From Pseudorhodoplanes sp. (GTDB lineage Bacteria; Pseudomonadota; Alphaproteobacteria; Rhizobiales; Xanthobacteraceae): a stretch of 64,000 nt of DNA. Both the position numbers and the translations under genes were made by a program. The stretch spans positions 4,503,730-4,567,729 of the forward strand of contig JAVSMS010000001.1 in NCBI GenBank assembly GCA_032027085.1. Reading direction: 5' to 3'. Positions 1 to 64,000 of the stretch are shown here, one piece after another; positions within the stretch are counted from its first letter, which is position 1; every line of letters begins with the position of its first letter. The notes under the pieces were generated by a model. That model had not been told where the DNA came from and ran no database searches. It saw only the letters and a list, made by a program, of their open reading frames with translations.

Positions 1-369
1 GACCACCAAGCCCTTCACATTCACCCACTGGAACAGCGCCGCTTCGAGAAAGGTGAGCGGCCGCGAATTGCCCTCCACAGCGGCGGGATCGCCCGCCGTC
101 GCGATGCGCCAGGCGAGATAGAGCAGATAGATCACGCCGACAATGCGCAAGGCCGCATGCAAGGCCGGATAGAGCGCGAAGATCTGGCCGAGGCCCAGCC
201 CGAAGGCGACCAGCAGCACCGCAAATCCCACGCTGACGCCCGCCATATGCGGGAGCGAACGAGCGAAACCGAAGGCCTGGCCGGAGGCCGTGACCATCAC
301 GTTGTTCGGGCCGGGAGTGAAGGATCCCGCAATGGCGAACAAAGCCAGCGGCAGTAGATTGTCCAGCAT
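1..369 (-). CDS. LysE/RhtB-family amino acid exporter (3' part missing)
   Basis: Only the first 123 codons lie in the window; the gene runs off the left edge. The start is the ATG at 369. The N-terminus is a hydrophobic helix followed by TPGPNN at residues 18-23, the family hallmark, then a run of glycine- and alanine-rich membrane segments. Proteins of this family are inner-membrane exporters of amino acids or related small molecules, usually about 205 residues, so roughly 40% of the protein is missing here. The substrate cannot be told from this fragment. It is divergent from the SDR gene at 513, with 143 bases between them. Confidence 0.85.
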   Translation of the reverse strand, partial: MLDNLLPLALFAIAGSFTPGPNNVMVTASGQAFGFARSLPHMAGVSVGFAVLLVAFGLGLGQIFALYPALHAALRIVGVIYLLYLAWRIATAGDPAAVEGNSRPLTFLEAALFQWVNVKGLVV

Positions 370-512
370 CTGAAAAGGAAGCCCATGTGGCGCGCGGCCG
401 AGGTAAATAATCTTGGCCGTGGCTGTTGCCGGACATAATATGCGCGGCTCGGCGCAGTGCCTAGCGCCCTGCTCCGTCATGCCCGCCATGACGCATTCAA
501 GAAGGATTTGGG

Positions 513-1292
513 ATGGATCTCGGTATCAAGGGCCGCAAGGCGATCGTCTGCGCGTCAAGCCGCGGGCTCGGCTATGGCTGCGCCATGGCGCTGGCGCGCG
601 AGGGCGTCGAGGTGGTGCTGAACGGGCGCGACGAAAAGCGGCTGGCGCAAGCCGCCGACGAAATCGCCAAGGCCACGGGCGCTAGGATCATTCCGGTCGC
701 AGCGGATGTGGCTAGCCCTGAGGGCCAGAAAGCCCTGTTCGCCGCCTGCCCGGAGCCGGACATTCTGGTCAACAACAACGCCGGCCCGCCTTTCCGCGAT
801 TTCCGCAAATTGACGCGCGAGCAGATGCTGGAAGGGGTGACCGCCAACATGGTGGTGGCGATCGAACTCATTCAGAAAGCGATCGATCCGATGATGGCGA
901 AGAAATTCGGCCGCATTGTCAACATCACCTCCGGCACGGTCAAGATGCCGCTGGCAGGCCTCGATCTCTCCTCCGGCGCACGCGCGGGGCTGACCGCGTT
1001 TCTCGCCGGCGTCGCGCGTTCGGTCGCGGCCTCGAACGTGACCATCAACTTCCTCTTGCCGGGCGCCTTCGATACCGACCGCCTGCGCTCCAATATCGAA
1101 AACAATGCGAAAAAACAGAATATCAGTTTCGATCAGGCCAAGGCGAACCGCATCGCATCAGTGCCGGCCAAGCGCTTCGGCACAGCGGATGAATTCGGCG
1201 CGGCCTGTGCATTCCTCTGCTCCGCGCAGGCCGGCTATCTCACCGGCCAGAACATCCTGATCGACGGCGGCGTCTTCCCGGCGGCATTCTGA
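513..1292 (+). CDS. SDR-family oxidoreductase with altered catalytic pair
   Basis: A 259-residue Rossmann-fold protein of classical SDR length. The cofactor loop is a variant (ASSRGLG, residues 14-20, where TGxxxGIG is usual) and NNAG is at 88-91. Asn112 and Ser140 of the catalytic tetrad are present. At the expected Tyr and Lys positions (153 and 157) the protein has Ser and Arg. SDR subgroups lacking a perfect tetrad are known, often annotated as 3-oxoacyl-ACP-reductase-like, so this is probably a subgroup trait and not a mutation. A Shine-Dalgarno AAGAAGGA lies just upstream of the ATG. The substrate is unknown, and classical hydride-transfer chemistry should not be assumed. Confidence 0.85.
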   Translation: MDLGIKGRKAIVCASSRGLGYGCAMALAREGVEVVLNGRDEKRLAQAADEIAKATGARIIPVAADVASPEGQKALFAACPEPDILVNNNAGPPFRDFRKLTREQMLEGVTANMVVAIELIQKAIDPMMAKKFGRIVNITSGTVKMPLAGLDLSSGARAGLTAFLAGVARSVAASNVTINFLLPGAFDTDRLRSNIENNAKKQNISFDQAKANRIASVPAKRFGTADEFGAACAFLCSAQAGYLTGQNILIDGGVFPAAF

Positions 1293-1302
1293 CGAACGCC
1301 GC

Positions 1303-1710
1303 TCAATTCGCCGGCACGATCATTTTGCCGATCGGCCAGAGTGCGAGGCCGGCGAGCTTCAGATGCGCCCAGGCGAACGGGATGCCGATGATGGTGATCG
1401 CAAGCCCAATCGCGGTAATCACATGCGCGAGCGCAAGCCACCAGCCGGCCAGGACGAACCAGATGATGTTACCGATCACGCCGAGCGGGCCGGTGCCAAT
1501 ATCCTCGCGACCGGTATAGACATCGCGCGAGACCACCGTCTGGCCGAAAGGCAGAAAGGTGTAGATGCCGATATTGAAGGCCGCGCGCGCCCAAGGCAGG
1601 CCAACAATGGTGATGGCCATGATCGCTCCGGCAATGAACCATCCGACCGCCATCCATAGGCCGCCGAATACGATCCACAGGATGTTGAGCAGCAGTGAGA
1701 AGAATGACAT
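1303..1710 (-). CDS. YccF-domain inner membrane protein
   Basis: A 135-residue protein made of two similar hydrophobic halves, each with a glycine-tryptophan turn and a 'GLPWA' or 'GIPFAWA' loop, ending in 'ALWPIGK'. This layout and the length match the YccF family of small inner-membrane proteins, whose function is not established. The reading frame is open upstream to 1740, but the ATG at 1710 (MSFFSLL) starts directly with the first membrane helix and gives the usual length, so it is preferred. It converges with the SDR gene, whose stop is 10 bases away. No operon partner is visible. Confidence 0.8.
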   Translation of the reverse strand: MSFFSLLLNILWIVFGGLWMAVGWFIAGAIMAITIVGLPWARAAFNIGIYTFLPFGQTVVSRDVYTGREDIGTGPLGVIGNIIWFVLAGWWLALAHVITAIGLAITIIGIPFAWAHLKLAGLALWPIGKMIVPAN

Positions 1711-1819
1711 CGCCAGACACTCAATTGTAGCAAATTGCAAGGACGGCGGCCGCCTGCCCTGTTTTCACAAGCTAGCAGCAATCCCGCATCCCGTCGCACA
1801 CAACCGCACGAAGGCGGTG

Positions 1820-2110
1820 TCAGCATGCTTTCGCGGCAGCTGCAACGGCTTTGACAATTTCCGCAGTGTCGGGGAAATGGCCCTGCACGCGCTTGGCCAC
1901 GACCTGGCCGCCGACCCGCACCTCGAGGATGCCGCCCCCGCCAAGACAACGGAAGGATTTAAATCTTATGAGATGATCGACTTGCGCATTCACCCGTTGC
2001 ACACAACAGGTGCCCTCGCGGCTCGCTCTTTCGGCAATCTGAAATGACGGTGCATGCGAGCCAATGCAAGGCCGCACGCCAGCCTTGTCCTCTCGCCTTC
2101 TGAACAGCAT
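1820..2110 (-). CDS. Small hypothetical protein, weakly SelW/Rdx-like C-terminus
   Basis: A 96-codon frame sits in a stretch (1711-2153) that otherwise has no gene. Its last 45 residues (a GGGG turn, then 'ILEVRVGGQVVAKR', then 'FPDTAEIVKAV') resemble the C-terminal half of SelW/Rdx thioredoxin-like proteins, where a glycine turn leads into two strands and a final helix. The N-terminal half has a CC pair, not the usual CxxC, and does not look like that fold. It may be a diverged gene, one with a frameshifted N-terminus, or a chance frame. No clear ribosome-binding site was found. The similarity is by eye only. Confidence 0.3.
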   Translation of the reverse strand: MLFRRREDKAGVRPCIGSHAPSFQIAERASREGTCCVQRVNAQVDHLIRFKSFRCLGGGGILEVRVGGQVVAKRVQGHFPDTAEIVKAVAAAAKAC

Positions 2111-2153
2111 AGTCGCGCGCGCTAGTTCAGTTTTCTGATGGGGAGGCTATTTG

Positions 2154-3008
2154 ATGAAACTCGTGCGCTACGGCCCGGCCGGCAAGGAAAAGCCCGGCAT
2201 CATCGGGGAAGACGGCAAGATCCGCGATATTTCGCGCGTGGTTAAAGACATCGACGGTACGATGCTGGCGTCAGGCGGGCTCGCCAAGATCAAGAAGCTC
2301 AATCTCAATCGCATGAAGCCCGTGGCCGGCAAGCCGCGGCTCGGCCCTTGCCTCGGCAACGTGCGCAACTTCGTCGCCATCGGTCTGAACTATTCGGATC
2401 ATGCCGCCGAAGCCGGCATGCCGATCCCGAAGGAGCCGGTGATCTTCAACAAGGCCACGACCTCAATCTGCGGGCCGAATGACGACACCCTCATTCCCCG
2501 CGATTCGACCAAGCTCGATTACGAGGTCGAGCTCGGCATCGTGATCGGCAAGCGCGCGCGCTATCTCGACAAGGACAAGGCGATGAGCGCGGTCGCCGGC
2601 TATTTCCTGTCGAACGACGTGTCGGAGCGTTCGTTCCAGATCGAGCGCTCGGGCGGGCAATGGTACAAGGGCAAGAGCGCCGAGACCTTCGGGCCGATTG
2701 GACCGTGGTTCGTCACCAAGGACGAGATCAGGGACCCGCAGAATCTCGACATGTGGCTCGACGTCAACGGCGAGCGGCGGCAGACCGGGAACACGCGCAC
2801 CATGATCTTCGGCGTTGCGCATCTTGTCTGGTATTGCTCGCAGTTCTTCGTGATGGAGCCAGGTGACATCATCATCACCGGCACCCCTCCCGGCGTCGGC
2901 CTCGGCATCAAGCCGGAGCCGAAGTTCCTAAAGGCGGGCGACGTGGTGACGCTCGGCATTCAGGGTTTGGGCGAGCAAAAACAGAAGATTGTGGCGGGGA
3001 AGAAGTAA
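2154..3008 (+). CDS. Fumarylacetoacetate hydrolase-family protein
   Basis: A 284-residue enzyme of the FAH superfamily, which cleaves or decarboxylates acylpyruvates and 2-oxo-3-enoate intermediates of aromatic catabolism with a bound divalent metal. The N-terminal 65 residues form the small family-specific domain. The core has 'IGLNYSDHAAE', the acidic metal site 'LDYEVELGIVIG', 'GYFLSNDVSER', 'KSAETFGPIGPW' and the C-terminal 'ITGTPPGVGLG'. The ATG at 2154 lies 7 bases after GGGGAGG (2140-2146). An in-frame TTG three bases earlier is too close to that site. It stands alone, so the exact substrate is open; the ureidoglycolate lyase and 2-hydroxyhepta-diene-dioate isomerase subgroups are possibilities. 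Confidence 0.9.
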   Translation: MKLVRYGPAGKEKPGIIGEDGKIRDISRVVKDIDGTMLASGGLAKIKKLNLNRMKPVAGKPRLGPCLGNVRNFVAIGLNYSDHAAEAGMPIPKEPVIFNKATTSICGPNDDTLIPRDSTKLDYEVELGIVIGKRARYLDKDKAMSAVAGYFLSNDVSERSFQIERSGGQWYKGKSAETFGPIGPWFVTKDEIRDPQNLDMWLDVNGERRQTGNTRTMIFGVAHLVWYCSQFFVMEPGDIIITGTPPGVGLGIKPEPKFLKAGDVVTLGIQGLGEQKQKIVAGKK

Positions 3009-3035
3009 GCGGCGAACGCAATCCTCACCTTCGTC

Positions 3036-3094
3036 ATGCCCGCGAACTCCGGTCTGGCCGAAGGCCGGCCGGAGTGTAAACTTGTCGCGGGCAT
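3036..3094. repeat. REP-like intergenic palindrome
   Basis: The outer arms ATGCCCGCGA (3036-3045) and TCGCGGGCAT (3085-3094) are perfect 10-base inverted repeats enclosing a second GGCC-rich hairpin around 3055-3073. It lies between the convergent FAH-family and thiD genes. The same core recurs at 21302-21324. It may also act as a bidirectional transcription stop, but it has no T tract. Confidence 0.6.
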
Positions 3095-3129
3095 CGCGTC
3101 TTAAGGCTGCGCAGCATTAAAGACGTGGA

Positions 3130-3150
3130 TGGCCGGAACAAGCCCGGCCA
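3130..3150. repeat. Short GC palindrome, REP-like
   Basis: TGGCCGG (3130-3136) and CCGGCCA (3144-3150) form a perfect 7-base stem with a 7-base loop, set in 'gtggatggccgg...ccggccacgac', a familiar style of extragenic palindrome in Bradyrhizobium relatives. It follows the larger palindrome at 3036-3094 in the same convergent gap. Confidence 0.5.
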
Positions 3151-3156
3151 CGACCA

Positions 3157-3960
3157 CTAATTTCTCCACCATGCATGGAAATGGTGCACAGGTCCGTGCC
3201 CGTGGCCGATCTTCAGCGTATCCGACGCCGTGATCGCCGCTGTGACATAGGCTTTGGCCTGCCGCACCGCTTCGGCGAGATTGAGTCCCTTGGCAAGGCC
3301 CGCAGCAATTGCGGATGACAACGTGCAGCCGGTGCCGTGCGTGTTCTGCGTTGCGATGCGCTCGGAGGCGAGCCGCACCACCGCCTGCGGTTCGATCAGG
3401 ACATCAACGCTTTCCGCCCCCTCGCCATGCCCGCCCTTGATCAGCACCGCGCGCGCACCCAGCTCCAGCAATTTCTCGCCCTGTTCGCGCATTTCGGTTT
3501 CGGTCTTTGCCAACGGTCCGTCCAGCAGGGCTGCCGCTTCCGGCAGGTTCGGCGTGATGATCAGCGCCTGCGCGATCAGCTCCTTGCGCAGCGTTTCAAT
3601 GGCTTCCGGCACCAGCAGCCGGTCGCCGGATGCAGCCACCATCACCGGATCAAGCACGATCCTGTCCTGCCGATATTTCCGCAAGCCGCTCGCGACGGCG
3701 GCGATCGTTTGCGGGTTCGACAGCATTCCGATCTTCACCGCGCCAACCGCGAGGTCGGAGAACACGGCATCGATCTGCGCTGTAACAAAATCCGGCGGCA
3801 CATCGTGAATGCCGGTGACGCCCCTGGTGTTCTGCGCCGTCAACGCCGCAATGACCGAGGCGCCATAGACACCGAGCGCGGAAAAGGTCTTCAGATCAGC
3901 CTGGATACCGGCACCGCCGCCGGAATCGGAGCCGGCGATCGTGACTGCGATTGCCGTCAT
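3157..3960 (-). CDS. thiD: Hydroxymethylpyrimidine/phosphomethylpyrimidine kinase
   Basis: A 267-residue ribokinase-fold enzyme that phosphorylates HMP and then HMP-phosphate to HMP diphosphate, the pyrimidine half of thiamine, in the cytoplasm. The substrate-binding '[16 protein letters not shown]' is at residues 9-24. '[14 protein letters not shown]' is central, and the anion-hole/catalytic motif '[19 protein letters not shown]' is near the C-terminus. Length is normal. It is the last gene of thiM-thiE-thiD; its ATG overlaps the thiE stop by four bases, so the three are translationally coupled and controlled by the TPP riboswitch upstream of thiM. Confidence 0.95.
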
Positions 3961-4619
3961 GCCGCGCCCCGGCGAGACAAGGCCGCGTCCACGATGCCGC
4001 GCAGTTTTTGCGCCGCCGCTCTGGGGTCCGGCGCCAGCGACAAGGCCGAAATGACAGCGACGCCGTCGGCACCGGCGGCGATCACCTGCGCGGCATTGCT
4101 TTCGTCAATGCCGGCAATCGCTCCGGCAGGCATGTTGGGCTTGCGGCTGCGAATGATCACGACGAGCTCGGCGAAGCCGGCCGCACCGACGGGCGGCGGG
4201 TTGTCCTTCGACTGCGTCTCGAATACGCCGCCGATGCAGACATAATCGAGCAGGTCCAGCGGAGCCGCTTTCGCCTGTTCCGGCGTCTTGATCGACAGGC
4301 CGATAATAGCCTCGCGCCCGAGCAGCGCGCGTGCGTCGGCAACCGGCATGTCGTCCCAGCCCACATGTACGCCGTCGGCGCCGGCGGCAAGCGCGACATC
4401 GACGCGGTCATTGACAAGAAAGGGAACGAAGGTGCCGACCAGCGCCGCCTTGATGGCTCTTGCCTCCTCGATCTGACGCAATGTCGATCCGCTCTTGTCG
4501 CGGAGTTGCACCAGTGTCGCTCCCCCCTGCACCACAGATCGGGCGATGTCCGCAAGCTGGCGGCCGCCGCTGCGGTCGGGATCGACAAGGGCATACAAAC
4601 GCAGATCGACACTCATCAC
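3957..4619 (-). CDS. thiE: Thiamine-phosphate synthase
   Basis: A 220-residue TIM-barrel enzyme that joins HMP diphosphate and thiazole phosphate to give thiamine monophosphate. Visible motifs are 'LVQLRDKSG' near residue 37, '[20 protein letters not shown]' in the middle, the 'GLSIKT' strand, and 'CIGGVF', corresponding to the phosphate-binding glycine loop. The final '[11 protein letters not shown]' is the usual C-terminal phosphate site. It overlaps thiM and thiD by four bases each. Its partners supply both substrates (ThiD the pyrimidine, ThiM the salvaged thiazole), so the operon is a salvage set; no thiC, thiG or thiO is in the window. Confidence 0.94.
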
Positions 4620-5404
4620 GTCACCTTCACGATAGCCTGGCGCCGCCGCAACTCGGCCGTGTCGAGATTGAACAATGCATCCAGAATTTCGACGGAGAAG
4701 CTGCCCGGCCCGCGCGAGCGCTCGGCAGCGATCTCGCCGGCGATGTTGTACACGAGCAGCGCGGACGCCGCTGCGACCAGCGGATTCGTCTCGACCGCGA
4801 GGCAGGCGGCGAGCACGGCGGATTCCGCGCAGCCCATCGCCGTCACCTGCGTCATCAGCGGATGGCCGTTGTCGATCGCGACGATGTCACGGCCATCGGA
4901 CACAATGTCGGTCTCCGCCGTCATCGCGACGGTGAAGGAACTGTCCTTTGCGAATTGCCGGATCTGGTCTCGATCGCCCGGCGTGCCGGCCAGCGCCTCG
5001 AATTCCCCGGCATTGAGCCGCAGGGCGCGCGGGCGCCGAGTCAGCAGCGAACGGGCGAAATCCGCACGGAAGGCGGAGCGGTCGACCTTCACCGGATCGA
5101 GCACCCAGGGGACGGACGCGGCCACCGCGGCATCGGCGGCAAGGTTCATCGATTTCCGCCGCTCGTCGTCGAGCGTGCCGAGATTGATCAGCAGCGCCCT
5201 GGAGCCGCGCACGAAATGCTCCACCTCGGTGGGCGACATGGTCATTGACGGCGTGGCGCCGATGGCGAGAAGCACATTGGCGGTGAAATGCTGCGCCACC
5301 GCGTTGGTGACGCAATGCACCCGCGGATGCTGCCGGCGCAGGCGCGTCAGCAGGTCGGCGGCAATGTCAGGCAAGTTGTGTGGCGCGTGGTCAGGTGCAC
5401 GCAT
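4616..5404 (-). CDS. thiM: Hydroxyethylthiazole kinase
   Basis: A 262-residue ribokinase-fold enzyme that phosphorylates the thiazole alcohol, a salvage step in thiamine synthesis. The N-terminal 'HCVTNAVAQHFTANVLLAIGATPSM' region, 'LINLGTLDDERRKSM' and 'WVLDPVKVDRS' match the family. The late 'TAMGCAESAV' carries the catalytic Cys loop, normally written TGxGC. The ATG is at 5404 behind GGAGGGA, which lies at the 3' end of the TPP aptamer. It is the first gene of thiM-thiE-thiD, so ligand binding can occlude its ribosome-binding site. Confidence 0.94.
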   Translation of the reverse strand: MRAPDHAPHNLPDIAADLLTRLRRQHPRVHCVTNAVAQHFTANVLLAIGATPSMTMSPTEVEHFVRGSRALLINLGTLDDERRKSMNLAADAAVAASVPWVLDPVKVDRSAFRADFARSLLTRRPRALRLNAGEFEALAGTPGDRDQIRQFAKDSSFTVAMTAETDIVSDGRDIVAIDNGHPLMTQVTAMGCAESAVLAACLAVETNPLVAAASALLVYNIAGEIAAERSRGPGSFSVEILDALFNLDTAELRRRQAIVKVT

Positions 5405-5410
5405 TCTCTG

Positions 5411-5500
5411 CTCCCTCCGCCGGCATGACCCGGATCAGGTTCGATGGGTTGGCTTGCGCCTCTCAGTCCGGCGGTGAATCCGCCGCACACCCCATGAGAT
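5411..5500 (-). promoter_or_regulatory. TPP riboswitch (THI element)
   Basis: Read on the minus strand, the leader contains in order GGGGTG, CTGAGA, AACCTGATC, GGGTCATGCC and GCGGAGGGA. These are the conserved blocks of the thiamine pyrophosphate aptamer in the correct spacing: pyrimidine-sensing helices first, pyrophosphate-sensing helices after. The last block contains the Shine-Dalgarno of thiM, seven bases before its ATG. That supports translational control: TPP binding would sequester GGAGGGA. No obvious hairpin plus T tract suggests transcription attenuation. Confidence 0.93.
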
Positions 5501-5562
5501 TGCGAGCACTCCTTAGAACAGATCGCCTTCGAATTGAAGGGCTTTCTCGGCCCAAGAACCAG

Positions 5563-5640
5563 TCATTCCGGGACGCCGTGCACGCGCGGACCCGAAATCC
5601 AACCACACACCGGAGGTCGTCGCTGGATTCCAGGGTTCGC
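5563..5640. repeat. Degenerate intergenic repeat (REP-like)
   Basis: 'TCATTCCGGGACGC...GCGCGGACCCGAAATCC' forms an imperfect hairpin (ATTCCGGG against CCCGAAAT, one mismatch) followed by 'CTGGATTCCAGGGTTCGC'. This wording is close to the extragenic repeat seen in many Bradyrhizobium relatives, in which 'cattccggg' is paired with 'cccggaatc'. It lies in the gap between the thiM leader and the Bug gene (5505-5720), where no gene was found. Confidence 0.45.
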
Positions 5641-5720
5641 CTTCACTCGCGGCGTTTACCATCGGGTCGGCTTCGCGCGGACCCGTTGGCGAGCTTCGGC
5701 CCGGCGATCGATAATTCAGA

Positions 5721-6701
5721 TCAGTTCGACAGCCTCACATTGGCGGCCTTGATGATCTTCGCCCATTTCTCGGTCTCGCTTCTAACGAAAGCCGCCATCT
5801 GCTCCGGCGTCGAGGGGGTGGCCTCCGCGCCGAGCGCGTAGATGCGTTCTTTGATCGCGGGATCCTTCATGGCCCCGACAAAGGCCTCGTTGAGCTTGTT
5901 GATGACCGGCGCCGGCGTATCCGCGGGCGCGATCAGGCCGAACCAGCCGATGGATTCGTAACCCTTGATGCCGCCCTCGACGAATGTCGGCACGTCCGGC
6001 AGATGGCCGTCGCGCTTCAGGCCGGTCACGCCGAGCGCCTTGATCTTGCCCTGCTTGATCAGGCCCTGCGAGGACGGCACGTCAACGATCGCAAGCGGGA
6101 TATGTCCGGCCAGCACGTCCTGCGTCGCCGGACCCGATCCTTTGTAGGGCACCAGCGGAATCTTCGTGCCGGCGAGGTGATTGAACAATTCCGAGGACAG
6201 ATGCATTGCGGTGCCGTTGCCGCCGTGACCGATCGATACCTTTTGCGGGTCGGACTTGGCGAGCACGATGACGTCCGCCACCGTCTTGCCCGGGAACGAC
6301 GCACCCGCCACCAGCACGAACGGAATGGCCGTGAGCATGGTGATCGGCGCGAGATCCCTCTGCGGATCGTAAGGCATCTTCGGCTTGAGACTGACATTCA
6401 CCGACAAGGCGCCGGCCGCGCCGATGCCGATGGTGTAGCCGTCGGGCGCCGATTTCGCGACCGCGTCGACGCCGATGTCGCCGCCCGCGCCCGGGCGATT
6501 GTCGATGACGACCGGCTGGCCGAGCGTCTTCTCCAGATAAGGCTGCATCGCGCGCGCCAGAATGTCGGTCGAGCCGCCCGGCGGGAACGTGACCACGAGC
6601 TTGATGGGGCGGTTCGGATATTCCTGCGATTTTGCGAAACCGGTCGCAGTTAGAAATGCAGCGAGCGCAATCGCCGCCGTACGCATCAGCTTGAGCGTCA
6701 T
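5721..6701 (-). CDS. Bug/TctC-type periplasmic solute receptor
   Basis: A 326-residue protein with a Sec signal peptide (MTLKLMR, a hydrophobic core, cleavage near 'FAKSQ' about residue 26). The mature start 'YPNRPIKLVVTFPPGGSTD' and the following 'VVIDNRPGAGGDIG' are the classical Bug signature. 'YKGSGPATQDVLAGHI' and 'VPTFVEGG' also match. Bug proteins bind carboxylates or aromatic acids for tripartite tricarboxylate transporters, or act as sensors. No TctA/TctB membrane genes are nearby, so it may be an orphan receptor. GGGAG lies 6 bases upstream of the start. It is divergent from the FAD monooxygenase at 6848, which suggests a shared aromatic substrate (inference). Confidence 0.92.
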   Translation of the reverse strand: MTLKLMRTAAIALAAFLTATGFAKSQEYPNRPIKLVVTFPPGGSTDILARAMQPYLEKTLGQPVVIDNRPGAGGDIGVDAVAKSAPDGYTIGIGAAGALSVNVSLKPKMPYDPQRDLAPITMLTAIPFVLVAGASFPGKTVADVIVLAKSDPQKVSIGHGGNGTAMHLSSELFNHLAGTKIPLVPYKGSGPATQDVLAGHIPLAIVDVPSSQGLIKQGKIKALGVTGLKRDGHLPDVPTFVEGGIKGYESIGWFGLIAPADTPAPVINKLNEAFVGAMKDPAIKERIYALGAEATPSTPEQMAAFVRSETEKWAKIIKAANVRLSN

Positions 6702-6747
6702 CTTTTTCTCCCACCAAATCTATTTTTCTTGTTTTGTTGTTGCAAAT

Positions 6748-6760
6748 GACAATTGTTGTC
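6748..6760. promoter_or_regulatory. Candidate operator between divergent genes
   Basis: GACAATTGTTGTC is an inverted repeat (GACAA and TTGTC around a 3-base spacer). It is followed by 'gctcACAAC', and the 146-base divergent gap is much more AT-rich than its surroundings. The position, midway between the Bug gene and the FAD monooxygenase gene, suits an operator controlling both. The regulator is not in the window. The motif is short and could occur by chance. Confidence 0.3.
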
Positions 6761-6847
6761 GCTCACAACTGAATATGCAAGGATCAACCCGAGCCTGACA
6801 TCGACAAAAAGAATCCACAATGTCGGAGCGAGGAAGCGCAGCTCACC

Positions 6848-8521
6848 ATGAATGACACTACGTTACACGCCCGCGTCATTATTGTCGGGGCCGGCCCGGT
6901 CGGATTGACGCTCGCCATGGATCTCGCCTGGCGCGGCATCGAGGTGATCGTGGCGGAAACCCGCTATCCCGGCGAGCCGCCAAGCGTGAAATGCAATCAC
7001 GTTTCCGCCCGCTCTATGGAGGTGTTTCGCCGGCTCGGGTTGGTGCAAAAGGTGCGCAATGCGGGACTACCGGCGGATTATCCGAATGATGCGTCCTATC
7101 GCACCACCTCGACCGGAATCGAATTGGCACGCATCCCAATTCCGGCGCGCGACAAGCGCTATACGGCCAAAGGTGGGCCAGATACCTGGTGGCCGACGCC
7201 GGAACCGCCGCACCGAATCAACCAGATTTACCTCGAACCCTTGTTGTTCGAACACGCGGCGGCAATGCCGGGCGTGCGGATCCTGAACCGGATCGAGGTT
7301 CAGGATTTCTCGCAGGATGATCGCGGCGTGGTCGCGTTGGCCCGCGACCTCGACAGCGGCGAGACGATCACAATCGCCGCTGATTATCTGGTCGGCTGCG
7401 ATGGCGGCCGCTCCACCATCCGGCGCAAGATCGGTGCACAGCTCTCCGGCACGCCAGTGATCCAGCGCGTGCAGTCGACCTATATCCGCGCCCCAAAACT
7501 GCTATCGATGCTGCCGGGCGAGCGCGCCTGGATGTATCTGTCGCTCAATCCGCGCCGCACAGGCACGGTGATCGCCATCGACGGCAAGGAAACCTGGCTC
7601 ATCCATAATCATCTTTATGACGGGGAGCCGGATTTTGATTTCATCGACCGCGACTGGGCGCTACGCACCATTCTCGGTGCCGGACCGGATTTCGAATATG
7701 AAATTCTGTCGAAGGAAGACTGGGTGGGGCGACGTCTCGTTGCCGACAAATTCCGCGACCGCCGCGCCTTCATCTGCGGCGACGCGGCGCATTTGTGGAT
7801 TCCGTATGCCGGCTACGGCATGAATGCCGGCATCGCCGACGCGATGGACCTGTCGTGGATGCTGGCGGGGACGCTGAAAGGCTGGGCCGCGCCCGACATT
7901 CTGGAGGCGTATGAAGCCGAGCGTCAGCCAATCACCGAACAGGTCTCGCATTTTGCGATGGACATGGCGCTCAAGAACATGAAGCAGCGCAAGTCGACGC
8001 CGCCGGAAGTGGAAGCGCCGGGGCCGGAAGGCGACGCGGCGCGCGCGCGCATCGGTCAGGAAGCCTATGATCTCAACGTCAACCAGTATTGCTGCGGCGG
8101 ATTGAATTTCGGCTATTTCTACAAGAACTCGCCGATCATTGCTTATGACGGCGCCGAGCCGCCCGCCTACAACATGTACGACTTCACGCCCTCCACCGTG
8201 CCCGGCTGCCGCGCGCCGCATCTGTGGCTGGATGACGGGCGCTCGCTCTATGACGCGCTGGGACCGGACTATACGTTGCTGCGTTTTGATGAAAGCGTCG
8301 ATGTCTCGGATTTGATCGGCGCCGCCGAAAAACGCGGCGTGCCTCTGGCGCTCCTTGACGTGAAAGCGGCCGAAGCCGGCGCGCTCTATTCGCACAAGCT
8401 CGCGCTTGTGCGTCCCGACCAGCACATCGGCTGGCGCGGCGACGACGTTCCGATCGATCCACTTTCTCTGGTCGATCTGATCCGCGGGGCCGCAGTCGCG
8501 GCCATACGCAAGGCAGCGTAA
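6848..8521 (+). CDS. FAD-dependent aromatic-ring monooxygenase (group A flavoprotein type)
   Basis: A 557-residue flavoprotein hydroxylase like phenol or pentachlorophenol monooxygenases. 'VIIVGAGPVGLTLA' (residues about 11-24) is the ADP-binding GxGxxG motif. 'YLVGCDGGRSTIRRKIG' (about 180-196) is the DG motif shared by FAD and NAD(P)H, and 'FICGDAAHLWIPYAGYGMN' (about 306-324) is the GD motif contacting FAD ribose. The last 150 residues form the thioredoxin-like C-terminal domain typical of this family ('RPDQHIGWRGDD'). It would insert one oxygen atom into an aromatic or polyketide substrate using NAD(P)H. It is divergent from a Bug-type receptor that may bind the same substrate. Substrate unknown. 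Confidence 0.92.
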   Translation: MNDTTLHARVIIVGAGPVGLTLAMDLAWRGIEVIVAETRYPGEPPSVKCNHVSARSMEVFRRLGLVQKVRNAGLPADYPNDASYRTTSTGIELARIPIPARDKRYTAKGGPDTWWPTPEPPHRINQIYLEPLLFEHAAAMPGVRILNRIEVQDFSQDDRGVVALARDLDSGETITIAADYLVGCDGGRSTIRRKIGAQLSGTPVIQRVQSTYIRAPKLLSMLPGERAWMYLSLNPRRTGTVIAIDGKETWLIHNHLYDGEPDFDFIDRDWALRTILGAGPDFEYEILSKEDWVGRRLVADKFRDRRAFICGDAAHLWIPYAGYGMNAGIADAMDLSWMLAGTLKGWAAPDILEAYEAERQPITEQVSHFAMDMALKNMKQRKSTPPEVEAPGPEGDAARARIGQEAYDLNVNQYCCGGLNFGYFYKNSPIIAYDGAEPPAYNMYDFTPSTVPGCRAPHLWLDDGRSLYDALGPDYTLLRFDESVDVSDLIGAAEKRGVPLALLDVKAAEAGALYSHKLALVRPDQHIGWRGDDVPIDPLSLVDLIRGAAVAAIRKAA

Positions 8522-8592
8522 ATAGCCCGATATTGCCGCCTCTGCGCCATCCGGATTAAGTTGCCCTGCCGACACAAGGGGCGGAGATCGCA

Positions 8593-9174
8593 GTGCGTTA
8601 CATTGTGGCAACGGCGCTGACAGGCACGGCTCTCATCACCCCGGCATTCGCGCATACCGAGGGTGGGCTGGCGGGAGGACTTGCCGGCGGCTTTCTGCAT
8701 CCGCTGTTCGGCCTCGATCATGTCGCCGCGATGGTGGCGGTCGGATTATGGGGCGCCTTTCTCGGTGCTCCCGCGATTTTCATTCTGCCAATCGTGTTTC
8801 CGCTGGTGATGGCGTTTGGCGGCGTGCTCGGCATTCTCGGCATTCCCCTGCCCGGCGTCGAATTCGGCATCGCCATATCGGCGGTCGTGCTCGGCCTGAT
8901 GGTGGCGCTCGCCGCCAAGGCGCATCTTGTGGTCGCCGCATTGCTGGTCGGCCTCTTTGCCATCTTTCACGGCTATGCACACGGCGCCGAATTGCCGGAC
9001 GGCGCCGATGCGCTCGCCTATTCGCTCGGCTTTGTCATCGCCACCGGAACGCTGCATCTTGCCGGCATCGCCTTCGGCCTGCTGACGCAATGGCCGCAAG
9101 GGCGCCTTGCCGTACGCGCGGCCGGCAGCGTGATCGCCATTGCCGGTCTCGTCTTTCTTGGCCGGCTGATATGA
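8593..9174 (+). CDS. HupE/UreJ-family membrane protein
   Basis: A 193-residue protein with a cleavable signal peptide (ending near 'PAFAH', residue 22) and about six membrane helices. It carries the family motif HPLFGLDH early in the mature chain, whose His and Asp residues are thought to bind Ni(II) or Co(II), and a later 'FAIFHGYAHGAEL' with further histidines. HupE/UreJ proteins are secondary nickel or cobalt permeases, often beside hydrogenase or urease genes; neither is in this window. The start is the GTG at 8593 behind GGGGCGGAG. The stop overlaps the ATG of the next gene by four bases, so the two are co-translated. Confidence 0.88.
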   Translation: MRYIVATALTGTALITPAFAHTEGGLAGGLAGGFLHPLFGLDHVAAMVAVGLWGAFLGAPAIFILPIVFPLVMAFGGVLGILGIPLPGVEFGIAISAVVLGLMVALAAKAHLVVAALLVGLFAIFHGYAHGAELPDGADALAYSLGFVIATGTLHLAGIAFGLLTQWPQGRLAVRAAGSVIAIAGLVFLGRLI

Positions 9175-9758
9175 GGCTGCGCCGCGCGGCGTTTGCGACG
9201 ATCCTTGCCGCGTCGGGCACGCCTGCACATGCGCATACCGTGATCGAAGGCGTCAGCGGCTTTCCGGGCGGACTGCTCCACCCTTTGCTGGTGCCTGCAC
9301 ACGCTCTGTTGCTGTTGACGCTCGGCCTGTTGGCCGGACAACAAGCGTCCGCACGCCGCCGCATCATCCTTCCGCTATTTTCCGCCGCGCTGATCACAGC
9401 GATCGCTCTCATCGCGGCGGCGGTCGCGCTCGACACCCGCAACGCCCTGCTCTGGCTGTGCGCGGTCAATGGTGTCCTCGTCGCCTTGGCCTGGCCGCTG
9501 CCGCCGCTCCTGCCGGCGGCCTTGATCGTCGCCGGCGCCGTCGCGCTGATGCTGGATTCAGTGCCGGCTTTGCTCTCGGTGCGGGACACGCTGATGGCCC
9601 TGAGCGGCACCGCGTTCGGCGCGCTCGCCGTGTTCACCCTGGTTGTTGCGCTCTCGGCACGGGCAAACCAGCCCTGGCAGATGACCGGCCGGCGCATCCT
9701 TGGCTCCTGGGCCGCGGCCGGCGCCATCCTTGTGCTGGCCCTGCGGCTCGCGAAATAG
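9171..9758 (+). CDS. Diverged second HupE-like membrane protein
   Basis: A 195-residue protein starting at the ATG that overlaps the hupE-like stop (ATGA). It has a signal peptide ending near 'GTPAHAH' and about six hydrophobic segments. Early in the mature chain it has 'GGLLHPLLVPAHALLL' where the neighbour has 'GGFLHPLFGLDHVAAM', so the first and last His of the HupE motif are kept but Gly and Asp are lost. This suggests an ancient tandem duplication with altered metal binding, perhaps a heteromeric partner of the upstream protein (inference). The same frame is open far upstream, but that part only overlaps hupE. Confidence 0.75.
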   Translation: MRLRRAAFATILAASGTPAHAHTVIEGVSGFPGGLLHPLLVPAHALLLLTLGLLAGQQASARRRIILPLFSAALITAIALIAAAVALDTRNALLWLCAVNGVLVALAWPLPPLLPAALIVAGAVALMLDSVPALLSVRDTLMALSGTAFGALAVFTLVVALSARANQPWQMTGRRILGSWAAAGAILVLALRLAK

Positions 9759-9821
9759 GCCCGGCTTGCCAAACAGGGGGCTTTTTGCTGGATTGCGGTC
9801 CACAAGTCATTGGAGCGCCGA

Positions 9822-10058
9822 ATGATTCCGTTTTTCGTGCAAATCAAATGCCAGCTTGGCAAATCCTACGAGGTCGCCAATCGTCTGGCGGATTCGGAAA
9901 TCGCGTCGGAAATCTATTCGACCGCGGGTGAGTTCGATCTTCTGGCGAAATTCTATGTCGACCCCTCGACCGATATCGGCCATTTCGTGAACGAGAAGGT
10001 GCAGATCATTCCCGGCATCCAGGACACCCGCACTATCATCACATTCAAGGCGTTTTGA
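9822..10058 (+). CDS. Stand-alone Lrp/AsnC effector (RAM) domain protein
   Basis: A 78-residue protein consisting only of the alpha-beta ligand-binding domain found at the C-terminus of Lrp/AsnC regulators: 'VQIKCQLGKSYEVANRLAD', then 'IYSTAGEFDLLAKFYVD', then 'GIQDTRTIITFKAF'. There is no DNA-binding helix-turn-helix. Stand-alone RAM proteins form dimers or larger rings and bind amino acids. The ATG at 9822 (MIPFFVQ) starts at the first strand; an upstream TTG in frame at 9810 adds only four residues. No partner gene is evident. Confidence 0.88.
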   Translation: MIPFFVQIKCQLGKSYEVANRLADSEIASEIYSTAGEFDLLAKFYVDPSTDIGHFVNEKVQIIPGIQDTRTIITFKAF

Positions 10059-10072
10059 GTTTTATCTGCGGT

Positions 10073-11020
10073 TTATCCGACGCCGGGCGGGCCTTCCGGC
10101 TCTGGCGCGCGCTTGAGACCAAGCTGGCGCTCGCGATAGATCACGAACAGGCCGGCAGCCGCGACGATCGCAGCACCGGCGAAGACCAGCGGAACCGGCA
10201 CTTCATCGAACATGAAATAGCCGAGGACCAGGGCCCAGACCATCGACGTATAGCCGAAAGGGGCGACCACCGATTGCGGCGCATGCCGGTAGCTTTCGGT
10301 GAGAAGGATGTGCGCAAAGCCGCCGAGGATGCCGGTCGCGATCAGCGCCGCAAGTTCGAGATGCGCAGGCCATATCCACCCAAGTTCCGGCCTGATCCAT
10401 CCAAGCGGCAACGTCACCAATCCGCCCAAGGCGCAGATGAGCGAAAAGTAGAACACGATCGAAGGTGTGGCCTCAGTATCGGTGAGGCGGCGTGTCTGGA
10501 TCACGGCGCCGGCATTGAACAAAGCCGCCGTGATGGCGAGCAGCGCACCAAAAGCCGCCACCTGGCTCGCCGTGCCGGAGAACCGCGACGCGTCGAATTG
10601 CGGCCACAGCATCACGATGACGCCGAGAAAGCCGACAATGACGGCGGACCAGCGATAGATGCGCACACGCTCCTTGAGAAAGATTGCGGCGAACACGACG
10701 GTGATGAGCGGCGCGGTGAAGGTGAAAGCGGTCGCATCCACCAGCGGAAGCCGCGCCAGCGAAGCGAAATTGAAAAACATGCCGCCGACGCCGAACAAAC
10801 CGCGCCCGACATGGCCGAGCGGACGTTTCGTGTGTATCGCGGAATAAAGCTCGCGCCGGATCGCATAAATCAGCAGCACCGGTACGATCGCGAAGGCGGC
10901 GCGGAAAAACACGACCTGCCCGACCGGCGCTGTGGCGCCGGTGAAACGCACCAGCGCCGACATCGCCGCGAACAGAAAGGCAGAGATGAGGGTGAGGAAG
11001 ACGGCTTTGTAGAGATTCAT
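10073..11020 (-). CDS. EamA/DMT-superfamily transporter
   Basis: A 315-residue polytopic protein made of two EamA repeats, about ten membrane helices in total. The first repeat runs from residue 1 to about 140 ('FFRAAFAIVPVLL', 'ATAFTFTAPLITVVFAAIFLKERV'), the second from about 155 to 300 ('FGYTSMVWALVLGYFMFDEVP'). The C-terminus is a short cytoplasmic tail. Members export or import metabolites, nucleotides or amino acids; the substrate is not predictable. It converges with the RAM-domain gene at 9822, with 14 bases between stops, and stands alone. Confidence 0.9.
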   Translation of the reverse strand: MNLYKAVFLTLISAFLFAAMSALVRFTGATAPVGQVVFFRAAFAIVPVLLIYAIRRELYSAIHTKRPLGHVGRGLFGVGGMFFNFASLARLPLVDATAFTFTAPLITVVFAAIFLKERVRIYRWSAVIVGFLGVIVMLWPQFDASRFSGTASQVAAFGALLAITAALFNAGAVIQTRRLTDTEATPSIVFYFSLICALGGLVTLPLGWIRPELGWIWPAHLELAALIATGILGGFAHILLTESYRHAPQSVVAPFGYTSMVWALVLGYFMFDEVPVPLVFAGAAIVAAAGLFVIYRERQLGLKRAPEPEGPPGVG

Positions 11021-11132
11021 CGGTGGCGGATGCAGACGGCGACGGCCGGCGGCCTCGCAGCGAGCATTAACCTGTCGCCGATGATCGTGGCCGAAGCAAG
11101 GGCTCCGGACGCATGGGACGGCTGTGCGCCGG

Positions 11133-12050
11133 TCACTTCGTCTGCGGCCGCAGCGGTCCTTCTACCGGCGCCAACGATTTCAGATAGACCGCCATCGCCA
11201 TGCGGTCGTCATCCGAAAGCTGTGAGGTGTTGCGGATTACCGGGGTCATCGACCCGCCGACCGAGTCGCCGTCCGGCAGGTTCCCGCTTTCCAGCAGATA
11301 GGCGATGTCCTTCTCGCTCCAGTCCTTCAACCCCGCCTGGGTGATGTTGGGCACCCAGCCTTTGCCTTCCGGATTGGGGCCGCCGGCGAAGCGCTTTCCG
11401 GATTCGATCCCGCCCATAGCATTGCGCGGCGAATGGCATTCGGCGCAATGGCCCGGCCCGTTCACCAGATAGGCGCCGCGGTTCCATTGCGCGGTCTTGG
11501 AAGAGTCGGGGCGGAAGGTGTCGCTGCCGAGAAACAAAAATTTCCAGCCGCCGAGTGTGCGGCGGATGTTGTAGGGAAACGGCAGGTCGTGATCGCGCAC
11601 CTCGCCCTGCACCGCCGGCAGCGTCTTGATGAAAGCGAACAGGTCGCGCACATCCGACACTCCCATCAGACGGTACGACGTATAAGGGAACGCGGGATAA
11701 TAATGCGTGCCGTCGGGCGACGTGCCCTTCAGCATCGCGGTGACAAACTGCGCCTCGCTCCAGTTACCAATGCCATCTTTCGGGTCCGGCGAAATATTCG
11801 GCACATGGAAAGTGCCGAAGGGCGAATTCAGAGCGAGCCCGCCGCCAAGCCGAGTGCGGTCCTCCTGACCCGGCGTGGCGTGGCAGGAGGCGCAGCCGCC
11901 GGCATAGAACATGGTCTTGCCGTTCTCGAGATTGGGCTGATGCGCGCCGAGCGCCGAGGCCTGCACGGTGGCGGGGATGGTTACGAACCAGAACACCCCC
12001 AGCGCAATCGCGCCGGCGACCACCGCCAGAATGACAAGCTTGCGCAGCAT
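11133..12050 (-). CDS. Membrane-anchored diheme cytochrome c
   Basis: A 305-residue protein with an N-terminal membrane anchor (residues about 4-26, no obvious cleavage site) and two class I cytochrome c domains. The heme sites are CASCH (residues 53-57) and CAECH (about 200). The repeated 'PNISPDP' and 'VPNIT' segments and the 'GTSPDGTHYYPAFPYTSY' stretch match cytochrome subunits of alcohol, gluconate or aldehyde dehydrogenases, which usually carry three hemes; this one has two. It would pass electrons from a periplasmic dehydrogenase to the respiratory chain. It lies in the same direction as a cytochrome c' gene and a molybdenum hydroxylase, a possible electron-transfer set (inference). 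Confidence 0.88.
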   Translation of the reverse strand: MLRKLVILAVVAGAIALGVFWFVTIPATVQASALGAHQPNLENGKTMFYAGGCASCHATPGQEDRTRLGGGLALNSPFGTFHVPNISPDPKDGIGNWSEAQFVTAMLKGTSPDGTHYYPAFPYTSYRLMGVSDVRDLFAFIKTLPAVQGEVRDHDLPFPYNIRRTLGGWKFLFLGSDTFRPDSSKTAQWNRGAYLVNGPGHCAECHSPRNAMGGIESGKRFAGGPNPEGKGWVPNITQAGLKDWSEKDIAYLLESGNLPDGDSVGGSMTPVIRNTSQLSDDDRMAMAVYLKSLAPVEGPLRPQTK

Positions 12051-12178
12051 TGCTCACTCCCCGATTCCAAACGAGTCTAGCGCGCGACCGGCAAAAGTCA
12101 TGCGCGCGCCGGGCGCCCAAAAAGCGAGGGCGGCGCGTCATCGACGGCCGCCCCGTGTGGTCGCCGGCGAAAGCCGGA

Positions 12179-12616
12179 TTATTTCTTGATACGGAAGGTT
12201 TCGTGGCAGCCGCCGCAATTCTTGCCCATGTCCCCGAAGGCCACCTTGAAGCTATCCAGGTCCTTCACCGAGGCCTGGGCCGCCTTGGCTTCGGTTTCAA
12301 ACTTGGCAAAGCGGGCCTTGAAGCCGTTCGTGTCTTCCCAGATTTTCGGCGCGGCCGTCGTCTCGCCGCCGGTCTTGGAATTTTCCGGAAACAGCGCCGG
12401 CATCTTGGCCGCGGCGTTGGCATAGGTCGCGAATATCGCCTTCGCCTTGGCCAGATCGAAAGGCATTTCGCCCTTGACCATCTGGGCGCCGATCTTCGCC
12501 TGGCCACCCACGCCCTTCATCGTCTCTTTGCGCTGTGCAATCGGATCAGACTGGGCGATCACAGCCGTGGCGCTGACAGCAATGGCGACGACAACGCAAG
12601 CCGTACGAATAAGCAT
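12179..12616 (-). CDS. Cytochrome c' (class II)
   Basis: A 145-residue protein: a signal peptide ending near 'AVIAQS', a four-helix bundle, and a single heme site CGGCH close to the C-terminus, the layout of class II cytochromes. The start 'DPIAQRKETMKGVGGQ' and the 'PALFPENSKTGGETTAAPKIW' segment are family-typical. Such proteins bind NO or act in electron transfer in the periplasm. The ATG at 12616 follows GAGGGGAA and begins the signal peptide; the frame is open further upstream but without signal-peptide character. It sits between the diheme cytochrome and the molybdenum hydroxylase subunit. Confidence 0.92.
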   Translation of the reverse strand: MLIRTACVVVAIAVSATAVIAQSDPIAQRKETMKGVGGQAKIGAQMVKGEMPFDLAKAKAIFATYANAAAKMPALFPENSKTGGETTAAPKIWEDTNGFKARFAKFETEAKAAQASVKDLDSFKVAFGDMGKNCGGCHETFRIKK

Positions 12617-12761
12617 GAAATTCCCCTCGTTTTTGGCGCAATCAGGTGACCGGCGGAGAGTTCCGCCGCTGGCTGGAACAACCCCGGTTCTACTTTGATA
12701 TTCCTCAAAGGTAACAGAGCGGCGATGCACACAAATTGCTCACGAAGTCGTGAAGTCAAAT

Positions 12762-15062
12762 TCATAGCCGGAGCAAGCGCTTACCCTCCTCGATCGCGGC
12801 CCAGACGCGTGCGGGAGTCGCCGGCATGTCCACATGCGGCACCCGGTAGCTGCGCCAGAGCGCGTCCACGACCGCATTCATGACCGCCGGGCAGGCGCCA
12901 ATGGCCCCGGCCTCGCCCGCCCCCTTGAAGCCCAGCGGATTGTTCCTGCAGGGCACGTTGCGTGTCTCAAACTCGAAAGGCGGGGCGCCGAGCGCCCGCG
13001 GCAACGCATAGTCCATGAGACTGGCGGTGACGAGCTGGCCCGACTCGCGATCGTAGATCGTGTCTTCCATGAGGGCCTGCCCGATGCCCTGCACCGCGCC
13101 GCCATGGACCTGGCCCGCGAGCAGCAGCGGGTTCAGCGTCACGCCGAAATCATCCACCACGACATATTTCACGATTTTCGTCTCGCCGGTCGCTTCGTCG
13201 ATCTCGACCTCGGCGATGTGAGTGCCGTTGGGGAAGGTCGAGCCTTCCGGCTGGTAGGCGTCGGCCGTTGAGAGCTTGTCCTCGGTCGCCTCTGCACGCG
13301 CGGCGAGATCCGGGAAGGAGATCACGCGATCGGTGCCCGTGACGCGCACAACGCCGTCGTCGAATTCAAGGTCGCGCGGAGATGCTTCCAGCGCGTCCGC
13401 GGCGATTTCCTTCAGATTGTCGGCGAGTTTCTTCGCGGCGAGCGACACCGAGGCGCCGCCCGCCGGGATCGAGCTTGATCCGCCGGTGCCCTCGCCGGTG
13501 GCGATGCGATCGGTATCGCCCTGGATCATCCGGAAGCGGTCAGGCGAGATGCCGAGATGATCGGCGACGATCTGCGCATAGGAGGTCGCGTGACCCTGCC
13601 CGGTCGATTGCGTGCCGATGGCGAGCGTAACCGTTCCGTCCTTTTCCAGCTTCAAGTTGGCGGTTTCCGGTCCATTGGCACCGCAAGCCTCGATATAGCT
13701 TGCAATGCCGATGCCGCGCAGCTTGCCCCTCTTCTTCGCGGCGGCCGCGCGTTTCCTGAAGCCATCCCAGTCCGCCATCTCCTGTGCGCGCGCCAGATGG
13801 TCGGCGAATTCGCCGGTGTCGTAGACTTTTCCGGTCGCCGTCTCATACGGCATCTGCTTCGGCTTGATAAAATTCTTGCGTCGCAGCGCATCCGGATTCA
13901 CTCCTACCTCGCGCGCCGCGTTGTCGACCAGGCGTTCGATGACATAAGACGCTTCGGGACGCCCCGCCCCGCGATAAGCGTCGACCGGCACCGTGTTGGT
14001 GTAGGCAGCGCGCACGCGGATGAAGCAGACCGGAATGTCGTAGACGCCCGGCAGCATCGGCGCGCCGACATAGGGGATGTAAGGCGCGTAGGTGGAGAGA
14101 TAGGCGCCCATGTCGGCAATCAGATCGACATCCAGCGCCAGAAATTTTCCCTTCTCGTCGAGTGCGAGACGCGCCGTCGTGATGTTGTCGCGTCCTTGCG
14201 TGTCGGCAAGGAAATGCTCGCTGCGGTCGGCGACCCATTTGACCGGGCGGCCAATCGCCTTTGCAGCGACAGCGGCAAGCGCATACTCGCGATAAGCAAA
14301 AAGCTTGGTGCCAAAACCGCCGCCGACATCCGGCGTGATCACCCGCATCTTCTCATCGGGAAGCTTCAGGACTTCGCGACCGATCACATCTCGGATGATG
14401 TGGCTGCCCTGGCTGCCGAGAGTGAGGGTAATCCGGCCGCGGCCGGAATCATATTCGGCGGTGACGCCGCGGGTTTCCATGTAGTTCGTCACCACCCGCG
14501 GATTGACGACCTTCAGCGAGACAATCTTTGCGGCTTTGGCGAATACATCATCCGTCTTCGCCTTGTTGCCGAATGTTTTCTCAAAGGAGAGATTGGTCGA
14601 CAGATGCGGCCAGACCAGCGGCGCTCCTTCTTTCAACGCCACTTCCGCATTGGTGACATGGGGGAGCGCCTCCCAGTCGATCTCGATCTTCTCGGCCGCA
14701 TCGCGCGCCTGATCGAGCGTGTCGGCAACCACAAACGCGACGGCGTCTCCGACATGATGCACTTCGTCGACCGCCAAGACCGGGCATGGCGGCACGGGGA
14801 TCTCGACGCTAGGCACGCCCACCACGCAGGGCATGTGTCCCAGATGTTTCGTCTCCTCCGCCGTCAGCACCAGCCGGACACCGGGGCATTTGCGCGCCGC
14901 CTCGGCATCCACAATCCTGAAGCGCGCGTGTGCATGCGGCGAGCGCACGACCACCGCATGGGTCAAGCCTTCGGGCGCATAGTCGGCGACGTAGTGCCCT
15001 GCCCCGCGGATGAGCGGATCGTCTTCCTTGCGGACCAGAGCCTGACCGACGCCGAATTTCAT
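12762..15062 (-). CDS. Molybdenum hydroxylase large subunit (CoxL-like, form II)
   Basis: A 766-residue molybdopterin-cytosine-dinucleotide subunit of the xanthine oxidase/CO dehydrogenase family. It begins with 'RKEDDPLIRGAGHYVADY', contains 'GGGFGTK', 'GQGHATSYAQIVAD' for cofactor contacts, and 'GAGEAGAIGACPAVMNA' carrying the catalytic Glu near the C-terminus. The active-site loop is AYRGAGR, the form II signature; true aerobic CO dehydrogenases have AYxCSFR. It is therefore probably a hydroxylase of an aldehyde, purine or N-heterocycle. The FAD (CoxM) and 2Fe-2S (CoxS) subunits normally encoded beside it are absent here. The neighbours are two cytochromes and an RND pump. Confidence 0.9.
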   Translation of the reverse strand: MKFGVGQALVRKEDDPLIRGAGHYVADYAPEGLTHAVVVRSPHAHARFRIVDAEAARKCPGVRLVLTAEETKHLGHMPCVVGVPSVEIPVPPCPVLAVDEVHHVGDAVAFVVADTLDQARDAAEKIEIDWEALPHVTNAEVALKEGAPLVWPHLSTNLSFEKTFGNKAKTDDVFAKAAKIVSLKVVNPRVVTNYMETRGVTAEYDSGRGRITLTLGSQGSHIIRDVIGREVLKLPDEKMRVITPDVGGGFGTKLFAYREYALAAVAAKAIGRPVKWVADRSEHFLADTQGRDNITTARLALDEKGKFLALDVDLIADMGAYLSTYAPYIPYVGAPMLPGVYDIPVCFIRVRAAYTNTVPVDAYRGAGRPEASYVIERLVDNAAREVGVNPDALRRKNFIKPKQMPYETATGKVYDTGEFADHLARAQEMADWDGFRKRAAAAKKRGKLRGIGIASYIEACGANGPETANLKLEKDGTVTLAIGTQSTGQGHATSYAQIVADHLGISPDRFRMIQGDTDRIATGEGTGGSSSIPAGGASVSLAAKKLADNLKEIAADALEASPRDLEFDDGVVRVTGTDRVISFPDLAARAEATEDKLSTADAYQPEGSTFPNGTHIAEVEIDEATGETKIVKYVVVDDFGVTLNPLLLAGQVHGGAVQGIGQALMEDTIYDRESGQLVTASLMDYALPRALGAPPFEFETRNVPCRNNPLGFKGAGEAGAIGACPAVMNAVVDALWRSYRVPHVDMPATPARVWAAIEEGKRLLRL

Positions 15063-15083
15063 GGCTTAAGTCATGTCCTCAGA

Positions 15084-18000
15084 TCAGGGCTGCGTACCGG
15101 ACTCGGCGACTTCCGCAGGCCGCTTGCGCACCAGCTTGTCCTCGAGCCAGCGCACCATGATGTAGAAAGCGGGCGTAAAGATAAGGCCGAAGACCGTCAC
15201 GCCAAACATGCCCGAAACCACGGCCGTGCCAAGCGCACGGCGCAGTTCGGCGCCTGCCCCGAGTGCGATCGCGAGCGGCATCACGCCGAGAATGAAGGCG
15301 AGCGAGGTCATCACGATCGGCCGTAACCGCAATTCGGCCGCTTCGGCCGCCGCCTGATAGCGGTCCCGGCCCCGCTGCTCGAGTTGTCTGGCGAATTCGA
15401 CAATCAGGATGGCGTTCTTCGAGGCCAAGCCTATCAGCACGATAAACCCGACCTGGGTGAGGATGTTGTTGTCCTGCCCGCGCAGCACCACTCCGGTAAT
15501 GGAGGCGATCAGGCACATTGGCACGATCAGGATCACCGCGAGCGGCAAGGTCAGGCTTTCATATTGCGCGGCCAGCACCAGGAACACGAACACGACAGCC
15601 AATGCGAAGGCAAAGATTGCGGTGTTGCCGGCCTTGATCTGCTGGTAGGCGAGCGTCGTCCATTCATAGGCAAAGCCGTCCGGCAATGTTTCCGCCGCCA
15701 GCTTTTCCATGATCTGGATACCCTGACCCTGCGAATAGCCGGGGGCCGCCGCGCCGTCGAGCTCGGCCGCCGGATAGATATTGTAACGCGGCACACGATA
15801 CGGACCACTGATGTCGCGCACCGTCGTGAATGCGCCGATTGGCACGGTTTCGCCGCTCGCATTGCGCACCCTCAGATTGAGGATATCCTTGGCCTCCATG
15901 CGGAACGGTGCCGCCGCCTGCGCCTGAACCCGGAAGGTGCGGCCGAACAGGTTGAAGTCGTTGATATAGGCCGACCCGATATTGATCTGCAGGGTGCTGA
16001 ACACGTCCGGCAGACTGACGCTGAGCATCTGCGCCTTGGTGCGGTCGATGTCGAGATAGAGTTGCGGCGTGGACACCTCGAACAGCGAGAAGACCTGTTG
16101 CAGGCCGGGGGTCTGCGCCGCCTTGCCCATCATGGCCGCGACCGCCTGCTGCAGCGCCTGCGGTCCGCGGCCCGCACGGTCCTCGACCATCATGCGAAAG
16201 CCGCCGGCATTGCCGATGCCCTGCACCGGCGGCGGCTGCACCACGATCACGAAGGCTTCCTGGATGGCGGCATATTTGCCGAACAGGGCGCCCTGCAAGG
16301 CAGCAGCCGTCTGGCCGGGATTGTTGGCGCGCTTCGCAAAAGCGTCGAGAATGACGAAAATCGCACCGGCATTCGGCGCATTGGTGAATGTCGCGCCGGA
16401 AAATCCGACAATGTTGATGACGTCGCTGATGCCCGGGGTCTCCAGAGCCATCTCAGCTGCGCGCTTGATCACCTTGTCCGTGCGCTCCAGCGAAGCGCCT
16501 GGCGGCAATTGCACAGCCACGATCAGAAAGCCGCGATCCTGTTGCGGGATGAAGCCCTGCGGCGCCTTGCGAAACTCGTTGAGGCCAAATCCGATGATGA
16601 CCGCGTAAAGGCCGAGCATCACCAGCGCAAGCCGAACCGTCCGGCGCGTCAGCGTGCCATAGCGCGACGACAGCCAGCCGAATCCGATATTGAAAATCCG
16701 GAAGAATCCGTGGATCGGTTTCTCCCACCATTTGTCTTCCTCGCGCCCTTTGTGCGGCTTCAGCAGCAAGGCGCACATCGCCGGCGACAAGGTCAGCGAC
16801 ACGATCAGCGAAATCACGGTGGCGCCGGCAATCGTCAACGCGAACTGCCGATAAAATTGTCCGGAAATGCCGGTGATGAAGGCCGCCGGCACGAAGACGG
16901 CGCAAAGCACCAGCGCAATCGCGACCAGCGCACCGCCAACCTCATCCATGGAACGGATCGCCGCCTCGCGGGGGCTCAAACCACGCTCGATATTGCGCTC
17001 GACATTTTCCACGACGACAATCGCGTCATCGACCACGATGCCGATCGCAAGCACCAGTCCGAACAGCGACAGGTTGTTCAGCGTGAAGCCGAACAGGTTC
17101 ATGAAAAAGAACGTTCCGATCAGCGACACCGGGATTGCCACAATGGGAATCACGGCCGCGCGCCAAGTCTGCAGGAACAGGATGATGACCAGAACGACGA
17201 GGATCACCGCCTCGAAAATCGTCTCGATCACCACCTCCACCGACTGGCGGATGAATTGCGTCGGATCGTAGATGATCCGGTATTCGAGGCCGGGCGGAAA
17301 ATTTCTGGAGAGGTCGGCGACGGTTTTGCGCACCGCGTCGCCGGTCGCCAGCGCGTTCGACCCCGGCCGCTGGAACACGGCGATCGCGACCGACGGGTCC
17401 TTGTTGAGATAGGAGGCGGATGAATAATCCTGGCCGGTCAGTTCGACGCGCGCGACATCCTTCAGCCGCACCACCGCGTCGGGCGTCTGCTTGATGATGA
17501 TGTTGGCGAACTCGGCCGGGTCGGACAGACGGCCCAGCGTCTGCACCGCGACCTGAAACGCAAGCTGATTGGGGGCCGGAGGCTGGTTAAGGACGCCGGA
17601 GGCGACCTGGATGTTCTGCCCGTGCAGCGCGGCGGTGACGCTCTGCGCCGTCAGGTTGAGCGACTGCAGCCGGGTCGGGTCGAGCCAGATCTGCATCGCG
17701 AAGTCGCGCGCACCGAACACGGTGATCGAGCCGACCCCGTCAAGACGGGTCAAGACGTCCTTGATCTGCAGGTTGGCGTAATTTGTCAGAAAGATCGTGT
17801 CGCGCGACTTGTCCGGCGAAATGAGGTTGACCAGGGCCAGGATGTCCGGCGAGCTTTTGGCAACGGTGACGCCAATCTGCCGCACCGCTTCGGGCAGGCG
17901 CGGTGTCGCCGTCGACACACGATTCTGGACCTGCACCTGGGCGATATCGAGATTGATGCCAAGGTCGAAGGTGACTGAAATCGAAAAGCGGCCGTCGGCG

Positions 18001-18254
18001 GTCGAATTGGACGAGAGATAAAGCATCCCTTCGACGCCGTTGACCTGCTGCTCGATGGGAGCGACCACCGTTTCCGCCACGGTCTCGGCGCTTGCGCCCG
18101 GATATTGTCCCGTGATGTTGATGATGGGCGGAGCGATTTCCGGATATTGCGCAACCGGCAGCCGTTGGAACGCCACCCCGCCCACGATGATGAAGACGAT
18201 CGAAATGACGGCGGCAAAAATCGGTCGGTCGATGAAGAAATGGGAAATGCGCAT
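15084..18254 (-). CDS. RND multidrug efflux permease (HAE1 family)
   Basis: A 1056-residue inner-membrane proton antiporter of the AcrB/MexB type, full length. It starts 'SHFFIDRPIFA', followed by two large periplasmic loops separated by twelve helices. The proton-relay helix 4 'LVLAIGIVVDDAIVVVENVER' is intact, with both essential Asp residues. The C-terminal half repeats the pattern ('GLASKNAILIVEFA', 'RLRPIVMTSLAFILGVMPLA'). It works with the adaptor encoded just upstream (11-base gap) and an outer-membrane TolC-type channel that is not encoded here. Substrates are probably amphiphilic drugs, solvents or dyes. Confidence 0.96.
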   Translation of the reverse strand: MRISHFFIDRPIFAAVISIVFIIVGGVAFQRLPVAQYPEIAPPIINITGQYPGASAETVAETVVAPIEQQVNGVEGMLYLSSNSTADGRFSISVTFDLGINLDIAQVQVQNRVSTATPRLPEAVRQIGVTVAKSSPDILALVNLISPDKSRDTIFLTNYANLQIKDVLTRLDGVGSITVFGARDFAMQIWLDPTRLQSLNLTAQSVTAALHGQNIQVASGVLNQPPAPNQLAFQVAVQTLGRLSDPAEFANIIIKQTPDAVVRLKDVARVELTGQDYSSASYLNKDPSVAIAVFQRPGSNALATGDAVRKTVADLSRNFPPGLEYRIIYDPTQFIRQSVEVVIETIFEAVILVVLVIILFLQTWRAAVIPIVAIPVSLIGTFFFMNLFGFTLNNLSLFGLVLAIGIVVDDAIVVVENVERNIERGLSPREAAIRSMDEVGGALVAIALVLCAVFVPAAFITGISGQFYRQFALTIAGATVISLIVSLTLSPAMCALLLKPHKGREEDKWWEKPIHGFFRIFNIGFGWLSSRYGTLTRRTVRLALVMLGLYAVIIGFGLNEFRKAPQGFIPQQDRGFLIVAVQLPPGASLERTDKVIKRAAEMALETPGISDVINIVGFSGATFTNAPNAGAIFVILDAFAKRANNPGQTAAALQGALFGKYAAIQEAFVIVVQPPPVQGIGNAGGFRMMVEDRAGRGPQALQQAVAAMMGKAAQTPGLQQVFSLFEVSTPQLYLDIDRTKAQMLSVSLPDVFSTLQINIGSAYINDFNLFGRTFRVQAQAAAPFRMEAKDILNLRVRNASGETVPIGAFTTVRDISGPYRVPRYNIYPAAELDGAAAPGYSQGQGIQIMEKLAAETLPDGFAYEWTTLAYQQIKAGNTAIFAFALAVVFVFLVLAAQYESLTLPLAVILIVPMCLIASITGVVLRGQDNNILTQVGFIVLIGLASKNAILIVEFARQLEQRGRDRYQAAAEAAELRLRPIVMTSLAFILGVMPLAIALGAGAELRRALGTAVVSGMFGVTVFGLIFTPAFYIMVRWLEDKLVRKRPAEVAESGTQP

Positions 18255-18265
18255 GCCTGCAAATC

Positions 18266-19462
18266 CTATTTCTTCGTGTCAGCGGCGGCGGAATGCGCCG
18301 GAGTCGTCGTGCCGCCATTCCTTTGTGGTGTCACCTTGATGCCCGGCCGCACCCGCATCAACCCGTTGACGACAACGCGATCGTCGGGTTCCAGACCCTC
18401 CGTGACGACGCGATCGCCGTCGGACAACGCCCCAAGCGTCACATATTTTTGCGCCACGGTATCGTCAGGGCGGACGACATAGACAAACTTTCGCGCCTGT
18501 TCGCTGCCAATTGCGGAATCGGGAATCGTCAGCGCCTCGTAACGCGCCGAAGCCTGCACCTGGATGCGGCCAAACATGCCGGGCGTAACGAGATTGGTCT
18601 TGTTGGCAAACACTGCGCGGCCGCGAATGGTGCCGGTTGCCTTGTCGATCACATTATCGATGAAGTTCATGCGGCCGACGTGGGAAAAATCCTTCTCGTC
18701 GATCAGTTTCAGCCGCACCTGCGACGAGCCGCCGCGCGAAGCGACGTCAGTGCTTTCCGCCGCCATGCGCTCGTAGCGCAGATAGGATGCTTCGTCGAAT
18801 GTGAACTCGAACCAGATCGGGTCGGTGGTCACAATGGTGGACAAAAGCGTCGTCCCGGTTGTGCCGCCGGTCACCAGATTGCCCGGCGACACGCGGCGGT
18901 CGCCGATGCGCCCCGAAACCGGCGCCCGCAACTCGGTGAATTCAAGATCAAGTTCGGCCTGACGCACAGCGGCTTCCTGCGCCAGCACGCCGGCTTCGGC
19001 GACCCGCTTGACCTGGGTGCGCTGGTCGTAGGCCTGCTGGGTGATGGTCTTGTCGCGCACGAGCTGGGAGGCGCGCTCCAGATCGCTTTCGGCGAAGGCG
19101 AGATCGGCGCGTGCGCGCTGCATATTGGCCTTGGCCTGATCGAGCGCGGTCTGGAACGGGCGCTTGTCGATGGTGAAGAGAAGATCGCCCTCCTTCACCA
19201 GTTGCCCGTCGGTGAAATGCACCTTGTCGAGATAGCCGGAGACGCGCGCCCTGATCTCGACCGAATTGACCGCGACGAAGCGGCCGACATATTCATCGTA
19301 ATCGACGATTGAGCGCTTGACCGGCTCCGCGACGGTGACGGCGGGTGGCGGAGGCGCGGCCCGTTGCTGCTGGCTTTCGCCGCAGGCGGACAGCGAGAAC
19401 GAGGCGAGCACGGCGAAAAGACCGGCGTGCGCGGGTCGGAAGCGGCGAATATCTGCTTTCAT
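18266..19462 (-). CDS. RND efflux periplasmic adaptor (lipoprotein)
   Basis: A 398-residue membrane-fusion protein of the AcrA/MexA type. The signal peptide ends in a lipobox 'LSAC', so the mature protein is an inner-membrane lipoprotein. 'RVSGYLDKVHFTDGQLVKEGDLLFTID' is the lipoyl half-motif, followed by a coiled-coil hairpin (residues about 85-155), the second lipoyl half 'LRAPVSGRIGDRRVSPGNLV', and beta-barrel and membrane-proximal domains. The ATG at 19462 starts the signal peptide; an upstream ATG at 19501 is in frame and would add 13 residues. It is first in the operon with the RND permease. No local TetR repressor gene was found. Confidence 0.93.
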   Translation of the reverse strand: MKADIRRFRPAHAGLFAVLASFSLSACGESQQQRAAPPPPAVTVAEPVKRSIVDYDEYVGRFVAVNSVEIRARVSGYLDKVHFTDGQLVKEGDLLFTIDKRPFQTALDQAKANMQRARADLAFAESDLERASQLVRDKTITQQAYDQRTQVKRVAEAGVLAQEAAVRQAELDLEFTELRAPVSGRIGDRRVSPGNLVTGGTTGTTLLSTIVTTDPIWFEFTFDEASYLRYERMAAESTDVASRGGSSQVRLKLIDEKDFSHVGRMNFIDNVIDKATGTIRGRAVFANKTNLVTPGMFGRIQVQASARYEALTIPDSAIGSEQARKFVYVVRPDDTVAQKYVTLGALSDGDRVVTEGLEPDDRVVVNGLMRVRPGIKVTPQRNGGTTTPAHSAAADTKK

Positions 19463-19682
19463 GACGGGCCGGAAATGGTCCTGCTTCAGTGAGAATTGCA
19501 TCTAAGGTGCGCGGATGCGTTTACCACCCGCGGGTATTCCCTGCCCGGACCCCAGATAGCGGCGAACGCCGTCATTGTCCATGTCTGCGTCCAGTCTGTC
19601 TGCATACGGCCCGCGTCGGTATCCGCGTCAATGTCCGCCAAAGGTCTGATGGGCCATCGGCGTTCAAGAGGCTTCCCGATGG

Positions 19683-21209
19683 CTAATGCCGGAACCCGGC
19701 CAGCCATTGCCGCCCCAGCAGGGGCAGGATTGCCAGGGCATAGATCGCCGCCGACCCCGCGGCCAGCACGGCGAGCGTCGTCTCATCCCGGAAGGCCGGC
19801 ATGGCGGCAAACAGGCCGGCGACCGGCCTGACCGCCAGAATGAGGCACACGGCCAGGATGCCGCCAGCGAGCGCCAGCCGGACCAGCGACCGCCGCAACC
19901 GCGCATCCCAGCCGATCAGATTTTCGCGCGCCGCGAGCCACATGATGAGCAGGAGATTGACCCAGGCTCCGATCGCAGTGGCGAGCGCAAGGCCGACCTG
20001 GGCGAGCGGCCCCATCAGCGCGATCTTGAAGGCGATATTGACGGCGGCCGCGGTGAGCGAAGCCTTGACCGGGGTCGCGGTGTCGCCGCGCGCGAAGAAG
20101 GTCGCGGTCAGGCTACGGATCAGCACGAACGGGAAAAGCCCCAGCGCATAGGCGGAGAGCGTCGCGGCGGCTGCCGACGCGTCCGCCCCGGTAAAGGCGC
20201 CGCGCTGGAACAACGCCCGCATGATCAGATCGGGCACGATCAGGAATGCCACGAGGCAGGGGATGGACAAGAGCAGCGTGAATTCGATGGCGCGGTTTTG
20301 CGCATGCCGTGCCCCCGCCTCGTCGCCGGCCGCAATCCGGCGCGCCATTTCCGGCAACAGCACCGTGCCGACCGCAATGCCGATCACGCCGATCGGCAAT
20401 TGATTGAGGCGGTCCGCGTAATAGAGCGCGGACACCGCACCGGCCGCGAGGAAACTGGCGATCACGGTATCGGCGAACAAGGCAAGCTGCACGCCGGCCG
20501 AGCCGACCGTGGCCGGGCCGAGCGCGCGAAAAAATTTCTTGATGTCTTCGTCGAGACGCGGCCGCCGGAACCAGGCCAGCACATTCGCGCGTCCGGCGTC
20601 GCCAATCAGCAACAATACTTCAAGGACACCGGCAATGAGAACGCCCCAGGCGGCGGCGTGCCCGGCCGTCGGAAAGAATGTCGCGCAGGCCAGCGCCACG
20701 ATCATCGATAGATTGAGCAGGATGGGGGCAGCGGCGGCCGCAGCAAAACGATGAATGGCGTTGAGGATGCCGCCATAGAGCGTCACCATCGTGATCAGGA
20801 GCAGATAGGGAAAGGTGATGCGGGTGAGTTCGACCGCGAGCGCATAGCGCGTGGGATCGTCGTTGAAGCCAGGCGCGAGGAGCGAGACCACCTGCGGCAT
20901 GAAGATCAGCGCAACCGCCAGCAGCACGACCTGCACCGCAAACAGCATGGTAAAGATCTGATCGGCGAACAAACGCGCCTTGTCGGTCCCGCTTTGCTCG
21001 CGGATCCGCGCATAGGCGGGCACGAAGGCGGCGTTGAACGCGCCTTCGGCGAAAATGGCGCGGAAGTGATTGGGCAGGCGCAGCGCGACAAAGAAGGCAT
21101 CGGCCACCGGGCCGGCGCCGAGCACAGCCGCCAGCATCACATCGCGGGCAAAGCCGGTGATGCGCGACAGGAGCGTGAAGCCGCCGACGGTGAAAATGCG
21201 TCCGATCAC
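19683..21209 (-). CDS. murJ: Lipid II flippase MurJ
   Basis: A 508-residue protein with about fourteen membrane helices, of the MOP exporter superfamily. The N-terminus 'GFARDVMLAAVLGAGPVADAFF' and 'LPNHFRAIFAEGAFNAAFVP' are highly conserved in MurJ. Later, 'LNQLPIGVIGIAVGTVLLPEMAR' and 'FFARGDTATPVKASL' also match. It moves lipid-linked peptidoglycan precursor across the inner membrane and is normally essential. It is transcribed toward 19.7 kb, with about 220 bases of gene-free sequence (19463-19682) before the efflux adaptor start; nothing recognisable was seen in that gap. Confidence 0.96.
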   Translation of the reverse strand: MIGRIFTVGGFTLLSRITGFARDVMLAAVLGAGPVADAFFVALRLPNHFRAIFAEGAFNAAFVPAYARIREQSGTDKARLFADQIFTMLFAVQVVLLAVALIFMPQVVSLLAPGFNDDPTRYALAVELTRITFPYLLLITMVTLYGGILNAIHRFAAAAAAPILLNLSMIVALACATFFPTAGHAAAWGVLIAGVLEVLLLIGDAGRANVLAWFRRPRLDEDIKKFFRALGPATVGSAGVQLALFADTVIASFLAAGAVSALYYADRLNQLPIGVIGIAVGTVLLPEMARRIAAGDEAGARHAQNRAIEFTLLLSIPCLVAFLIVPDLIMRALFQRGAFTGADASAAAATLSAYALGLFPFVLIRSLTATFFARGDTATPVKASLTAAAVNIAFKIALMGPLAQVGLALATAIGAWVNLLLIMWLAARENLIGWDARLRRSLVRLALAGGILAVCLILAVRPVAGLFAAMPAFRDETTLAVLAAGSAAIYALAILPLLGRQWLAGFRH

Positions 21210-21301
21210 TGTTGAACCCGCTGCAAAGCGATCCGCACGTTACTTTGTCTTGGCTGGTCTTGTCCCGGCCATGTCTTTTTCACACAGCCCCAGAAACGTG
21301 G

Positions 21302-21324
21302 ATGCCCGCGACAAGCGCGGGCAT
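21302..21324. repeat. REP-like intergenic palindrome
   Basis: ATGCCCGCG (21302-21310) and CGCGGGCAT (21316-21324) form a perfect 9-base stem with a 5-base loop, set in 'gtggatgcccgcgacaagcgcgggcatgacg'-like context. Its core matches the outer arms of the palindrome at 3036-3094. It sits between murJ and the GnnB-like gene. Confidence 0.6.
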
Positions 21325-21355
21325 GACGGCTCATGGGGCAAATTCGGCCAGCGAT

Positions 21356-22510
21356 TTATTTCCCCAGCGCGCGGTGCACGGCCGCGATCACCCGATCCTG
21401 GGTCGTCTCGTCGAGATAGGCATGCATCGGCAGGCTGATGACCTCCTCCGCCAATTTGTCGGTCACCGGCAGGCCGCCCTCCGCCACCGGATAATGGCTA
21501 TAGGCGGTCTGGCGATGCAGGGGTTTGGGATAATAGCAGGCCGTCGGGACACCTTCCGCCGCCAGTGCCTTGGTAAAGCCATCGCGCTGGCCGGGCTTCA
21601 GGCGCAGGGTGTATTGTGCCCAGACCGACAGATAATCCTTCGGCACCATCGGCACGATGGCGATCTCGGCGAGCGCCTTCGAATAGCGGGCCGCGATCCG
21701 GTTGCGGGCCTCGATCTCGTCCGGGAAAATCTTCAGCTTCTCAATCAGCACCGCGGCCTGAATGGTGTCGAGGCGCGCGGTCAGGCCGATGCGGACATTG
21801 TCGTACTTGTCCACGCCACCGCCATGCACGCGCACGCTCTTGAGAAGTGCCAGCAATTCGTCGTCGTCGGTCAGCACCGCGCCGCCATCGCCGTAGCATC
21901 CCAGCGGCTTGGCCGGGAAGAAGCTCGTCGCCGTCGCATGTCCGAGCGTTCCGATCTTGCGGCCTTTGTAAAGTCCGCCGAAGCCCTGCGCGGCGTCATC
22001 AAGGATGAAGAGATTTTCGGCTTTGGCGATCTCGGCGATGGCGTCGTGATCCGCCGGCAGCCCGAAGAGGTCGACCGGGATCACCGCCTTTGGCTTCAGC
22101 CCCTTCGCCTTCGCCGTTGCAATCGCCTTCTTCAGGCTCGCCGCATCCATGTTGAAGGTATCGGCATGCACGTCGACAAAGACCGGCGTCGCGCCAAGCA
22201 AGGCAGCGGATTCCGCCGTCGCGCAGAAGGTGAAGGCCGGGCAGAACACGGCGTCGCCCGGGCCAAAGCCCTTGGCGAGCAAAACCATCACCAGCGCGTC
22301 GGTGCCGCTGGCGCAGGAGACCGCATGCCTGGCGCCGCAGAATGCTGCAAGGCGCTTTTCGAATTCCAGAACTTCCGGCCCCATCAGGAACTGACAGTGC
22401 GAGAGGACGCGGCCGACGGCGGTATCGATGGAATTGCCAAGCCGGCGGCGCTGGGCGCCGACATCGATGAAGGGAATCGGTTGTGGGTCGATGCGGGCGT
22501 GCTGATTCAT
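21356..22510 (-). CDS. gnnB: DegT-family sugar aminotransferase, GnnB/WbpE-like
   Basis: A 384-residue PLP aminotransferase acting on nucleotide-linked keto-sugars. Lys201 in 'TSFFPAKPLGCYGDGGA' forms the internal aldimine; 'ASGTDALVMVL' and 'ILDDAAQGFG' hold the cofactor. The wording around the lysine is very close to what I recall of Pseudomonas WbpE, a 3-amino transferase for UDP-GlcNAc-3-keto sugars. The gene lies directly after a Gfo/Idh dehydrogenase. That pair matches GnnA/GnnB, which make UDP-2,3-diaminoglucose for lipid A, a known trait of Bradyrhizobium-type bacteria. The assignment is inferred; a WbpB/WbpE role in O-antigen is the alternative. The ATG at 22510 is preferred over the GTG at 22519. 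Confidence 0.75.
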   Translation of the reverse strand: MNQHARIDPQPIPFIDVGAQRRRLGNSIDTAVGRVLSHCQFLMGPEVLEFEKRLAAFCGARHAVSCASGTDALVMVLLAKGFGPGDAVFCPAFTFCATAESAALLGATPVFVDVHADTFNMDAASLKKAIATAKAKGLKPKAVIPVDLFGLPADHDAIAEIAKAENLFILDDAAQGFGGLYKGRKIGTLGHATATSFFPAKPLGCYGDGGAVLTDDDELLALLKSVRVHGGGVDKYDNVRIGLTARLDTIQAAVLIEKLKIFPDEIEARNRIAARYSKALAEIAIVPMVPKDYLSVWAQYTLRLKPGQRDGFTKALAAEGVPTACYYPKPLHRQTAYSHYPVAEGGLPVTDKLAEEVISLPMHAYLDETTQDRVIAAVHRALGK

Positions 22511-22537
22511 CGGTCTCACATTGATATTTGAAAGCTA

Positions 22538-23533
22538 TCAGCCGGCGGCGCGGAGCGTCCGCTGCGGCACGACATTCGATTGCTGGCGGCCTTCGAGGCA
22601 GCGCATGGCGATGCCAAGACTGGTGACGCCCTGCTCGCCGGTCACCGGCGGGGTTTTGCCTTCACGCACGGCTTTCACGAATCCCATCAATTCCGCGCGC
22701 AACGGCTCGTCGTGGCCGACCGAGAGATGGCGCATCGAATAGCTGCCGTCGGGCTGAAAACCGAAGCATTCCGTCACCTGCCGGGTGAGCAGATCGCCGA
22801 TCAGATATTTCTTGCGGGTCGCAACATGGACGGTGCGCGCCTTGAACGGCGTCAGCCAGTTGGTGTTGATATGCGCGAGCACGCCGGAGGCGGTGCGGAA
22901 TTGCAGCAGCGCGATATCCTCGCGCTCGGCGACCGCGCTCGAGACCTGCGGCTGCACGTCGACGATGTCGGAATCGGTGAAATACTGAATGAGATCGATG
23001 TCGTGCACGGCGAGATCGATCACCACGCCGACATTCGACATGCGCGGCGGGAACGGACCGACGCGGGTGATGGCGACGGAGAGAATTTCCTCTTTGGTGA
23101 GCGCATCCTTGATCGCCTTGACGGCGGGATTGAAGCGCTCGACATGGCCGACCATCAGCGTGACGCCGGCCTTGCGTGCGGCGGTGATGATTTCCCGACC
23201 CTCGTCGACATTGGAGGCAATCGGCTTTTCCACCAGCACATGCAGGCCGCGGGCGATGCATTTCAGCGCCATCTGGTGGTGCAGATGCGTGGGTGCCGCG
23301 ATGGTGACGGCGTCGATGTCGAGGCCAAGCAATTCGTCGGCGCTCTCGACCGCCGGCGTGCCGAGCACGCGCGTGACGAGATCGCGCTGCGCCTGGACGG
23401 GATCGGCCACCGCCACGAGCTGCACGTCCGGCAGACCCGCGAAGACCCGGGCGTGGTTTGCCCCCATGATGCCGACGCCGATGACGCCGACGCGCAGCGG
23501 CCGCCCCGGGCCGCCTTTAGGCTGTGAAGTCAT
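22538..23533 (-). CDS. gnnA: Gfo/Idh/MocA dehydrogenase, GnnA-like
   Basis: A 331-residue NAD(P)-dependent dehydrogenase. 'RVGVIGVGIMGANHARVF' (residues about 14-31) is the Rossmann motif, 'VLVEKPIA' near residue 98 is the EKP motif, and 'GVVIDLAVHDIDLIQYF' around 185 carries the conserved catalytic Asp-x-x-x-His. The first step of UDP-2,3-diaminoglucose synthesis is oxidation of the 3-OH of UDP-GlcNAc by such an enzyme, followed by the aminotransferase encoded next (27-base gap). This makes a GnnA role likely but not proven. Other Gfo/Idh members in the window lack such a partner arrangement. Confidence 0.75.
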   Translation of the reverse strand: MTSQPKGGPGRPLRVGVIGVGIMGANHARVFAGLPDVQLVAVADPVQAQRDLVTRVLGTPAVESADELLGLDIDAVTIAAPTHLHHQMALKCIARGLHVLVEKPIASNVDEGREIITAARKAGVTLMVGHVERFNPAVKAIKDALTKEEILSVAITRVGPFPPRMSNVGVVIDLAVHDIDLIQYFTDSDIVDVQPQVSSAVAEREDIALLQFRTASGVLAHINTNWLTPFKARTVHVATRKKYLIGDLLTRQVTECFGFQPDGSYSMRHLSVGHDEPLRAELMGFVKAVREGKTPPVTGEQGVTSLGIAMRCLEGRQQSNVVPQRTLRAAG

Positions 23534-23604
23534 AAGTAAAACTACCCCCGATACCCCGGCCAGGAACCCCGCCGTTCCCTAGCATGGCTAATGGATGGTG
23601 GCGA

Positions 23605-23630
23605 CGTGTCCGGAATACGGTCCGGACACG
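23605..23630. repeat. Perfect inverted repeat in intergenic gap
   Basis: CGTGTCCGGA (23605-23614) and TCCGGACACG (23621-23630) are perfect 10-base arms around a 6-base loop. TTTT follows on the plus strand only. The flanking genes are both on the minus strand, where the hairpin is not followed by a T tract, so it is not a textbook terminator for the transaldolase gene. The rest of the 148-base gap shows nothing recognisable. Confidence 0.6.
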
Positions 23631-23681
23631 TTTTCATTCAAAGCGTTACAGCGGTAGCCCGCAGGCTGGAACGGCTCCAGC

Positions 23682-24434
23682 CTATTCCGCGGCCCGCACG
23701 GCCCCCGGCAGATCGAGGGTCAGCCCGGCCGCCAGAGCGTCCTCCCGGAACGCCTTCACCGCATCGAGGGTAAGGTCGGCCCCGGTCTTGGTCCCGAGGG
23801 CCGGGAGCTTCTTGAGCACATCGGCGGGGGCGGTGATGATATGGCAGCCCATCCGATCGGCCTCGACCACGTTGTAGACCTCGCGCGTCGAGGCCCAGAT
23901 CACCTCGACATTGGCGGTCTTGCGGGCGCGGGTGACGGTGTCGGTGACCAGCGGCTGATAGTCGATGCCAAGATCGGCGAGCCGGCCGGCGAAAACCGAC
24001 ACGCAAGCCTGCGCCCCGCCCGAGAGTGCCTCCACCCCGCGATGGGCATCGTCGGCGGTGAAGATCGCCGTGAGGTTGATCTTCACCCCGTCCTGCGACA
24101 GCGAACGGACCGCATCGAACAAGGGCTCCTTGCGGGTGGTCATGACCGGCAATTTCACGAAGACGTTGGGGCCCCAGGTGGTGATCACCCGCGCCTGCGC
24201 CACCATCTCCGGGATGTCGTCGGAGAACACTTCAAAGGAAATATGCCGGTCGGGCACCGCGGCCACCACCTCGCGCGCATAGGCCTCATAGTCCTTCACG
24301 CCCGCCTTTTTCAGCAGCGAGGGATTGGTGGTGAAGCCGGCGATCCATTTATTCTTCGCCATCTCGACGATCTGCGCCTTGTCGGCGCCGTCGGTGAAAA
24401 GTTTGACCTTCAGGGTGTCGAGCGTGATCGCCAT
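23682..24434 (-). CDS. tal: Transaldolase / fructose-6-phosphate aldolase-like protein
   Basis: A 250-residue TIM-barrel class I aldolase of the short transaldolase group. 'FTDGADKAQIVEMAKNKWIAGFTTNPSLLKKAG' is the family N-terminus. 'NVFVKLPVM' (residues about 90-98) carries the Schiff-base lysine. 'INLTAIFTADD' and 'CVSVFAGRLADLGID' match the phosphate site and barrel. It would move or release dihydroxyacetone units between sugar phosphates. Transaldolases of this kind are often found in polysaccharide loci, where they may supply fructose-6-phosphate. The ATG at 24434 (MAITLDTLK) fits the family N-terminus better than the upstream start at 24449. Confidence 0.9.
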   Translation of the reverse strand: MAITLDTLKVKLFTDGADKAQIVEMAKNKWIAGFTTNPSLLKKAGVKDYEAYAREVVAAVPDRHISFEVFSDDIPEMVAQARVITTWGPNVFVKLPVMTTRKEPLFDAVRSLSQDGVKINLTAIFTADDAHRGVEALSGGAQACVSVFAGRLADLGIDYQPLVTDTVTRARKTANVEVIWASTREVYNVVEADRMGCHIITAPADVLKKLPALGTKTGADLTLDAVKAFREDALAAGLTLDLPGAVRAAE

Positions 24435-24542
24435 GGTCCTTAGTTCCATCGTCTTATGTTGCCGCAGCCCGCGGATATTCCGGACGGTTCAAGCGGGAGT
24501 TTAGGTCTGAATGAAGGCGGAACCAAGCGGTTCTCACCGATG

Positions 24543-25970
24543 CTAGGACCGGCGATAGTCATCCTCGATGCGGATGATGTCATCCTCGCCAAGATAGCTG
24601 CCGGTCTGTACCTCGATCAGTTCGAGGTCAATCTTGCCGGGATTTTCCAGCCGGTGCGGCGTGCCGATCGGGATATAGATCGACTCGTTCTCGTGCAGCG
24701 TCTTGACCTGATCGCCGATGGTGACCCTGGCGGTGCCACGCACCACCACCCAATGCTCGGCGCGGTGGTTGTGATATTGCAGCGAGAGCCGCCCACCCTT
24801 CTTCACCACAATGCGCTTGACCTGGTAGCGGCCGCCAATGTCGAGCGACTGATAATTGCCCCAGGGCCGGTGCATGCGGATATGGTCGACGGTGACGCTC
24901 GGCGCGACTTCCTTCAGCTTTTGCACGAGCTTCTTCATCTCGGCGGTGTGTTCGCTATTGGCGATGAGCACCGCGTCCTCGCTGGCGACGACCACGAGAT
25001 TCTCCGCCCCGAACAGCGCGACCAGCGGTTTTTCGGAGGAGACGTATGAGTTGCGGCTGTCGACGAAGACCGCCGGGCCCTGCGACGCATTGCCGAGCGC
25101 ATCTTTCTGCGACAGTTCCCAGACCGCGTGCCAGGAGCCGACATCCGACCAGCCATAGGAGACCGGCACCACGGCGGCACGTTTCGTTTTTTCCATCACC
25201 GCATAGTCAATGGAGGTGGCCTTGGCGCCGCTGAAGGCGGCGGTGTTCAGCGTGACGAAGCCAAGATCGGAGCCGGCCTCGCGCACCGCGGTCTCAACGG
25301 CGGCGACGGATTCGGCATCGACATTGCGATATTCGTCGAGCAGCATTGAAGCGCGAAAGACGAAATTGCCGGAATTCCAAAGATAGCCTTGCCCGATGTA
25401 AGTCTCGGCGGTTGTCAGATCAGGCTTCTCAACGAAGGTCTCGACGGCAAAAACATCCTCGGCAATGGCAGAGCCAGGACGGATATAGCCATATTCGGTC
25501 GCCGGACGATCAGGGCGGGCGCCGAAGGTGACAATATATCCCGCCGCCGCGGACTGCGCAGCAGTCCGGCAGGCGGCAACGAAGGCGGAAGCGTCAGAGA
25601 CGATATGATCGGCGGCAAGCGCCATCATGACCGGGTCGCCGTCCCGCTTGCGCGCGAAAGCGGCGCCCGCGGCGATGGCCGGGCCGGAATCGCGCCGTGT
25701 GGGCTCGAGCAGAATGTCAGCCTCGACGCCGATCTCGGCGAGCTGTTCGGCGACGATGAAGCGATATTGGTTGTTGGTGATCACGATCGGCCGGCCGAAG
25801 ACGGCCGGATCGGAAAGACGCTTCATCGTCTCCTGAAAGGTCGATGTCAGCCCGAGCAGCGGCAGGAACTGCTTGGGACGCCCCTCGCGCGAGGACGGCC
25901 ACAGCCGCGTGCCGGCGCCGCCGCACATGATGAGGGGGATGATGGGGTCACGCATACTCATCGCCGACAT
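24543..25970 (-). CDS. manC: Mannose-1-phosphate guanylyltransferase / mannose-6-phosphate isomerase
   Basis: A 475-residue two-domain enzyme. The N-terminal nucleotidyltransferase domain (about 1-290) has 'CGGAGTRLWPSSREGRPKQFL' and makes GDP-mannose. The C-terminal cupin domain (about 340-470), with 'LSLQYHNHRAEHWVVVRGTA', is a type II phosphomannose isomerase. The length is usual for ManC/AlgA/XanB proteins. GDP-mannose can feed mannose, rhamnose or fucose residues; no GDP-mannose dehydratase is in the window. It directly follows ugd with no gap (25970/25971). Three in-frame ATGs near the start make the exact first residue uncertain by up to five codons. Confidence 0.94.
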   Translation of the reverse strand: MSAMSMRDPIIPLIMCGGAGTRLWPSSREGRPKQFLPLLGLTSTFQETMKRLSDPAVFGRPIVITNNQYRFIVAEQLAEIGVEADILLEPTRRDSGPAIAAGAAFARKRDGDPVMMALAADHIVSDASAFVAACRTAAQSAAAGYIVTFGARPDRPATEYGYIRPGSAIAEDVFAVETFVEKPDLTTAETYIGQGYLWNSGNFVFRASMLLDEYRNVDAESVAAVETAVREAGSDLGFVTLNTAAFSGAKATSIDYAVMEKTKRAAVVPVSYGWSDVGSWHAVWELSQKDALGNASQGPAVFVDSRNSYVSSEKPLVALFGAENLVVVASEDAVLIANSEHTAEMKKLVQKLKEVAPSVTVDHIRMHRPWGNYQSLDIGGRYQVKRIVVKKGGRLSLQYHNHRAEHWVVVRGTARVTIGDQVKTLHENESIYIPIGTPHRLENPGKIDLELIEVQTGSYLGEDDIIRIEDDYRRS

Positions 25971-27284
25971 TCAGGAGGCATCGCCCCGACCGACGCCAAT
26001 ATACTTCAATCCCTGCCTCGAAACCTCATCGGCCGGATAAATATTGCGCAAATCGACCAGAAGAGGCTGCCTCAACACCGACTTCAGCCTGCCCAGGTCA
26101 AGCGCGCGAAACTGCTCCCACTCCGTCACAATCACCACGACATCCGCATTCTCGGCACAGGAATATTCATTGTCGCAGAAAGTCACATTCTCCAGCAGAT
26201 CCTTGGCCTGATGCCCGCCGGCGGGATCGTAAGCCCTGATGTCGGCGCCCATGTCCTGAAGGGCTCTGATCAGGGAAATCGACGGCGCCTCGCGCATGTC
26301 ATCGGTATTGGGCTTGAAGGTCAATCCCAGGATGGCGATCCTTCGCCCGCGGACCGAGCCCTCCAGCGCTGCGCTGACCTTGCGCGCCATGGCGCGCTTG
26401 CGGATGTCGTTCACGGCCGCGGCCGCCTCCACAATACGCAGCGGCACTCCGTGGTCATGCCCCGTCTTGATCAACGCCTGCAGGTCCTTGGGAAAGCAAG
26501 ACCCGCCAAATCCAGGGCCGGCATGTAAAAATTTGGAGCCGATGCGATTGTCCATGCCGATGCCGCGCGCGATCTGCCGGACGTCGGCCCCCGCCTGCTC
26601 ACAGAGGTCGGCGATCTCGTTGATGAAGGAGATTTTGACGGCAAGAAACGCGTTGGCAGCATATTTGATGAGCTCGGCGTTGCGGCGGCTGGTAAAGAAA
26701 ATCGGCGAAGCGTTCAGATAAAGCGGCCTATAAAGCTCCGACATCACCTTGCGCGCGCGCTCGTCATCGGTTCCGATGACAATGCGGTCGGGATGCTTGA
26801 AATCACGGATGGCCGCGCCCTCCCGCAAGAATTCCGGATTGGAGACAACAGCGAAATCGGCATCAGGGCGCAATTCGCGAAGAATGCGCTCGATCTCGTC
26901 TCCCGTCCCGACAGGGACCGTCGACTTGGTGACGACAACCGTAAAGCCGTGCAGAACCGGCGCGATCTGGCGGGCAGCTTCATACACATAGCTCAGGTCC
27001 GCATGTCCATCGCCGCGACGAGACGGCGTTCCAACCGCGAGCAGTATCACGTCGGGGTTTTGCTGGAGCTCCGAAAGGTCAGCGGTGAATGAGAGGCGCC
27101 CGGCGGACAAGTTGCGCGCGACGAGATCATCCAGTTCTGGCTCGTAAATTGGGATGTCCCCGCGGCGGAGCGCTGCAATCTTTTTCGGATCGGCGTCGAT
27201 GCACGTCACCTGATGGCCGAAATCGGCAAAGCAGGCGCCGGAGACCAAGCCGACATAACCCGCCCCTATCATTGCAACATGCAT
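25971..27284 (-). CDS. ugd: UDP-glucose 6-dehydrogenase
   Basis: A 437-residue enzyme that oxidises UDP-glucose to UDP-glucuronate with two NAD+. 'MIGAGYVGLVSGACFADFG' is the N-terminal Rossmann motif, and 'GPGFGGSCFPKDLQ' around residue 255 carries the catalytic Cys. 'GLTFKPNTDDMREAPS' marks the C-terminal UDP-binding domain. The ATG at 27284 is chosen; an adjacent upstream TTG is unlikely. Together with the epimerase encoded just upstream it gives UDP-glucuronate and UDP-galacturonate for an acidic polysaccharide. Confidence 0.95.
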   Translation of the reverse strand: MHVAMIGAGYVGLVSGACFADFGHQVTCIDADPKKIAALRRGDIPIYEPELDDLVARNLSAGRLSFTADLSELQQNPDVILLAVGTPSRRGDGHADLSYVYEAARQIAPVLHGFTVVVTKSTVPVGTGDEIERILRELRPDADFAVVSNPEFLREGAAIRDFKHPDRIVIGTDDERARKVMSELYRPLYLNASPIFFTSRRNAELIKYAANAFLAVKISFINEIADLCEQAGADVRQIARGIGMDNRIGSKFLHAGPGFGGSCFPKDLQALIKTGHDHGVPLRIVEAAAAVNDIRKRAMARKVSAALEGSVRGRRIAILGLTFKPNTDDMREAPSISLIRALQDMGADIRAYDPAGGHQAKDLLENVTFCDNEYSCAENADVVVIVTEWEQFRALDLGRLKSVLRQPLLVDLRNIYPADEVSRQGLKYIGVGRGDAS

Positions 27285-27315
27285 CAATCATCCACCCGTC
27301 GGGAAATCGAAAGCA

Positions 27316-28335
27316 TTACGCCTGACGTCCGGCATACTCCCGGTACCAGGATGCGAACCGGCGGATCCCATCCTCGATTGAGGTCGCCGGACGGAACCCG
27401 ACGTCGCGCATCAGGTCATCCACATCCGCGTAGGTTTCCGGCACGTCACCCGGCTGCATCGGCAGAAGTTCAAATATCGCCTTGCGGCCAAGATTTTCCT
27501 CGAGCAGCCGCACGACCTTCATCAGCTCAACGGGCGCATTGTTGCCGATATTGTAAATGCGCCAGGGTGCTGCACTGCGTGCAGGGTTGGGATTGTCTCC
27601 CGACCACGCGGGATCGGCCGCCGCCGGCTTGTCCACCAGACGCACAATAGCTTCGACCACGTCATCTACGTAAGTGAAGTCGCGCCGCATGTTGCCATGG
27701 TTGAACAGCTGGATTGGGCGACTTTCCAGAATCGCCGAAGCAAAAATCCACATCGCCATATCAGGCCGGCCCCACGGACCGTAGACAGTAAAGAAGCGCA
27801 GCCCGGTCGTCGGCAACGCAAATAAATGCGCGTAGGAATGCGCCATCAGCTCATTGGCTTTCTTGCTCGCCGCATAAAGGCTGATCGGATGATCGACATT
27901 GTCCGATGTGCGGAATGGCAGCCTGGTGTTGGCCCCGTACACCGAGGACGATGAGGCGAAAAGAAGATGCCTGCAACCGTTGTGCCGGCAACCTTCAAGA
28001 ACATTGATGAAGCCCTGTAAGTTAGCATCAACGTAGGCATGCGGATTGATAAGTGAATAGCGGACGCCGGCCTGTGCAGCGAGATGCACGACCTTGGCAA
28101 AGCGATGCGCTTTGAAAAGCGCGGCCACGGCTTCACGATCCGCCAAATCAAGCTTCACGAATTCGAAGGCGCCAAGCTTTGAGAGCTCGGCCAGGCGCGC
28201 TTGCTTCAAAGCAGGATCGTAATAGGCATTCATGCTGTCGAGGCCAACGACCCCCCGGCCCTGCTCCAAAAGACGTCGGGCAACGTGGAAGCCGATAAAT
28301 CCGGCTGCGCCTGTAACGAGAGTGGGTTCGGTCAT
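27316..28335 (-). CDS. UDP-glucuronate 4-epimerase
   Basis: A 339-residue extended SDR. 'VTGAAGFIGFHVARRLLEQG' (residues about 6-25) binds NAD, 'LFASSSSVYGAN' and 'SLYAASKKANELM' give the catalytic Ser and YxxxK. 'VYGPWGRPDMAMW' and 'FNHGNMRRDFTYVDDVVEAI' are characteristic of the LpsL/Cap1J group, which converts UDP-glucuronate to UDP-galacturonate. It lies between ugd and a second nucleotide-sugar dehydrogenase in the same direction, so the product is very likely UDP-galacturonate. Specificity is inferred from motifs and context. Confidence 0.88.
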   Translation of the reverse strand: MTEPTLVTGAAGFIGFHVARRLLEQGRGVVGLDSMNAYYDPALKQARLAELSKLGAFEFVKLDLADREAVAALFKAHRFAKVVHLAAQAGVRYSLINPHAYVDANLQGFINVLEGCRHNGCRHLLFASSSSVYGANTRLPFRTSDNVDHPISLYAASKKANELMAHSYAHLFALPTTGLRFFTVYGPWGRPDMAMWIFASAILESRPIQLFNHGNMRRDFTYVDDVVEAIVRLVDKPAAADPAWSGDNPNPARSAAPWRIYNIGNNAPVELMKVVRLLEENLGRKAIFELLPMQPGDVPETYADVDDLMRDVGFRPATSIEDGIRRFASWYREYAGRQA

Positions 28336-28347
28336 GTAATCAAAATC

Positions 28348-29631
28348 TTACAAACGCCAGAGTTCGACGCCGGAAGGCTGCGATGAACGATCCAACATGC
28401 CTTTAACGTCCAGCACCACGCCTTGCCCATTATTGAGAAGACGCCCTATCAAGCTCCAGCCAGCCTTGACATACTCCTCATGCGAAACGGCAATGATAAC
28501 GGCATCGGCGGGGCGCATTTCCTCGAACTTGAACAGCTTGACTCCGTATTCATGCTCGGCTTGCGCCGGCAACGCCATCGGATCATGCACCTGCACATCG
28601 AGCCCGAAGGATTGCAGTTCGCGAACGATGTCGATCACCTTGGAATTGCGTGTATCGGGGACATTTTCCTTGAATGTAAGACCCAGGACGGTCACCGTTG
28701 CCTTCGCCTTGTTTCGTTTCACCAGGCGCCGCACGCATTCATGTGCCACACGCTGGCCGACATTGTCATTGATCCGGCGGCCGGCGAGGATCACCTGCGG
28801 GTGATAACCCGCCTTCTCGGCACGATAGGTCAGGTAATAGGGGTCAACGCCGATGCAGTGACCGCCAACCAGCCCCGGGCGGAAATTCTGAAAATTCCAT
28901 TTGGTCGCTGCGGCCGCCAACACGTCGCTGGTATCGATGTCAAGCTGCTGAAAAATGGCGGACAGCTCATTCATGAAAGCGATGTTGAGGTCGCGCTGGG
29001 TATTCTCGATGACCTTGGCGGCTTCCGCGACCTTGATCGAGGGCGCGCGATGAATCCCCGCCTTGACAACCGAGCCATAGACGTTCGCCACGATCTCGAG
29101 AGTCTCTGCATCTTGTCCTGACACGACTTTCGTAATCGTCTCGAACCGATGCACCGTATCACCGGGGTTGATCCGCTCGGGCGAATAGCCGACTTTGAAG
29201 TCTGCACCCGCTTTCAGGCCAGATGTTTTCTCAAGGACCGGAAGGCAGTCTTCTTCCACGGCGCCCGGATAGACCGTCGATTCATAGACAACGATATCGC
29301 CACGCTTAAGCACCGCAGCGACGGTGCGCGAAGCAGCGAGCATAGCGCCGAGATCAGGACGGTTTGCTTCGTCGATCGGGGTCGGCACCGTCACAATATA
29401 AAAGTCGGAGCCGGCAAGTTTCGCGGGGTCGCTTTCATAGGCCAACCCAGGTAGCGAAAGGTCCGCTGCCTCAACCTCCCGGGTTCGGTCATGGCGGCGG
29501 CGGAGCTCCCCGATGCGAACACCATCGACATCGAACCCGATCACAGGCACGCCTGCGCGAGCAAACGCAACTGCCACCGGCAAGCCTACATAGCCAAGTC
29601 CGATAACCGCTATTTTACGACCATGCGACAC
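28348..29631 (-). CDS. UDP-N-acetylhexosamine 6-dehydrogenase (TviB/WbpA-like)
   Basis: A 427-residue NAD-dependent dehydrogenase. 'KIAVIGLGYVGLPVAVAFA' is the Rossmann motif, 'FKVGYSPERINPGD' and 'VVSGQDAETLEIVANVYG' are typical of the UDP-GlcNAc/ManNAc branch, and 'GLVGGHCIGVDPYYLTYRAE' contains the catalytic Cys. 'GLTFKENVPDTRNSKV' begins the C-terminal domain. The product would be UDP-GlcNAcA or its epimer. The GTG at 29631, eight bases after GGGGA, gives the family length. The frame is open to a TTG at 29691, which would add an unusual 20-residue extension. It precedes the UDP-glucuronate epimerase by 12 bases. Confidence 0.9.
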   Translation of the reverse strand: MSHGRKIAVIGLGYVGLPVAVAFARAGVPVIGFDVDGVRIGELRRRHDRTREVEAADLSLPGLAYESDPAKLAGSDFYIVTVPTPIDEANRPDLGAMLAASRTVAAVLKRGDIVVYESTVYPGAVEEDCLPVLEKTSGLKAGADFKVGYSPERINPGDTVHRFETITKVVSGQDAETLEIVANVYGSVVKAGIHRAPSIKVAEAAKVIENTQRDLNIAFMNELSAIFQQLDIDTSDVLAAAATKWNFQNFRPGLVGGHCIGVDPYYLTYRAEKAGYHPQVILAGRRINDNVGQRVAHECVRRLVKRNKAKATVTVLGLTFKENVPDTRNSKVIDIVRELQSFGLDVQVHDPMALPAQAEHEYGVKLFKFEEMRPADAVIIAVSHEEYVKAGWSLIGRLLNNGQGVVLDVKGMLDRSSQPSGVELWRL

Positions 29632-29709
29632 GCGAATTATCCCCGTCCGTGAGCCGGATGCCTGTTTAGCTACCGGGCTATCGAGCGGCAACAGCTATGT
29701 TTGGCATGC

Positions 29710-30879
29710 TTAAGAAGGCGAACGTCCGAGCAATTGGTCATAAAGCGCGACGGTCTCCCAGCCAATCTTCTCACTGGAGAATTCGGCCTCCACAAGCCGC
29801 CGGCCAGCCTCGCCGAAGCGCTTCCGCAAGGCGGGATCACCAGCGAGCCGACTAATCGCATCTGCCAAGCCCTCCACATCGTCAGGCGCCACCAAGATGG
29901 CGTTGACATCCTTGCGGGCGATTTCCCGTGAGCCGGGCACGTCCGTTGCAACAATTGGACGGCCGCACGACGCGGCTTCCAGGAGACTCTTCGGCAGACC
30001 TTCCCGGCGCGAGGGCAGGACGGCGATATGCGCCCTATTCCAGACATCTTGAATGTCTGAAACATGCCCTGGCAGCTCTACGCCCGGCAATCTTCTCCAC
30101 TGCTCGACCTCATCTGCGGGGATGGACGCAGGATTGGCGGGGTCGCGATCACCGGCAATAATGAGCTGAATATTCTGGCCACGGCTCGCCAGCAATTGAT
30201 GAGCCGCGATCAGGCTGTGAACACCCTTGTCTGCCAAAAGCCGCCCAACGAATGCAACCGTGATCTGACCCGGCGCTTCGGGACGGGGGGTGAATGCGTT
30301 TGTATCCACACCGGAGCCGGGAATGAGAAACAAACGGCTCCTGTCTCCACCCAAGGCTTCAATTGCACGACGGTCGTCCGGGTTCTGCACGAGCGTCGCA
30401 GCATATTTGTTTCGTATCGCCAGGCGCAGAAGCATTCTGAGAATGGGACGCAGCATGCGCGCCTTGAAATCGGCCGAGGTGAAACCGAAACCAAGCCCTG
30501 CAAGCGCATTCACCCTTCTGAAGGGCAGGCCAATGGCCGCCAGCGACCCGATCAAAGAAGGCTGCAAGGCAACATGGTGAACAAGGTCCGGATTGATCCG
30601 GCGATAGAGCGCGCGCACCTGACCGATGATGGACAGCAAGGCAACCGGGTTAGCACTGCCGCGCTCCCATCGTAGTGGATGCAATCGAAATCCGTATGAT
30701 TCGATTTCAGTACCTCGGCCGACAACGCGCGTTGCGACATGCACCTCATATCCTGCCCGCTGGGCCGCGCAAGCCATCGGCAGGCGATGGGACAGGAAAT
30801 ACCAATCCTCCGTCACGAGATAGAGCAGCCTGGGCTTAGATGAAACAGGCACCGGAACGATCTGCTCGACAATTCTCAA
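29710..30879 (-). CDS. Glycosyltransferase, GT4 family
   Basis: A 389-residue GT-B retaining glycosyltransferase. 'LLYLVTEDWYFLSHRLPMA' begins the acceptor-side Rossmann domain. 'VTVAFVGRLLADKGVHSLI' begins the donor domain, and 'PSRREGLPKSLLEAASCGRPIVATDVPG' (residues about 295-322) has the EX7E motif that binds the nucleotide sugar. It would add one sugar to a lipid-linked repeat unit at the cytoplasmic face. The start is taken as the TTG at 30879; a GTG at 30852 is an alternative and neither has a strong ribosome-binding site. The asparagine-synthetase-like gene upstream ends 44 bases away. Confidence 0.88.
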   Translation of the reverse strand: MRIVEQIVPVPVSSKPRLLYLVTEDWYFLSHRLPMACAAQRAGYEVHVATRVVGRGTEIESYGFRLHPLRWERGSANPVALLSIIGQVRALYRRINPDLVHHVALQPSLIGSLAAIGLPFRRVNALAGLGFGFTSADFKARMLRPILRMLLRLAIRNKYAATLVQNPDDRRAIEALGGDRSRLFLIPGSGVDTNAFTPRPEAPGQITVAFVGRLLADKGVHSLIAAHQLLASRGQNIQLIIAGDRDPANPASIPADEVEQWRRLPGVELPGHVSDIQDVWNRAHIAVLPSRREGLPKSLLEAASCGRPIVATDVPGSREIARKDVNAILVAPDDVEGLADAISRLAGDPALRKRFGEAGRRLVEAEFSSEKIGWETVALYDQLLGRSPS

Positions 30880-30923
30880 ATTCGCAACTTACGTCGCACA
30901 TGACTACGCCCGGCGCCAGCCGC

Positions 30924-32843
30924 TCAAGCATTCGCACGGCGCCAAGCCTGGAACTGCAGGACCGTCCAGAGGGCGTGCTGCCAATTGCGACGGCCTTTCA
31001 AATGTTCGTCAAGCCGGTCGCGCACGGCAGCGGGATCGAACAAACCGGCCCTCGCAAGTTCTTCCTGCGATAGCAGATCCTCAGCCCATTCGCGCAAGGG
31101 CCCGCGCAGCCATTCGCCGATCGGAACGCCAAATCCCATCTTCGGACGATTTATCAAATGCTCGGGCAAGTACCGCGCGACCACGCCGCGCAAAGGCTGC
31201 TTGCCCTTCCCCGCTCTGATCAACCTGTCCGTCCGCAGACGCCACGCATATTCGACCACGCGATGGTCGAGCAGCGGCACGCGAACCTCAAGGCTCACGG
31301 CCATGGATGCGCGATCAACTTTTGTGAGGACATCGTCCGGCAGATAGCCCATCATGTCGAGCAACCGCAATTGGGCCGTCAATTCGAGCCCCGCTACCCG
31401 GCTCGCGGCGCCATCGAGCCATCCGGCGCTTTCCTTTCCTTCACGCAGAACGGCCGCTGGATCCGACCATTGCGAGATAAGGCGCCCGTACATTTCGAGC
31501 GGATCCTTTGCCGCGATCAGTCCAATCCCCTTGACGACCTTGTCGCCGAAATGGCTGGGCCGGATATTCCTCGGGACCAGAGGCGCGATCATATCCCACA
31601 CCGCCGGCGAGATAAAATTCGCAGCTTGTCCGATAAATCGACGAGCAGAATGTGGGATCGGCCGCAGCATCTGCCACAGACGATCTACACCTTGATAGCG
31701 CACGTATCCGCCAAACGCCTCGTCGCCGCCGTCCCCGGACAGTGCGACCGTGACATGCTGGCGCGCCAAGCGTGAGACCAAATAGGTTGGCAGCTGCGAT
31801 GAATCGGCAAACGGCTCATCGTAAATCGAAGGCAATTGCGGAACGAGCGCCAGCGCATCGCCCGGTGACAGGATGAGTTCGGTGTGTTCGGTTCCAAGAT
31901 ATTGCGCGACCGCACGAGCGTGGTCGGCCTCATTGAAATTCTGTTCGGAAAAGCCAATCGTGAAAGTCCGGACGGGTGCGTTCGATGACTTGCGCATGAT
32001 CGCAACAACAGCAGTCGAATCCACCCCGCCCGACAGGAATGCCCCAAGCGGGACATCGGATACCATCTGACGCTTGACCGAATCCGACAGCAGATTGTCG
32101 AGCTCCTCGACGACCTCCGCGTCGGACCCCAACACCGGATTGGCCTGGCCGCGCCTCGCAATGTCCGGCAGGTTCCAGTAGATATGCTTCTTTAGATCAT
32201 TCCTTGAGACCTCAAGTCGTTCAGCCGGGCGGAGCTTTTCCACGTCACAAAAGATCGATCGCGGCGCCGGAACGCAGGCATGGCGGAGATAAGCCCCGAC
32301 GGATGCGGGGTCGATCGTGAAGGAGAGATCTTTCAGCGTCCGCAGAGCCTTGAGCTCCGATGCGAACGCGAAGCACCCGTTCTGGCGTGTCCAATAGAGC
32401 GGCTTGATGCCGAGCCGGTCGCGCGCAAGATGCAAAGTTCGGGTTGTCCGATCGAATATTGCAAAGGCGAAGAGGCCGTTCGCGCGCGAAAGTGCCCCGT
32501 CAATGCCGAACCGGCAGACGGCCTCGAGCAGCACCTCGGTGTCTGACGTGCCGCGGAGCGGCGTCGCCAGCTCGGCGGCGATCTCCGCAGCATTGTAGAG
32601 CTCCCCGTTGTAGGTGATGACCATACGCCCGTTGGCGCTGACCATCGGCTGGTGGCCCGTGGGGGTGAGATCGATGATAGCAAGGCGCCGGTGGCCAAGC
32701 GCCACGCCAAGCTCAGGATCGATCCAGTGCCCGTCGCCATCCGGCCCACGATAGGCAATGGAACCCGTCATGGCATCTATCTGCGTCTGCAGCGCGGTGT
32801 CGCTCTCGCCGCCGAAACGCCAAAGGCCGGCTATGCCACACAC
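30924..32843 (-). CDS. asnB: Glutamine-dependent asparagine-synthetase-like amidotransferase
   Basis: A 639-residue enzyme with an N-terminal Ntn glutaminase domain and a C-terminal ATP-pyrophosphatase synthetase domain. Cys2 after the GTG start (CGIAGLWRFGG) is the glutaminase nucleophile; 'YRGPDGDG', 'ITYNGELYN' and 'TSDTEVLL' complete that site. 'LSGGVDST' at 270-276 is the PP-loop. A housekeeping asparagine synthetase would look the same, but location inside a polysaccharide locus, with two more such genes nearby, points to amidation of a sugar carboxylate, as proposed for WbpS in Pseudomonas O-antigen. Ugd, the epimerase and the TviB-like enzyme supply uronic acids for that. Confidence 0.9.
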   Translation of the reverse strand: MCGIAGLWRFGGESDTALQTQIDAMTGSIAYRGPDGDGHWIDPELGVALGHRRLAIIDLTPTGHQPMVSANGRMVITYNGELYNAAEIAAELATPLRGTSDTEVLLEAVCRFGIDGALSRANGLFAFAIFDRTTRTLHLARDRLGIKPLYWTRQNGCFAFASELKALRTLKDLSFTIDPASVGAYLRHACVPAPRSIFCDVEKLRPAERLEVSRNDLKKHIYWNLPDIARRGQANPVLGSDAEVVEELDNLLSDSVKRQMVSDVPLGAFLSGGVDSTAVVAIMRKSSNAPVRTFTIGFSEQNFNEADHARAVAQYLGTEHTELILSPGDALALVPQLPSIYDEPFADSSQLPTYLVSRLARQHVTVALSGDGGDEAFGGYVRYQGVDRLWQMLRPIPHSARRFIGQAANFISPAVWDMIAPLVPRNIRPSHFGDKVVKGIGLIAAKDPLEMYGRLISQWSDPAAVLREGKESAGWLDGAASRVAGLELTAQLRLLDMMGYLPDDVLTKVDRASMAVSLEVRVPLLDHRVVEYAWRLRTDRLIRAGKGKQPLRGVVARYLPEHLINRPKMGFGVPIGEWLRGPLREWAEDLLSQEELARAGLFDPAAVRDRLDEHLKGRRNWQHALWTVLQFQAWRRANA

Positions 32844-32905
32844 GTGCGACCTACCTTTGGGCAGAATGGGCTCCGATTCATATCAAGCATCTGCGGCATG
32901 GGCAT

Positions 32906-34111
32906 TCAACGTGACTTGCCAAGGCGCCACGACTGCTCGCTGGCCTTGATGACGTCAGTCAAGACCCGGGCGTAAATCTGGTGACCGACTTCATTCAGGT
33001 GACCAATGCCAATTTTTGCACCGAAGCCGTACATTCGTTTCCAATCGTCCGAGCTCGGGAGTCTCCTGTCGACTTCCGCATCCAGGTCCACGAAGCCGAT
33101 ACCAGAGCGCTCTACCCGATTTCGGACCAATGCCGACAACCGCGCCCAGCGTTCCGGTTCGGGGGTGCATGCTTCGCTGCGCATTGCGATCCCCCGGATC
33201 ATGAAGACGACTGGCATCTTGCCCAGCATGCCGCGCACGTCGGAAAGAAATCGTTCCAGTCGACGCGCCGCCCAGGCAGGCTCGCCTTCATTCCACAACC
33301 GCTCTTGCGCCGCCAGACCTGCGCGAACCGTTTCGCATGGGTCCTGCGAAGCCTCCTGAGTCGTTGCCGAAGCCGGAACAAGACCGAGTTTCGCCCGAAT
33401 ATACAGGGCGTTCAACACGAGCGAATGGTCGACCGCCCAAAAAAATGCGCGGCCAAGCCAGCCTTGCGCCAGCCGGTGACTGCGGCGATCTCGATAGCGC
33501 CGTCCGATCGATAGGTCTCCTGCTTCATTTTCCACGTAGGCCGGCAGGATCGAGTCGTCAGCCATCAGAGGATTGAGAAAGTCGTGGACCGAGAACGACA
33601 GGACCGCCACGTCAATATTGAGAAGCTCTCTTTTCTTGTTGACGAATAGCAGCTGCTGCAAGGGCAACGCTCCGCTCAATCCAAAATTCATGACCTCGAC
33701 CGGAACGCCCTTGGAATTCACCTCACGCTCGGCGCGCAGGGTAAAAAGCGAATCCTCCTCGACCTGCAGCGCCTCGGTCACGGAATCACCCGCAACGGCG
33801 ACGCGCAGCACGCGGGGCGCGGCCGCCTTGTCGCGAGGCCGGTCGCGCAGTCCCTGCGCGTTGATCCGCACATAGGCCCGGTTTTCGCGCAACCACAGAC
33901 CTTCGACATTCGGCCTATGTCCATATCCCGTGTCCGGATCGGGACCGTCGAACTGCGCCTGAACCGCCGGCAGAATTCGCGCCCACGGGGAGGCGGACAT
34001 TGCCCGCAATGCTAGCTCGAACAGGACAGCCGCAAGCAGCACACCCGCCACCAGTCCGCCGAGCCAGCGCAGCGATCTAGAAACGAAAATAGATGAACGG
34101 ATTGATGTCAT
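32906..34111 (-). CDS. Membrane-anchored SGNH-type esterase/acetyltransferase partner
   Basis: A 401-residue protein with an N-terminal membrane helix (residues about 15-36) and a large outside domain. 'VAVAGDSVTEAL' near residue 108 is the GDS block, and 'GHLNEVGHQIY' near the C-terminus supplies the catalytic His. The fold is GDSL/SGNH hydrolase-like. The start overlaps the end of the MBOAT gene by 35 bases, so the two are made together. By analogy with alginate acetylation (AlgI with AlgJ/AlgX), the MBOAT protein would move an acyl group across the membrane and this protein would transfer it to, or remove it from, the polysaccharide. Exact role inferred. Confidence 0.8.
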   Translation of the reverse strand: MTSIRSSIFVSRSLRWLGGLVAGVLLAAVLFELALRAMSASPWARILPAVQAQFDGPDPDTGYGHRPNVEGLWLRENRAYVRINAQGLRDRPRDKAAAPRVLRVAVAGDSVTEALQVEEDSLFTLRAEREVNSKGVPVEVMNFGLSGALPLQQLLFVNKKRELLNIDVAVLSFSVHDFLNPLMADDSILPAYVENEAGDLSIGRRYRDRRSHRLAQGWLGRAFFWAVDHSLVLNALYIRAKLGLVPASATTQEASQDPCETVRAGLAAQERLWNEGEPAWAARRLERFLSDVRGMLGKMPVVFMIRGIAMRSEACTPEPERWARLSALVRNRVERSGIGFVDLDAEVDRRLPSSDDWKRMYGFGAKIGIGHLNEVGHQIYARVLTDVIKASEQSWRLGKSR

Positions 34112-35426
34112 AGTTCGGGAACATCACGAGCAGCACACAAAGCCCAGCCAGAACTCCAATCGTAACCGGATGGCCGATATGGCGCATCGCGAACACCGCG
34201 CGACGCGTCTGAGCAAAACTCTCTGTCCAGTGGAAGCCCATCAGCAGCGCGATGCCGCCGGCTCCCCACACTAAGGTCAGCGCCGATGTCGTCGGAAAAT
34301 CGAAACTGAACATGCGGCCAATATATCTGATCGCAAAAGAAATATCCGGCGAACGAAAGAAAACCCAAAGCACCATCACGATGCATATATGCACGCTCCA
34401 TCGCAGGAGGCGCGGATACGACTTCACGCTCCCCGCGAGTAGCCTCCACAAAGCGATGTAGGCTCCCCACAGGATTCCCCAGACCACGAATGTCCAGTTG
34501 GCCCCGTGCCACAGCCCTGCCAGCGCCATCACCGCGACGAGAACGCACCCCTGCCGGATCAACCCTCCTTCGCGCCCACCGAGCGGAATGTAGAGGTAAT
34601 CGCGAATCCAGGTTGAAAGCGTGATGTGCCATCGCTGCCAGAATTCACGCGGATCGACGGAAAGATATGGCGTCCGGAAGTTCTGCGGCAAACGCAGTCC
34701 GAGCAGCATAGCGACGCCGAGAGCGATGTCCGTATAGCCGGAGAAATCGAAATAAATCTGAAATCCGAACAGCCAGGCTCCGGCCCACGCGACCGCGGTG
34801 TCGGAGGGCACTTCGAAGAAAAGACCATCCACAACCGGCGCCAGCGAATTGGCAAAGATGACTTTCTTGATCAGTCCGGCAAGGCACAAGGCAAGCCCAA
34901 ACACCGCGAGGCGCTGACGTGTCTTCGTCCCCTTCCACAGCGGGGCGAGCTGCGGCATCAACTGCCGGGCCCGCACGATGGGACCGGCAATCAGATGCGG
35001 AAAGAAACCCACAAAAAGTGTAAACTTGTGCAGCCCGACGATGTGGGCGCGCTTCATCCGCAAATCGGCGAGATAGGCCAGAATGTGAAAAAGATAAAAT
35101 GATATGCCGAGCGGGATCGCGATCCGCTGGAAGTCGCTGACGACCGGTTGCGGCAACAGCATTTCCCGGTACTTGAAGAATGCCAGAACGGCGACATTGC
35201 CGGCCACCGCCATCCAGAAGATCAGGCGTGAGCGCTGCACCTGCGTTGCAGCAAGCCAGTTGGCCACAATGATGATGGCGAAGAGAGCAAAGTCGAAGCT
35301 GCCCGCGAATGAATAGAAGATGGCGCTGGCCCCGAGCAGCCCCCAACCCGCCAAGCCGGAAGGCAGCCGCACGAGGAGCATGCTGCCTGCGACCAGCAAC
35401 AAGAAAAGCGGATTGTCAAAGTTCAT
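34077..35426 (-). CDS. MBOAT-family O-acyltransferase (AlgI-like)
   Basis: A 449-residue polytopic protein with about ten to twelve membrane helices. 'GISFYLFHILAYLADL' and 'FFPHLIAGPIVRARQLMPQ' are the AlgI/DltB signature blocks; 'WQRWHITLSTWIRDYLYIPLGG' and 'LAGLWHGANWTFVVWG' contain the two conserved histidines of the catalytic core. Such proteins take acyl groups from the cytoplasm and pass them to an extracytoplasmic polymer. The downstream SGNH gene overlaps by 35 bases and is the probable partner. This predicts O-acetyl (or other acyl) decoration of the polysaccharide made by this locus. Confidence 0.93.
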   Translation of the reverse strand: MNFDNPLFLLLVAGSMLLVRLPSGLAGWGLLGASAIFYSFAGSFDFALFAIIIVANWLAATQVQRSRLIFWMAVAGNVAVLAFFKYREMLLPQPVVSDFQRIAIPLGISFYLFHILAYLADLRMKRAHIVGLHKFTLFVGFFPHLIAGPIVRARQLMPQLAPLWKGTKTRQRLAVFGLALCLAGLIKKVIFANSLAPVVDGLFFEVPSDTAVAWAGAWLFGFQIYFDFSGYTDIALGVAMLLGLRLPQNFRTPYLSVDPREFWQRWHITLSTWIRDYLYIPLGGREGGLIRQGCVLVAVMALAGLWHGANWTFVVWGILWGAYIALWRLLAGSVKSYPRLLRWSVHICIVMVLWVFFRSPDISFAIRYIGRMFSFDFPTTSALTLVWGAGGIALLMGFHWTESFAQTRRAVFAMRHIGHPVTIGVLAGLCVLLVMFPNYDINPFIYFRF

Positions 35427-35504
35427 GAGACTGCATGCTCGATACGGTCCTGAGCAATGGACTTTTCCGATCGCTGAAGAGGAGGAAGCTTCCGGCTTCG
35501 GCTA

Positions 35505-36602
35505 TCAGCTGGCACGCTGTCCGAATACCGCTTTGGTCCACTCGGCGAGAGCTCGATCAGCGCGGCAGATGTCGACCGCTCGCTGCGCGGCGGCGCCCAG
35601 CCGATTCCTCAGACCGGGATCGGCCGCCAGCGCAGCCATGGCCTCGCAGAGGGCCCCCGCGGAGCCAGCCGGCACGACGAGGCCGTTCGCCCCATCTTCC
35701 ACGTAGCCACGCAATCCGACCTGGGCGTCGGTGACCACAACCGGCCTACCCTCGCTCATCGCTTCAATGACCGCGTTGGGCAGCCCTTCAAAAAGCGCCG
35801 GATGGATCAGGGCCTCCGCCGCACGGTACCAAGGAAAAGGATTGGGCGCGTAGCCTTCAAACCGCACGCGGCCGGCGAGGTCGGGCTGCGTGGCACGCCG
35901 TTCCAGTGTCTGCCGCAGCGGACCATCCCCAAGGACGGCAAGACGCCAATCGGGGAAGCTGCGAGCAAATTGCGCAAAGGCCTCAAGCAGAACATCGTGC
36001 GCCTTTTGCGGCTCCAGACGGCCAACGGCAAGAAAGAAAGGTTCCTTCATCGGCGTGGCCGGTTGTGCTGGCTCGGCCCGCAACGGATTGGGCAGAAACA
36101 CAAGCCGTTCCGCCGGGACGTAGGCCGACATGGTCTGCAGGGCCGCGCGCGAATTTGCGCTGACCAGGGTTGCCCGCCGATAGATGAGGCGGCGAAGGAC
36201 ATCCCAGATCCGGCCAAGCGACTGCCGCGCCGGGTCGTTGCGCTCAGAAATCACGATGCGCATGCCAAGTCCGCTTGCCGCGAGAACCGTGAGAACGTTT
36301 GTCGCGCCAACGAAAGCGAGAACGAGCGGTGCGCCGGCCGACTTCAGCGCGGCGCGCAAAGAGACAATCCTTCGCAAATTGGAGCCGATCGCGGCAAACA
36401 AAGTCCGCGATGGACGGGATCCCCCGATGACAATCCGGCGGATCCTTGCGTCGAGCTTGAATGCATCCGAAGCCTGGTCACGGAATGTGATGACAGTGAC
36501 GGCCTTGCCCTTCGCAGCCCAGGCATTGGCAAGGCTGGACGCGACATGCTGCGCGCCGCCCCCGCCAAGGCTCTCGATTACAATCGCAATGTCTTTGGTC
36601 AT
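35505..36602 (-). CDS. Glycosyltransferase, GT4 family
   Basis: A 365-residue GT-B enzyme. The N-terminal 'IVIESLGGGGAQHVASSLANAWAAKG' is the acceptor-domain glycine loop. 'PFFLAVGRLEPQKAHDVLLEAF' starts the donor domain, and 'FEGLPNAVIEAMSEGRPVVVTD' (around residue 270) is the EX7E nucleotide-sugar site. It is last in a run of three GT4 genes joined by four-base ATGA overlaps (35505-38817), which argues for sequential addition of sugars to one repeat unit. A 78-base gap separates its stop from the MBOAT start. Confidence 0.92.
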   Translation of the reverse strand: MTKDIAIVIESLGGGGAQHVASSLANAWAAKGKAVTVITFRDQASDAFKLDARIRRIVIGGSRPSRTLFAAIGSNLRRIVSLRAALKSAGAPLVLAFVGATNVLTVLAASGLGMRIVISERNDPARQSLGRIWDVLRRLIYRRATLVSANSRAALQTMSAYVPAERLVFLPNPLRAEPAQPATPMKEPFFLAVGRLEPQKAHDVLLEAFAQFARSFPDWRLAVLGDGPLRQTLERRATQPDLAGRVRFEGYAPNPFPWYRAAEALIHPALFEGLPNAVIEAMSEGRPVVVTDAQVGLRGYVEDGANGLVVPAGSAGALCEAMAALAADPGLRNRLGAAAQRAVDICRADRALAEWTKAVFGQRAS

Positions 36603-37708
36603 CGCTTGAGGATGGCGTCGTAGATTCCGGCCACGGCGGCGGCATGCCGATCAGGGGTAAATCTTTCGCGCGCCCATCTTTCCGTCGCAACAGTCCTTTC
36701 TCGCGCAGCATCGGGCGACGAAAGCAGGTCGAGCGCCGCCTTGGCCATTGCCGCAGAATCGTCGGGCGGCACCAACACACCCTTTTCCCCGTTCTGGGTC
36801 GCCTCGACATGCCCGCCAGACGCGGACGCTACAACCGGGACGCCGGCCAGCATCGCCTCAATCAAGGCACGGCCGTGCCCCTCGTTGACAGCAGGCGCGA
36901 GCAATAGATCACACCCGCTCAACAACAATTCGGCATCGGGCCGGAAGCCCAATTTTTTCACCACCTTGCCCAAACCAAGCCTTACACAGGCCTCCTGCAC
37001 GCGCCCGGATTCATCTCCGTCGCGGCCCATCATCACAAATGCCACATCGGGGCGCGCTCGGTGGATCGCGGCTGCCGCTTCAAGGAACACCAACGGGCGC
37101 TTCTGATCTTGCAGCGTCCCAACGAACGCAACGATTGGCCCGTCGTGACCGCTTGCCGCAATTGCAGCGACGCGGCCCGCGGCCTTGTCAAAATCCGCGA
37201 CATCGAATGGATTTTCGATCACCGTTGCGCGACGTTTAAGATCCTCCGGAAGGCTCGCGCAAGTAAATTCCGAGATTGCAATAATCCTGTGTGCGAGGCG
37301 CAGCGAAAGATGCGCCATCCGCGATTTGCTCCATCGCGTTCTGCGGTGCGCCACCGCGCCTCGGCGGGCAAAACGCGCGGCCGGCATCCAGGTCGCAATC
37401 ATTCGCCCATCATTCGCGTGAACGACATCGATGCGGTGCTGGCGAAGCGCCGACGCAAGTGCGGGCAATGCAGCCATTATGCCGGCGAGTCCCCTGACCC
37501 CACCTCCCCCCGCCTTCAGGAAAGGAAGATCAACTCTGGATGTCGCAATATTTCTTTCCGCAAGAAAGGTATGCAGCGGTCCCTCGCAGTGAACCAGCGC
37601 AACAGGATCATATCCATGTTTTGGAAGCGCCTTGATCAGCAGCGCGGCGGATATATGGCTGCCGCCGATCGTATCTCCGACGAATGGAAAAGCGATGCGA
37701 GCCTTCAT
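36599..37708 (-). CDS. Glycosyltransferase, GT4 family
   Basis: A 369-residue GT-B enzyme starting at the ATG that overlaps the preceding stop (ATGA at 37705-37708). The same frame stays open upstream inside the previous gene, but that part does not resemble a glycosyltransferase. 'FVGDTIGGSHISAALLIKAL' is the acceptor-side loop; 'IVAFVGTLQDQKRPLVFLEA' begins the donor domain, and 'NEGHGRALIEAMLAGVPVVAS' has the EX7E motif. It is the middle gene of the three-GT4 run. Donor sugar unknown. Confidence 0.9.
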   Translation of the reverse strand: MKARIAFPFVGDTIGGSHISAALLIKALPKHGYDPVALVHCEGPLHTFLAERNIATSRVDLPFLKAGGGGVRGLAGIMAALPALASALRQHRIDVVHANDGRMIATWMPAARFARRGAVAHRRTRWSKSRMAHLSLRLAHRIIAISEFTCASLPEDLKRRATVIENPFDVADFDKAAGRVAAIAASGHDGPIVAFVGTLQDQKRPLVFLEAAAAIHRARPDVAFVMMGRDGDESGRVQEACVRLGLGKVVKKLGFRPDAELLLSGCDLLLAPAVNEGHGRALIEAMLAGVPVVASASGGHVEATQNGEKGVLVPPDDSAAMAKAALDLLSSPDAARERTVATERWARERFTPDRHAAAVAGIYDAILKR

Positions 37709-38817
37709 TTGAAGGAGGTCAGAACCTTGACGGTTTGGTCCGCCATCCGGTCCAGCCCGAAATGGCGAACCATCCGCTCGCGGGCCAATCTGCTTAGCCG
37801 GGCCCGTTCGGTCGGTTCGGCAAGGCGTTCCCAGGCTGCCCTCAGAGCATCCGCGTCGCCGGCGGGAACCACAATTCCCGTCTCGCCGACAATATGCGCC
37901 GCATCGCCAACATCGGAGACGACACACGGTATGCCGCAGGCCATTGCCTCGCCGACGATGTTGGGAAAGCCCTCCGACGTGGAGCAAAGGTTTGCGATGT
38001 CGACCGCGTTCAGGACTTCCGGCACGTCGCTGCGATCGCCGGTCCAGATCAATCGTCCGCCGAGATTCAGGTTACGGGCAAGCGCATGCAATCTTGCCAC
38101 GTGATCCGCAGGACCGGTGCCGCCAACGCAGATAAATCGCGCATCGGCGTGCTTGTCCGAGAAAAGCCTGGCGGCGTGCAGGAATGTTTCATGCCCCTTC
38201 ACGGGATCGAGCCGGCCGATCAATCCAATCAGCAGATGATGATCCTGCAATCCGAATTCAGCTCGCAGGCGCGCGCGCGCCGCGCCGTCCGGGCGAAACA
38301 GGTCCGTGTCGAAGCCGTTTTCGATCACCAGCAGCTTGTCCTCGGGAAACCCCTTCCTCACGCTGGCCGCGCGTCCCGCCCGCGAATTCGTGACAATCTG
38401 ATGCGGCAGGCCGCTCAGAATTCGTTCTAAGGCGTAGGCGAACCGGGTCTTGAGGCCATATCCCCTCAGCGGCATGTCCGCTGATCGAACGCTCCAGACA
38501 ACTCGAGTATCTTTCAATCCAATCGTCGCGATCGATGCCACCACATTTGCAGCAGGCAAGTATGAATAAACCGCACGTGCCGATCGTGTCTGTACCAGTT
38601 TGCGCAAAGCTGAGGCTAGTACTAGCGGGTTGCTGCTGCCGGGTGCCAATGCGACCACGTCGACCCCCTTTGCTGCCAATTGTGAGCTAAATGCGCCACC
38701 CTCCCGGAATGTCGCGACGATTACAGGCTGCCCGCTGTTATGCAGTTGATGCGCGAGCAGAGTGACCTGCCGCTCGGTTCCTCCGAACTCGAGGCTTGGA
38801 ACAAGCAGAACAAACAT
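37705..38817 (-). CDS. Glycosyltransferase, GT4 family
   Basis: A 370-residue GT-B enzyme. It starts 'MFVLLVPSLEFGGTERQV' at 38817, which gives the normal acceptor-domain N-terminus; a further 26 in-frame codons upstream overlap the asparagine-synthetase-like gene and are not family-like. 'LLIGLIGRLDPVKGHETFLHAA' begins the donor domain and 'STSEGFPNIVGEAMACGIPCVVSD' has the EX7E motif. It is the first gene of the three-GT4 run, 13 bases after the upstream stop. Confidence 0.91.
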   Translation of the reverse strand: MFVLLVPSLEFGGTERQVTLLAHQLHNSGQPVIVATFREGGAFSSQLAAKGVDVVALAPGSSNPLVLASALRKLVQTRSARAVYSYLPAANVVASIATIGLKDTRVVWSVRSADMPLRGYGLKTRFAYALERILSGLPHQIVTNSRAGRAASVRKGFPEDKLLVIENGFDTDLFRPDGAARARLRAEFGLQDHHLLIGLIGRLDPVKGHETFLHAARLFSDKHADARFICVGGTGPADHVARLHALARNLNLGGRLIWTGDRSDVPEVLNAVDIANLCSTSEGFPNIVGEAMACGIPCVVSDVGDAAHIVGETGIVVPAGDADALRAAWERLAEPTERARLSRLARERMVRHFGLDRMADQTVKVLTSFK

Positions 38818-38830
38818 CCGGGATCGCCTT

Positions 38831-40672
38831 TTATGAAGAATGCCGAGATGATGTTCGCAGCGGCTCGAGGCTCCGGAGCCAAAGCTCCATTCCAATCAAG
38901 TGATCCATCGGCGGCACGCGATGGCGCGTTCCCCGGCGGGCAGCGTCAACAGCGGCGCATAAACGCTTGCGATCGCCCAGCGCGGCGAGGCGACTATTTG
39001 GTTCAGTCAGCAACGTCAGGTAGCGGCCGAGCGCGCGGTCATTCTTGAGCCAGTCGATCGTGGGAACAGTCAGGCCGACCTTTCGGCGGTCGATAAGTTC
39101 ATGAGGCAGATAGCGCCGGGCAATGCGTTTGAGTATTGGCTTTGTCTCGTCGCCGGGGGCGCGCAATCGATGGGGAAAACGATTGACGATGCGCGCCAGT
39201 GGCAAGTGGGCAAACGGAACCCGAGCCTCGAGTGAGCTGGCCATGGATAGCTTGTCTTGTCGCATCAGCAGCGATTCAAGATAAGCACTCTGGTCAACTG
39301 CAAAAAGACGATTTCGAAAATCAGAGAATTCGGCGGCCGCACTTTCCCGGGCGCCACGTTTGACTACAAGGTCCGGGAAAATCTCCTGCGTCGCAAGGTA
39401 ATCGCCCTGAACGGTCGCATAGGCCGCTGCATCGCGCCCGGCGAAACGGCGGTAGTCACGCCAGCGATCAAGATAACGCCAGAGCGACGACGGCACGAAA
39501 GCAGCGATACGGCCACGATTGCGAATTCGTCTCCACTGGCCATAGCGCTTGTAGCCGCCGAAAAACTCGTCTGCGCCCTCACCTGTGAGCACGACCTTGT
39601 GATCCTGAGCGATCTGTCGACATAACAGCATCAGGAGAACACAACCCGTATGCGCCATAGGGCCTTCCATCGCACGGACTGCAACCGGTAACGCTTCCGC
39701 GTAGTCCTCACCCGTAATCCTAACTTCGCGATGCTCAAGCTCGTATTGATCAATGACCAGCTTCCGCCAAGGCCACTCATCGTTGGGCGCCGGAGACAGA
39801 TCAATACCGAAGCTGTTGATAGGGCGTCGCGCATATTGGGAACTCAGAGCTGCCACAAGGCTAGAATCGACGCCTCCGGATAACTGGATACAGAATCCAA
39901 CATCGCTCTGGAGATGATCCTGAACGGACTGGCTGATCGCCTCAGCCGCACGGCTGTCGGCGTCGGCTTCCGTGAGGGTGGCGTCTTGATAATGAAGGTC
40001 GTCATGCGCTTTGCAGAAACTACGAGAGATTAACGAACCATGCCGCAATGGCAGTGAAATGAGATGCCCGCCTGGTACTTTCTCTATGCCGCGCAAATTG
40101 GATAGCTTCCCCGCCGCGAATCGAAAGGTGAGCAACTCGGCAAGCGCGTCGCGATCAGGTTCCGCTCCGGCAAAACGAGTGAGCGGCCGCATTTCGCTCG
40201 CAAATGCGGTCAGTCCGCCCCGCTGCATCATATACAGCGGCTTGATGCCGAACGGATCGCGTGCCGCCAGCACACGCTGCTCCACTCGATCGACAAAGAC
40301 AAAGGCGTACATGCCTTCCAGCCGGTCCAGGGCGCTTTCGTTCCAGGCGATAAGGGCCTGCAGCAAAACCTCCGTGTCTCCAGTCGTCCGGAAGGTCACG
40401 CCGCGCGCTTCAAGTTCGCTGCGAAGCGCACGAAAATTGTAAATTTCCCCGTTGAAGACCACCACAAACCGTCCGCTTGCATCCTGCATCGGCTGGTCCG
40501 ACGCGGCATGTGGATCGATGATCGCAAGACGGCGAAAGACCAGCGCCATGCCCGGCTCGACGAACCGACCAGCCGAATCAGGGCCGCGATGGCGCAGATC
40601 GGAATCGATGCCGTCAAGAAGCGGCGTGTCAAACGGCCGCGCCTGCTCGAACAAAGCTGCAAAGCCGCACAT
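38831..40672 (-). CDS. Second glutamine-dependent asparagine-synthetase-like amidotransferase
   Basis: A 613-residue protein with a complete glutaminase domain (Cys2 in 'MCGFAALFEQ', 'LRHRGPDSAGR', 'VVFNGEIYNFRAL', 'TTGDTEVLLQAL') and a synthetase domain with the PP-loop 'LSGGVDSSLVAA' near residue 265. Its A overlaps the stop of the third asparagine-synthetase-like gene by one base, so they are co-translated. In this setting it probably amidates a uronic acid or amino-sugar carboxylate. It could also supply ammonia to its diverged neighbour, which lacks the glutaminase Cys (inference). Confidence 0.9.
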   Translation of the reverse strand: MCGFAALFEQARPFDTPLLDGIDSDLRHRGPDSAGRFVEPGMALVFRRLAIIDPHAASDQPMQDASGRFVVVFNGEIYNFRALRSELEARGVTFRTTGDTEVLLQALIAWNESALDRLEGMYAFVFVDRVEQRVLAARDPFGIKPLYMMQRGGLTAFASEMRPLTRFAGAEPDRDALAELLTFRFAAGKLSNLRGIEKVPGGHLISLPLRHGSLISRSFCKAHDDLHYQDATLTEADADSRAAEAISQSVQDHLQSDVGFCIQLSGGVDSSLVAALSSQYARRPINSFGIDLSPAPNDEWPWRKLVIDQYELEHREVRITGEDYAEALPVAVRAMEGPMAHTGCVLLMLLCRQIAQDHKVVLTGEGADEFFGGYKRYGQWRRIRNRGRIAAFVPSSLWRYLDRWRDYRRFAGRDAAAYATVQGDYLATQEIFPDLVVKRGARESAAAEFSDFRNRLFAVDQSAYLESLLMRQDKLSMASSLEARVPFAHLPLARIVNRFPHRLRAPGDETKPILKRIARRYLPHELIDRRKVGLTVPTIDWLKNDRALGRYLTLLTEPNSRLAALGDRKRLCAAVDAARRGTRHRVPPMDHLIGMELWLRSLEPLRTSSRHSS

Positions 40673-42411
40673 CAGGACACCTGCCGCATGAATTCGTTCA
40701 TTGTGACGAGCACGAGCAGAAGCACGCTGTGATCGGCGCGACCCTCACGATGTTCAGTGACGTGCCGGCCGATGGCGGCCATATCGAGCAGGCCGGTGCT
40801 GGCAAGATAATCCGACTTCGGCAATGCGCCGACGGCGGCCATTAGCTCCGGGCTCGCGCGCAACGTCTCGGCCGGACGCGGCCAGGAGCGTTGCGCCGAC
40901 GTCGGGCTGACGCGAAAGCCACTGCCGAAAAGGTTCGCGGCTTTCCGCGCCGCGCGTACAACGCTTTGCCGCCGAAAGGGTATGCCGGCGCGGATGTTGG
41001 TATTGGCGCTGCGGATATTCATGAGTTCGGGCGCGAGCTTCTTCAAGCCGCCAAGATAGGCGCGCGAATTGACCTTCTCCTGCGCCGGCAGACGGATGGC
41101 AATATCCAGAAGGTCGTTGCACAAAGCCGGTGCGCGGCACTCTGCCCAGTGCCGTACCGATTGAATCATTAAGAAGGAATAATGCCGGCCGAAATTGTGC
41201 AGATGCAGGTATTCCCAGAGATCGTGATCTTCGGCGCCAAGCGCGCGGCCGCGTTCGGCGATTTGATGAAGCGAATGTCGCACGCCATCCTGAAGGCGCT
41301 GCCGCATGGCTGGCGCAACGATCCGCCACGGATCGCTGGTCGACAGCCGATATTTGACGCCGGAGAAGAATGCACCGGCAACATCCTGCGGCAGGCTCTG
41401 CAGCTTGTAATGAAGCGCATCGCGGCCAAGCCAGCGCACGGGCTTTTTCGCCAAATAAAGGCCGCCCAGAAACACATCGAGACCGAGGCCGAGGAAGAAG
41501 CAATGCGCCGGATACTTAATTTGTGCCTGATAGCCGAGAAAGTGCGCTTCGCTGACGATGTGCTGCCCGCCACCGTAATAGACCGCTTCAGCAACGTGTC
41601 CGTCATAGGGCATCGCCGGTCGCGGCACGAATTCGAATCCGGTCCTGGCCGCCCTTGCGACCTCCTGCGCGACTTCGGCCTCGTTGTTGAAGCTCGCACA
41701 GGTCGTCACGCAAAAAGGGGGGTCCTCTGATCCTGCCAGCAAAGCACGGGAATCGAGCCCGCCGGAGAGGAACAGCGCGTAGCGGCGCGAGGCCCTCTCC
41801 TCCATATGCATGCGCATCGTTCGCTGGAGTGCTGCCGCGATCTCGTCCGAAGCCTGCGCAGTGCCCGGTTTTTGTGCCGTGTAATCGGCCTCCCAGTATT
41901 TGCGAATCTGCGTGCCGCCCGGACCATTGGATAGAATCCCCGCCGATGTCAGGAACTGGCAACGGTTATCCGCCGTCGTCTCGCCGAAAAGGCGGCGGAA
42001 GTGCATAAATTGGGCGAGCGCGACATCATTGAGCTTCACCCCTCCAAGATTTCGGATCAAATCGACCAGAGACAGGCTGCCTACAAATCGACCATTGCCG
42101 CGGTCCGACCAATAGAATGCGAATGCCCCGAATCGATCTGAAATGACGTGCACGGACTTATCGGTCGGGCTATGCACAATGATCAGAAAATTGCCATCAA
42201 GCGCGCGCGCAAAACTGTCCAGATCCGGCGAGGACCGAAGCAGGTTGATTACTGCTATGTCGTTGCGTTCTTCATGGGCAATCGGGTGGCCGAGCAATAG
42301 GCATTCGCGATCGGCTGTCTTGTATCGCCGTACGGCCGGATGCAGGCCTTTAGCCTTGACGTTCAAGATGCCTATTCTTGAATCGTGCTCAAGGAGGAAT
42401 TGCGCGGTCAC
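40672..42411 (-). CDS. Asparagine-synthetase-like protein lacking the glutaminase cysteine
   Basis: A 579-residue protein whose C-terminal two thirds have a PP-loop 'LSGGLDSRALLA' (residues 215-226) and the general asparagine synthetase layout. The N-terminal domain still resembles the glutaminase fold ('LDGNFLIIVHSPTDKSVHVI', 'SDRFGAFAFYW') but begins MTAQFLL, so there is no Cys2. It therefore cannot hydrolyse glutamine by the usual route. It may use free ammonia or ammonia from a partner, or form an amide with another amine, as beta-lactam synthetase does. The GTG start overlaps the preceding stop by four bases, and its stop overlaps the next start by one. Confidence 0.8.
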   Translation of the reverse strand: MTAQFLLEHDSRIGILNVKAKGLHPAVRRYKTADRECLLLGHPIAHEERNDIAVINLLRSSPDLDSFARALDGNFLIIVHSPTDKSVHVISDRFGAFAFYWSDRGNGRFVGSLSLVDLIRNLGGVKLNDVALAQFMHFRRLFGETTADNRCQFLTSAGILSNGPGGTQIRKYWEADYTAQKPGTAQASDEIAAALQRTMRMHMEERASRRYALFLSGGLDSRALLAGSEDPPFCVTTCASFNNEAEVAQEVARAARTGFEFVPRPAMPYDGHVAEAVYYGGGQHIVSEAHFLGYQAQIKYPAHCFFLGLGLDVFLGGLYLAKKPVRWLGRDALHYKLQSLPQDVAGAFFSGVKYRLSTSDPWRIVAPAMRQRLQDGVRHSLHQIAERGRALGAEDHDLWEYLHLHNFGRHYSFLMIQSVRHWAECRAPALCNDLLDIAIRLPAQEKVNSRAYLGGLKKLAPELMNIRSANTNIRAGIPFRRQSVVRAARKAANLFGSGFRVSPTSAQRSWPRPAETLRASPELMAAVGALPKSDYLASTGLLDMAAIGRHVTEHREGRADHSVLLLVLVTMNEFMRQVS

Positions 42412-43499
42412 TGCGGCCGGCCGGTGGTCGGAGCTATCAAATTGCGCAAATGGCGCATGAACAATGCAGGCGCATCCGGGCCCGATGTATGAGCGCGGTA
42501 TGCCTCTTGCCCCCTCAGCGCCTTCTCGGCATGACGCGCGTAATTCGTCACAGCATCCTCAAGCTGCGTCTCGAAATCCGACAAATCCCAGCGATGCGCG
42601 AGCATGGTCTCACCGCCGCGGAAAAAATCCGGCCAAGTCTCCATATGTGCCATGTCAGGCTTGAGAAGGAGCCCGCCCGTGAGAAAGACCTCGAAATCCT
42701 TGAGAGTGATCTCACCGTAGCCGAACGGCGACACGACAAGCTTGCTGCTTTCAAGTTCGTGGAAATACTCTCGGCGCGAAAGCTTGCGCGTATCAATGCG
42801 GCCGGCGAGCTTATCTCGGATCATCTTGCGCTGGATTGCGACTGTCGCGCGCGGGTAATCAGTGCCGAAGCGGCATGATACGCCCTGCTGCCGCGGTGCG
42901 GAGGGCAGCTTCGTGGGCTGCGGGAACTGCAACAATCCAGGTAGCGGCAGCCGATGATAAAGCGCCATTCGCGCCGGCCCGTGCAGCGAATAATTCGCAA
43001 GGCCCGAATTCCAGGATACACGGATTTTTTCGAGTTCGTACTTATCCCGCACAGGAACCGACCATTCCGGCGTGGCGTCCTCGATTCCAAGTGTTCGATG
43101 ATAATAGTCCGCATAGAGCCGTTGGCCGTAAAGCGGACGAAGGTAGTGCGAACGATCGGCCAGCACCTGGGCCTTGCCGTAGACATGCACGGCCGGAAGG
43201 AGGTCTGCTTGCAGCGATCCTGATGAATCGGTCGTGTCGCAATAAACGACCCGACATTTTTCAGCCAGACGCGCAAATTCGCCGAGCACCGCGTTGCGCT
43301 CGCTGACCCAGCGGTCGCGATGAAACTTGCTGTCGACAAGCAGGACGTCGCAATCGGTCACATCTGCTGCAGAATGATTAAAGAACCGCACATCGAACCC
43401 CGCCTCGCGCAGTTCCCGCCGCCAGACAACCAGCGGAAACAGGAAGGCGCGCCCGTTGGGCGTCTCGAAACCCGCGGTGAGAACGTGAATGCGAGGCAA
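42408..43499 (-). CDS. Putative GT-B glycosyltransferase (exostosin-like C-terminus)
   Basis: A 363-residue protein starting at a TTG (43499), since the first strand 'IHVLTAGF' needs it. The N-terminal half has 'WRRELREAGFDVRFFNHSA' and 'DVLLVDSKFHRDRW', a Rossmann-type acceptor domain. The C-terminal half has 'VVSPFGYGEITLKDFEVFLTGGLLLKPDMAHMETWPDFF', resembling the donor site of GT47-like and related glycosyltransferases, where an acidic residue follows SPxGxG. There is no EX7E motif. The GTGA overlap with the next gene shows co-translation. Sugar and acceptor unknown. Confidence 0.65.
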   Translation of the reverse strand: MPRIHVLTAGFETPNGRAFLFPLVVWRRELREAGFDVRFFNHSAADVTDCDVLLVDSKFHRDRWVSERNAVLGEFARLAEKCRVVYCDTTDSSGSLQADLLPAVHVYGKAQVLADRSHYLRPLYGQRLYADYYHRTLGIEDATPEWSVPVRDKYELEKIRVSWNSGLANYSLHGPARMALYHRLPLPGLLQFPQPTKLPSAPRQQGVSCRFGTDYPRATVAIQRKMIRDKLAGRIDTRKLSRREYFHELESSKLVVSPFGYGEITLKDFEVFLTGGLLLKPDMAHMETWPDFFRGGETMLAHRWDLSDFETQLEDAVTNYARHAEKALRGQEAYRAHTSGPDAPALFMRHLRNLIAPTTGRPQ

Positions 43500-43511
43500 G
43501 ATGGGACCGTA

Positions 43512-44462
43512 CTATCCCGCCGCCGGCGCCAACAGGACCGTGCGCAGCCCGCCAGTCCGCGTGATCATGTCGAGCACGTGTTCCGGCGACAGGTTCTCGA
43601 AGATGGCCCGGTCGTCGCCATCCGAGCGGAGTCGCAGCAATGGCTCACATCCCCGGTCCATCACCATCTTCGTTCCGCGATAGGAGGACGAACCGGCCAG
43701 GGACACCTTGTAACCATGGGCAAACATCTCGCGAAGCGGACGGCCGATGTCGTGCTCCGCGGAATAGCGCGACAGATGCGTCTCGAAAATGACCATCGGC
43801 GCCATCGCGCCGTCCTTGATGGCGGGCAGCAATCCTTCAAGAACTTCCACTTCGTGCCCTTCCACATCCATGCGGATCAGGTCAGGCCGCCGTCCGCGCA
43901 TGACGGCCGGGACAGTCGTTGTCGCAACGTCAATCGCTGCGCCATTCAGGTGGAGCGATCCCGTGCCGGTGTCGTGAAACGTATTCAGATTGGACATCTC
44001 GGAAATATAGAACTTGCGCTTGGCGGTCTCATTTGAGACCGCCATCTCATGAATTTCGATGTCGTTATACCCGTTCAGCGCCAGATTCCGTTTCAGAAGC
44101 GCAACATTGCTGGGCGACGGTTCGATCGCAATAAGCGTGCCGCCCGGTTGAACCAGCCGCAGCTCCATCAAAGGATAGTAACCGATATTGGCGCCGATAT
44201 CCAAAACCGTCATGCCCGGCCGCAGAACACGCTCGAGCATAATCTTGTGTTCGAGTTCCCGCTCGCCGAACAGAAGTAGAGTCCGGGAGATTCCGCGATC
44301 ATCCAAGTCGAGCAGCATCCTGTAGTCATAGATGCGCCGTTCGACGAAACGCTTTCCCAAAAGGCGCTGAATTCCGCCAAGGCCCGCGCCCAACATTGCG
44401 TTGGCAGTAGCTGCGACCCCTCGTGTTCGGGTGGAGACCATAAAACTTGACAACTTCGACAC
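43512..44462 (-). CDS. FkbM-family methyltransferase
   Basis: A 316-residue protein with an N-terminal region of about 80 residues and a FkbM SAM-dependent methyltransferase domain. 'MTVLDIGANIGYYPLMELRLV' is motif I, 'LIAIEPSPSNVALLKRNLALNG' the acidic loop after strand 2, and 'PDLIRMDVEGHEVEVLEGL' the FkbM-specific DVEG block. The GTG at 44462 lies 7 bases after GAGGG and is preferred over the longer frame, which would overlap the neighbouring FkbM gene by 94 bases. FkbM proteins O-methylate sugars or polyketides; here a sugar of the repeat unit is likely. Confidence 0.88.
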   Translation of the reverse strand: MSKLSSFMVSTRTRGVAATANAMLGAGLGGIQRLLGKRFVERRIYDYRMLLDLDDRGISRTLLLFGERELEHKIMLERVLRPGMTVLDIGANIGYYPLMELRLVQPGGTLIAIEPSPSNVALLKRNLALNGYNDIEIHEMAVSNETAKRKFYISEMSNLNTFHDTGTGSLHLNGAAIDVATTTVPAVMRGRRPDLIRMDVEGHEVEVLEGLLPAIKDGAMAPMVIFETHLSRYSAEHDIGRPLREMFAHGYKVSLAGSSSYRGTKMVMDRGCEPLLRLRSDGDDRAIFENLSPEHVLDMITRTGGLRTVLLAPAAG

Positions 44463-44476
44463 GTTCGCGCCCTCGG

Positions 44477-45322
44477 CTAGAGTTTTCGATTTTTGGTGGT
44501 TTGTATGGGCTGTAGGCGGTATTCCCGCAAGCCAAATTCCGTAACAACTGCACCGTCGATAGTCCTGCATTCGTAGCCAACGCGCGCGATTTCGATGCGA
44601 AGCTCGTCGATGCTGCGCCCGAGTGCCGCAATCTGTCGTGGGTGCACGCTCAGGAACACGATCGGGTTGTACTTCGCGAGCGTCATCCGCGCGCCTTCCA
44701 GTACCCCGATCTCGGCGCCCTCGACGTCCACCTTGATGACCTCGGGAACCAATCCGCTTCCCGCACAGAATGCATCGATTGTCGTTTGTGTAACCGGCCG
44801 GCTGTTGACCTTGCCGCGCAGCAGGCCGGTTGCCACGGTGTTCATCCCGGCGGCGTGATCGAACTCATGAAACACGACCTGCGTTTCCTCCCCCCCGACA
44901 AGCGATGGGGCGATCCGGATGCGGCTTGTCATGCCGTTCAACGCAATATGCCGCCGCAGGTAATCCTGGTTTGCCTTCGCCGGTTCGAATGCAACCACAA
45001 GGCCTTCCGGCGCGATCACGCTGGCCATCGGCAGCGATACCAAACCGATATGGGCTCCAATATCGAAAACGCAGCGACGCCCCCGGCAGGCCTCGATGCA
45101 AGCTTCAAAGCCTTCGTTGTGATGGTGTCCCCAACCGCCGAAATCACTGAACGCAAAATATCCGTCGAGCCGGAATGGCCCGTAGCGCCCGACGCGATGG
45201 CGTACCGAAATCCGTCCGCCAGCTGCCCGTGCAAGCTTGCGCCACTGGTTGCCCAGAACGGTCCAGAACGGTCCGAACCGTCGCAGCGGTCCGTGACGCA
45301 TGTTGCGAAGAGCGTTGAACAA
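44477..45322 (-). CDS. FkbM-family methyltransferase
   Basis: A 281-residue protein with motif I 'CVFDIGAHIGLVSLPMASVI', 'VVAFEPAKANQDYLRRHIALNG', and the FkbM block 'PEVIKVDVEGAEIGVLEGA'. It is clearly distinct in sequence from the FkbM protein encoded next, so the pair probably methylates two different positions or sugars. The start is the TTG at 45322; an ATG at 45301 would remove seven residues. Upstream, 108 bases with no recognisable feature separate it from the cytidylyltransferase gene, possibly the border between two transcription units. Confidence 0.88.
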   Translation of the reverse strand: MFNALRNMRHGPLRRFGPFWTVLGNQWRKLARAAGGRISVRHRVGRYGPFRLDGYFAFSDFGGWGHHHNEGFEACIEACRGRRCVFDIGAHIGLVSLPMASVIAPEGLVVAFEPAKANQDYLRRHIALNGMTSRIRIAPSLVGGEETQVVFHEFDHAAGMNTVATGLLRGKVNSRPVTQTTIDAFCAGSGLVPEVIKVDVEGAEIGVLEGARMTLAKYNPIVFLSVHPRQIAALGRSIDELRIEIARVGYECRTIDGAVVTEFGLREYRLQPIQTTKNRKL

Positions 45323-45430
45323 GAGCCCTAACCCAAACTCTTACCGCTTTCGAGTTCGCTCATCAGCATGCTCTCGCGACCCGTCGCGTCACTCATTAGA
45401 TAGTGCCTCCCGACGTAACCCGGCACACGG

Positions 45431-46138
45431 CTAATGGGTTCTTGACGACAGCAAAAAAGACGCGAGCCGCAGATCGAACTCGGTGTCGATATCCAGCGAG
45501 CGCTCGAAAGGCATAACATAGGGAATGCTGCGGTTGCCGTAGAGGCTCGCATCTCGGATGAGCGTCCGGGTCCGCGTCAGATAAATGGCGCCGTTGTTGC
45601 AGTAGACAGGATCCAGGTCCTGCCTGCGAGAAATGGGAACACTTGGCAGATAAGGCCGCAGGACGCCGTCGACGATCCTGCGGGCGTAGAGGGGGTGAAA
45701 CTTCTCGGAATTCACAACGGAGACAACGGAATCGGACTCCGAGTCGCCGGCCGCCAAGCTGATAGCTTGGCGAATGTCGTCTGACGTGCGCAAGGGCGAT
45801 GTTGGCTGAAGCAGCAGCACCCAATCCGGCCGCCAGCTTTCGTTCTGGTCGAAAAAGGTCAGGGCGTGGGTGACAACATCGATCGAGCGTGCCGCGTCGG
45901 TGGCCAGCGCTTGCGGTCTCATGAACGGCACCTCGGCTCCATTCTGCCGACTGATCTCCGCGATGGCAGGATCATCCGTGCTCACCACGACCCGCTTCAT
46001 CTGCGCTGTAAGTGCGGCCGCTATGGTATGCGCGATTAGCGGGCGTCCGGCGCACGGAAGAATGTTCTTCTGCGGCAATCCCTTCGATCCACCACGCGCG
46101 GGGATCAGCGCGAGGATGTCTTCAACCGCGTCACTCAT
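45431..46138 (-). CDS. legF: CMP-nonulosonic acid cytidylyltransferase (NeuA/LegF-like)
   Basis: A 235-residue acylneuraminate cytidylyltransferase that activates a nonulosonic acid as its CMP derivative. 'ALIPARGGSKGLPQKNI' (residues 10-26) binds CTP; 'VLLLQPTSPLRTSDDI' and 'NNGAIYLTRTRTL' are family motifs. It overlaps the PtmE-like gene by eight bases. With LegI, LegG, LegC and LegB homologues in the same locus, the substrate is probably legionaminate or a relative. NeuA proteins for different nonulosonates look alike, so specificity is inferred from context. Confidence 0.85.
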   Translation of the reverse strand: MSDAVEDILALIPARGGSKGLPQKNILPCAGRPLIAHTIAAALTAQMKRVVVSTDDPAIAEISRQNGAEVPFMRPQALATDAARSIDVVTHALTFFDQNESWRPDWVLLLQPTSPLRTSDDIRQAISLAAGDSESDSVVSVVNSEKFHPLYARRIVDGVLRPYLPSVPISRRQDLDPVYCNNGAIYLTRTRTLIRDASLYGNRSIPYVMPFERSLDIDTEFDLRLASFLLSSRTH

Positions 46139-47180
46139 CGGGAAACATGCTGCGGATGTCTCGCTGGGCGCGAGCCAGATCGTCCATCTGGCCGATATCC
46201 AGCCAATAGTCCTGTACCAGATACGGCAGTGCGGTCATCGACCTGCTGGCGAGATCGTTGAACAGCGTCGGCATGTCGTATCGCTGGTTGCGCGGAACGA
46301 GTTCGAGCACGCTCGGCGAAAACACATACAGGCCGCCGCTAATCAGATGCCGTTGCACCGGCTTCTCGGCAATCGATGCAATCCGATGGTTGGCGACATT
46401 GATGACGCCATAGGGCACCTGCTGCTCATATTCGCGCACGCCCATGGTTGCCGCGGCGCCATGGTCGAGATGGAAATCCAGCATGTCGGGAAGGTGCAGC
46501 TTGGTGAGGATATCGCCGTTCATCACGATGAAGGGCGCGTCGGGGATGGCGGGCAGCAGCGACAGCGGTCCGGCCGTGCCCAGCGGGCTGTCCTCGTGAA
46601 CGTAGCGGATTTCGACACCGAATCTGGATCCATCGCCGAAATGGTCGGTGATCATCGAGGCCATGTAATTCACGGCGATCATGAATTTACGCAGGCCGGA
46701 GGCCTTGAGATTGCCCAGGATGACTTCCAGCAGCGGCCTTTCGCCGAGCTTCAGCATCGGCTTGGGGCACGCCTCGGTGAGCGGGCGCAGCCGCACGCCC
46801 TGCCCGCCCGCCATGATCACGACCCAGTTGTCGCGCACCGGCGGCTGGATGAACTCCTCCAGCGTGCGCAGCTCTGTCACCTTGCCCGCCGCATCGACGA
46901 CCGGGATATGCCGCAGCACCTTCTCGCGCATCACACGTAGCGTGCTCTCGCGGTCGGCATCGGCATGGACCACGACGGGATTGGCGTTCATCAGCTCGGT
47001 GATCGGGGTTTGCAGGGTCACGCCGCGCAGGAATGCCCGACGCAGGTCGCCGTCGCTCACCGTCCCCACCAGCCGTCCGCTTTCGTCGGTGACCATGGCG
47101 ATCTTGCCGCCCAGCGCGTCAATCATGCGCAAGGCAGCCTCGACATTGTCGGATTGACGGAGAAAACGGTCGACCTTCAT
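46131..47180 (-). CDS. ptmE: CBS-domain nucleotidyltransferase, PtmE-like
   Basis: A 349-residue protein with two N-terminal CBS domains (about 1-115; 'MVTDESGRLVGTVSDGDLRRAFL') and a C-terminal sugar nucleotidyltransferase domain ('IMAGGQGVRLRPLTEACPKPM', 'IVMNGDILTKL'). This fusion is characteristic of Campylobacter PtmE, which makes GDP-glucosamine for the GDP-linked legionaminic acid route. The ATG at 47180 overlaps the preceding stop; the longer open frame upstream is not family-like. CBS domains usually sense nucleotides, so feedback control is plausible. A generic sugar-phosphate nucleotidyltransferase for another amino sugar is the alternative. Confidence 0.85.
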   Translation of the reverse strand: MKVDRFLRQSDNVEAALRMIDALGGKIAMVTDESGRLVGTVSDGDLRRAFLRGVTLQTPITELMNANPVVVHADADRESTLRVMREKVLRHIPVVDAAGKVTELRTLEEFIQPPVRDNWVVIMAGGQGVRLRPLTEACPKPMLKLGERPLLEVILGNLKASGLRKFMIAVNYMASMITDHFGDGSRFGVEIRYVHEDSPLGTAGPLSLLPAIPDAPFIVMNGDILTKLHLPDMLDFHLDHGAAATMGVREYEQQVPYGVINVANHRIASIAEKPVQRHLISGGLYVFSPSVLELVPRNQRYDMPTLFNDLASRSMTALPYLVQDYWLDIGQMDDLARAQRDIRSMFPDE

Positions 47181-48154
47181 GGTGCCCGCGCCTTGTAATC
47201 CCGGCCTGCGACTATGGCCCGGTATTCGTTCTCGGCGAGATCGCGCAAGCCGTGGATGTCGAGCAGCAACCTGTCGTCGCCGCCCAGAAAGGCCTTGAGC
47301 TGGCCGAGAAAGCCCGGCTTGAGGCCCTTTTCGGATTCGTCGGGCAGCGGTACATCCTCGATCTCGAAGGAGCCCGCCTGCTGCACCTTGAGCTGCTCCA
47401 GCGGGCGCAGGACAAGACGGCGTTTCGGCGTGTTGATCTCGACACCCCAGCGGCCGGCGGAAGTCCAGTCGGCGCCGTAGTGAAACACCGCCCCGCCCGC
47501 CGTCTGTCCCGACCCGGCAAACCGCGCGGCGGGATGCCAAGGCAATGCGCCATTCGCCAGACTCGTCATGACGGCAGGCCGGCCGCACAGGAAGAAGGCG
47601 AGATCGACGACGTGGCTGGAATTGGCGAGGAACCAGTTTGCCTTCACGCGGGATGAATGCGCGGTCTTCTCGACAACGCTGCTGAGCTCGGTGAATTCGA
47701 AGCTGAATGACGACACCCCGCCGTCTTCCTCGATCAGTTCCCGCGCACGCGCGGTCGAGGCCAGGAAGCGCCTGTTATAGGCGACAAAGACATCCGCCGA
47801 TGACGCTCTTGCAGCATCCGACAGCGAGGCTATCGCGGCGGAATCGACGCCGCCCGGCTTCTCGATCAGGATCCGGCGAACTCCGAAGTTCAGCAACGCG
47901 ACGGTGACGTCGGGCGTGGATTCGATATCGCAGGCGACGATCGCCGCGCCGCATGGTTCGGGATTTCGCGAAAGCCAGGAGGCCAGCCCACCCTCGGCGA
48001 CAGTCAATCCTGTATCCTTCCGCATTTCCTCGGCATTGCGGGTGCTGCGGCCGATGACGGCCGGTTGGCAGCCGAGTGCGCGGGCGGCGTATGCATGCGC
48101 GCGCGCGATCGGCCCGGCGCCGATCAGCCAGACGTTGCTCAGGTGATCGGACAT
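47177..48154 (-). CDS. Gfo/Idh/MocA-family oxidoreductase (PtmF-like position)
   Basis: A 325-residue NAD(P)-dependent protein: 'NVWLIGAGPIARAHAYAARALG' (residues 5-26) is the Rossmann motif, 'RRILIEKPGGVDS' near residue 87 the EKP motif, and 'NSSHVVDLAFFLCG' the region with the conserved His. The ATG at 48154 is chosen because the longer frame (to 48478) lies inside the next gene and is not conserved in character. In Campylobacter, an oxidoreductase (PtmF) accompanies PtmE in making GDP-glucosamine; this gene, coupled to ptmE by ATGA, may do the same. Substrate unproven. Confidence 0.78.
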   Translation of the reverse strand: MSDHLSNVWLIGAGPIARAHAYAARALGCQPAVIGRSTRNAEEMRKDTGLTVAEGGLASWLSRNPEPCGAAIVACDIESTPDVTVALLNFGVRRILIEKPGGVDSAAIASLSDAARASSADVFVAYNRRFLASTARARELIEEDGGVSSFSFEFTELSSVVEKTAHSSRVKANWFLANSSHVVDLAFFLCGRPAVMTSLANGALPWHPAARFAGSGQTAGGAVFHYGADWTSAGRWGVEINTPKRRLVLRPLEQLKVQQAGSFEIEDVPLPDESEKGLKPGFLGQLKAFLGGDDRLLLDIHGLRDLAENEYRAIVAGRDYKARAP

Positions 48155-49131
48155 GACAGCGCGTGCGGGTCCGCATGCTTGCGATAATGCGCCAGCAGCG
48201 GCTCCAGAATGGCAAGGTGCAGCCTTGCGGATTCGTTGTAGGGCGTAAGACCGCAGGACCCGCGTGCCGTGAGGTCCTCCACGACGGCATGGGTGAGCTG
48301 GCTCTGGAACGGCGTCTCGAACGGCAGGCTTTCCCAGGTCCAGCCGGTGTCCCGCCGGCTCAGCCGAATGATCTTGCGGGATTCGTCGACATGCGCGCGC
48401 AGCGACGGCGCCTCGATGGTGATTCCGACCGGCAGCGTCCCGTCCCGAAAGGCCGTGTAGCGGAAGACGTCGCCGCACTTGCTCTTGCCGAGCAGACTGC
48501 CGGAAAAATCGACGCCGCCGCTTCTGTGCGGGAGCGGCTCCGGGTCGACGAGCGCGTATGACATGTCAAAATCCAGCGTGCCCGACAGATAGGCCAGCAG
48601 GTCGAGCAGATGGATCGCCGTGGTTCCGATTCCGAAACGCGCATGCGTCGTGCAGGACAGCGCCACCGGCCCGCCTTCCTCTACCAGCGTCCGGCGCAAG
48701 CCGACGTAACCGGGCCACAGGCGGCGCGGACAATTAACGTAGGCATGTACGCCCGCGCGCCGGATCGCGGCGCCCGCCCAGGCAAAATCCTCGTTCGACT
48801 GAAACAGGAATTTCTCCAGGATCAGAAAGCGGACATTTCTTCCGTTCAGCAATTCCTCGATCACCTGCCGACGAGCGGCAGCGACCGTCGCGACAATTGC
48901 AACGTCGAGTGCCGGCGGAAGCGATCCTGCGGTGGCGGCTTCGGCGATCTGGAGGTCGAAATCTGTGCCGCCCGACTGAAACATCAGGTTTTTGGCCGCC
49001 GCTCTTGCCGCGGAAGACGTGTCCGTCAGGTACAAGATCGCGGGACGCTTCAGCGCCGCGAGCGCCTGCGCGTGCCGCGAGCCGATGATGCCACAGCCGA
49101 TGACGGCGATGCTGAGCTGGCCGGTCGTCAC
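48139..49131 (-). CDS. Gfo/Idh/MocA-family oxidoreductase
   Basis: A 330-residue protein starting at a GTG that overlaps the preceding stop (GTGA). 'AVIGCGIIGSRHAQALAAL' is the Rossmann motif. The EKP motif is changed: 'FLILEKFLFQSNED' has Phe in place of Pro. 'GIGTTAIHLLDLLAYLSG' has the conserved Asp and His region. It overlaps the next oxidoreductase by 16 bases, an unusually long coupling. Two different Gfo/Idh genes in tandem beside ptmE suggest successive redox or epimerisation steps on one sugar. It could also be a non-catalytic partner given the EKP change. Confidence 0.72.
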   Translation of the reverse strand: MTTGQLSIAVIGCGIIGSRHAQALAALKRPAILYLTDTSSAARAAAKNLMFQSGGTDFDLQIAEAATAGSLPPALDVAIVATVAAARRQVIEELLNGRNVRFLILEKFLFQSNEDFAWAGAAIRRAGVHAYVNCPRRLWPGYVGLRRTLVEEGGPVALSCTTHARFGIGTTAIHLLDLLAYLSGTLDFDMSYALVDPEPLPHRSGGVDFSGSLLGKSKCGDVFRYTAFRDGTLPVGITIEAPSLRAHVDESRKIIRLSRRDTGWTWESLPFETPFQSQLTHAVVEDLTARGSCGLTPYNESARLHLAILEPLLAHYRKHADPHALSCPIT

Positions 49132-50720
49132 AGGGAAATGATCGCGTCGGCGAATGCGGGATCGCGCAATTTTGTGGACCGGTGGATCGCCTCGCGCAAT
49201 GCATCGGAATTGACCTGCGCTCGGTTCTGCGCGTCGAAGGTTCCGGGAACGATCGCGCAGCGACGCTCCAGCATGGCGCGAAGCTCAGGACCATAACGCG
49301 TGATACCAAAATCGATCAGCACCATCGACCGATCACTTCTGAGCGCGGAGCCAAAGCAGGTCTGCGGGGCAAAATCGAACAGCACCACGTCATAGTCGCC
49401 CATGACATCTTCAAAGCGGCCGTAGCAAGTTTGAACGCCGAAATCGCGGGCAAAGACCGGCAATGGCGCGACGGCGCTTTCCGGATGAGGCTTTTGCGTG
49501 ACTGTCAGTCCCATTCCCTTCAGCATCGTGTAGAGACGCGCCTGCCAGTCGACCGCCATGATCGGTGGGAAATGCGGCATCGCGCCAAACCGACCGTTTG
49601 AGAGAAATGACGGCACATAAAGAAGCGACCGAGGCTCTTTTATGATGCCCACACAGGGGCCGTCGCCGTCGCTAACGCGTTGCCGCATCGGCATGATCCG
49701 CGGCAGGGACGGCCCAATCTGTAACTTTCGTCCATTTCTTTCATAAAGCGCTGCGTGAGCGTGAGTGTATGTAACGAAATAATCATTGGCTTGCAGTTCG
49801 GTGAACGGCATTAGCGTGTCTTCGCTGTAATTTGCACCATAGGCATGATCGTGCCCCGTGACCTCGCCGCCACTGGCCCTTACCGCGTCGGCGAGGAGGC
49901 GCGACCACACCACGCCGCTCGAGCCCTTCCACAGTCGATTAGGAATCCGATCGGGTCTGCGCTCGATGCGCCGCAAATAGAAGCGTGCCCACGCCGTCGT
50001 TTCGTCAAGCAGATTTGGTAATGCATCCTGCGGGACCCTGGCGCGGCCAGCGCCGGCTTGCGCGAAAGCCCCCTCCAATGCGCCGACGAGACTGTCTCGC
50101 AGAGCCGGAGATATGGGCCGGAGCGGATCGCGTGCCAGTTCGCCCTGCGTGGCGGGATAGAACCATTCATAGAGCGGCGTAAAGACGGGGCGAAGGCCGG
50201 CCAGCTCGGCATGTTTGCGCGTCAGCGGGCACGGTGTGACGGTGACAATGTCGGCCGATCGGACCAACTCGATAGGTCGCCGACGGAAGAATTCAGGGCG
50301 CGTGAGATCCGCGAACGGTCGCGCCAACCGGCGCCACGTTGCCGGCCGCAAAACTCCCTGCCGCAAAAGACGAAGCGCTCTCGCTTCCGGATAGGGTTCA
50401 CCATGAAAAGCCGAGCGCCACAGCGCGGCATCGGCCGGCAGGCGCGGTGCCACCCCGTCCGCATCGCAACGTGTGGCGAGCAACCGAGCGCTAAAGAGGC
50501 TGACCACCTCAATAAACAATGGCCCGCTTACCGCGTAAGCGTAGCGCGCGTCCTCGTCGCCCCGCCGCAGTGGGTCCGCGAGCGCCGACCTCAGCGCGGC
50601 GATGATTGCCGCGGACGCCGCCATCACCTCCTGCTGCCGGACAGGCCAGTAATAGTCATCCACACCAGTCGCCTTAACCCGCAAGCGGCTGGCGTCGAAG
50701 GTCAAATCGAAAGGTTTCAC
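49128..50720 (-). CDS. Unassigned 530-residue protein, possible GT-B sugar transferase
   Basis: No family was recognised. It has no signal peptide or membrane helix. The C-terminal half has features of GT-B transferases of the capsule/CDP-glycerol type: 'EVTGHDHAYGANYSEDTL' (residues about 285-302), 'GIIKEPRS', 'VTQKPHPES' (about 420), the HP motif seen in polysialyltransferase- and KpsC/S-like enzymes, and 'MGDYDVVLFDFAPQTCFGSALRS' (about 452-474), which resembles the loop that binds the nucleotide. The N-terminal half is Arg-rich and unplaced. It lies between the CMP-sugar genes and the LegI synthase, so it is a candidate nonulosonate transferase. The start is the GTG at 50720. Confidence 0.6.
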   Translation of the reverse strand: MKPFDLTFDASRLRVKATGVDDYYWPVRQQEVMAASAAIIAALRSALADPLRRGDEDARYAYAVSGPLFIEVVSLFSARLLATRCDADGVAPRLPADAALWRSAFHGEPYPEARALRLLRQGVLRPATWRRLARPFADLTRPEFFRRRPIELVRSADIVTVTPCPLTRKHAELAGLRPVFTPLYEWFYPATQGELARDPLRPISPALRDSLVGALEGAFAQAGAGRARVPQDALPNLLDETTAWARFYLRRIERRPDRIPNRLWKGSSGVVWSRLLADAVRASGGEVTGHDHAYGANYSEDTLMPFTELQANDYFVTYTHAHAALYERNGRKLQIGPSLPRIMPMRQRVSDGDGPCVGIIKEPRSLLYVPSFLSNGRFGAMPHFPPIMAVDWQARLYTMLKGMGLTVTQKPHPESAVAPLPVFARDFGVQTCYGRFEDVMGDYDVVLFDFAPQTCFGSALRSDRSMVLIDFGITRYGPELRAMLERRCAIVPGTFDAQNRAQVNSDALREAIHRSTKLRDPAFADAIISL

Positions 50721-50753
50721 AAAGCTATCTTACGCGATTTCGCCAACAGATGA

Positions 50754-51827
50754 CTATTGACCGGGCTGACCGTTCTTCCATTCAACATCAGCAAATTCGA
50801 TCGCCTCATCAGGTTGCAACGACCTGCGCGCCCGACTTCCCAACACCCTATCGAAAAGATCTGGCGGCAAGCCTTGTGCGGGCCGCTTGATTGCAACGTT
50901 GTCTGACGTAAACACTTCCCCTTCTGACACGTGCCGTCTCGCGGTCAGCGCTCGGCGGATCACCTGTCTATTCTCGATCTCACAAGGCATTGGAACCTTG
51001 TTTCCGTCGCCTCTCGCCGATTCGGCGATGCGTATTTCCGCAACCATGTCCGCAAACTGGCGGGGTTCAAGCGAAGCCGCGTGATCGGGTCCAGGCAAAT
51101 TCACATCAAGCGTCAGATGCTTTTCTATGATGCAGGCGCCAAGCGCGGCAGCATAGGGCGCCACTCCGATCCCTGCTGTATGATCTGAATATCCGACAGG
51201 GCACCTCAAGGCGTCACGCATCGTGCCTATTGCCAAGAGATTGGTCTGATCAACGGGCGCGGGATATTCCGAACAACAGTGCAAGAACGCCACCTTCCCG
51301 GCGGCGCCGCTACCTTCCAATACCGACTTCGCAACGAGAGTTTCGGCCAGCGTACTTGCGCCGGTAGAGACTATCATCGGCAACCCAGTCCCGGCCATCT
51401 GACGCAAAAACGGGAAATTGGTAATGTCAGTAGATGAGACCTTGAATGCCGGCACCTTGAGCCGAAGCAGCATTTCCACGCTGCCCGCATCGAAAGGTGT
51501 GCACAGAAACATGATCCCGAGGCGACGCGACTCCTCCGCGACAGCCTCGAATTCCCGCTCGGAGAGGCGCAAGCCGTTCAACATTTCGATCTGGTTACCA
51601 GCGCCGGTTGTTTGTTGCTGATAGCGCGCTTTGGAAGCTGTCCCTCGAACGACCTCGCCCGGATCAAACGACTGGAATTTGACGGCATCCGCCCTTGCAT
51701 CGTGCGCGGCCCGCACCAGGGCTATCGCATTGTCGACGCTTCCGTTGTGATTGACGCCAGCCTCTGCAACCACAAAAACAGGAGCATCGTGTCCTATTTG
51801 CCTACCGCGAATCCTGATATTATACAC
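50754..51827 (-). CDS. legI: Nonulosonic acid synthase (NeuB/LegI-like)
   Basis: A 357-residue enzyme condensing phosphoenolpyruvate with a six-carbon amino sugar to give a nine-carbon sialic-acid-like sugar. The TIM barrel (about 1-280) has 'FVVAEAGVNHNGSVDNA', 'DAVKFQSFDPGEVV', 'FKVSSTDITNFPFL', 'HCCSEYPAPVDQTNL' and 'YSDHTAGIGVAPYAAALGA'. The C-terminal SAF/antifreeze-like domain starts near 295 ('RHVSEGEVFTSDNVAIKRPAQG'). Start is the GTG at 51827. The presence of LegB, LegC and LegG homologues argues for legionaminic acid. NeuB, PseI and LegI cannot be separated on motifs alone. Confidence 0.9.
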   Translation of the reverse strand: MYNIRIRGRQIGHDAPVFVVAEAGVNHNGSVDNAIALVRAAHDARADAVKFQSFDPGEVVRGTASKARYQQQTTGAGNQIEMLNGLRLSEREFEAVAEESRRLGIMFLCTPFDAGSVEMLLRLKVPAFKVSSTDITNFPFLRQMAGTGLPMIVSTGASTLAETLVAKSVLEGSGAAGKVAFLHCCSEYPAPVDQTNLLAIGTMRDALRCPVGYSDHTAGIGVAPYAAALGACIIEKHLTLDVNLPGPDHAASLEPRQFADMVAEIRIAESARGDGNKVPMPCEIENRQVIRRALTARRHVSEGEVFTSDNVAIKRPAQGLPPDLFDRVLGSRARRSLQPDEAIEFADVEWKNGQPGQ

Positions 51828-51829
51828 AA

Positions 51830-52669
51830 TTAACTTCTCATCTTCTGCAAGATATGAAGCTGAAGCGGCGAATAGTTTCCGACCGAGTCAGGCAAAGCCG
51901 CGCTGAAGAACTGAACGAAATGGGAGTTCCTTACGAGCTTTGCACCGGCATTCCCGACGGCTACCGCGTCGTGCAGGACTCTCGACACATAATAATGTGT
52001 CGAGAGAAAGTTCCTTCTGGTCTCGATCCCCACCAGTGGCGATTCCGAAAGAGCCTGATGCTCAAAAAACGAGTCCGACAGATACAGGTTATGCTCTGCA
52101 GGCGCGATGGGCGACAGGCCAAATTCGGCGCGCGCCATGTTCAGTTCATTCAGGCCCGACGCAAATGCTTCAATAAATAGGCAATGCGCTCCAGGCCGCA
52201 ACAGATCGACGATATTCTGAAGCGCCTTGATCTGATCATCCGGGTTGAGCAAGTTGATTAGAACGCGCTGGCAAATCAGAACATCGATGGATTCTGGGTC
52301 GACCGAGATGGACCCTAGATCCCGCAGATCCCCAGCCGAGACTGAAATGGCGGCGTGAGCCGCGGTTTGCTGCACCGCAAGCTCGCGCAGCGCGTCATTA
52401 TACTCGATGCCTAAAAATCTGGGGCCGCTGATCGCCTCGGCCAAGGAACGCAGCGTATAGCCATTTCCGCAGCCCACATCGGCAATCACCCGGGTCTGCT
52501 TGTTTCCATCCCCGATCTCGTCAAGCGCCGCCCGAACGAAGGCATGAATGGCTTTTGTCTCCTTATCTCGGACAATTCGGTCGGCCATTGTGCTGTCGGA
52601 AGATGTTCCGCAGCTTGCGGCCACCTTGTCGTAATGACTGCGGATATCAGCATCGTAGGTTGAGGACAT
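51830..52669 (-). CDS. Class I SAM-dependent methyltransferase
   Basis: A 279-residue protein with motif I 'VIADVGCGNGYTLRSLAEA' (residues about 60-78), the following acidic loop 'FLGIEYNDALRELA', and 'ESIDVLICQRVLINLL' (motif II region). The C-terminal part ('HNLYLSDSFFEHQAL', 'STHYYVSRVLHD') recalls small-molecule methyltransferases acting on sugars. The ATG at 52669 follows AAGAAG; the next ATG upstream is at 52684. It sits between legG and legI with a 2-base gap to the latter. Codon use looks less GC-biased than its neighbours. It may methylate the nonulosonate or its nucleotide. Confidence 0.8.
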   Translation of the reverse strand: MSSTYDADIRSHYDKVAASCGTSSDSTMADRIVRDKETKAIHAFVRAALDEIGDGNKQTRVIADVGCGNGYTLRSLAEAISGPRFLGIEYNDALRELAVQQTAAHAAISVSAGDLRDLGSISVDPESIDVLICQRVLINLLNPDDQIKALQNIVDLLRPGAHCLFIEAFASGLNELNMARAEFGLSPIAPAEHNLYLSDSFFEHQALSESPLVGIETRRNFLSTHYYVSRVLHDAVAVGNAGAKLVRNSHFVQFFSAALPDSVGNYSPLQLHILQKMRS

Positions 52670-52700
52670 GGATACTTCTTTCATTCGTGTGCACCCGGAG

Positions 52701-53858
52701 TCAGGTGCGATCATCGACAAATTTTTTACCCAAGAGCGTTTGTTTGCTCCGATCTATGAATATGGACGCGAGATATTCGATAGCAGTCTTCGAAACGGCC
52801 TCTTTTGGCTGCCGAGGAGATACTGAAGCCGACAGCGCCTTCTCGATTCCGTCGAGGATCGCATCGCAGCTCGTGCCGACGCCGATCACATTGTCTGGCC
52901 GGATGCGCCCCTTCTGCCGGTTGCCGATATCGACGGCGGGCAGGCCCGCGGCGGGCGCCTCGTAATAGGCGCTCGACGAATTTCCGATCATCAGCCGCGC
53001 GTGGTTCATGACGCTGAGGAAACGCACGGTGCCGAGGCTCGCGACATACACTGTCTGCGGTGAACCGGCTGCAAAGGCCTGAAGCGCCTTGTCGATCACG
53101 TCGGCGCCTGGGTCGGCCCCCGGCGCCGTAATGACATATTGCAATCCGAAGCGCTCGCGGGCGGCGGTCAGCGCCTGCACAAGCGCGTTCACGCCATCGG
53201 CGTCGCTGCCCCGCGTCGTCGCATGAAAGGCGACCAGCGCAGTCGGGCGGGCGAAGTCGAGGCCCAGATCGTTGCTGAGCGCCTGTCGGTCCAACAACTG
53301 CAGCCGATGGAAATTATCGAGGCCCGGCGCCCCGCAAATGCAAATCCGCCACTCCTCCTCGCCCAGCTGGCGGACGCGCCGGCCATAGACGTCATTCGCC
53401 ACAAAATGCAGATGCGAGAGCTTGGTCAGCGCGTGGCGCACGCCGTCATCGAGCGCGCCTTCGGTGACCTCACCGCCATGAAAGTGGCCCATCGGGATTG
53501 CCGCGATGGTGCAGGCGGTCGCCACCGGCAGGAGTTCCCAGCGATCGCCGAGGACCAGCACCACATCGGGCCTGCGCCGGTCGAGATACTCGGCAAATCC
53601 CGTCACGATGGTCGCAGACACCTGCGCCAGGCTTTGCGCATCTGTGCGTTCCAGCATGACCGGAATCCTGGCGCTGATCTCGTGGCCGTCGGCCTCAATC
53701 TCCGCGACGGTCGCGCCATGCCGCCCGGATAAATGCGAGCCGGTGACAACAAGGTCGAGGTCGAATCTCGCATCGGCGCCGATATCGTGTGCGATCCAGC
53801 GCAGCAGGCCATACTCGGCCCGGGTAGCGGTCACGATGCAGACCCGGATGATCGGCAT
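52701..53858 (-). CDS. legG: Hydrolysing UDP/GDP-N-acetylglucosamine 2-epimerase (NeuC/LegG-like)
   Basis: A 385-residue GT-B-fold enzyme that inverts C2 and removes the nucleotide, giving the free six-carbon sugar for LegI. 'VTATRAEYGLLRWI' is the N-terminal motif, 'VLVLGDRWELLPVATACTIAAIPMGHFHGGEVTEGALDDGVRHALTK'-type residues (GDR, HGGE, DD, R) form the active site, and 'IGNSSSAYYEAPAAGLPAVDIGNRQKGR' is the UDP-site loop. The ATG at 53858 (MPIIRVCIVT) is correct; the longer frame overlaps legC. It ends the LegC-LegG step with a 5-base gap to legC. Confidence 0.92.
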   Translation of the reverse strand: MPIIRVCIVTATRAEYGLLRWIAHDIGADARFDLDLVVTGSHLSGRHGATVAEIEADGHEISARIPVMLERTDAQSLAQVSATIVTGFAEYLDRRRPDVVLVLGDRWELLPVATACTIAAIPMGHFHGGEVTEGALDDGVRHALTKLSHLHFVANDVYGRRVRQLGEEEWRICICGAPGLDNFHRLQLLDRQALSNDLGLDFARPTALVAFHATTRGSDADGVNALVQALTAARERFGLQYVITAPGADPGADVIDKALQAFAAGSPQTVYVASLGTVRFLSVMNHARLMIGNSSSAYYEAPAAGLPAVDIGNRQKGRIRPDNVIGVGTSCDAILDGIEKALSASVSPRQPKEAVSKTAIEYLASIFIDRSKQTLLGKKFVDDRT

Positions 53859-53863
53859 TGCGG

Positions 53864-55039
53864 TCAGGCTGCTAGTCCATCGGCGAGCCGCGGGCTGCTC
53901 GGCAGGTTGATCAGCCGCGCACAGATCGATTCCGTCACCGGCAGGTCGGCGCGCGGAAAGCCGGTCTGGTAGGACAGCTGATGCATCGGCGTCCATGCCG
54001 GGCGGCTTTGCAGGCCCGCGTCGTTGAGTCGCTCCAGGATGCGATCGCGCTGCTCCTCGAGGCCCGGCCGCAGGAGAATGGCGTTGAGCCAGTAATTGCT
54101 CTGTGTCCCCGCGCGCTCGACCAGGAATGTCACGTCGCTGTTCCCACGAAAGACCTCGGCATAGGCCTGCGCCAGCCTACGCTTGCGCCCGACGAAATCC
54201 GGCAGTCGCTCAAGCTGCGCACATCCAAGCGCGGCGTTGATGTTGGGCAGGCGGAAATTGTAGCCGGGTTGGTCGTGAATGAAGGCCCAGCGATGCGGCA
54301 GCTTGGCGGTAGTGGTGACGTGACGCGCCCGCCGTGCAATCTCCTGGTCGTTGGTCAGGATGGCGCCTCCGCCGCCCGTCGTTACGATTTTGTTCCCGTT
54401 GAAGCTCAGCACGCTCATCACGCCATCACTGCCGACCGGCCGGCCGCCTGCCCGCGAGCCAAGCGCCTCGGTCGCGTCCTCGACAACCGAAAGACCATAT
54501 TCGGACGCGATCTTGCAAATCTCGGTCATCCGCGCCGGATGCCCGAAGATGTGCACGGGCACGATTGCCTTGATCCGCCGCCCCGTGTCCCTGTTCGTGG
54601 TTCGGCCATCCCTGCATACAGCGACGAGGCCGAGATGCTTCTTGAGGGCTTGCGGATCCAGGCCGAGGCTGTCCTCGTCGCAATCCACGAAATGCGGAAT
54701 TGCGCCGCAATGCTGCACGGCGTTCGACGTCGCCACGAAGGTCAGCGCCGGAACAAACACCTCGTCGCCTGGCGAGACGCCGGCGACTTCCAGTGCGACC
54801 TGCAGCGCGGCGGTCCCATTCGCGCAGGCCACCGCAAAGCCCATGTCGAGCATTGCCGCAAGGTCTCGCTCGAACCGATCAACAAAGGCGCCGCCTGACG
54901 AAACCCACCCGTCATCGATGCAGGATTTCACATAATCCCACTCACGGCCACGAAATTCAGGCTCGTGCAAGGCGGCCCGTGGCGCCGGCACAACATGCCG
55001 CACCGCCATCAAAATATCCGCTGCGAGATCGGCGCGCAC
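53864..55039 (-). CDS. legC: LegC-family aminotransferase
   Basis: A 391-residue DegT/DnrJ PLP enzyme. It aminates C4 of the 4-keto-6-deoxy sugar made by LegB. Lys217 in 'SFNGNKIVTTGGGGAI' forms the aldimine; 'ANGTAALQVALEVAGVSPGDEVFVP' and 'VVEDATEALGS' hold PLP. The N-terminal 'LHEPEFRGREWDYVKSCIDDGWVSSGG' pattern is typical of the LegC branch. It lies directly after legB (3-base gap). The three other DegT genes expected nearby are distinct in sequence: one at 21.4 kb and one at 57.9 kb are visible. Confidence 0.92.
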   Translation of the reverse strand: MRADLAADILMAVRHVVPAPRAALHEPEFRGREWDYVKSCIDDGWVSSGGAFVDRFERDLAAMLDMGFAVACANGTAALQVALEVAGVSPGDEVFVPALTFVATSNAVQHCGAIPHFVDCDEDSLGLDPQALKKHLGLVAVCRDGRTTNRDTGRRIKAIVPVHIFGHPARMTEICKIASEYGLSVVEDATEALGSRAGGRPVGSDGVMSVLSFNGNKIVTTGGGGAILTNDQEIARRARHVTTTAKLPHRWAFIHDQPGYNFRLPNINAALGCAQLERLPDFVGRKRRLAQAYAEVFRGNSDVTFLVERAGTQSNYWLNAILLRPGLEEQRDRILERLNDAGLQSRPAWTPMHQLSYQTGFPRADLPVTESICARLINLPSSPRLADGLAA

Positions 55040-55042
55040 GGG

Positions 55043-56041
55043 TCAGACGGTGTACTGGTCGCGCCGGTAGAACGCGAGATTGGCGGGGTCAGAGAACCAT
55101 TCGAACGTGCGCTCCAGCCCGCCGCGCAACCCGTCCAGGCCCTTCACCTCCGGGGTCCAGCCGAAGAACTTAAGCGCCTTGCGGTTGTCGGACAGAAGCT
55201 GCCGAACTTCGCTACGCTCAGGCCGCAACCGCTGCTCGTCCGTCCGGATTTCGACGCTTTTTCCCGAGATTCCGATCAAAAGATGCGCAAGTTCGCCGAT
55301 GCTGACATCGAATCCCGCCCCTAGATTGACGACCTCCCCTATCCCTGCCTCAGCATTAAGCGCCGCGATGATTCCGCACGCCGTTTCGGATACATAAGTC
55401 AAGTCACGGCGGGGCTCGAGATCGCCGAGATTGAGGACGCCGGATCCGCGCAGCAGCTGCGTGATGATGGTCGGGATCACTGCCCGGGTGGACTGGCGCG
55501 GCCCGAACGTATTGAAGGGACGCACAACCACGACCGGCGTTCCGAAGCTGCGGTAATAGGATAGCGCCAATTGATCGGCGGCGATCTTTGTCGCCGCATA
55601 GGGCGACTGCGCCACCAGCGGGTGCTCCTCGCTGATCGGCACGAATTGCGCGGTTCCGTAGACCTCGCTTGTCGAAATGATGATGACCCGCTGCGTGCCA
55701 AGGTCGCGCGCCGCCTGCACCACGTTCAGGGTGCCGCGAATATTGGTGTCAACGTAGCTCTCGGGCGCGACATACGAATATGGAATCGCGATTAGCGCGG
55801 CGAGATGGGCAACCTTATCGCAGCCCTTCATCGCTTCCCGCACCGACAGCGCATCTCGCACGTCGCCGGCGATGACCTCGATGGCGGCCTGTGTGGCAGG
55901 CACTGTGAAATCAAGCCATCCTCTGTGACCGAATGAATTGTACTGGACGAAGGCTCGGACATCGTGGCCGCGTTGGACCAGTTCATCTATGAGGTGAGAA
56001 CCGATAAATCCGTCCGCACCGGTTACAAGAATCTTGGACAT
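55043..56041 (-). CDS. legB: NAD-dependent 4,6-dehydratase LegB
   Basis: A 332-residue extended SDR that converts a nucleotide-linked GlcNAc to the 4-keto-6-deoxy sugar, the first committed step of legionaminic acid synthesis. 'ILVTGADGFIGSHLIDEL' (residues 4-21) binds NAD, 'IISTSEVYGTA' (121-131) and Tyr148/Lys152 in 'SPYAATKIAADQL' form the active site. 'VRAFVQYNSFGHRGWLD' is a strong LegB marker. A remnant of a second copy of its N-terminus lies at 56046-56201, just upstream. Confidence 0.93.
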   Translation of the reverse strand: MSKILVTGADGFIGSHLIDELVQRGHDVRAFVQYNSFGHRGWLDFTVPATQAAIEVIAGDVRDALSVREAMKGCDKVAHLAALIAIPYSYVAPESYVDTNIRGTLNVVQAARDLGTQRVIIISTSEVYGTAQFVPISEEHPLVAQSPYAATKIAADQLALSYYRSFGTPVVVVRPFNTFGPRQSTRAVIPTIITQLLRGSGVLNLGDLEPRRDLTYVSETACGIIAALNAEAGIGEVVNLGAGFDVSIGELAHLLIGISGKSVEIRTDEQRLRPERSEVRQLLSDNRKALKFFGWTPEVKGLDGLRGGLERTFEWFSDPANLAFYRRDQYTV

Positions 56042-56045
56042 GAAA

Positions 56046-56201
56046 TCATCTTACTCGGATAAGGAAAACTGAATGGTTTTCATCGAGCACAGTGAATGAT
56101 GCGCGCAGAGAGCGGCGCTCCCGCACCAATACCTCGACGAGATGAGAACCGATCAAGTCAACCGCGCTAGCTGCAAGAACAATCTCATCCATATTACTCA
56201 T
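56046..56201 (-). pseudogene. Remnant of a LegB-like gene start
   Basis: A 51-codon frame beginning MSNMDEIVLAASAVDLIG that aligns with the first 31 residues of LegB (MSKILVTGADGFIG onward): both run through IGSHL and a basic 'LV' stretch to 'RA'. At base level GATCGGTTCTCATCTC in the remnant matches ATCGGTTCTCACCTC in legB. The GxxGxxG cofactor loop is lost and similarity ends before a stop at 56046. It overlaps the end of the SpsF-like gene by eight bases. It looks like the head of a former or duplicated dehydratase gene, truncated by rearrangement next to the intact legB. Confidence 0.6.
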
Positions 56202-56916
56202 TTGTCGACACTGGCCCGCGTTGGAGGTCAGACGCGCGCTCGACCACGCCAAGGATGCTGTCAAGATCGAAGACAGATCCTTTCGAAGAAAGCATCTCGA
56301 ACACCCGCGACACGAAAACAAAATCCTCAGGTGTGTCGACGACCCAACGATGATGCGAAAGGTCTCGCGTGTGGACGACCGAGCGCACTGAAAACCGGTC
56401 GTCGTGATCGCGAATATAGTTCGCAACAAACTCCCGATCGAGCGGATCGGTCAGATGTGCGTCACACCAAGTCAACGCGCGAGTGGCGATCACCTCCCCG
56501 CTCAGCCCTTCGGGGAAGGTCCAGACGATCTTATTTGACACATAGTCAACATCGGGATGGGACCGGAACGTGTCAACTAGAGTTTGTAGGACCACCGGAT
56601 CGGCGAGCGGACAATCACCGTTTACCTTGAGGATCGCATCAGCTTCGGCGACGCGGGCGGCACCTAATAGTCTCGCAGCAAGGTCATCTTCTCCCGGTTC
56701 GCGGTGGATCAGAAGACCGCGATTTTTCGAATATTTAACAAGTTCGTTGTTTCTCGTATCCGCAGTGGTGGCGAGCACCAAATTATTTAAACCCGTTACT
56801 CGCTCTAGACGATCTATTAGATGTCCAACAAGCGGCTTTCCGCGAATCGGCAGCATCATCTTCCCCGGCAAACGGGTTGACCCCATCCGGGCTTGTATCA
56901 GGCCGGTTATACGCAT
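56194..56916 (-). CDS. SpsF-like cytidylyltransferase-domain protein
   Basis: A 240-residue nucleotidyltransferase-fold protein of the SpsF/PtmB-associated group. 'GLIQARMGSTRLPGKMMLPIRGKPLVGHL' is its hallmark N-terminus, with the Arg/Gly loop for the nucleotide. 'ILKVNGDCPLADPVVL' carries the metal-binding Asp region. The C-terminal half has 'DHDDRFSVRSVVHTRDLSHHRWVVDTPEDF', typical of this family. Its nucleotide and sugar are not known; it may activate a second nonulosonate or a glycerol-like unit. The ATG at 56916 (MRITGLIQ) is preferred; a start at 56946 would overlap the upstream gene. AT content looks raised relative to the backbone. Confidence 0.85.
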   Translation of the reverse strand: MRITGLIQARMGSTRLPGKMMLPIRGKPLVGHLIDRLERVTGLNNLVLATTADTRNNELVKYSKNRGLLIHREPGEDDLAARLLGAARVAEADAILKVNGDCPLADPVVLQTLVDTFRSHPDVDYVSNKIVWTFPEGLSGEVIATRALTWCDAHLTDPLDREFVANYIRDHDDRFSVRSVVHTRDLSHHRWVVDTPEDFVFVSRVFEMLSSKGSVFDLDSILGVVERASDLQRGPVSTNE

Positions 56917-56926
56917 TGTGCGCGGT

Positions 56927-57925
56927 TCATCGAAGAACGCTCTCAATCGCCTTTTCCAACCTCGCGCGGCTGTACTTCAGCGCACTACGAAGTTCAGACG
57001 CGCCAGTGGGTGCCGAACGGAGAGAAGCAATCAGACTGGCGCGGTCGGTCGCGCGAGGCACTATAGGTTTGGGGCGCCCCCACGCATTCATGTCCGGCCC
57101 TGTCGGTGCCGGCTGTACGCTGATGACATGCCGGTTAGCCAGAACGGCATCAACAAGCAGTGACGAGAACATGCCAACAACAGTACCCGCGCTGGCGATC
57201 GCTTTGTGGCCTGAATTCACTACAGTCACAAGGTCGTCCGTGACTGGCGGAGGCATTTCGTCGGCGGGGTGCGGCGCGAAAAAGATGCAGCGGACCCGAT
57301 CCGGATGCTGGCGCGCGACATCCAGAAAAAGTGCCCAAGCGTCGTATTCCGTATAGCCGAGGCTGCTGCCAAAGGTACGTCGTACTGGCTGACTGACAAA
57401 CATTACGTCCCGCGCGTCCGTTGAGGGCAAGGGTTGCACTGCTTCCCAAGCCGGGTGTCCGACCGCAAGAATCAGGTCCGCGGGGAGCCCTTCCACTTCG
57501 GCCTGCGTCATGGCGTATTCATCTATCACCAGAATCTTGTTCGGCAATTCGAGTGGCTGCCCGGCAAACAGCAGGCGGTCACGATAGCGATACCAGGTGT
57601 CGATGAAACGGATGACTGGCAATCTCCGCACCCGGGCGTAATCGCACGCCGCTCTTTCCACCGGCGCTCCACTGGCGGATGCGATAACGACATCCGGGTG
57701 CCAGCCGTCCAGCGCGTCCGCCAGCATAGTGCCGGTTTCAACGACGCCGCAGGAAAGACAGCGCAGTTGACTGACTTCGTCACGGGAGCGGCGGCCGCGC
57801 GTGGCCCCATCGAGCGACAAGCGCCAGTCGGGCGACTCCGTCGATGAAAGCCAATGCTTCCATAGGGGCAATAGATATGCGAATGAACCCTCCTGCCCGA
57901 CGGCAAAAAGTGCGCGATAACTCAT
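56927..57925 (-). CDS. Unassigned 332-residue protein with GT-B-like C-terminus
   Basis: No family was recognised. There is no signal peptide or membrane helix. The N-terminal half has a Rossmann-like 'MSYRALFAVGQEGSFAYLLPLWKHW' and 'WHPDVVIASASGAPVERAACDYARVRRLPVIRFID'. The C-terminal half has 'DVMFVSQPVRR', 'RCIFFAPHPADEMPP' and 'AGTVVGMFSSLLVDAVLANRHVISVQP', a pattern like the nucleotide-binding loops of 2-epimerases and capsule-type GT-B transferases. It lies between an aminotransferase and the SpsF-like gene with 15- and 10-base gaps. It could be a CMP-sugar transferase or a nucleotide-sugar hydrolase of the PseG kind. Confidence 0.6.
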   Translation of the reverse strand: MSYRALFAVGQEGSFAYLLPLWKHWLSSTESPDWRLSLDGATRGRRSRDEVSQLRCLSCGVVETGTMLADALDGWHPDVVIASASGAPVERAACDYARVRRLPVIRFIDTWYRYRDRLLFAGQPLELPNKILVIDEYAMTQAEVEGLPADLILAVGHPAWEAVQPLPSTDARDVMFVSQPVRRTFGSSLGYTEYDAWALFLDVARQHPDRVRCIFFAPHPADEMPPPVTDDLVTVVNSGHKAIASAGTVVGMFSSLLVDAVLANRHVISVQPAPTGPDMNAWGRPKPIVPRATDRASLIASLRSAPTGASELRSALKYSRARLEKAIESVLR

Positions 57926-57939
57926 TCTTCGGAGCGTCT

Positions 57940-59238
57940 TTAAACGAACTTGGCAGCAAGCAGCGCGTCACGATGGGCGAAAACCTTACCGACCGCTTCG
58001 ACGACACGGTCGATGTCTGCACCAGTCAGCGGCGGGTAGATTGCGTTCGTGAGCATGATTTCACGATCCTGCAGACGCTCCGTTGTCGGGCAAAGCCCTC
58101 GCTGATAACTGATGTCGGCATTGCGCGAACTTGCCGTGAAAGGGAACCCACTTTTTCCAAAGCAGATCTTGCGCTGATAAAGCGGCTCCAGATAGAGCGG
58201 CTTCACATAACCGGCGCGCCACGGAATTCCTTCCGCCTGCATAGCCTTGCAAAACAAATCGCGCGGGATGCCTGTTTGCGCTTCGTCGTAGCGCATCGCA
58301 TAGAAGTAAAAGACGTGTGAACAATGCTCGCGCACCGCGGGAGTGGTGATGCCCGGAAACTGCGATAAGCCCTGCGTCAACCGGGCAGCCAATGCGACTC
58401 GGGCCTCGTTGAGCGCATCGAGTTTTCCGAATTGGACTCCCGCCACGGCAGCTTCCATCTCGGTCATCCTGTAATTGAGACCCGCGGTGTTCACGATGTC
58501 GTCGATGCGCATCTGTTCCACTACGACTTCGCCGTGATTACGAATGAGCGCGACTTTCTGCGCTATCCGGTCGCTATCGGTGAGAACGACGCCACCTTCA
58601 CCGCACTGCATCGTTTTGTGGCGGTTGAAGCTGAATATGCCGGCGTCACCGATCGTGCCAGTCGGCCGGCCATCGCAATACGCACCTGGCGCTTGCGCAT
58701 TATCTTCGAGCAGAAACAGGCTGTGACGTTTCGCGATCACTTGGAGCTCAGCAAGTCTCGCCGGATGCCCGAACAGATTGACTGCCATAATCCCGCGTGT
58801 GCGCGGCGTGATTTCCGCCTCGACTGCCGCCGGGTCCAGGCAGAAAGTGGAATCCTCAATGTCCGCGAAGATCGGCACCGCGCCAGTGAACAGAATTACG
58901 GTCGCGCTCGCAGACATGGTATAGGGCGGCACGATCACCTCGTCGCCGGGGCCAACGCCCATGGCTGCCACCGCGCAGTGTAGCCCGGAGGTCGCGGAAT
59001 TCACCGCGATCGCATGCTTGGATCCGAACCGCTCGCGGAATGCTACTTCTAGTGCCTGAACACGCGCGCCGCCCCAGAACTGATCGTTTGGCGTTGCGAC
59101 AAAACCAGACAATTCGCCGCCGTCGAGCACTGCCATCACAGCGGCTTTCTCCTCTACGCCGATGGTGTTGTAAGGCGGGAACTGTGTAGGATTCACAGGA
59201 GTGCCACCAAGCAAAGCGAGCGTTGAGGAGTTACTCAT
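57940..59238 (-). CDS. DegT-family sugar aminotransferase
   Basis: A 432-residue PLP enzyme, longer than typical DegT proteins. Lys208 in 'FSFNRHKTMQCGEGGVV' forms the aldimine; 'SATSGLHCAVAAMGVGPGDEVIVP' and 'LLEDNAQAPG' hold the cofactor. The sequence around the lysine differs from LegC and from the GnnB-like gene, so it has a different keto-sugar substrate. The ATG at 59238 is chosen over an adjacent TTG. It precedes the unassigned protein and follows a Gfo/Idh oxidoreductase and a GNAT, forming an oxidase-aminotransferase-acetyltransferase trio suited to making an N-acylated amino sugar. Confidence 0.9.
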   Translation of the reverse strand: MSNSSTLALLGGTPVNPTQFPPYNTIGVEEKAAVMAVLDGGELSGFVATPNDQFWGGARVQALEVAFRERFGSKHAIAVNSATSGLHCAVAAMGVGPGDEVIVPPYTMSASATVILFTGAVPIFADIEDSTFCLDPAAVEAEITPRTRGIMAVNLFGHPARLAELQVIAKRHSLFLLEDNAQAPGAYCDGRPTGTIGDAGIFSFNRHKTMQCGEGGVVLTDSDRIAQKVALIRNHGEVVVEQMRIDDIVNTAGLNYRMTEMEAAVAGVQFGKLDALNEARVALAARLTQGLSQFPGITTPAVREHCSHVFYFYAMRYDEAQTGIPRDLFCKAMQAEGIPWRAGYVKPLYLEPLYQRKICFGKSGFPFTASSRNADISYQRGLCPTTERLQDREIMLTNAIYPPLTGADIDRVVEAVGKVFAHRDALLAAKFV

Positions 59239-59270
59239 CAATTTTCATCCATGCAGGGGTTTCAGCTCAT

Positions 59271-60242
59271 TCAGCTCAGCGCAATCCGTCTGCCGCCCTC
59301 ACGCGCGGAACGCAGCGCCGCTTCGAGGACGGTAAGTCCGGCGATTGCTTCAAGACCATCACAGCCAGGCAACGGCGCGCCGCAGGCGAAGTGGTAACTG
59401 ATCGCCTGATAGAATTGGTACAATCCACTAATGGCGGCATCGGCCCCCACACGCGTGCCCGGCCCGAGCTGGGTATAGCCGGGATAGAAGCGGTCCGGCA
59501 CCGGATCATAACGGCGCATTTCCACGCCGGCATTGGCGATCTCGATCCGCCGATCTTCGAAGAACAGATCGATCTCAAACTGGTCGAAGCGCAATCCGGA
59601 CATCCCAATTACATGTGCATCAAAGCCTTGCTGCATCCGCATACTGAACGTCACAACCGGGTCTTTTCCTGACACTTCCGGCGTCAAAGCCTGAACGGCT
59701 AGCGCAGGTCCGAACCATTGGAGCATAAGGTCGATGAGGTGCGACCCGTAGTTCAACAAGCCCTTTCCATACCGCAAGATAGCGCACCGCGGCGCACCCG
59801 GCAGCGATTGGCGCAACGCTTCATGGCGCAGGTCGAACCGCCGTTGAAAATTCACTCGCAGCGCTACGCCGCGACTGTCGGCTGCCGCTACAATTCTCTT
59901 GGCCTCGGCCACCGTGGACGCCAGCGGCTTCTCGACAACCAGCAGCTTTGGCCGCCGCTCCAACGCCTGCATCACAACCGGAAGCCGCACCGACGTGGGC
60001 GTGGCCAGCACGATGACCTCCGCCTCCCCGTTCTCCAACTCTTCCGCGCTGCTTAGCACGCGCGATGCAGCGTGCGGCCACCTCCTTTGGAACGCCGACC
60101 GTGCTGCCTCGTCCGGGTCGGCGACAGCCGCCAGAGTTAAATTGGAGGTTCCCAGCACGCAGCCAATATGGCTGCACGGTCGCCCACCCGAATCATGGCC
60201 GCTTGCGATGCGTCCCAGCCCGATAACAGCGACGCGGGTCAC
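59271..60242 (-). CDS. Gfo/Idh/MocA-family oxidoreductase
   Basis: A 323-residue NAD(P)-dependent protein. 'VAVIGLGRIASGHDSGGRPCSHIG' is an unusual Rossmann loop with an insertion after the glycines. 'LLVVEKPLASTVAEA' near residue 100 is the EKP motif and 'GLLNYGSHLIDLMLQWFG' the Asp/His region. The start is the GTG at 60242, overlapping the GNAT stop (GTGA). The EKP and His region are intact, so it is probably active, oxidising an amino-sugar hydroxyl before transamination by the gene at 57940. Confidence 0.83.
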   Translation of the reverse strand: MTRVAVIGLGRIASGHDSGGRPCSHIGCVLGTSNLTLAAVADPDEAARSAFQRRWPHAASRVLSSAEELENGEAEVIVLATPTSVRLPVVMQALERRPKLLVVEKPLASTVAEAKRIVAAADSRGVALRVNFQRRFDLRHEALRQSLPGAPRCAILRYGKGLLNYGSHLIDLMLQWFGPALAVQALTPEVSGKDPVVTFSMRMQQGFDAHVIGMSGLRFDQFEIDLFFEDRRIEIANAGVEMRRYDPVPDRFYPGYTQLGPGTRVGADAAISGLYQFYQAISYHFACGAPLPGCDGLEAIAGLTVLEAALRSAREGGRRIALS

Positions 60243-60805
60243 GCAGATCGTGCCTTCCTGGCGAAATACTCCTCGCGCAAGATGCTCATCATTAGCGCGT
60301 CGTAATAGCGACCGTTGCGATAGATCAACTTGCGGCGGATGCCCTCGCGGACGAATCCAGCTTTTTCATACGACCTAATGGCGCGTTCGTTCGCGGTGTT
60401 AACGCCGAGATAGATGGTTTCTAGATTGAGCTTGTCAAAGCCATAGGCGATGGTGAGCTGGGCCGCCTCACCTCCCAACCCCTTGTTCCAAGCCTCGGGT
60501 ACGCCGATAATGATTCTAAAATCAGCCCGGCGGCAGATCCACTGAATTACGTAAAGCCCGCAACAGCCGACGGGATTGCCTGTTTTCTTGTCGATGACTG
60601 CAAACGCAACCGTGTCTTGGGCCTCTGTCGAAATACGGTAAAGTTCGTCGAGATCACCCTCGCTCGCTGGCTTCCATCCGGACTCCATAAAAGCGGTGAC
60701 GTCAGGATTGTCGAGCCAGCGCTGGTAGAGCTGCATATCTTCGCGCCGAAGACCGCGCAACTTCACCCGATCACCCACCAAAAAAGCCATCTCTGCATCA
60801 TTCAT
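60239..60805 (-). CDS. GNAT-family N-acetyltransferase (RimJ/RimL-like)
   Basis: A 188-residue acetyltransferase. 'VKLRGLRREDMQLYQRWLDNPDV' is the RimL-type N-terminus. 'IIIGVPEAWNKGLGGEAAQLTIAYGFDKLNLETIYLGVNTANERAIRSYEKAGFVREG' is the acetyl-CoA site (Q/RxxGxG/A variant near 'NKGLGG'). The ATG at 60805 overlaps the amidase stop by eight bases; a start at 60835 is less likely. PseH of the pseudaminic acid route belongs to this kind of fold. LegH in other bacteria is instead a hexapeptide-repeat protein, and none is in the window, so this GNAT may supply the missing C4 acetylation. Confidence 0.85.
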   Translation of the reverse strand: MNDAEMAFLVGDRVKLRGLRREDMQLYQRWLDNPDVTAFMESGWKPASEGDLDELYRISTEAQDTVAFAVIDKKTGNPVGCCGLYVIQWICRRADFRIIIGVPEAWNKGLGGEAAQLTIAYGFDKLNLETIYLGVNTANERAIRSYEKAGFVREGIRRKLIYRNGRYYDALMMSILREEYFARKARSA

Positions 60806-62189
60806 GGCCAGGAAACCCATCCAAGAATTTGGCAAAAATCAGAAGTTTGTAATCATCGAAGCGCCTAGCTACGATCTGTACTCCGAGCGGCAAGCCGCGA
60901 TCGCCTTGTAGCAGCGGCAATGACATTGTCGGGGCGTAGCACATGGTCCAGATCAGAGAATGGTCTTCTGGGTCAGGGGCGTCCAAGCCTACGGGCGCTA
61001 CGTCGGCCGCACTCGGACATAAAAGCACATCAAATCGTTGATCAAGCAGCTGATCGAACTGCCTAGCTAACCTGCTCTGTTCGGCAAGCGCGCCTTCATA
61101 GTCCTCAACGCAAATCTGTCGACCCTCTACAATAATGTCCGCAAGAAGCTGACTGAATGCCGCGCCAGCCCGCTCCCACTCCATCTTAAAGTAGTAAGAA
61201 AGCGCTTTGTGATAGATCGTGCGATGCACGTCATGGGCGTGGTCGAACTCGACTGGCAGCCGAAATTTCGCCACCTCTACGCCTTGCCCCTCTAGCCATC
61301 GCCCGACGCTCTCAATACCGCGTTTAACATCGGGGTGCTCGAGATGCGATTTAGGTCCCTCAATAATCGCAACACGCCAATGCCTATCGCCAATCCCATG
61401 CCGCCGCGGATCGGAAAATTCGCGATCGACAATAGGATAATTCGGTCCGGTGACCCGCAAGACGTCGAATAGCAATGCAGCGTCAGCGACCGACCGCGTC
61501 ATCATCGCGACAGTGTCCAGCGTGTCGGTGGTTTTCAGCATTGCCGTCCGCGGAACGGTTCCGTACGAGGGCTTGAATCCGTAGACTCCACAATAGCTCG
61601 CGGGTCGGATCGTGGAGGCAGCAGTCTGGCTCGCCAAGGCCACCGGCACCATGCAGGCGGCTACCGCGGCGGCCGAACCGCTTGAGGACGTGCCAGTGCT
61701 GCGCGCGAGATCCCACGGGTTCCGCGTACCTGGTGCTGCATGAACCGCGAATTCGGAAGTCGCGAGCTTGCCGGCTATGATGCCACCGCGGCGGCGCAGA
61801 GATGTAACCGCGCGAGCGTCGTTGCCAGGCGTATAGTCGGCAAAAATTGCGCTTCCGTGCTTGGTCGGCATATCGGCAGTATTAAAGATGTCTTTCACGC
61901 CAATCGGCAGACCGAATACTGGGCCTGGCAAATTCACCCGTCCATTTAGCTGCCGCAATGTCGCGTCCGCTTGCCGTGCTCTTTGACGCAGCAGTTCGGG
62001 ATTCCACCAAGTCCAAGCGCGTACGTCGTTTTCACAACGCGCTGAAATGTCGGCGCAGCTCATGCAATATTCTTCGACGGAAATTTGTCCAGTTCGAAGC
62101 AGGGTCAAGAATTCCGTCGCGGTCAACACGGCCACGCTATTGCTCTGTTCGATGATCGGCGGCAAACGCCGGCGCGTATGAGAACTCAT
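60798..62189 (-). CDS. Amidase-signature family protein (GatA-like)
   Basis: A 463-residue amidase with the Ser-cisSer-Lys triad: Lys99 in 'FGLPIGVKDIFNTAD', Ser168 in 'STGTSSSGSAAAVAA', and nucleophile Ser192 in 'ASQTAASTIRPASYCGVYGFK'. The two glycines usual before the nucleophile are Ala here, a modest oxyanion-loop change. Such enzymes release ammonia from, or hydrolyse, amides, including glutamine in GatA. It is unusual inside a nucleotide-sugar locus. Its start overlaps the N-acetyl sugar amidotransferase stop by four bases and its stop overlaps the GNAT start by eight. It may feed ammonia to that amidotransferase (inference). More AT-rich than the backbone. Confidence 0.85.
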   Translation of the reverse strand: MSSHTRRRLPPIIEQSNSVAVLTATEFLTLLRTGQISVEEYCMSCADISARCENDVRAWTWWNPELLRQRARQADATLRQLNGRVNLPGPVFGLPIGVKDIFNTADMPTKHGSAIFADYTPGNDARAVTSLRRRGGIIAGKLATSEFAVHAAPGTRNPWDLARSTGTSSSGSAAAVAACMVPVALASQTAASTIRPASYCGVYGFKPSYGTVPRTAMLKTTDTLDTVAMMTRSVADAALLFDVLRVTGPNYPIVDREFSDPRRHGIGDRHWRVAIIEGPKSHLEHPDVKRGIESVGRWLEGQGVEVAKFRLPVEFDHAHDVHRTIYHKALSYYFKMEWERAGAAFSQLLADIIVEGRQICVEDYEGALAEQSRLARQFDQLLDQRFDVLLCPSAADVAPVGLDAPDPEDHSLIWTMCYAPTMSLPLLQGDRGLPLGVQIVARRFDDYKLLIFAKFLDGFPGHE

Positions 62190-63295
62190 GGCAATAATTT
62201 CGCTGCTCCCTGCCGTTGTGCACGGAGGATTTCGTGGAATTCTTCTTCGGAATAGCCAGTGATTTCGAGATAGTAATCAAGTGCGCCCGGTCGTTCCGCA
62301 TCTACTGATTTCGCGATCTCGAACGCCTCCTCGCGCGTCATCAAACCTGCCCGAACGTCCTGACTCGCGAAATCCGTTCCACGACCATAACCGCGCTTCA
62401 CCCATTTCGAATAATCATGAACGCCTGGCATTCGACATTCGACGCTCTTGTAACACTTGTACGAGCCCTCGACTTTGTCTTCCTTCCAGCCGTAGCGCTC
62501 CACCAGAAATTCAGTCTGACGCTCATGATCCCAGAACATATAATCTCCGAGATAGATCGCCTTGATGTCAGCCTTGATGAGCTCCTCCCGTGAAGGCGGA
62601 TAGAACATTCGCATTTCAGCCTTGCCGAGATTTTTGCCTATGACCGCATCGGGCCCTTTGCGAACCGAACCAGCCATATGGATGTCTGCCACATTGACAG
62701 CAGAAGACATCTTAAATTCCTGATCGAAGAACGTATCGCGCCCGGAAAACTCCGCTGGGGACTCACCCCAAACAAGAAGCTTGATGCCAAACTTCACCGC
62801 CATCGTTAATGGGAACGCCATGATGCCCGAGTGGCAATGCCAACAGGCATCACCGATCAGCGGTAGCGACTTGCGCGCAAGACGATTCACCAATCCCCGT
62901 TTCGGAGTATACATGATATGATCCACATCAAGTCGCTCAACTACGTTCCAAAGGTTCTCCCAACCAACCTTACTGAACCAGTTGTGACTGAATGTGACAG
63001 CAAGTGGTTTCATTCCATAAATGCGCGTTAGAACATGAAGCTGGAATGCACTGTCTTTCCCGCCACTGATGGGCACCATGCAATCATAGTTGTCTCCCGC
63101 GACACGCTTTGCGTCTTCGAGCAAACTGGCCAGCGCTTTCTCCCGCTTGGCCCAATCAATGCGCATCTTCTCTTCGGATGCACGGCAAGCTTTGCAAATT
63201 CCCATTTCGTCGAAGCCAATGCCCTCCGTAGTGTCGGGCATACAGCACCGTGCGCAATAGCGAAGCTGTGGAAATGGAACCTTCACATCTACCAT
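62186..63295 (-). CDS. N-acetyl sugar amidotransferase (PseA/WbpG/PtmG-like)
   Basis: A 369-residue PP-loop ATP-pyrophosphatase. 'YCARCCMPDTTEGIGFD' and 'CKACR' near the N-terminus are probable metal-binding cysteines, 'VPISGGKDSAFQLHVL' (residues about 75-90) is the PP-loop, and 'GDACWHCHSGIM' is a further cysteine pair. This layout is that of WbpG, PseA and PtmG, which turn an acetamido group of a sugar into an acetamidino group with ammonia. WbpG and PseA homologues normally depend on HisH/HisF-type partners; none is in the window. A very strong ribosome-binding site precedes the ATG at 63295. It heads the amidase-GNAT-oxidoreductase chain. Confidence 0.88.
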   Translation of the reverse strand: MVDVKVPFPQLRYCARCCMPDTTEGIGFDEMGICKACRASEEKMRIDWAKREKALASLLEDAKRVAGDNYDCMVPISGGKDSAFQLHVLTRIYGMKPLAVTFSHNWFSKVGWENLWNVVERLDVDHIMYTPKRGLVNRLARKSLPLIGDACWHCHSGIMAFPLTMAVKFGIKLLVWGESPAEFSGRDTFFDQEFKMSSAVNVADIHMAGSVRKGPDAVIGKNLGKAEMRMFYPPSREELIKADIKAIYLGDYMFWDHERQTEFLVERYGWKEDKVEGSYKCYKSVECRMPGVHDYSKWVKRGYGRGTDFASQDVRAGLMTREEAFEIAKSVDAERPGALDYYLEITGYSEEEFHEILRAQRQGAAKLLP

Positions 63296-63302
63296 CGCTA
63301 TT

Positions 63303-63308
63303 CCTCCT
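63303..63308 (-). promoter_or_regulatory. Strong Shine-Dalgarno for the N-acetyl sugar amidotransferase
   Basis: AGGAGG, seven bases before the ATG at 63295, is the best ribosome-binding site noted in the right half of the window. Together with the 125-base gap upstream (63296-63420), it suggests that the gene at 62186-63295 begins a transcription unit. A weak TATAAA-like element is at about 63309-63314, but no convincing -35 was seen. Confidence 0.6.
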
Positions 63309-63420
63309 TTATACTGTAACCTGGTGCGATCACGTCAGTTCGGCGGTCGATAACCCAAGAACTAGGGCGCCCCGCGTTACCAGCCAAATACTCTTGTAAA
63401 GGGCGCAATGACGGCGATGT

Positions 63421-64000
63421 TCAGCCATGTAATTGCGCAATGGATCTGAATGTCGGCGCTTCCGCGCAACCGACAATGCCGGCAACAAGCGCGTTAGTTG
63501 CCCTTTCGATATCCTCGTCAGCAAATGCATCCTTCTCTAAATTCGAATACTTTCCTAGATCGAAGGAAGCGTGCAACGTGGCAGCTCGCAGGCGCGAACC
63601 GTCTCGACGTGCCCTCTCACGGTCGAACTTGTCCGATAACGCGAAATCAATCGCCGGCCTAAGATCTTCTTCACGTAACACCTTCTGAATATGAGGCACG
63701 CAATCGTAAAAATTGTGCCTGCCGAAGACGATCACTGGCTTACCGAGAATGGCGGCTTCAAGGCCCGCCGTGCCTGTAATCGTGACAACAGCGTCGGCAG
63801 CTTTGACTACATCGACGCCGAGTTCATAGATATCCAGCAAGACCGTATTCTTGAGACGAAGAATTTGCTCGTAGAAGTCACGCGGACGACGTCCAGCGCC
63901 GTAAATAGTCTCCTTGACCGCAAGCACTGCATCCGCTGGCAAGTCGCGTGCGATAGACATAATCGCCCACAGCTGGCTGAAGTACTCGGGCGACATCCAG
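63421..64000 (-). CDS. Capsule-polysaccharide-synthesis-like protein (5' part missing)
   Basis: The visible 193 codons are the C-terminal part of a larger protein; the frame is open to the window edge. 'LAVKETIYGAGRRPRDFYEQILRLKNTVLLD', 'VVKAADAVVTITGTAGLEAAILGKPVIVFGRHNF' and 'YDCVPHIQKV' match the C-terminal nucleotide-binding half of KpsC/KpsS-type (Capsule_synth) GT-B proteins, which add Kdo or related acids. The conserved HP pair of that family is replaced by 'KE' here. The last 40 residues are Lys/Asp-rich. It ends 125 bases before the amidotransferase gene and may be part of the same locus. Confidence 0.75.
   Translation of the reverse strand, partial: WMSPEYFSQLWAIMSIARDLPADAVLAVKETIYGAGRRPRDFYEQILRLKNTVLLDIYELGVDVVKAADAVVTITGTAGLEAAILGKPVIVFGRHNFYDCVPHIQKVLREEDLRPAIDFALSDKFDRERARRDGSRLRAATLHASFDLGKYSNLEKDAFADEDIERATNALVAGIVGCAEAPTFRSIAQLHG

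Follow-up and report, generated by a model that had tools for sequence, protein, structure and literature searches.

An amidase-signature protein in the HisH/HisF slot beside a WbuX-family sugar amidotransferase: a likely alternative ammonia donor

Enzymes of the WbuX/WbpG family normally draw ammonia from a HisH/HisF pair. In the stretch of Pseudorhodoplanes sp. DNA analysed here, which is 64 kb long and is called the window, the gene of such an N-acetyl sugar amidotransferase is instead joined to that of an amidase-signature (AS) protein, which raises the question of where its ammonia comes from. Glutamine amidotransferases are usually sorted by their ammonia-producing part into class I (Cys, as in HisH), class II (N-terminal Cys, as in AsnB) and the AS type, and an ammonia donor of the AS type is known chiefly from GatA in tRNA amidation. 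On comparative sequence evidence, and without any biochemistry, we consider it likely (probability about 0.7) that the amidase supplies WbuX with ammonia in the manner of GatA and is a non-orthologous replacement of HisH/HisF.

The features of the locus are collected in Table 1. The WbuX start codon, ATG, has the motif AAGGAGG 7 bases on its 5' side. WbuX and amidase genes overlap by 4 bases (ATGA), amidase and GNAT genes by 8 bases, and GNAT and GfoA genes by 4 bases (GTGA). An earlier, sequence-only reading had named these four genes with their coordinates and overlaps, all of which held when compared with the sequence and the profile matches. GfoA is followed, in this order, by the genes for DegT1, the 332-aa protein, the KdsB/PtmF-like nucleotidyltransferase, the LegB-like dehydratase, LegC, the NeuC/LegG-type epimerase, a methyltransferase and NeuB/LegI, and the run of overlapping genes sits within a legionaminic-acid-type cluster. 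The cluster contains two more Gfo/Idh-like ORFs (window positions 47177-49131), of which the one at 48139-49131 is only a weak family match and the other was judged by eye. Three AsnB-like ORFs, to which no function was assigned, are found in the polysaccharide region of the window (30924-32843, 38831-40672 and 40672-42411).

Table 1 Features of the WbuX locus in the Pseudorhodoplanes sp. window
Feature	Position	Strand	Remarks
Shine-Dalgarno-like AAGGAGG before WbuX	63303-63309	-	read directly from sequence
WbuX, N-acetyl sugar amidotransferase (WbuX/WbpG/PseA family)	62186-63295	-	369 aa; TIGR03573
Amidase-signature (AS) protein	60798-62189	-	463 aa; PF01425, 239 bits
GNAT N-acyltransferase	60239-60805	-	PF13302; weak PseH similarity
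GfoA, Gfo/Idh/MocA dehydrogenase	59271-60242	-	PF01408
DegT1, DegT-family sugar aminotransferase	57940-59241	-	PF01041, 311 bits
332-aa protein, part of the cassette	56927-57925	-	no Pfam or NCBIfam match
KdsB/PtmF-like nucleotidyltransferase	56194-56910	-	KdsB-type matches below cut-off
LegB-like NAD-dependent 4,6-dehydratase	55043-56041	-	TIGR04180, 463 bits, slightly under cut-off 475
LegC-family aminotransferase	53864-55039	-	TIGR04181, 506 bits, cut-off 420
NeuC/LegG-type UDP-GlcNAc 2-epimerase	52701-53858	-	TIGR03568, 376 bits, cut-off 236
NeuB/LegI-type nonulosonic acid synthase	50754-51827	-	PF03102, 272 bits, and SAF domain

Upstream of WbuX, beyond the right edge of the window, there are an ABC flippase-like gene and genes for PseI, PseG, a PseF-like protein, PseC and PseB (L115:12665-19657 and L263:9864-10934). 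This Pse set adjoins the legionaminic-type set, so that two nonulosonic-acid pathways lie side by side. Because both sets are present, the locus appears, judging by gene content, capable of making nonulosonic acids of the pseudaminic as well as the legionaminic type. The target sugar of WbuX remains undetermined.

WbuX itself scores 325 bits against TIGR03573 (curated cut-off 203.2) and is related to the Legionella NASAT structure 8wex (E 3e-42). An SGGxDS PP-loop and a CxxC...CxxC tetracysteine define the N-acetyl sugar amidotransferase motifs (PMC10607449). The window protein has the PP-loop SGGKDS at residues 77-82 and the cysteines C14-x2-C17 and C34-x2-C37, and both motifs are invariant across its clade. 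In a Sphingomonas polysaccharide cluster, a colony-morphology screen has recovered insertions in wbuX, hisF2 and hisH (PMC11340318).

The sequence-only reading had also stated that no HisH/HisF is encoded here, with the reservation that such partners might lie just outside the window. The statement held for the whole genome, which is a single contig of 4.97 Mb, rated 100 % complete, with one WbuX. The only HisH is in the histidine region, 2.6 Mb from WbuX, and the only HisF is likewise in the histidine region, beside a weaker HisF-model match that we presume to be HisA. Apart from this histidine pair, no second HisH/HisF dedicated to WbuX was found anywhere in the genome. When HisH was sought in ten genomes with amidase-type WbuX, that of the window included, exactly one was above the cut-off in nine of them, and none in the small and incomplete genome of L008. 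Three genomes with HisH/HisF-type cassettes (G373, G379 and G184) have two or three HisH each.

For comparison, 385 alphaproteobacterial and 399 Pseudomonadota genomes were screened for WbuX (TIGR03573), and the surroundings of about 120 WbuX places, up to 20 kb each, were extracted. Loci found through the amidase were added, and neighbouring genes were scored with profiles built for the analysis. Although the genome of the window encodes eight AS amidases, the WbuX-amidase pairing is more than chance, because it is seen again in nine other bacterial loci (L003-L008, L120, L175 and L227) and in five phage contigs. Altogether 139 WbuX genes were compared, one divergent extra WbuX in L175 being excluded. 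An AS amidase was near WbuX in all nine bacterial members of the window's clade and in none of the 130 others (Fisher p 2e-14), whereas HisH or HisF was near WbuX in 0/9 and 110/130, respectively (Fisher p 2e-7). Beside WbuX, amidase and HisH/HisF are mutually exclusive, and the pairing is conserved; an absence of the amidase from close relatives, which would have spoken against the sequence-only reading, was not seen among the bacteria. These p-values overstate the case, since the clade has a single origin and 9/9 does not amount to nine independent events, and also because L003-L008 were found via the amidase and form a biased sample. The window, L120, L175, L227 and the phages were found irrespective of the amidase, and it was seen in all of these except phage contigs L269 and L270, the latter being cut at the contig end. 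The paired loci span Alpha-, Beta- and Gammaproteobacteria, Melainabacteria, Omnitrophota and phages.

The amidase adjoins WbuX in the bacterial clade members other than L227 (5858-10514), in which two genes lie between them. Judged from their sequences, these encode a methyltransferase and a PIG-L/LmbE-like deacetylase. In L007 (8819-11377) WbuX and amidase are contiguous and share a reading frame, a single TAA separating them, which is the nearest to a natural fusion that was seen.

The two proteins have a common history. Amidase-paired WbuX form one clade (SH-aLRT 100; support 100 in another tree). In the tree with phages its support is 100/99, and a HisH/HisF clade joins it as its sister with support of 99/95. 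In a tree of 85 amidases, the ten paired ones group together with support of 100, apart from their free relatives. The WbuX and amidase trees of nine loci have five of six splits in common, as expected if the two genes were inherited together.

What the amidase replaces is best seen in L183, with the order WbuX-HisH-HisF-GNAT-NTP transferase-GfoA and then the contig end, and with GNAT and NTP transferase 49 and 47 % identical to those of the window, respectively. GNAT orthologues (47-53 % identity) are found in the WbuX-HisH-HisF loci L149, L183 and L187. In L187 and L149 the GNAT/GfoA/DegT1 cassette lies beside WbuX-HisH-HisF, with DegT1 59 and 67 % identical, respectively, and L187 also has a 37 % identical homologue of the 332-aa protein after DegT1. 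The KdsB/PtmF-like nucleotidyltransferase is 47-49 % identical in L183 and L187, and DegT1 is 41-67 % identical across amidase-type and related HisH/HisF-type loci. GfoA is a conserved partner of the WbuX-amidase pair. The downstream cassette (GNAT, NTP transferase, GfoA and DegT) thus has orthologues behind WbuX-HisH-HisF in other alphaproteobacteria, and since the same sugar cassette is found with either partner, the amidase occupies the HisH-HisF slot. This replacement is shown by sequence. Gene-for-gene equivalence depends on L183, and L149 and L187 lend it support. That the WbuX-HisH-HisF-GNAT order of the sister clade is orthologous gene for gene in general was ruled out by the GNAT tree: orthologous GNATs are present only in L183, with L149 and L187 for the cassette, and most sister-clade GNATs after HisF are not orthologous.

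The window amidase meets the AS family (PF01425) test, having the Lys-cis-Ser-Ser triad and the signature motif, and the triad K99-S168(cis)-S192 is invariant in all 13 WbuX-paired amidases examined, phage copies included. It is not GatA itself, as it scores 178 bits against the GatA model (cut-off 481) and the true GatA is a separate gene elsewhere in the genome (550 bits). The description of the amidase as GatA-like in the sequence-only reading held only in part, at the level of the fold. Malonamidase E2 is the nearest solved relative by both sequence and fold, with a TM-score over target of 0.89 for the amidase part of the L007 model. Arg195, invariant in the paired clade and in free relatives, aligns with Arg158 of malonamidase E2, a residue which handles the substrate carboxylate in that enzyme. 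The triad and the Arg of malonamidase E2 are thus present, and in the absence of activity data membership is not claimed.

Sixteen residues are invariant in the paired amidases and rare in free relatives, T167 and D409 among them. The G167T change is specific to the paired clade and lies beside the cis-Ser, where free relatives have G. D409 is one alignment column off the position of the glutamine-recognising Asp of GatA. In the yeast GatA-type protein, D418 recognises glutamine together with R334 (PMC4027206), and we take Asp409 to be the approximate counterpart of the glutamine-binding Asp, an assignment of our own which is one column off. No counterpart of the glutamine-binding Arg of GatA was found in the amidase alignment. 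The position of D409, inferred from the alignment, may be weak evidence that the substrate is an amino-acid amide. The plasmid matches of the amidase that were compared were all amidases of up to 37 % identity.

Scans of IMG/VR with paired WbuX gave seven phage contigs (L264-L270) with six distinct WbuX sequences, those of L264 and L265 being identical. In five of the seven the amidase directly follows WbuX, and L270 ends before this point. The amidase thus adjoins WbuX wherever the contig reaches, except in L269, the deepest branch of the amidase-type WbuX clade. In the 59 kb of L269 neither an amidase nor a class I GATase was found, and its WbuX (9989-11083) runs directly into a terminase gene. 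No class I GATase was found in any of the seven contigs. Phage records are fragments, and absence from them is weak evidence. The case for joint working of WbuX and amidase is strengthened because phages carry both.

The tailed-phage contigs carry most of the nonulosonic-acid pathway, with NeuB, CMP-synthetase, LegB, DegT, GfoA, GNAT, WbuX and in most cases the amidase, amid or adjoining portal, tail, tape-measure and terminase genes (for example L267:4263-16719 and L269:2013-11083). In L267, WbuX is preceded by genes for CMP-synthetase, GfoA, DegT1, GNAT, head-tail adaptor, tail terminator and major tail proteins, and it is followed by those for the amidase, neck protein, tape measure, LegB, distal tail and tail fibre. 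The pathway genes of L269 encode NeuB, NTP transferase, GfoA, DegT1, CMP-synthetase, LegB, a LegC-like aminotransferase, acyltransferases and WbuX, and NeuB was found on phage G753, G754 and G756. There was no WbuX in 50,697 named phage records, and an amidase search of named phages gave only distant amidases.

In the mechanism we propose, WbuX would use ATP to activate the N-acetyl carbonyl of a sugar of the nonulosonic-acid pathway and would exchange the carbonyl oxygen for ammonia, giving an acetamidino group. The amidase would hydrolyse a small amide, glutamine or asparagine being the likeliest, by means of its Lys-Ser(cis)-Ser triad, and would pass the ammonia on to WbuX in much the way that GatA does to GatB, having taken over in this WbuX branch from the HisH/HisF pair on which other members of the family rely. 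Ammonia supply by the amidase, the amino-acid amide substrate, binding between WbuX and amidase, and the acetamidino nonulosonic acid product are all inferred. Two AlphaFold runs with the read-through WbuX-amidase chain of L007 gave pTM values of 0.61 and 0.58; both parts folded, and their relative placement was unresolved.

The main rival, which we regard as unlikely but cannot exclude, is that the amidase acts on the sugar, removing or transferring an N-acyl group as a deacylase or transacylase, while WbuX uses ammonia from the cell pool. AS enzymes do occur in biosynthetic clusters, for example ClbL of colibactin, which is among the structural neighbours of the amidase. The cassette has its own GNAT, implying that acyl groups are being attached, a PIG-L-type deacetylase (read from sequence) is present in the L227 operon, and G167T beside the cis-Ser implies a changed pocket. 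However, a role on the sugar leaves unexplained why HisH/HisF is lost exactly where the amidase appears (0/9 vs 110/130), and why orthologous GNAT/GfoA/DegT cassettes do without the amidase when HisH/HisF is present. The ammonia-source reading is favoured because of the strict HisH/HisF replacement, the congruent trees and the slot comparison. Of the two possibilities offered by the sequence-only reading, a new ammonia source or a hydrolase of a sugar amide, the first is thereby supported, as an inference only.

Less likely still, ammonia could come from an AsnB-type glutaminase, from the HisH/HisF of histidine synthesis or from free NH4+, the amidase having some other role in the cluster. In favour of this are the three AsnB-like ORFs 20-30 kb away in the window, the 13 WbuX loci with an AsnB-like gene next to WbuX and no HisH/HisF in the vicinity, the presence of both AsnB and amidase in L120, and phage L269 with neither amidase nor class I GATase. 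Against it, the AsnB proteins next to WbuX have retained a PP-loop of their own, and six loci have AsnB as well as HisH/HisF, both of which suggest a separate reaction; moreover, only one of nine bacterial pairs (L120) has AsnB within 1.5 kb of WbuX. The 13 loci are L118, L128, L130, L133, L136, L139, L153, L156, L170, L188, L190, L235 and L236. Their AsnB-like neighbours have a class II GATase and a synthetase domain with both sites intact, and most of the WbuX concerned belong to one clade. It is possible that these neighbours are a second donor type or serve a separate amidation step. We do not claim them as proof of another donor swap, since the synthetase site is kept and HisH/HisF co-occurs in the six loci. 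Finally, the amidase might be an unrelated catabolic enzyme, co-transcribed by chance. The eight AS amidases of the genome and the nearest free relatives (35-40 % identity), which sit outside such sugar clusters, would allow this, but with a pairing conserved across five bacterial groups and phages, and with congruent trees, it is very unlikely.

A bolder reading goes beyond ammonia donation in this one branch. AS amidases would add another type to the ammonia donors that serve PP-loop sugar amidotransferases, one that displaced HisH/HisF once in the WbuX family, and tailed phages would have taken the amidase-type module and most of the nonulosonic-acid pathway in among their virion genes, giving virion or host-surface glycans amidino nonulosonic acids during infection. 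Taken as one joint claim, we lean slightly against it. If ammonia donation by the amidase is true, a single acceptor enzyme can have its ammonia module replaced entirely, and a natural pair becomes available for studying the demands that an acceptor makes on its donor. Ammonia donation by the amidase also predicts which bacteria and phages produce amidino nonulosonic acids although they have no additional hisH/hisF; annotation based on hisH/hisF would miss them.

The enzyme families are known, and no paper pairing an amidase with the WbuX family was found in the literature searched, which omits most subscription journals. The only solved WbuX-family member found is Legionella pneumophila NASAT (8wex, PMC10607449), which has the same motifs; its structure paper names neither HisH/HisF nor glutamine as the ammonia source (PMC10607449). 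With the WbpG-HisH2-HisF2 and WbuX-WbuY-WbuZ systems the window shares the WbuX family with its PP-loop and tetracysteine, the kind of sugar cluster, and a WbuX that leads the amidination module, whereas in place of a dedicated HisH (class I Cys glutaminase) and HisF it has an AS amidase (Ser-Ser-Lys). As in GatCAB, an amidase of the AS fold is proposed to make ammonia for an ATP-dependent partner, but here a PP-loop enzyme that works on a sugar takes the place of GatB, which works on tRNA, and no GatC was seen in the window case. Malonamidase E2 (1ock/1obi) in turn is a stand-alone hydrolase, whereas the paired clade has invariant residues of its own, T167, D409 and others.
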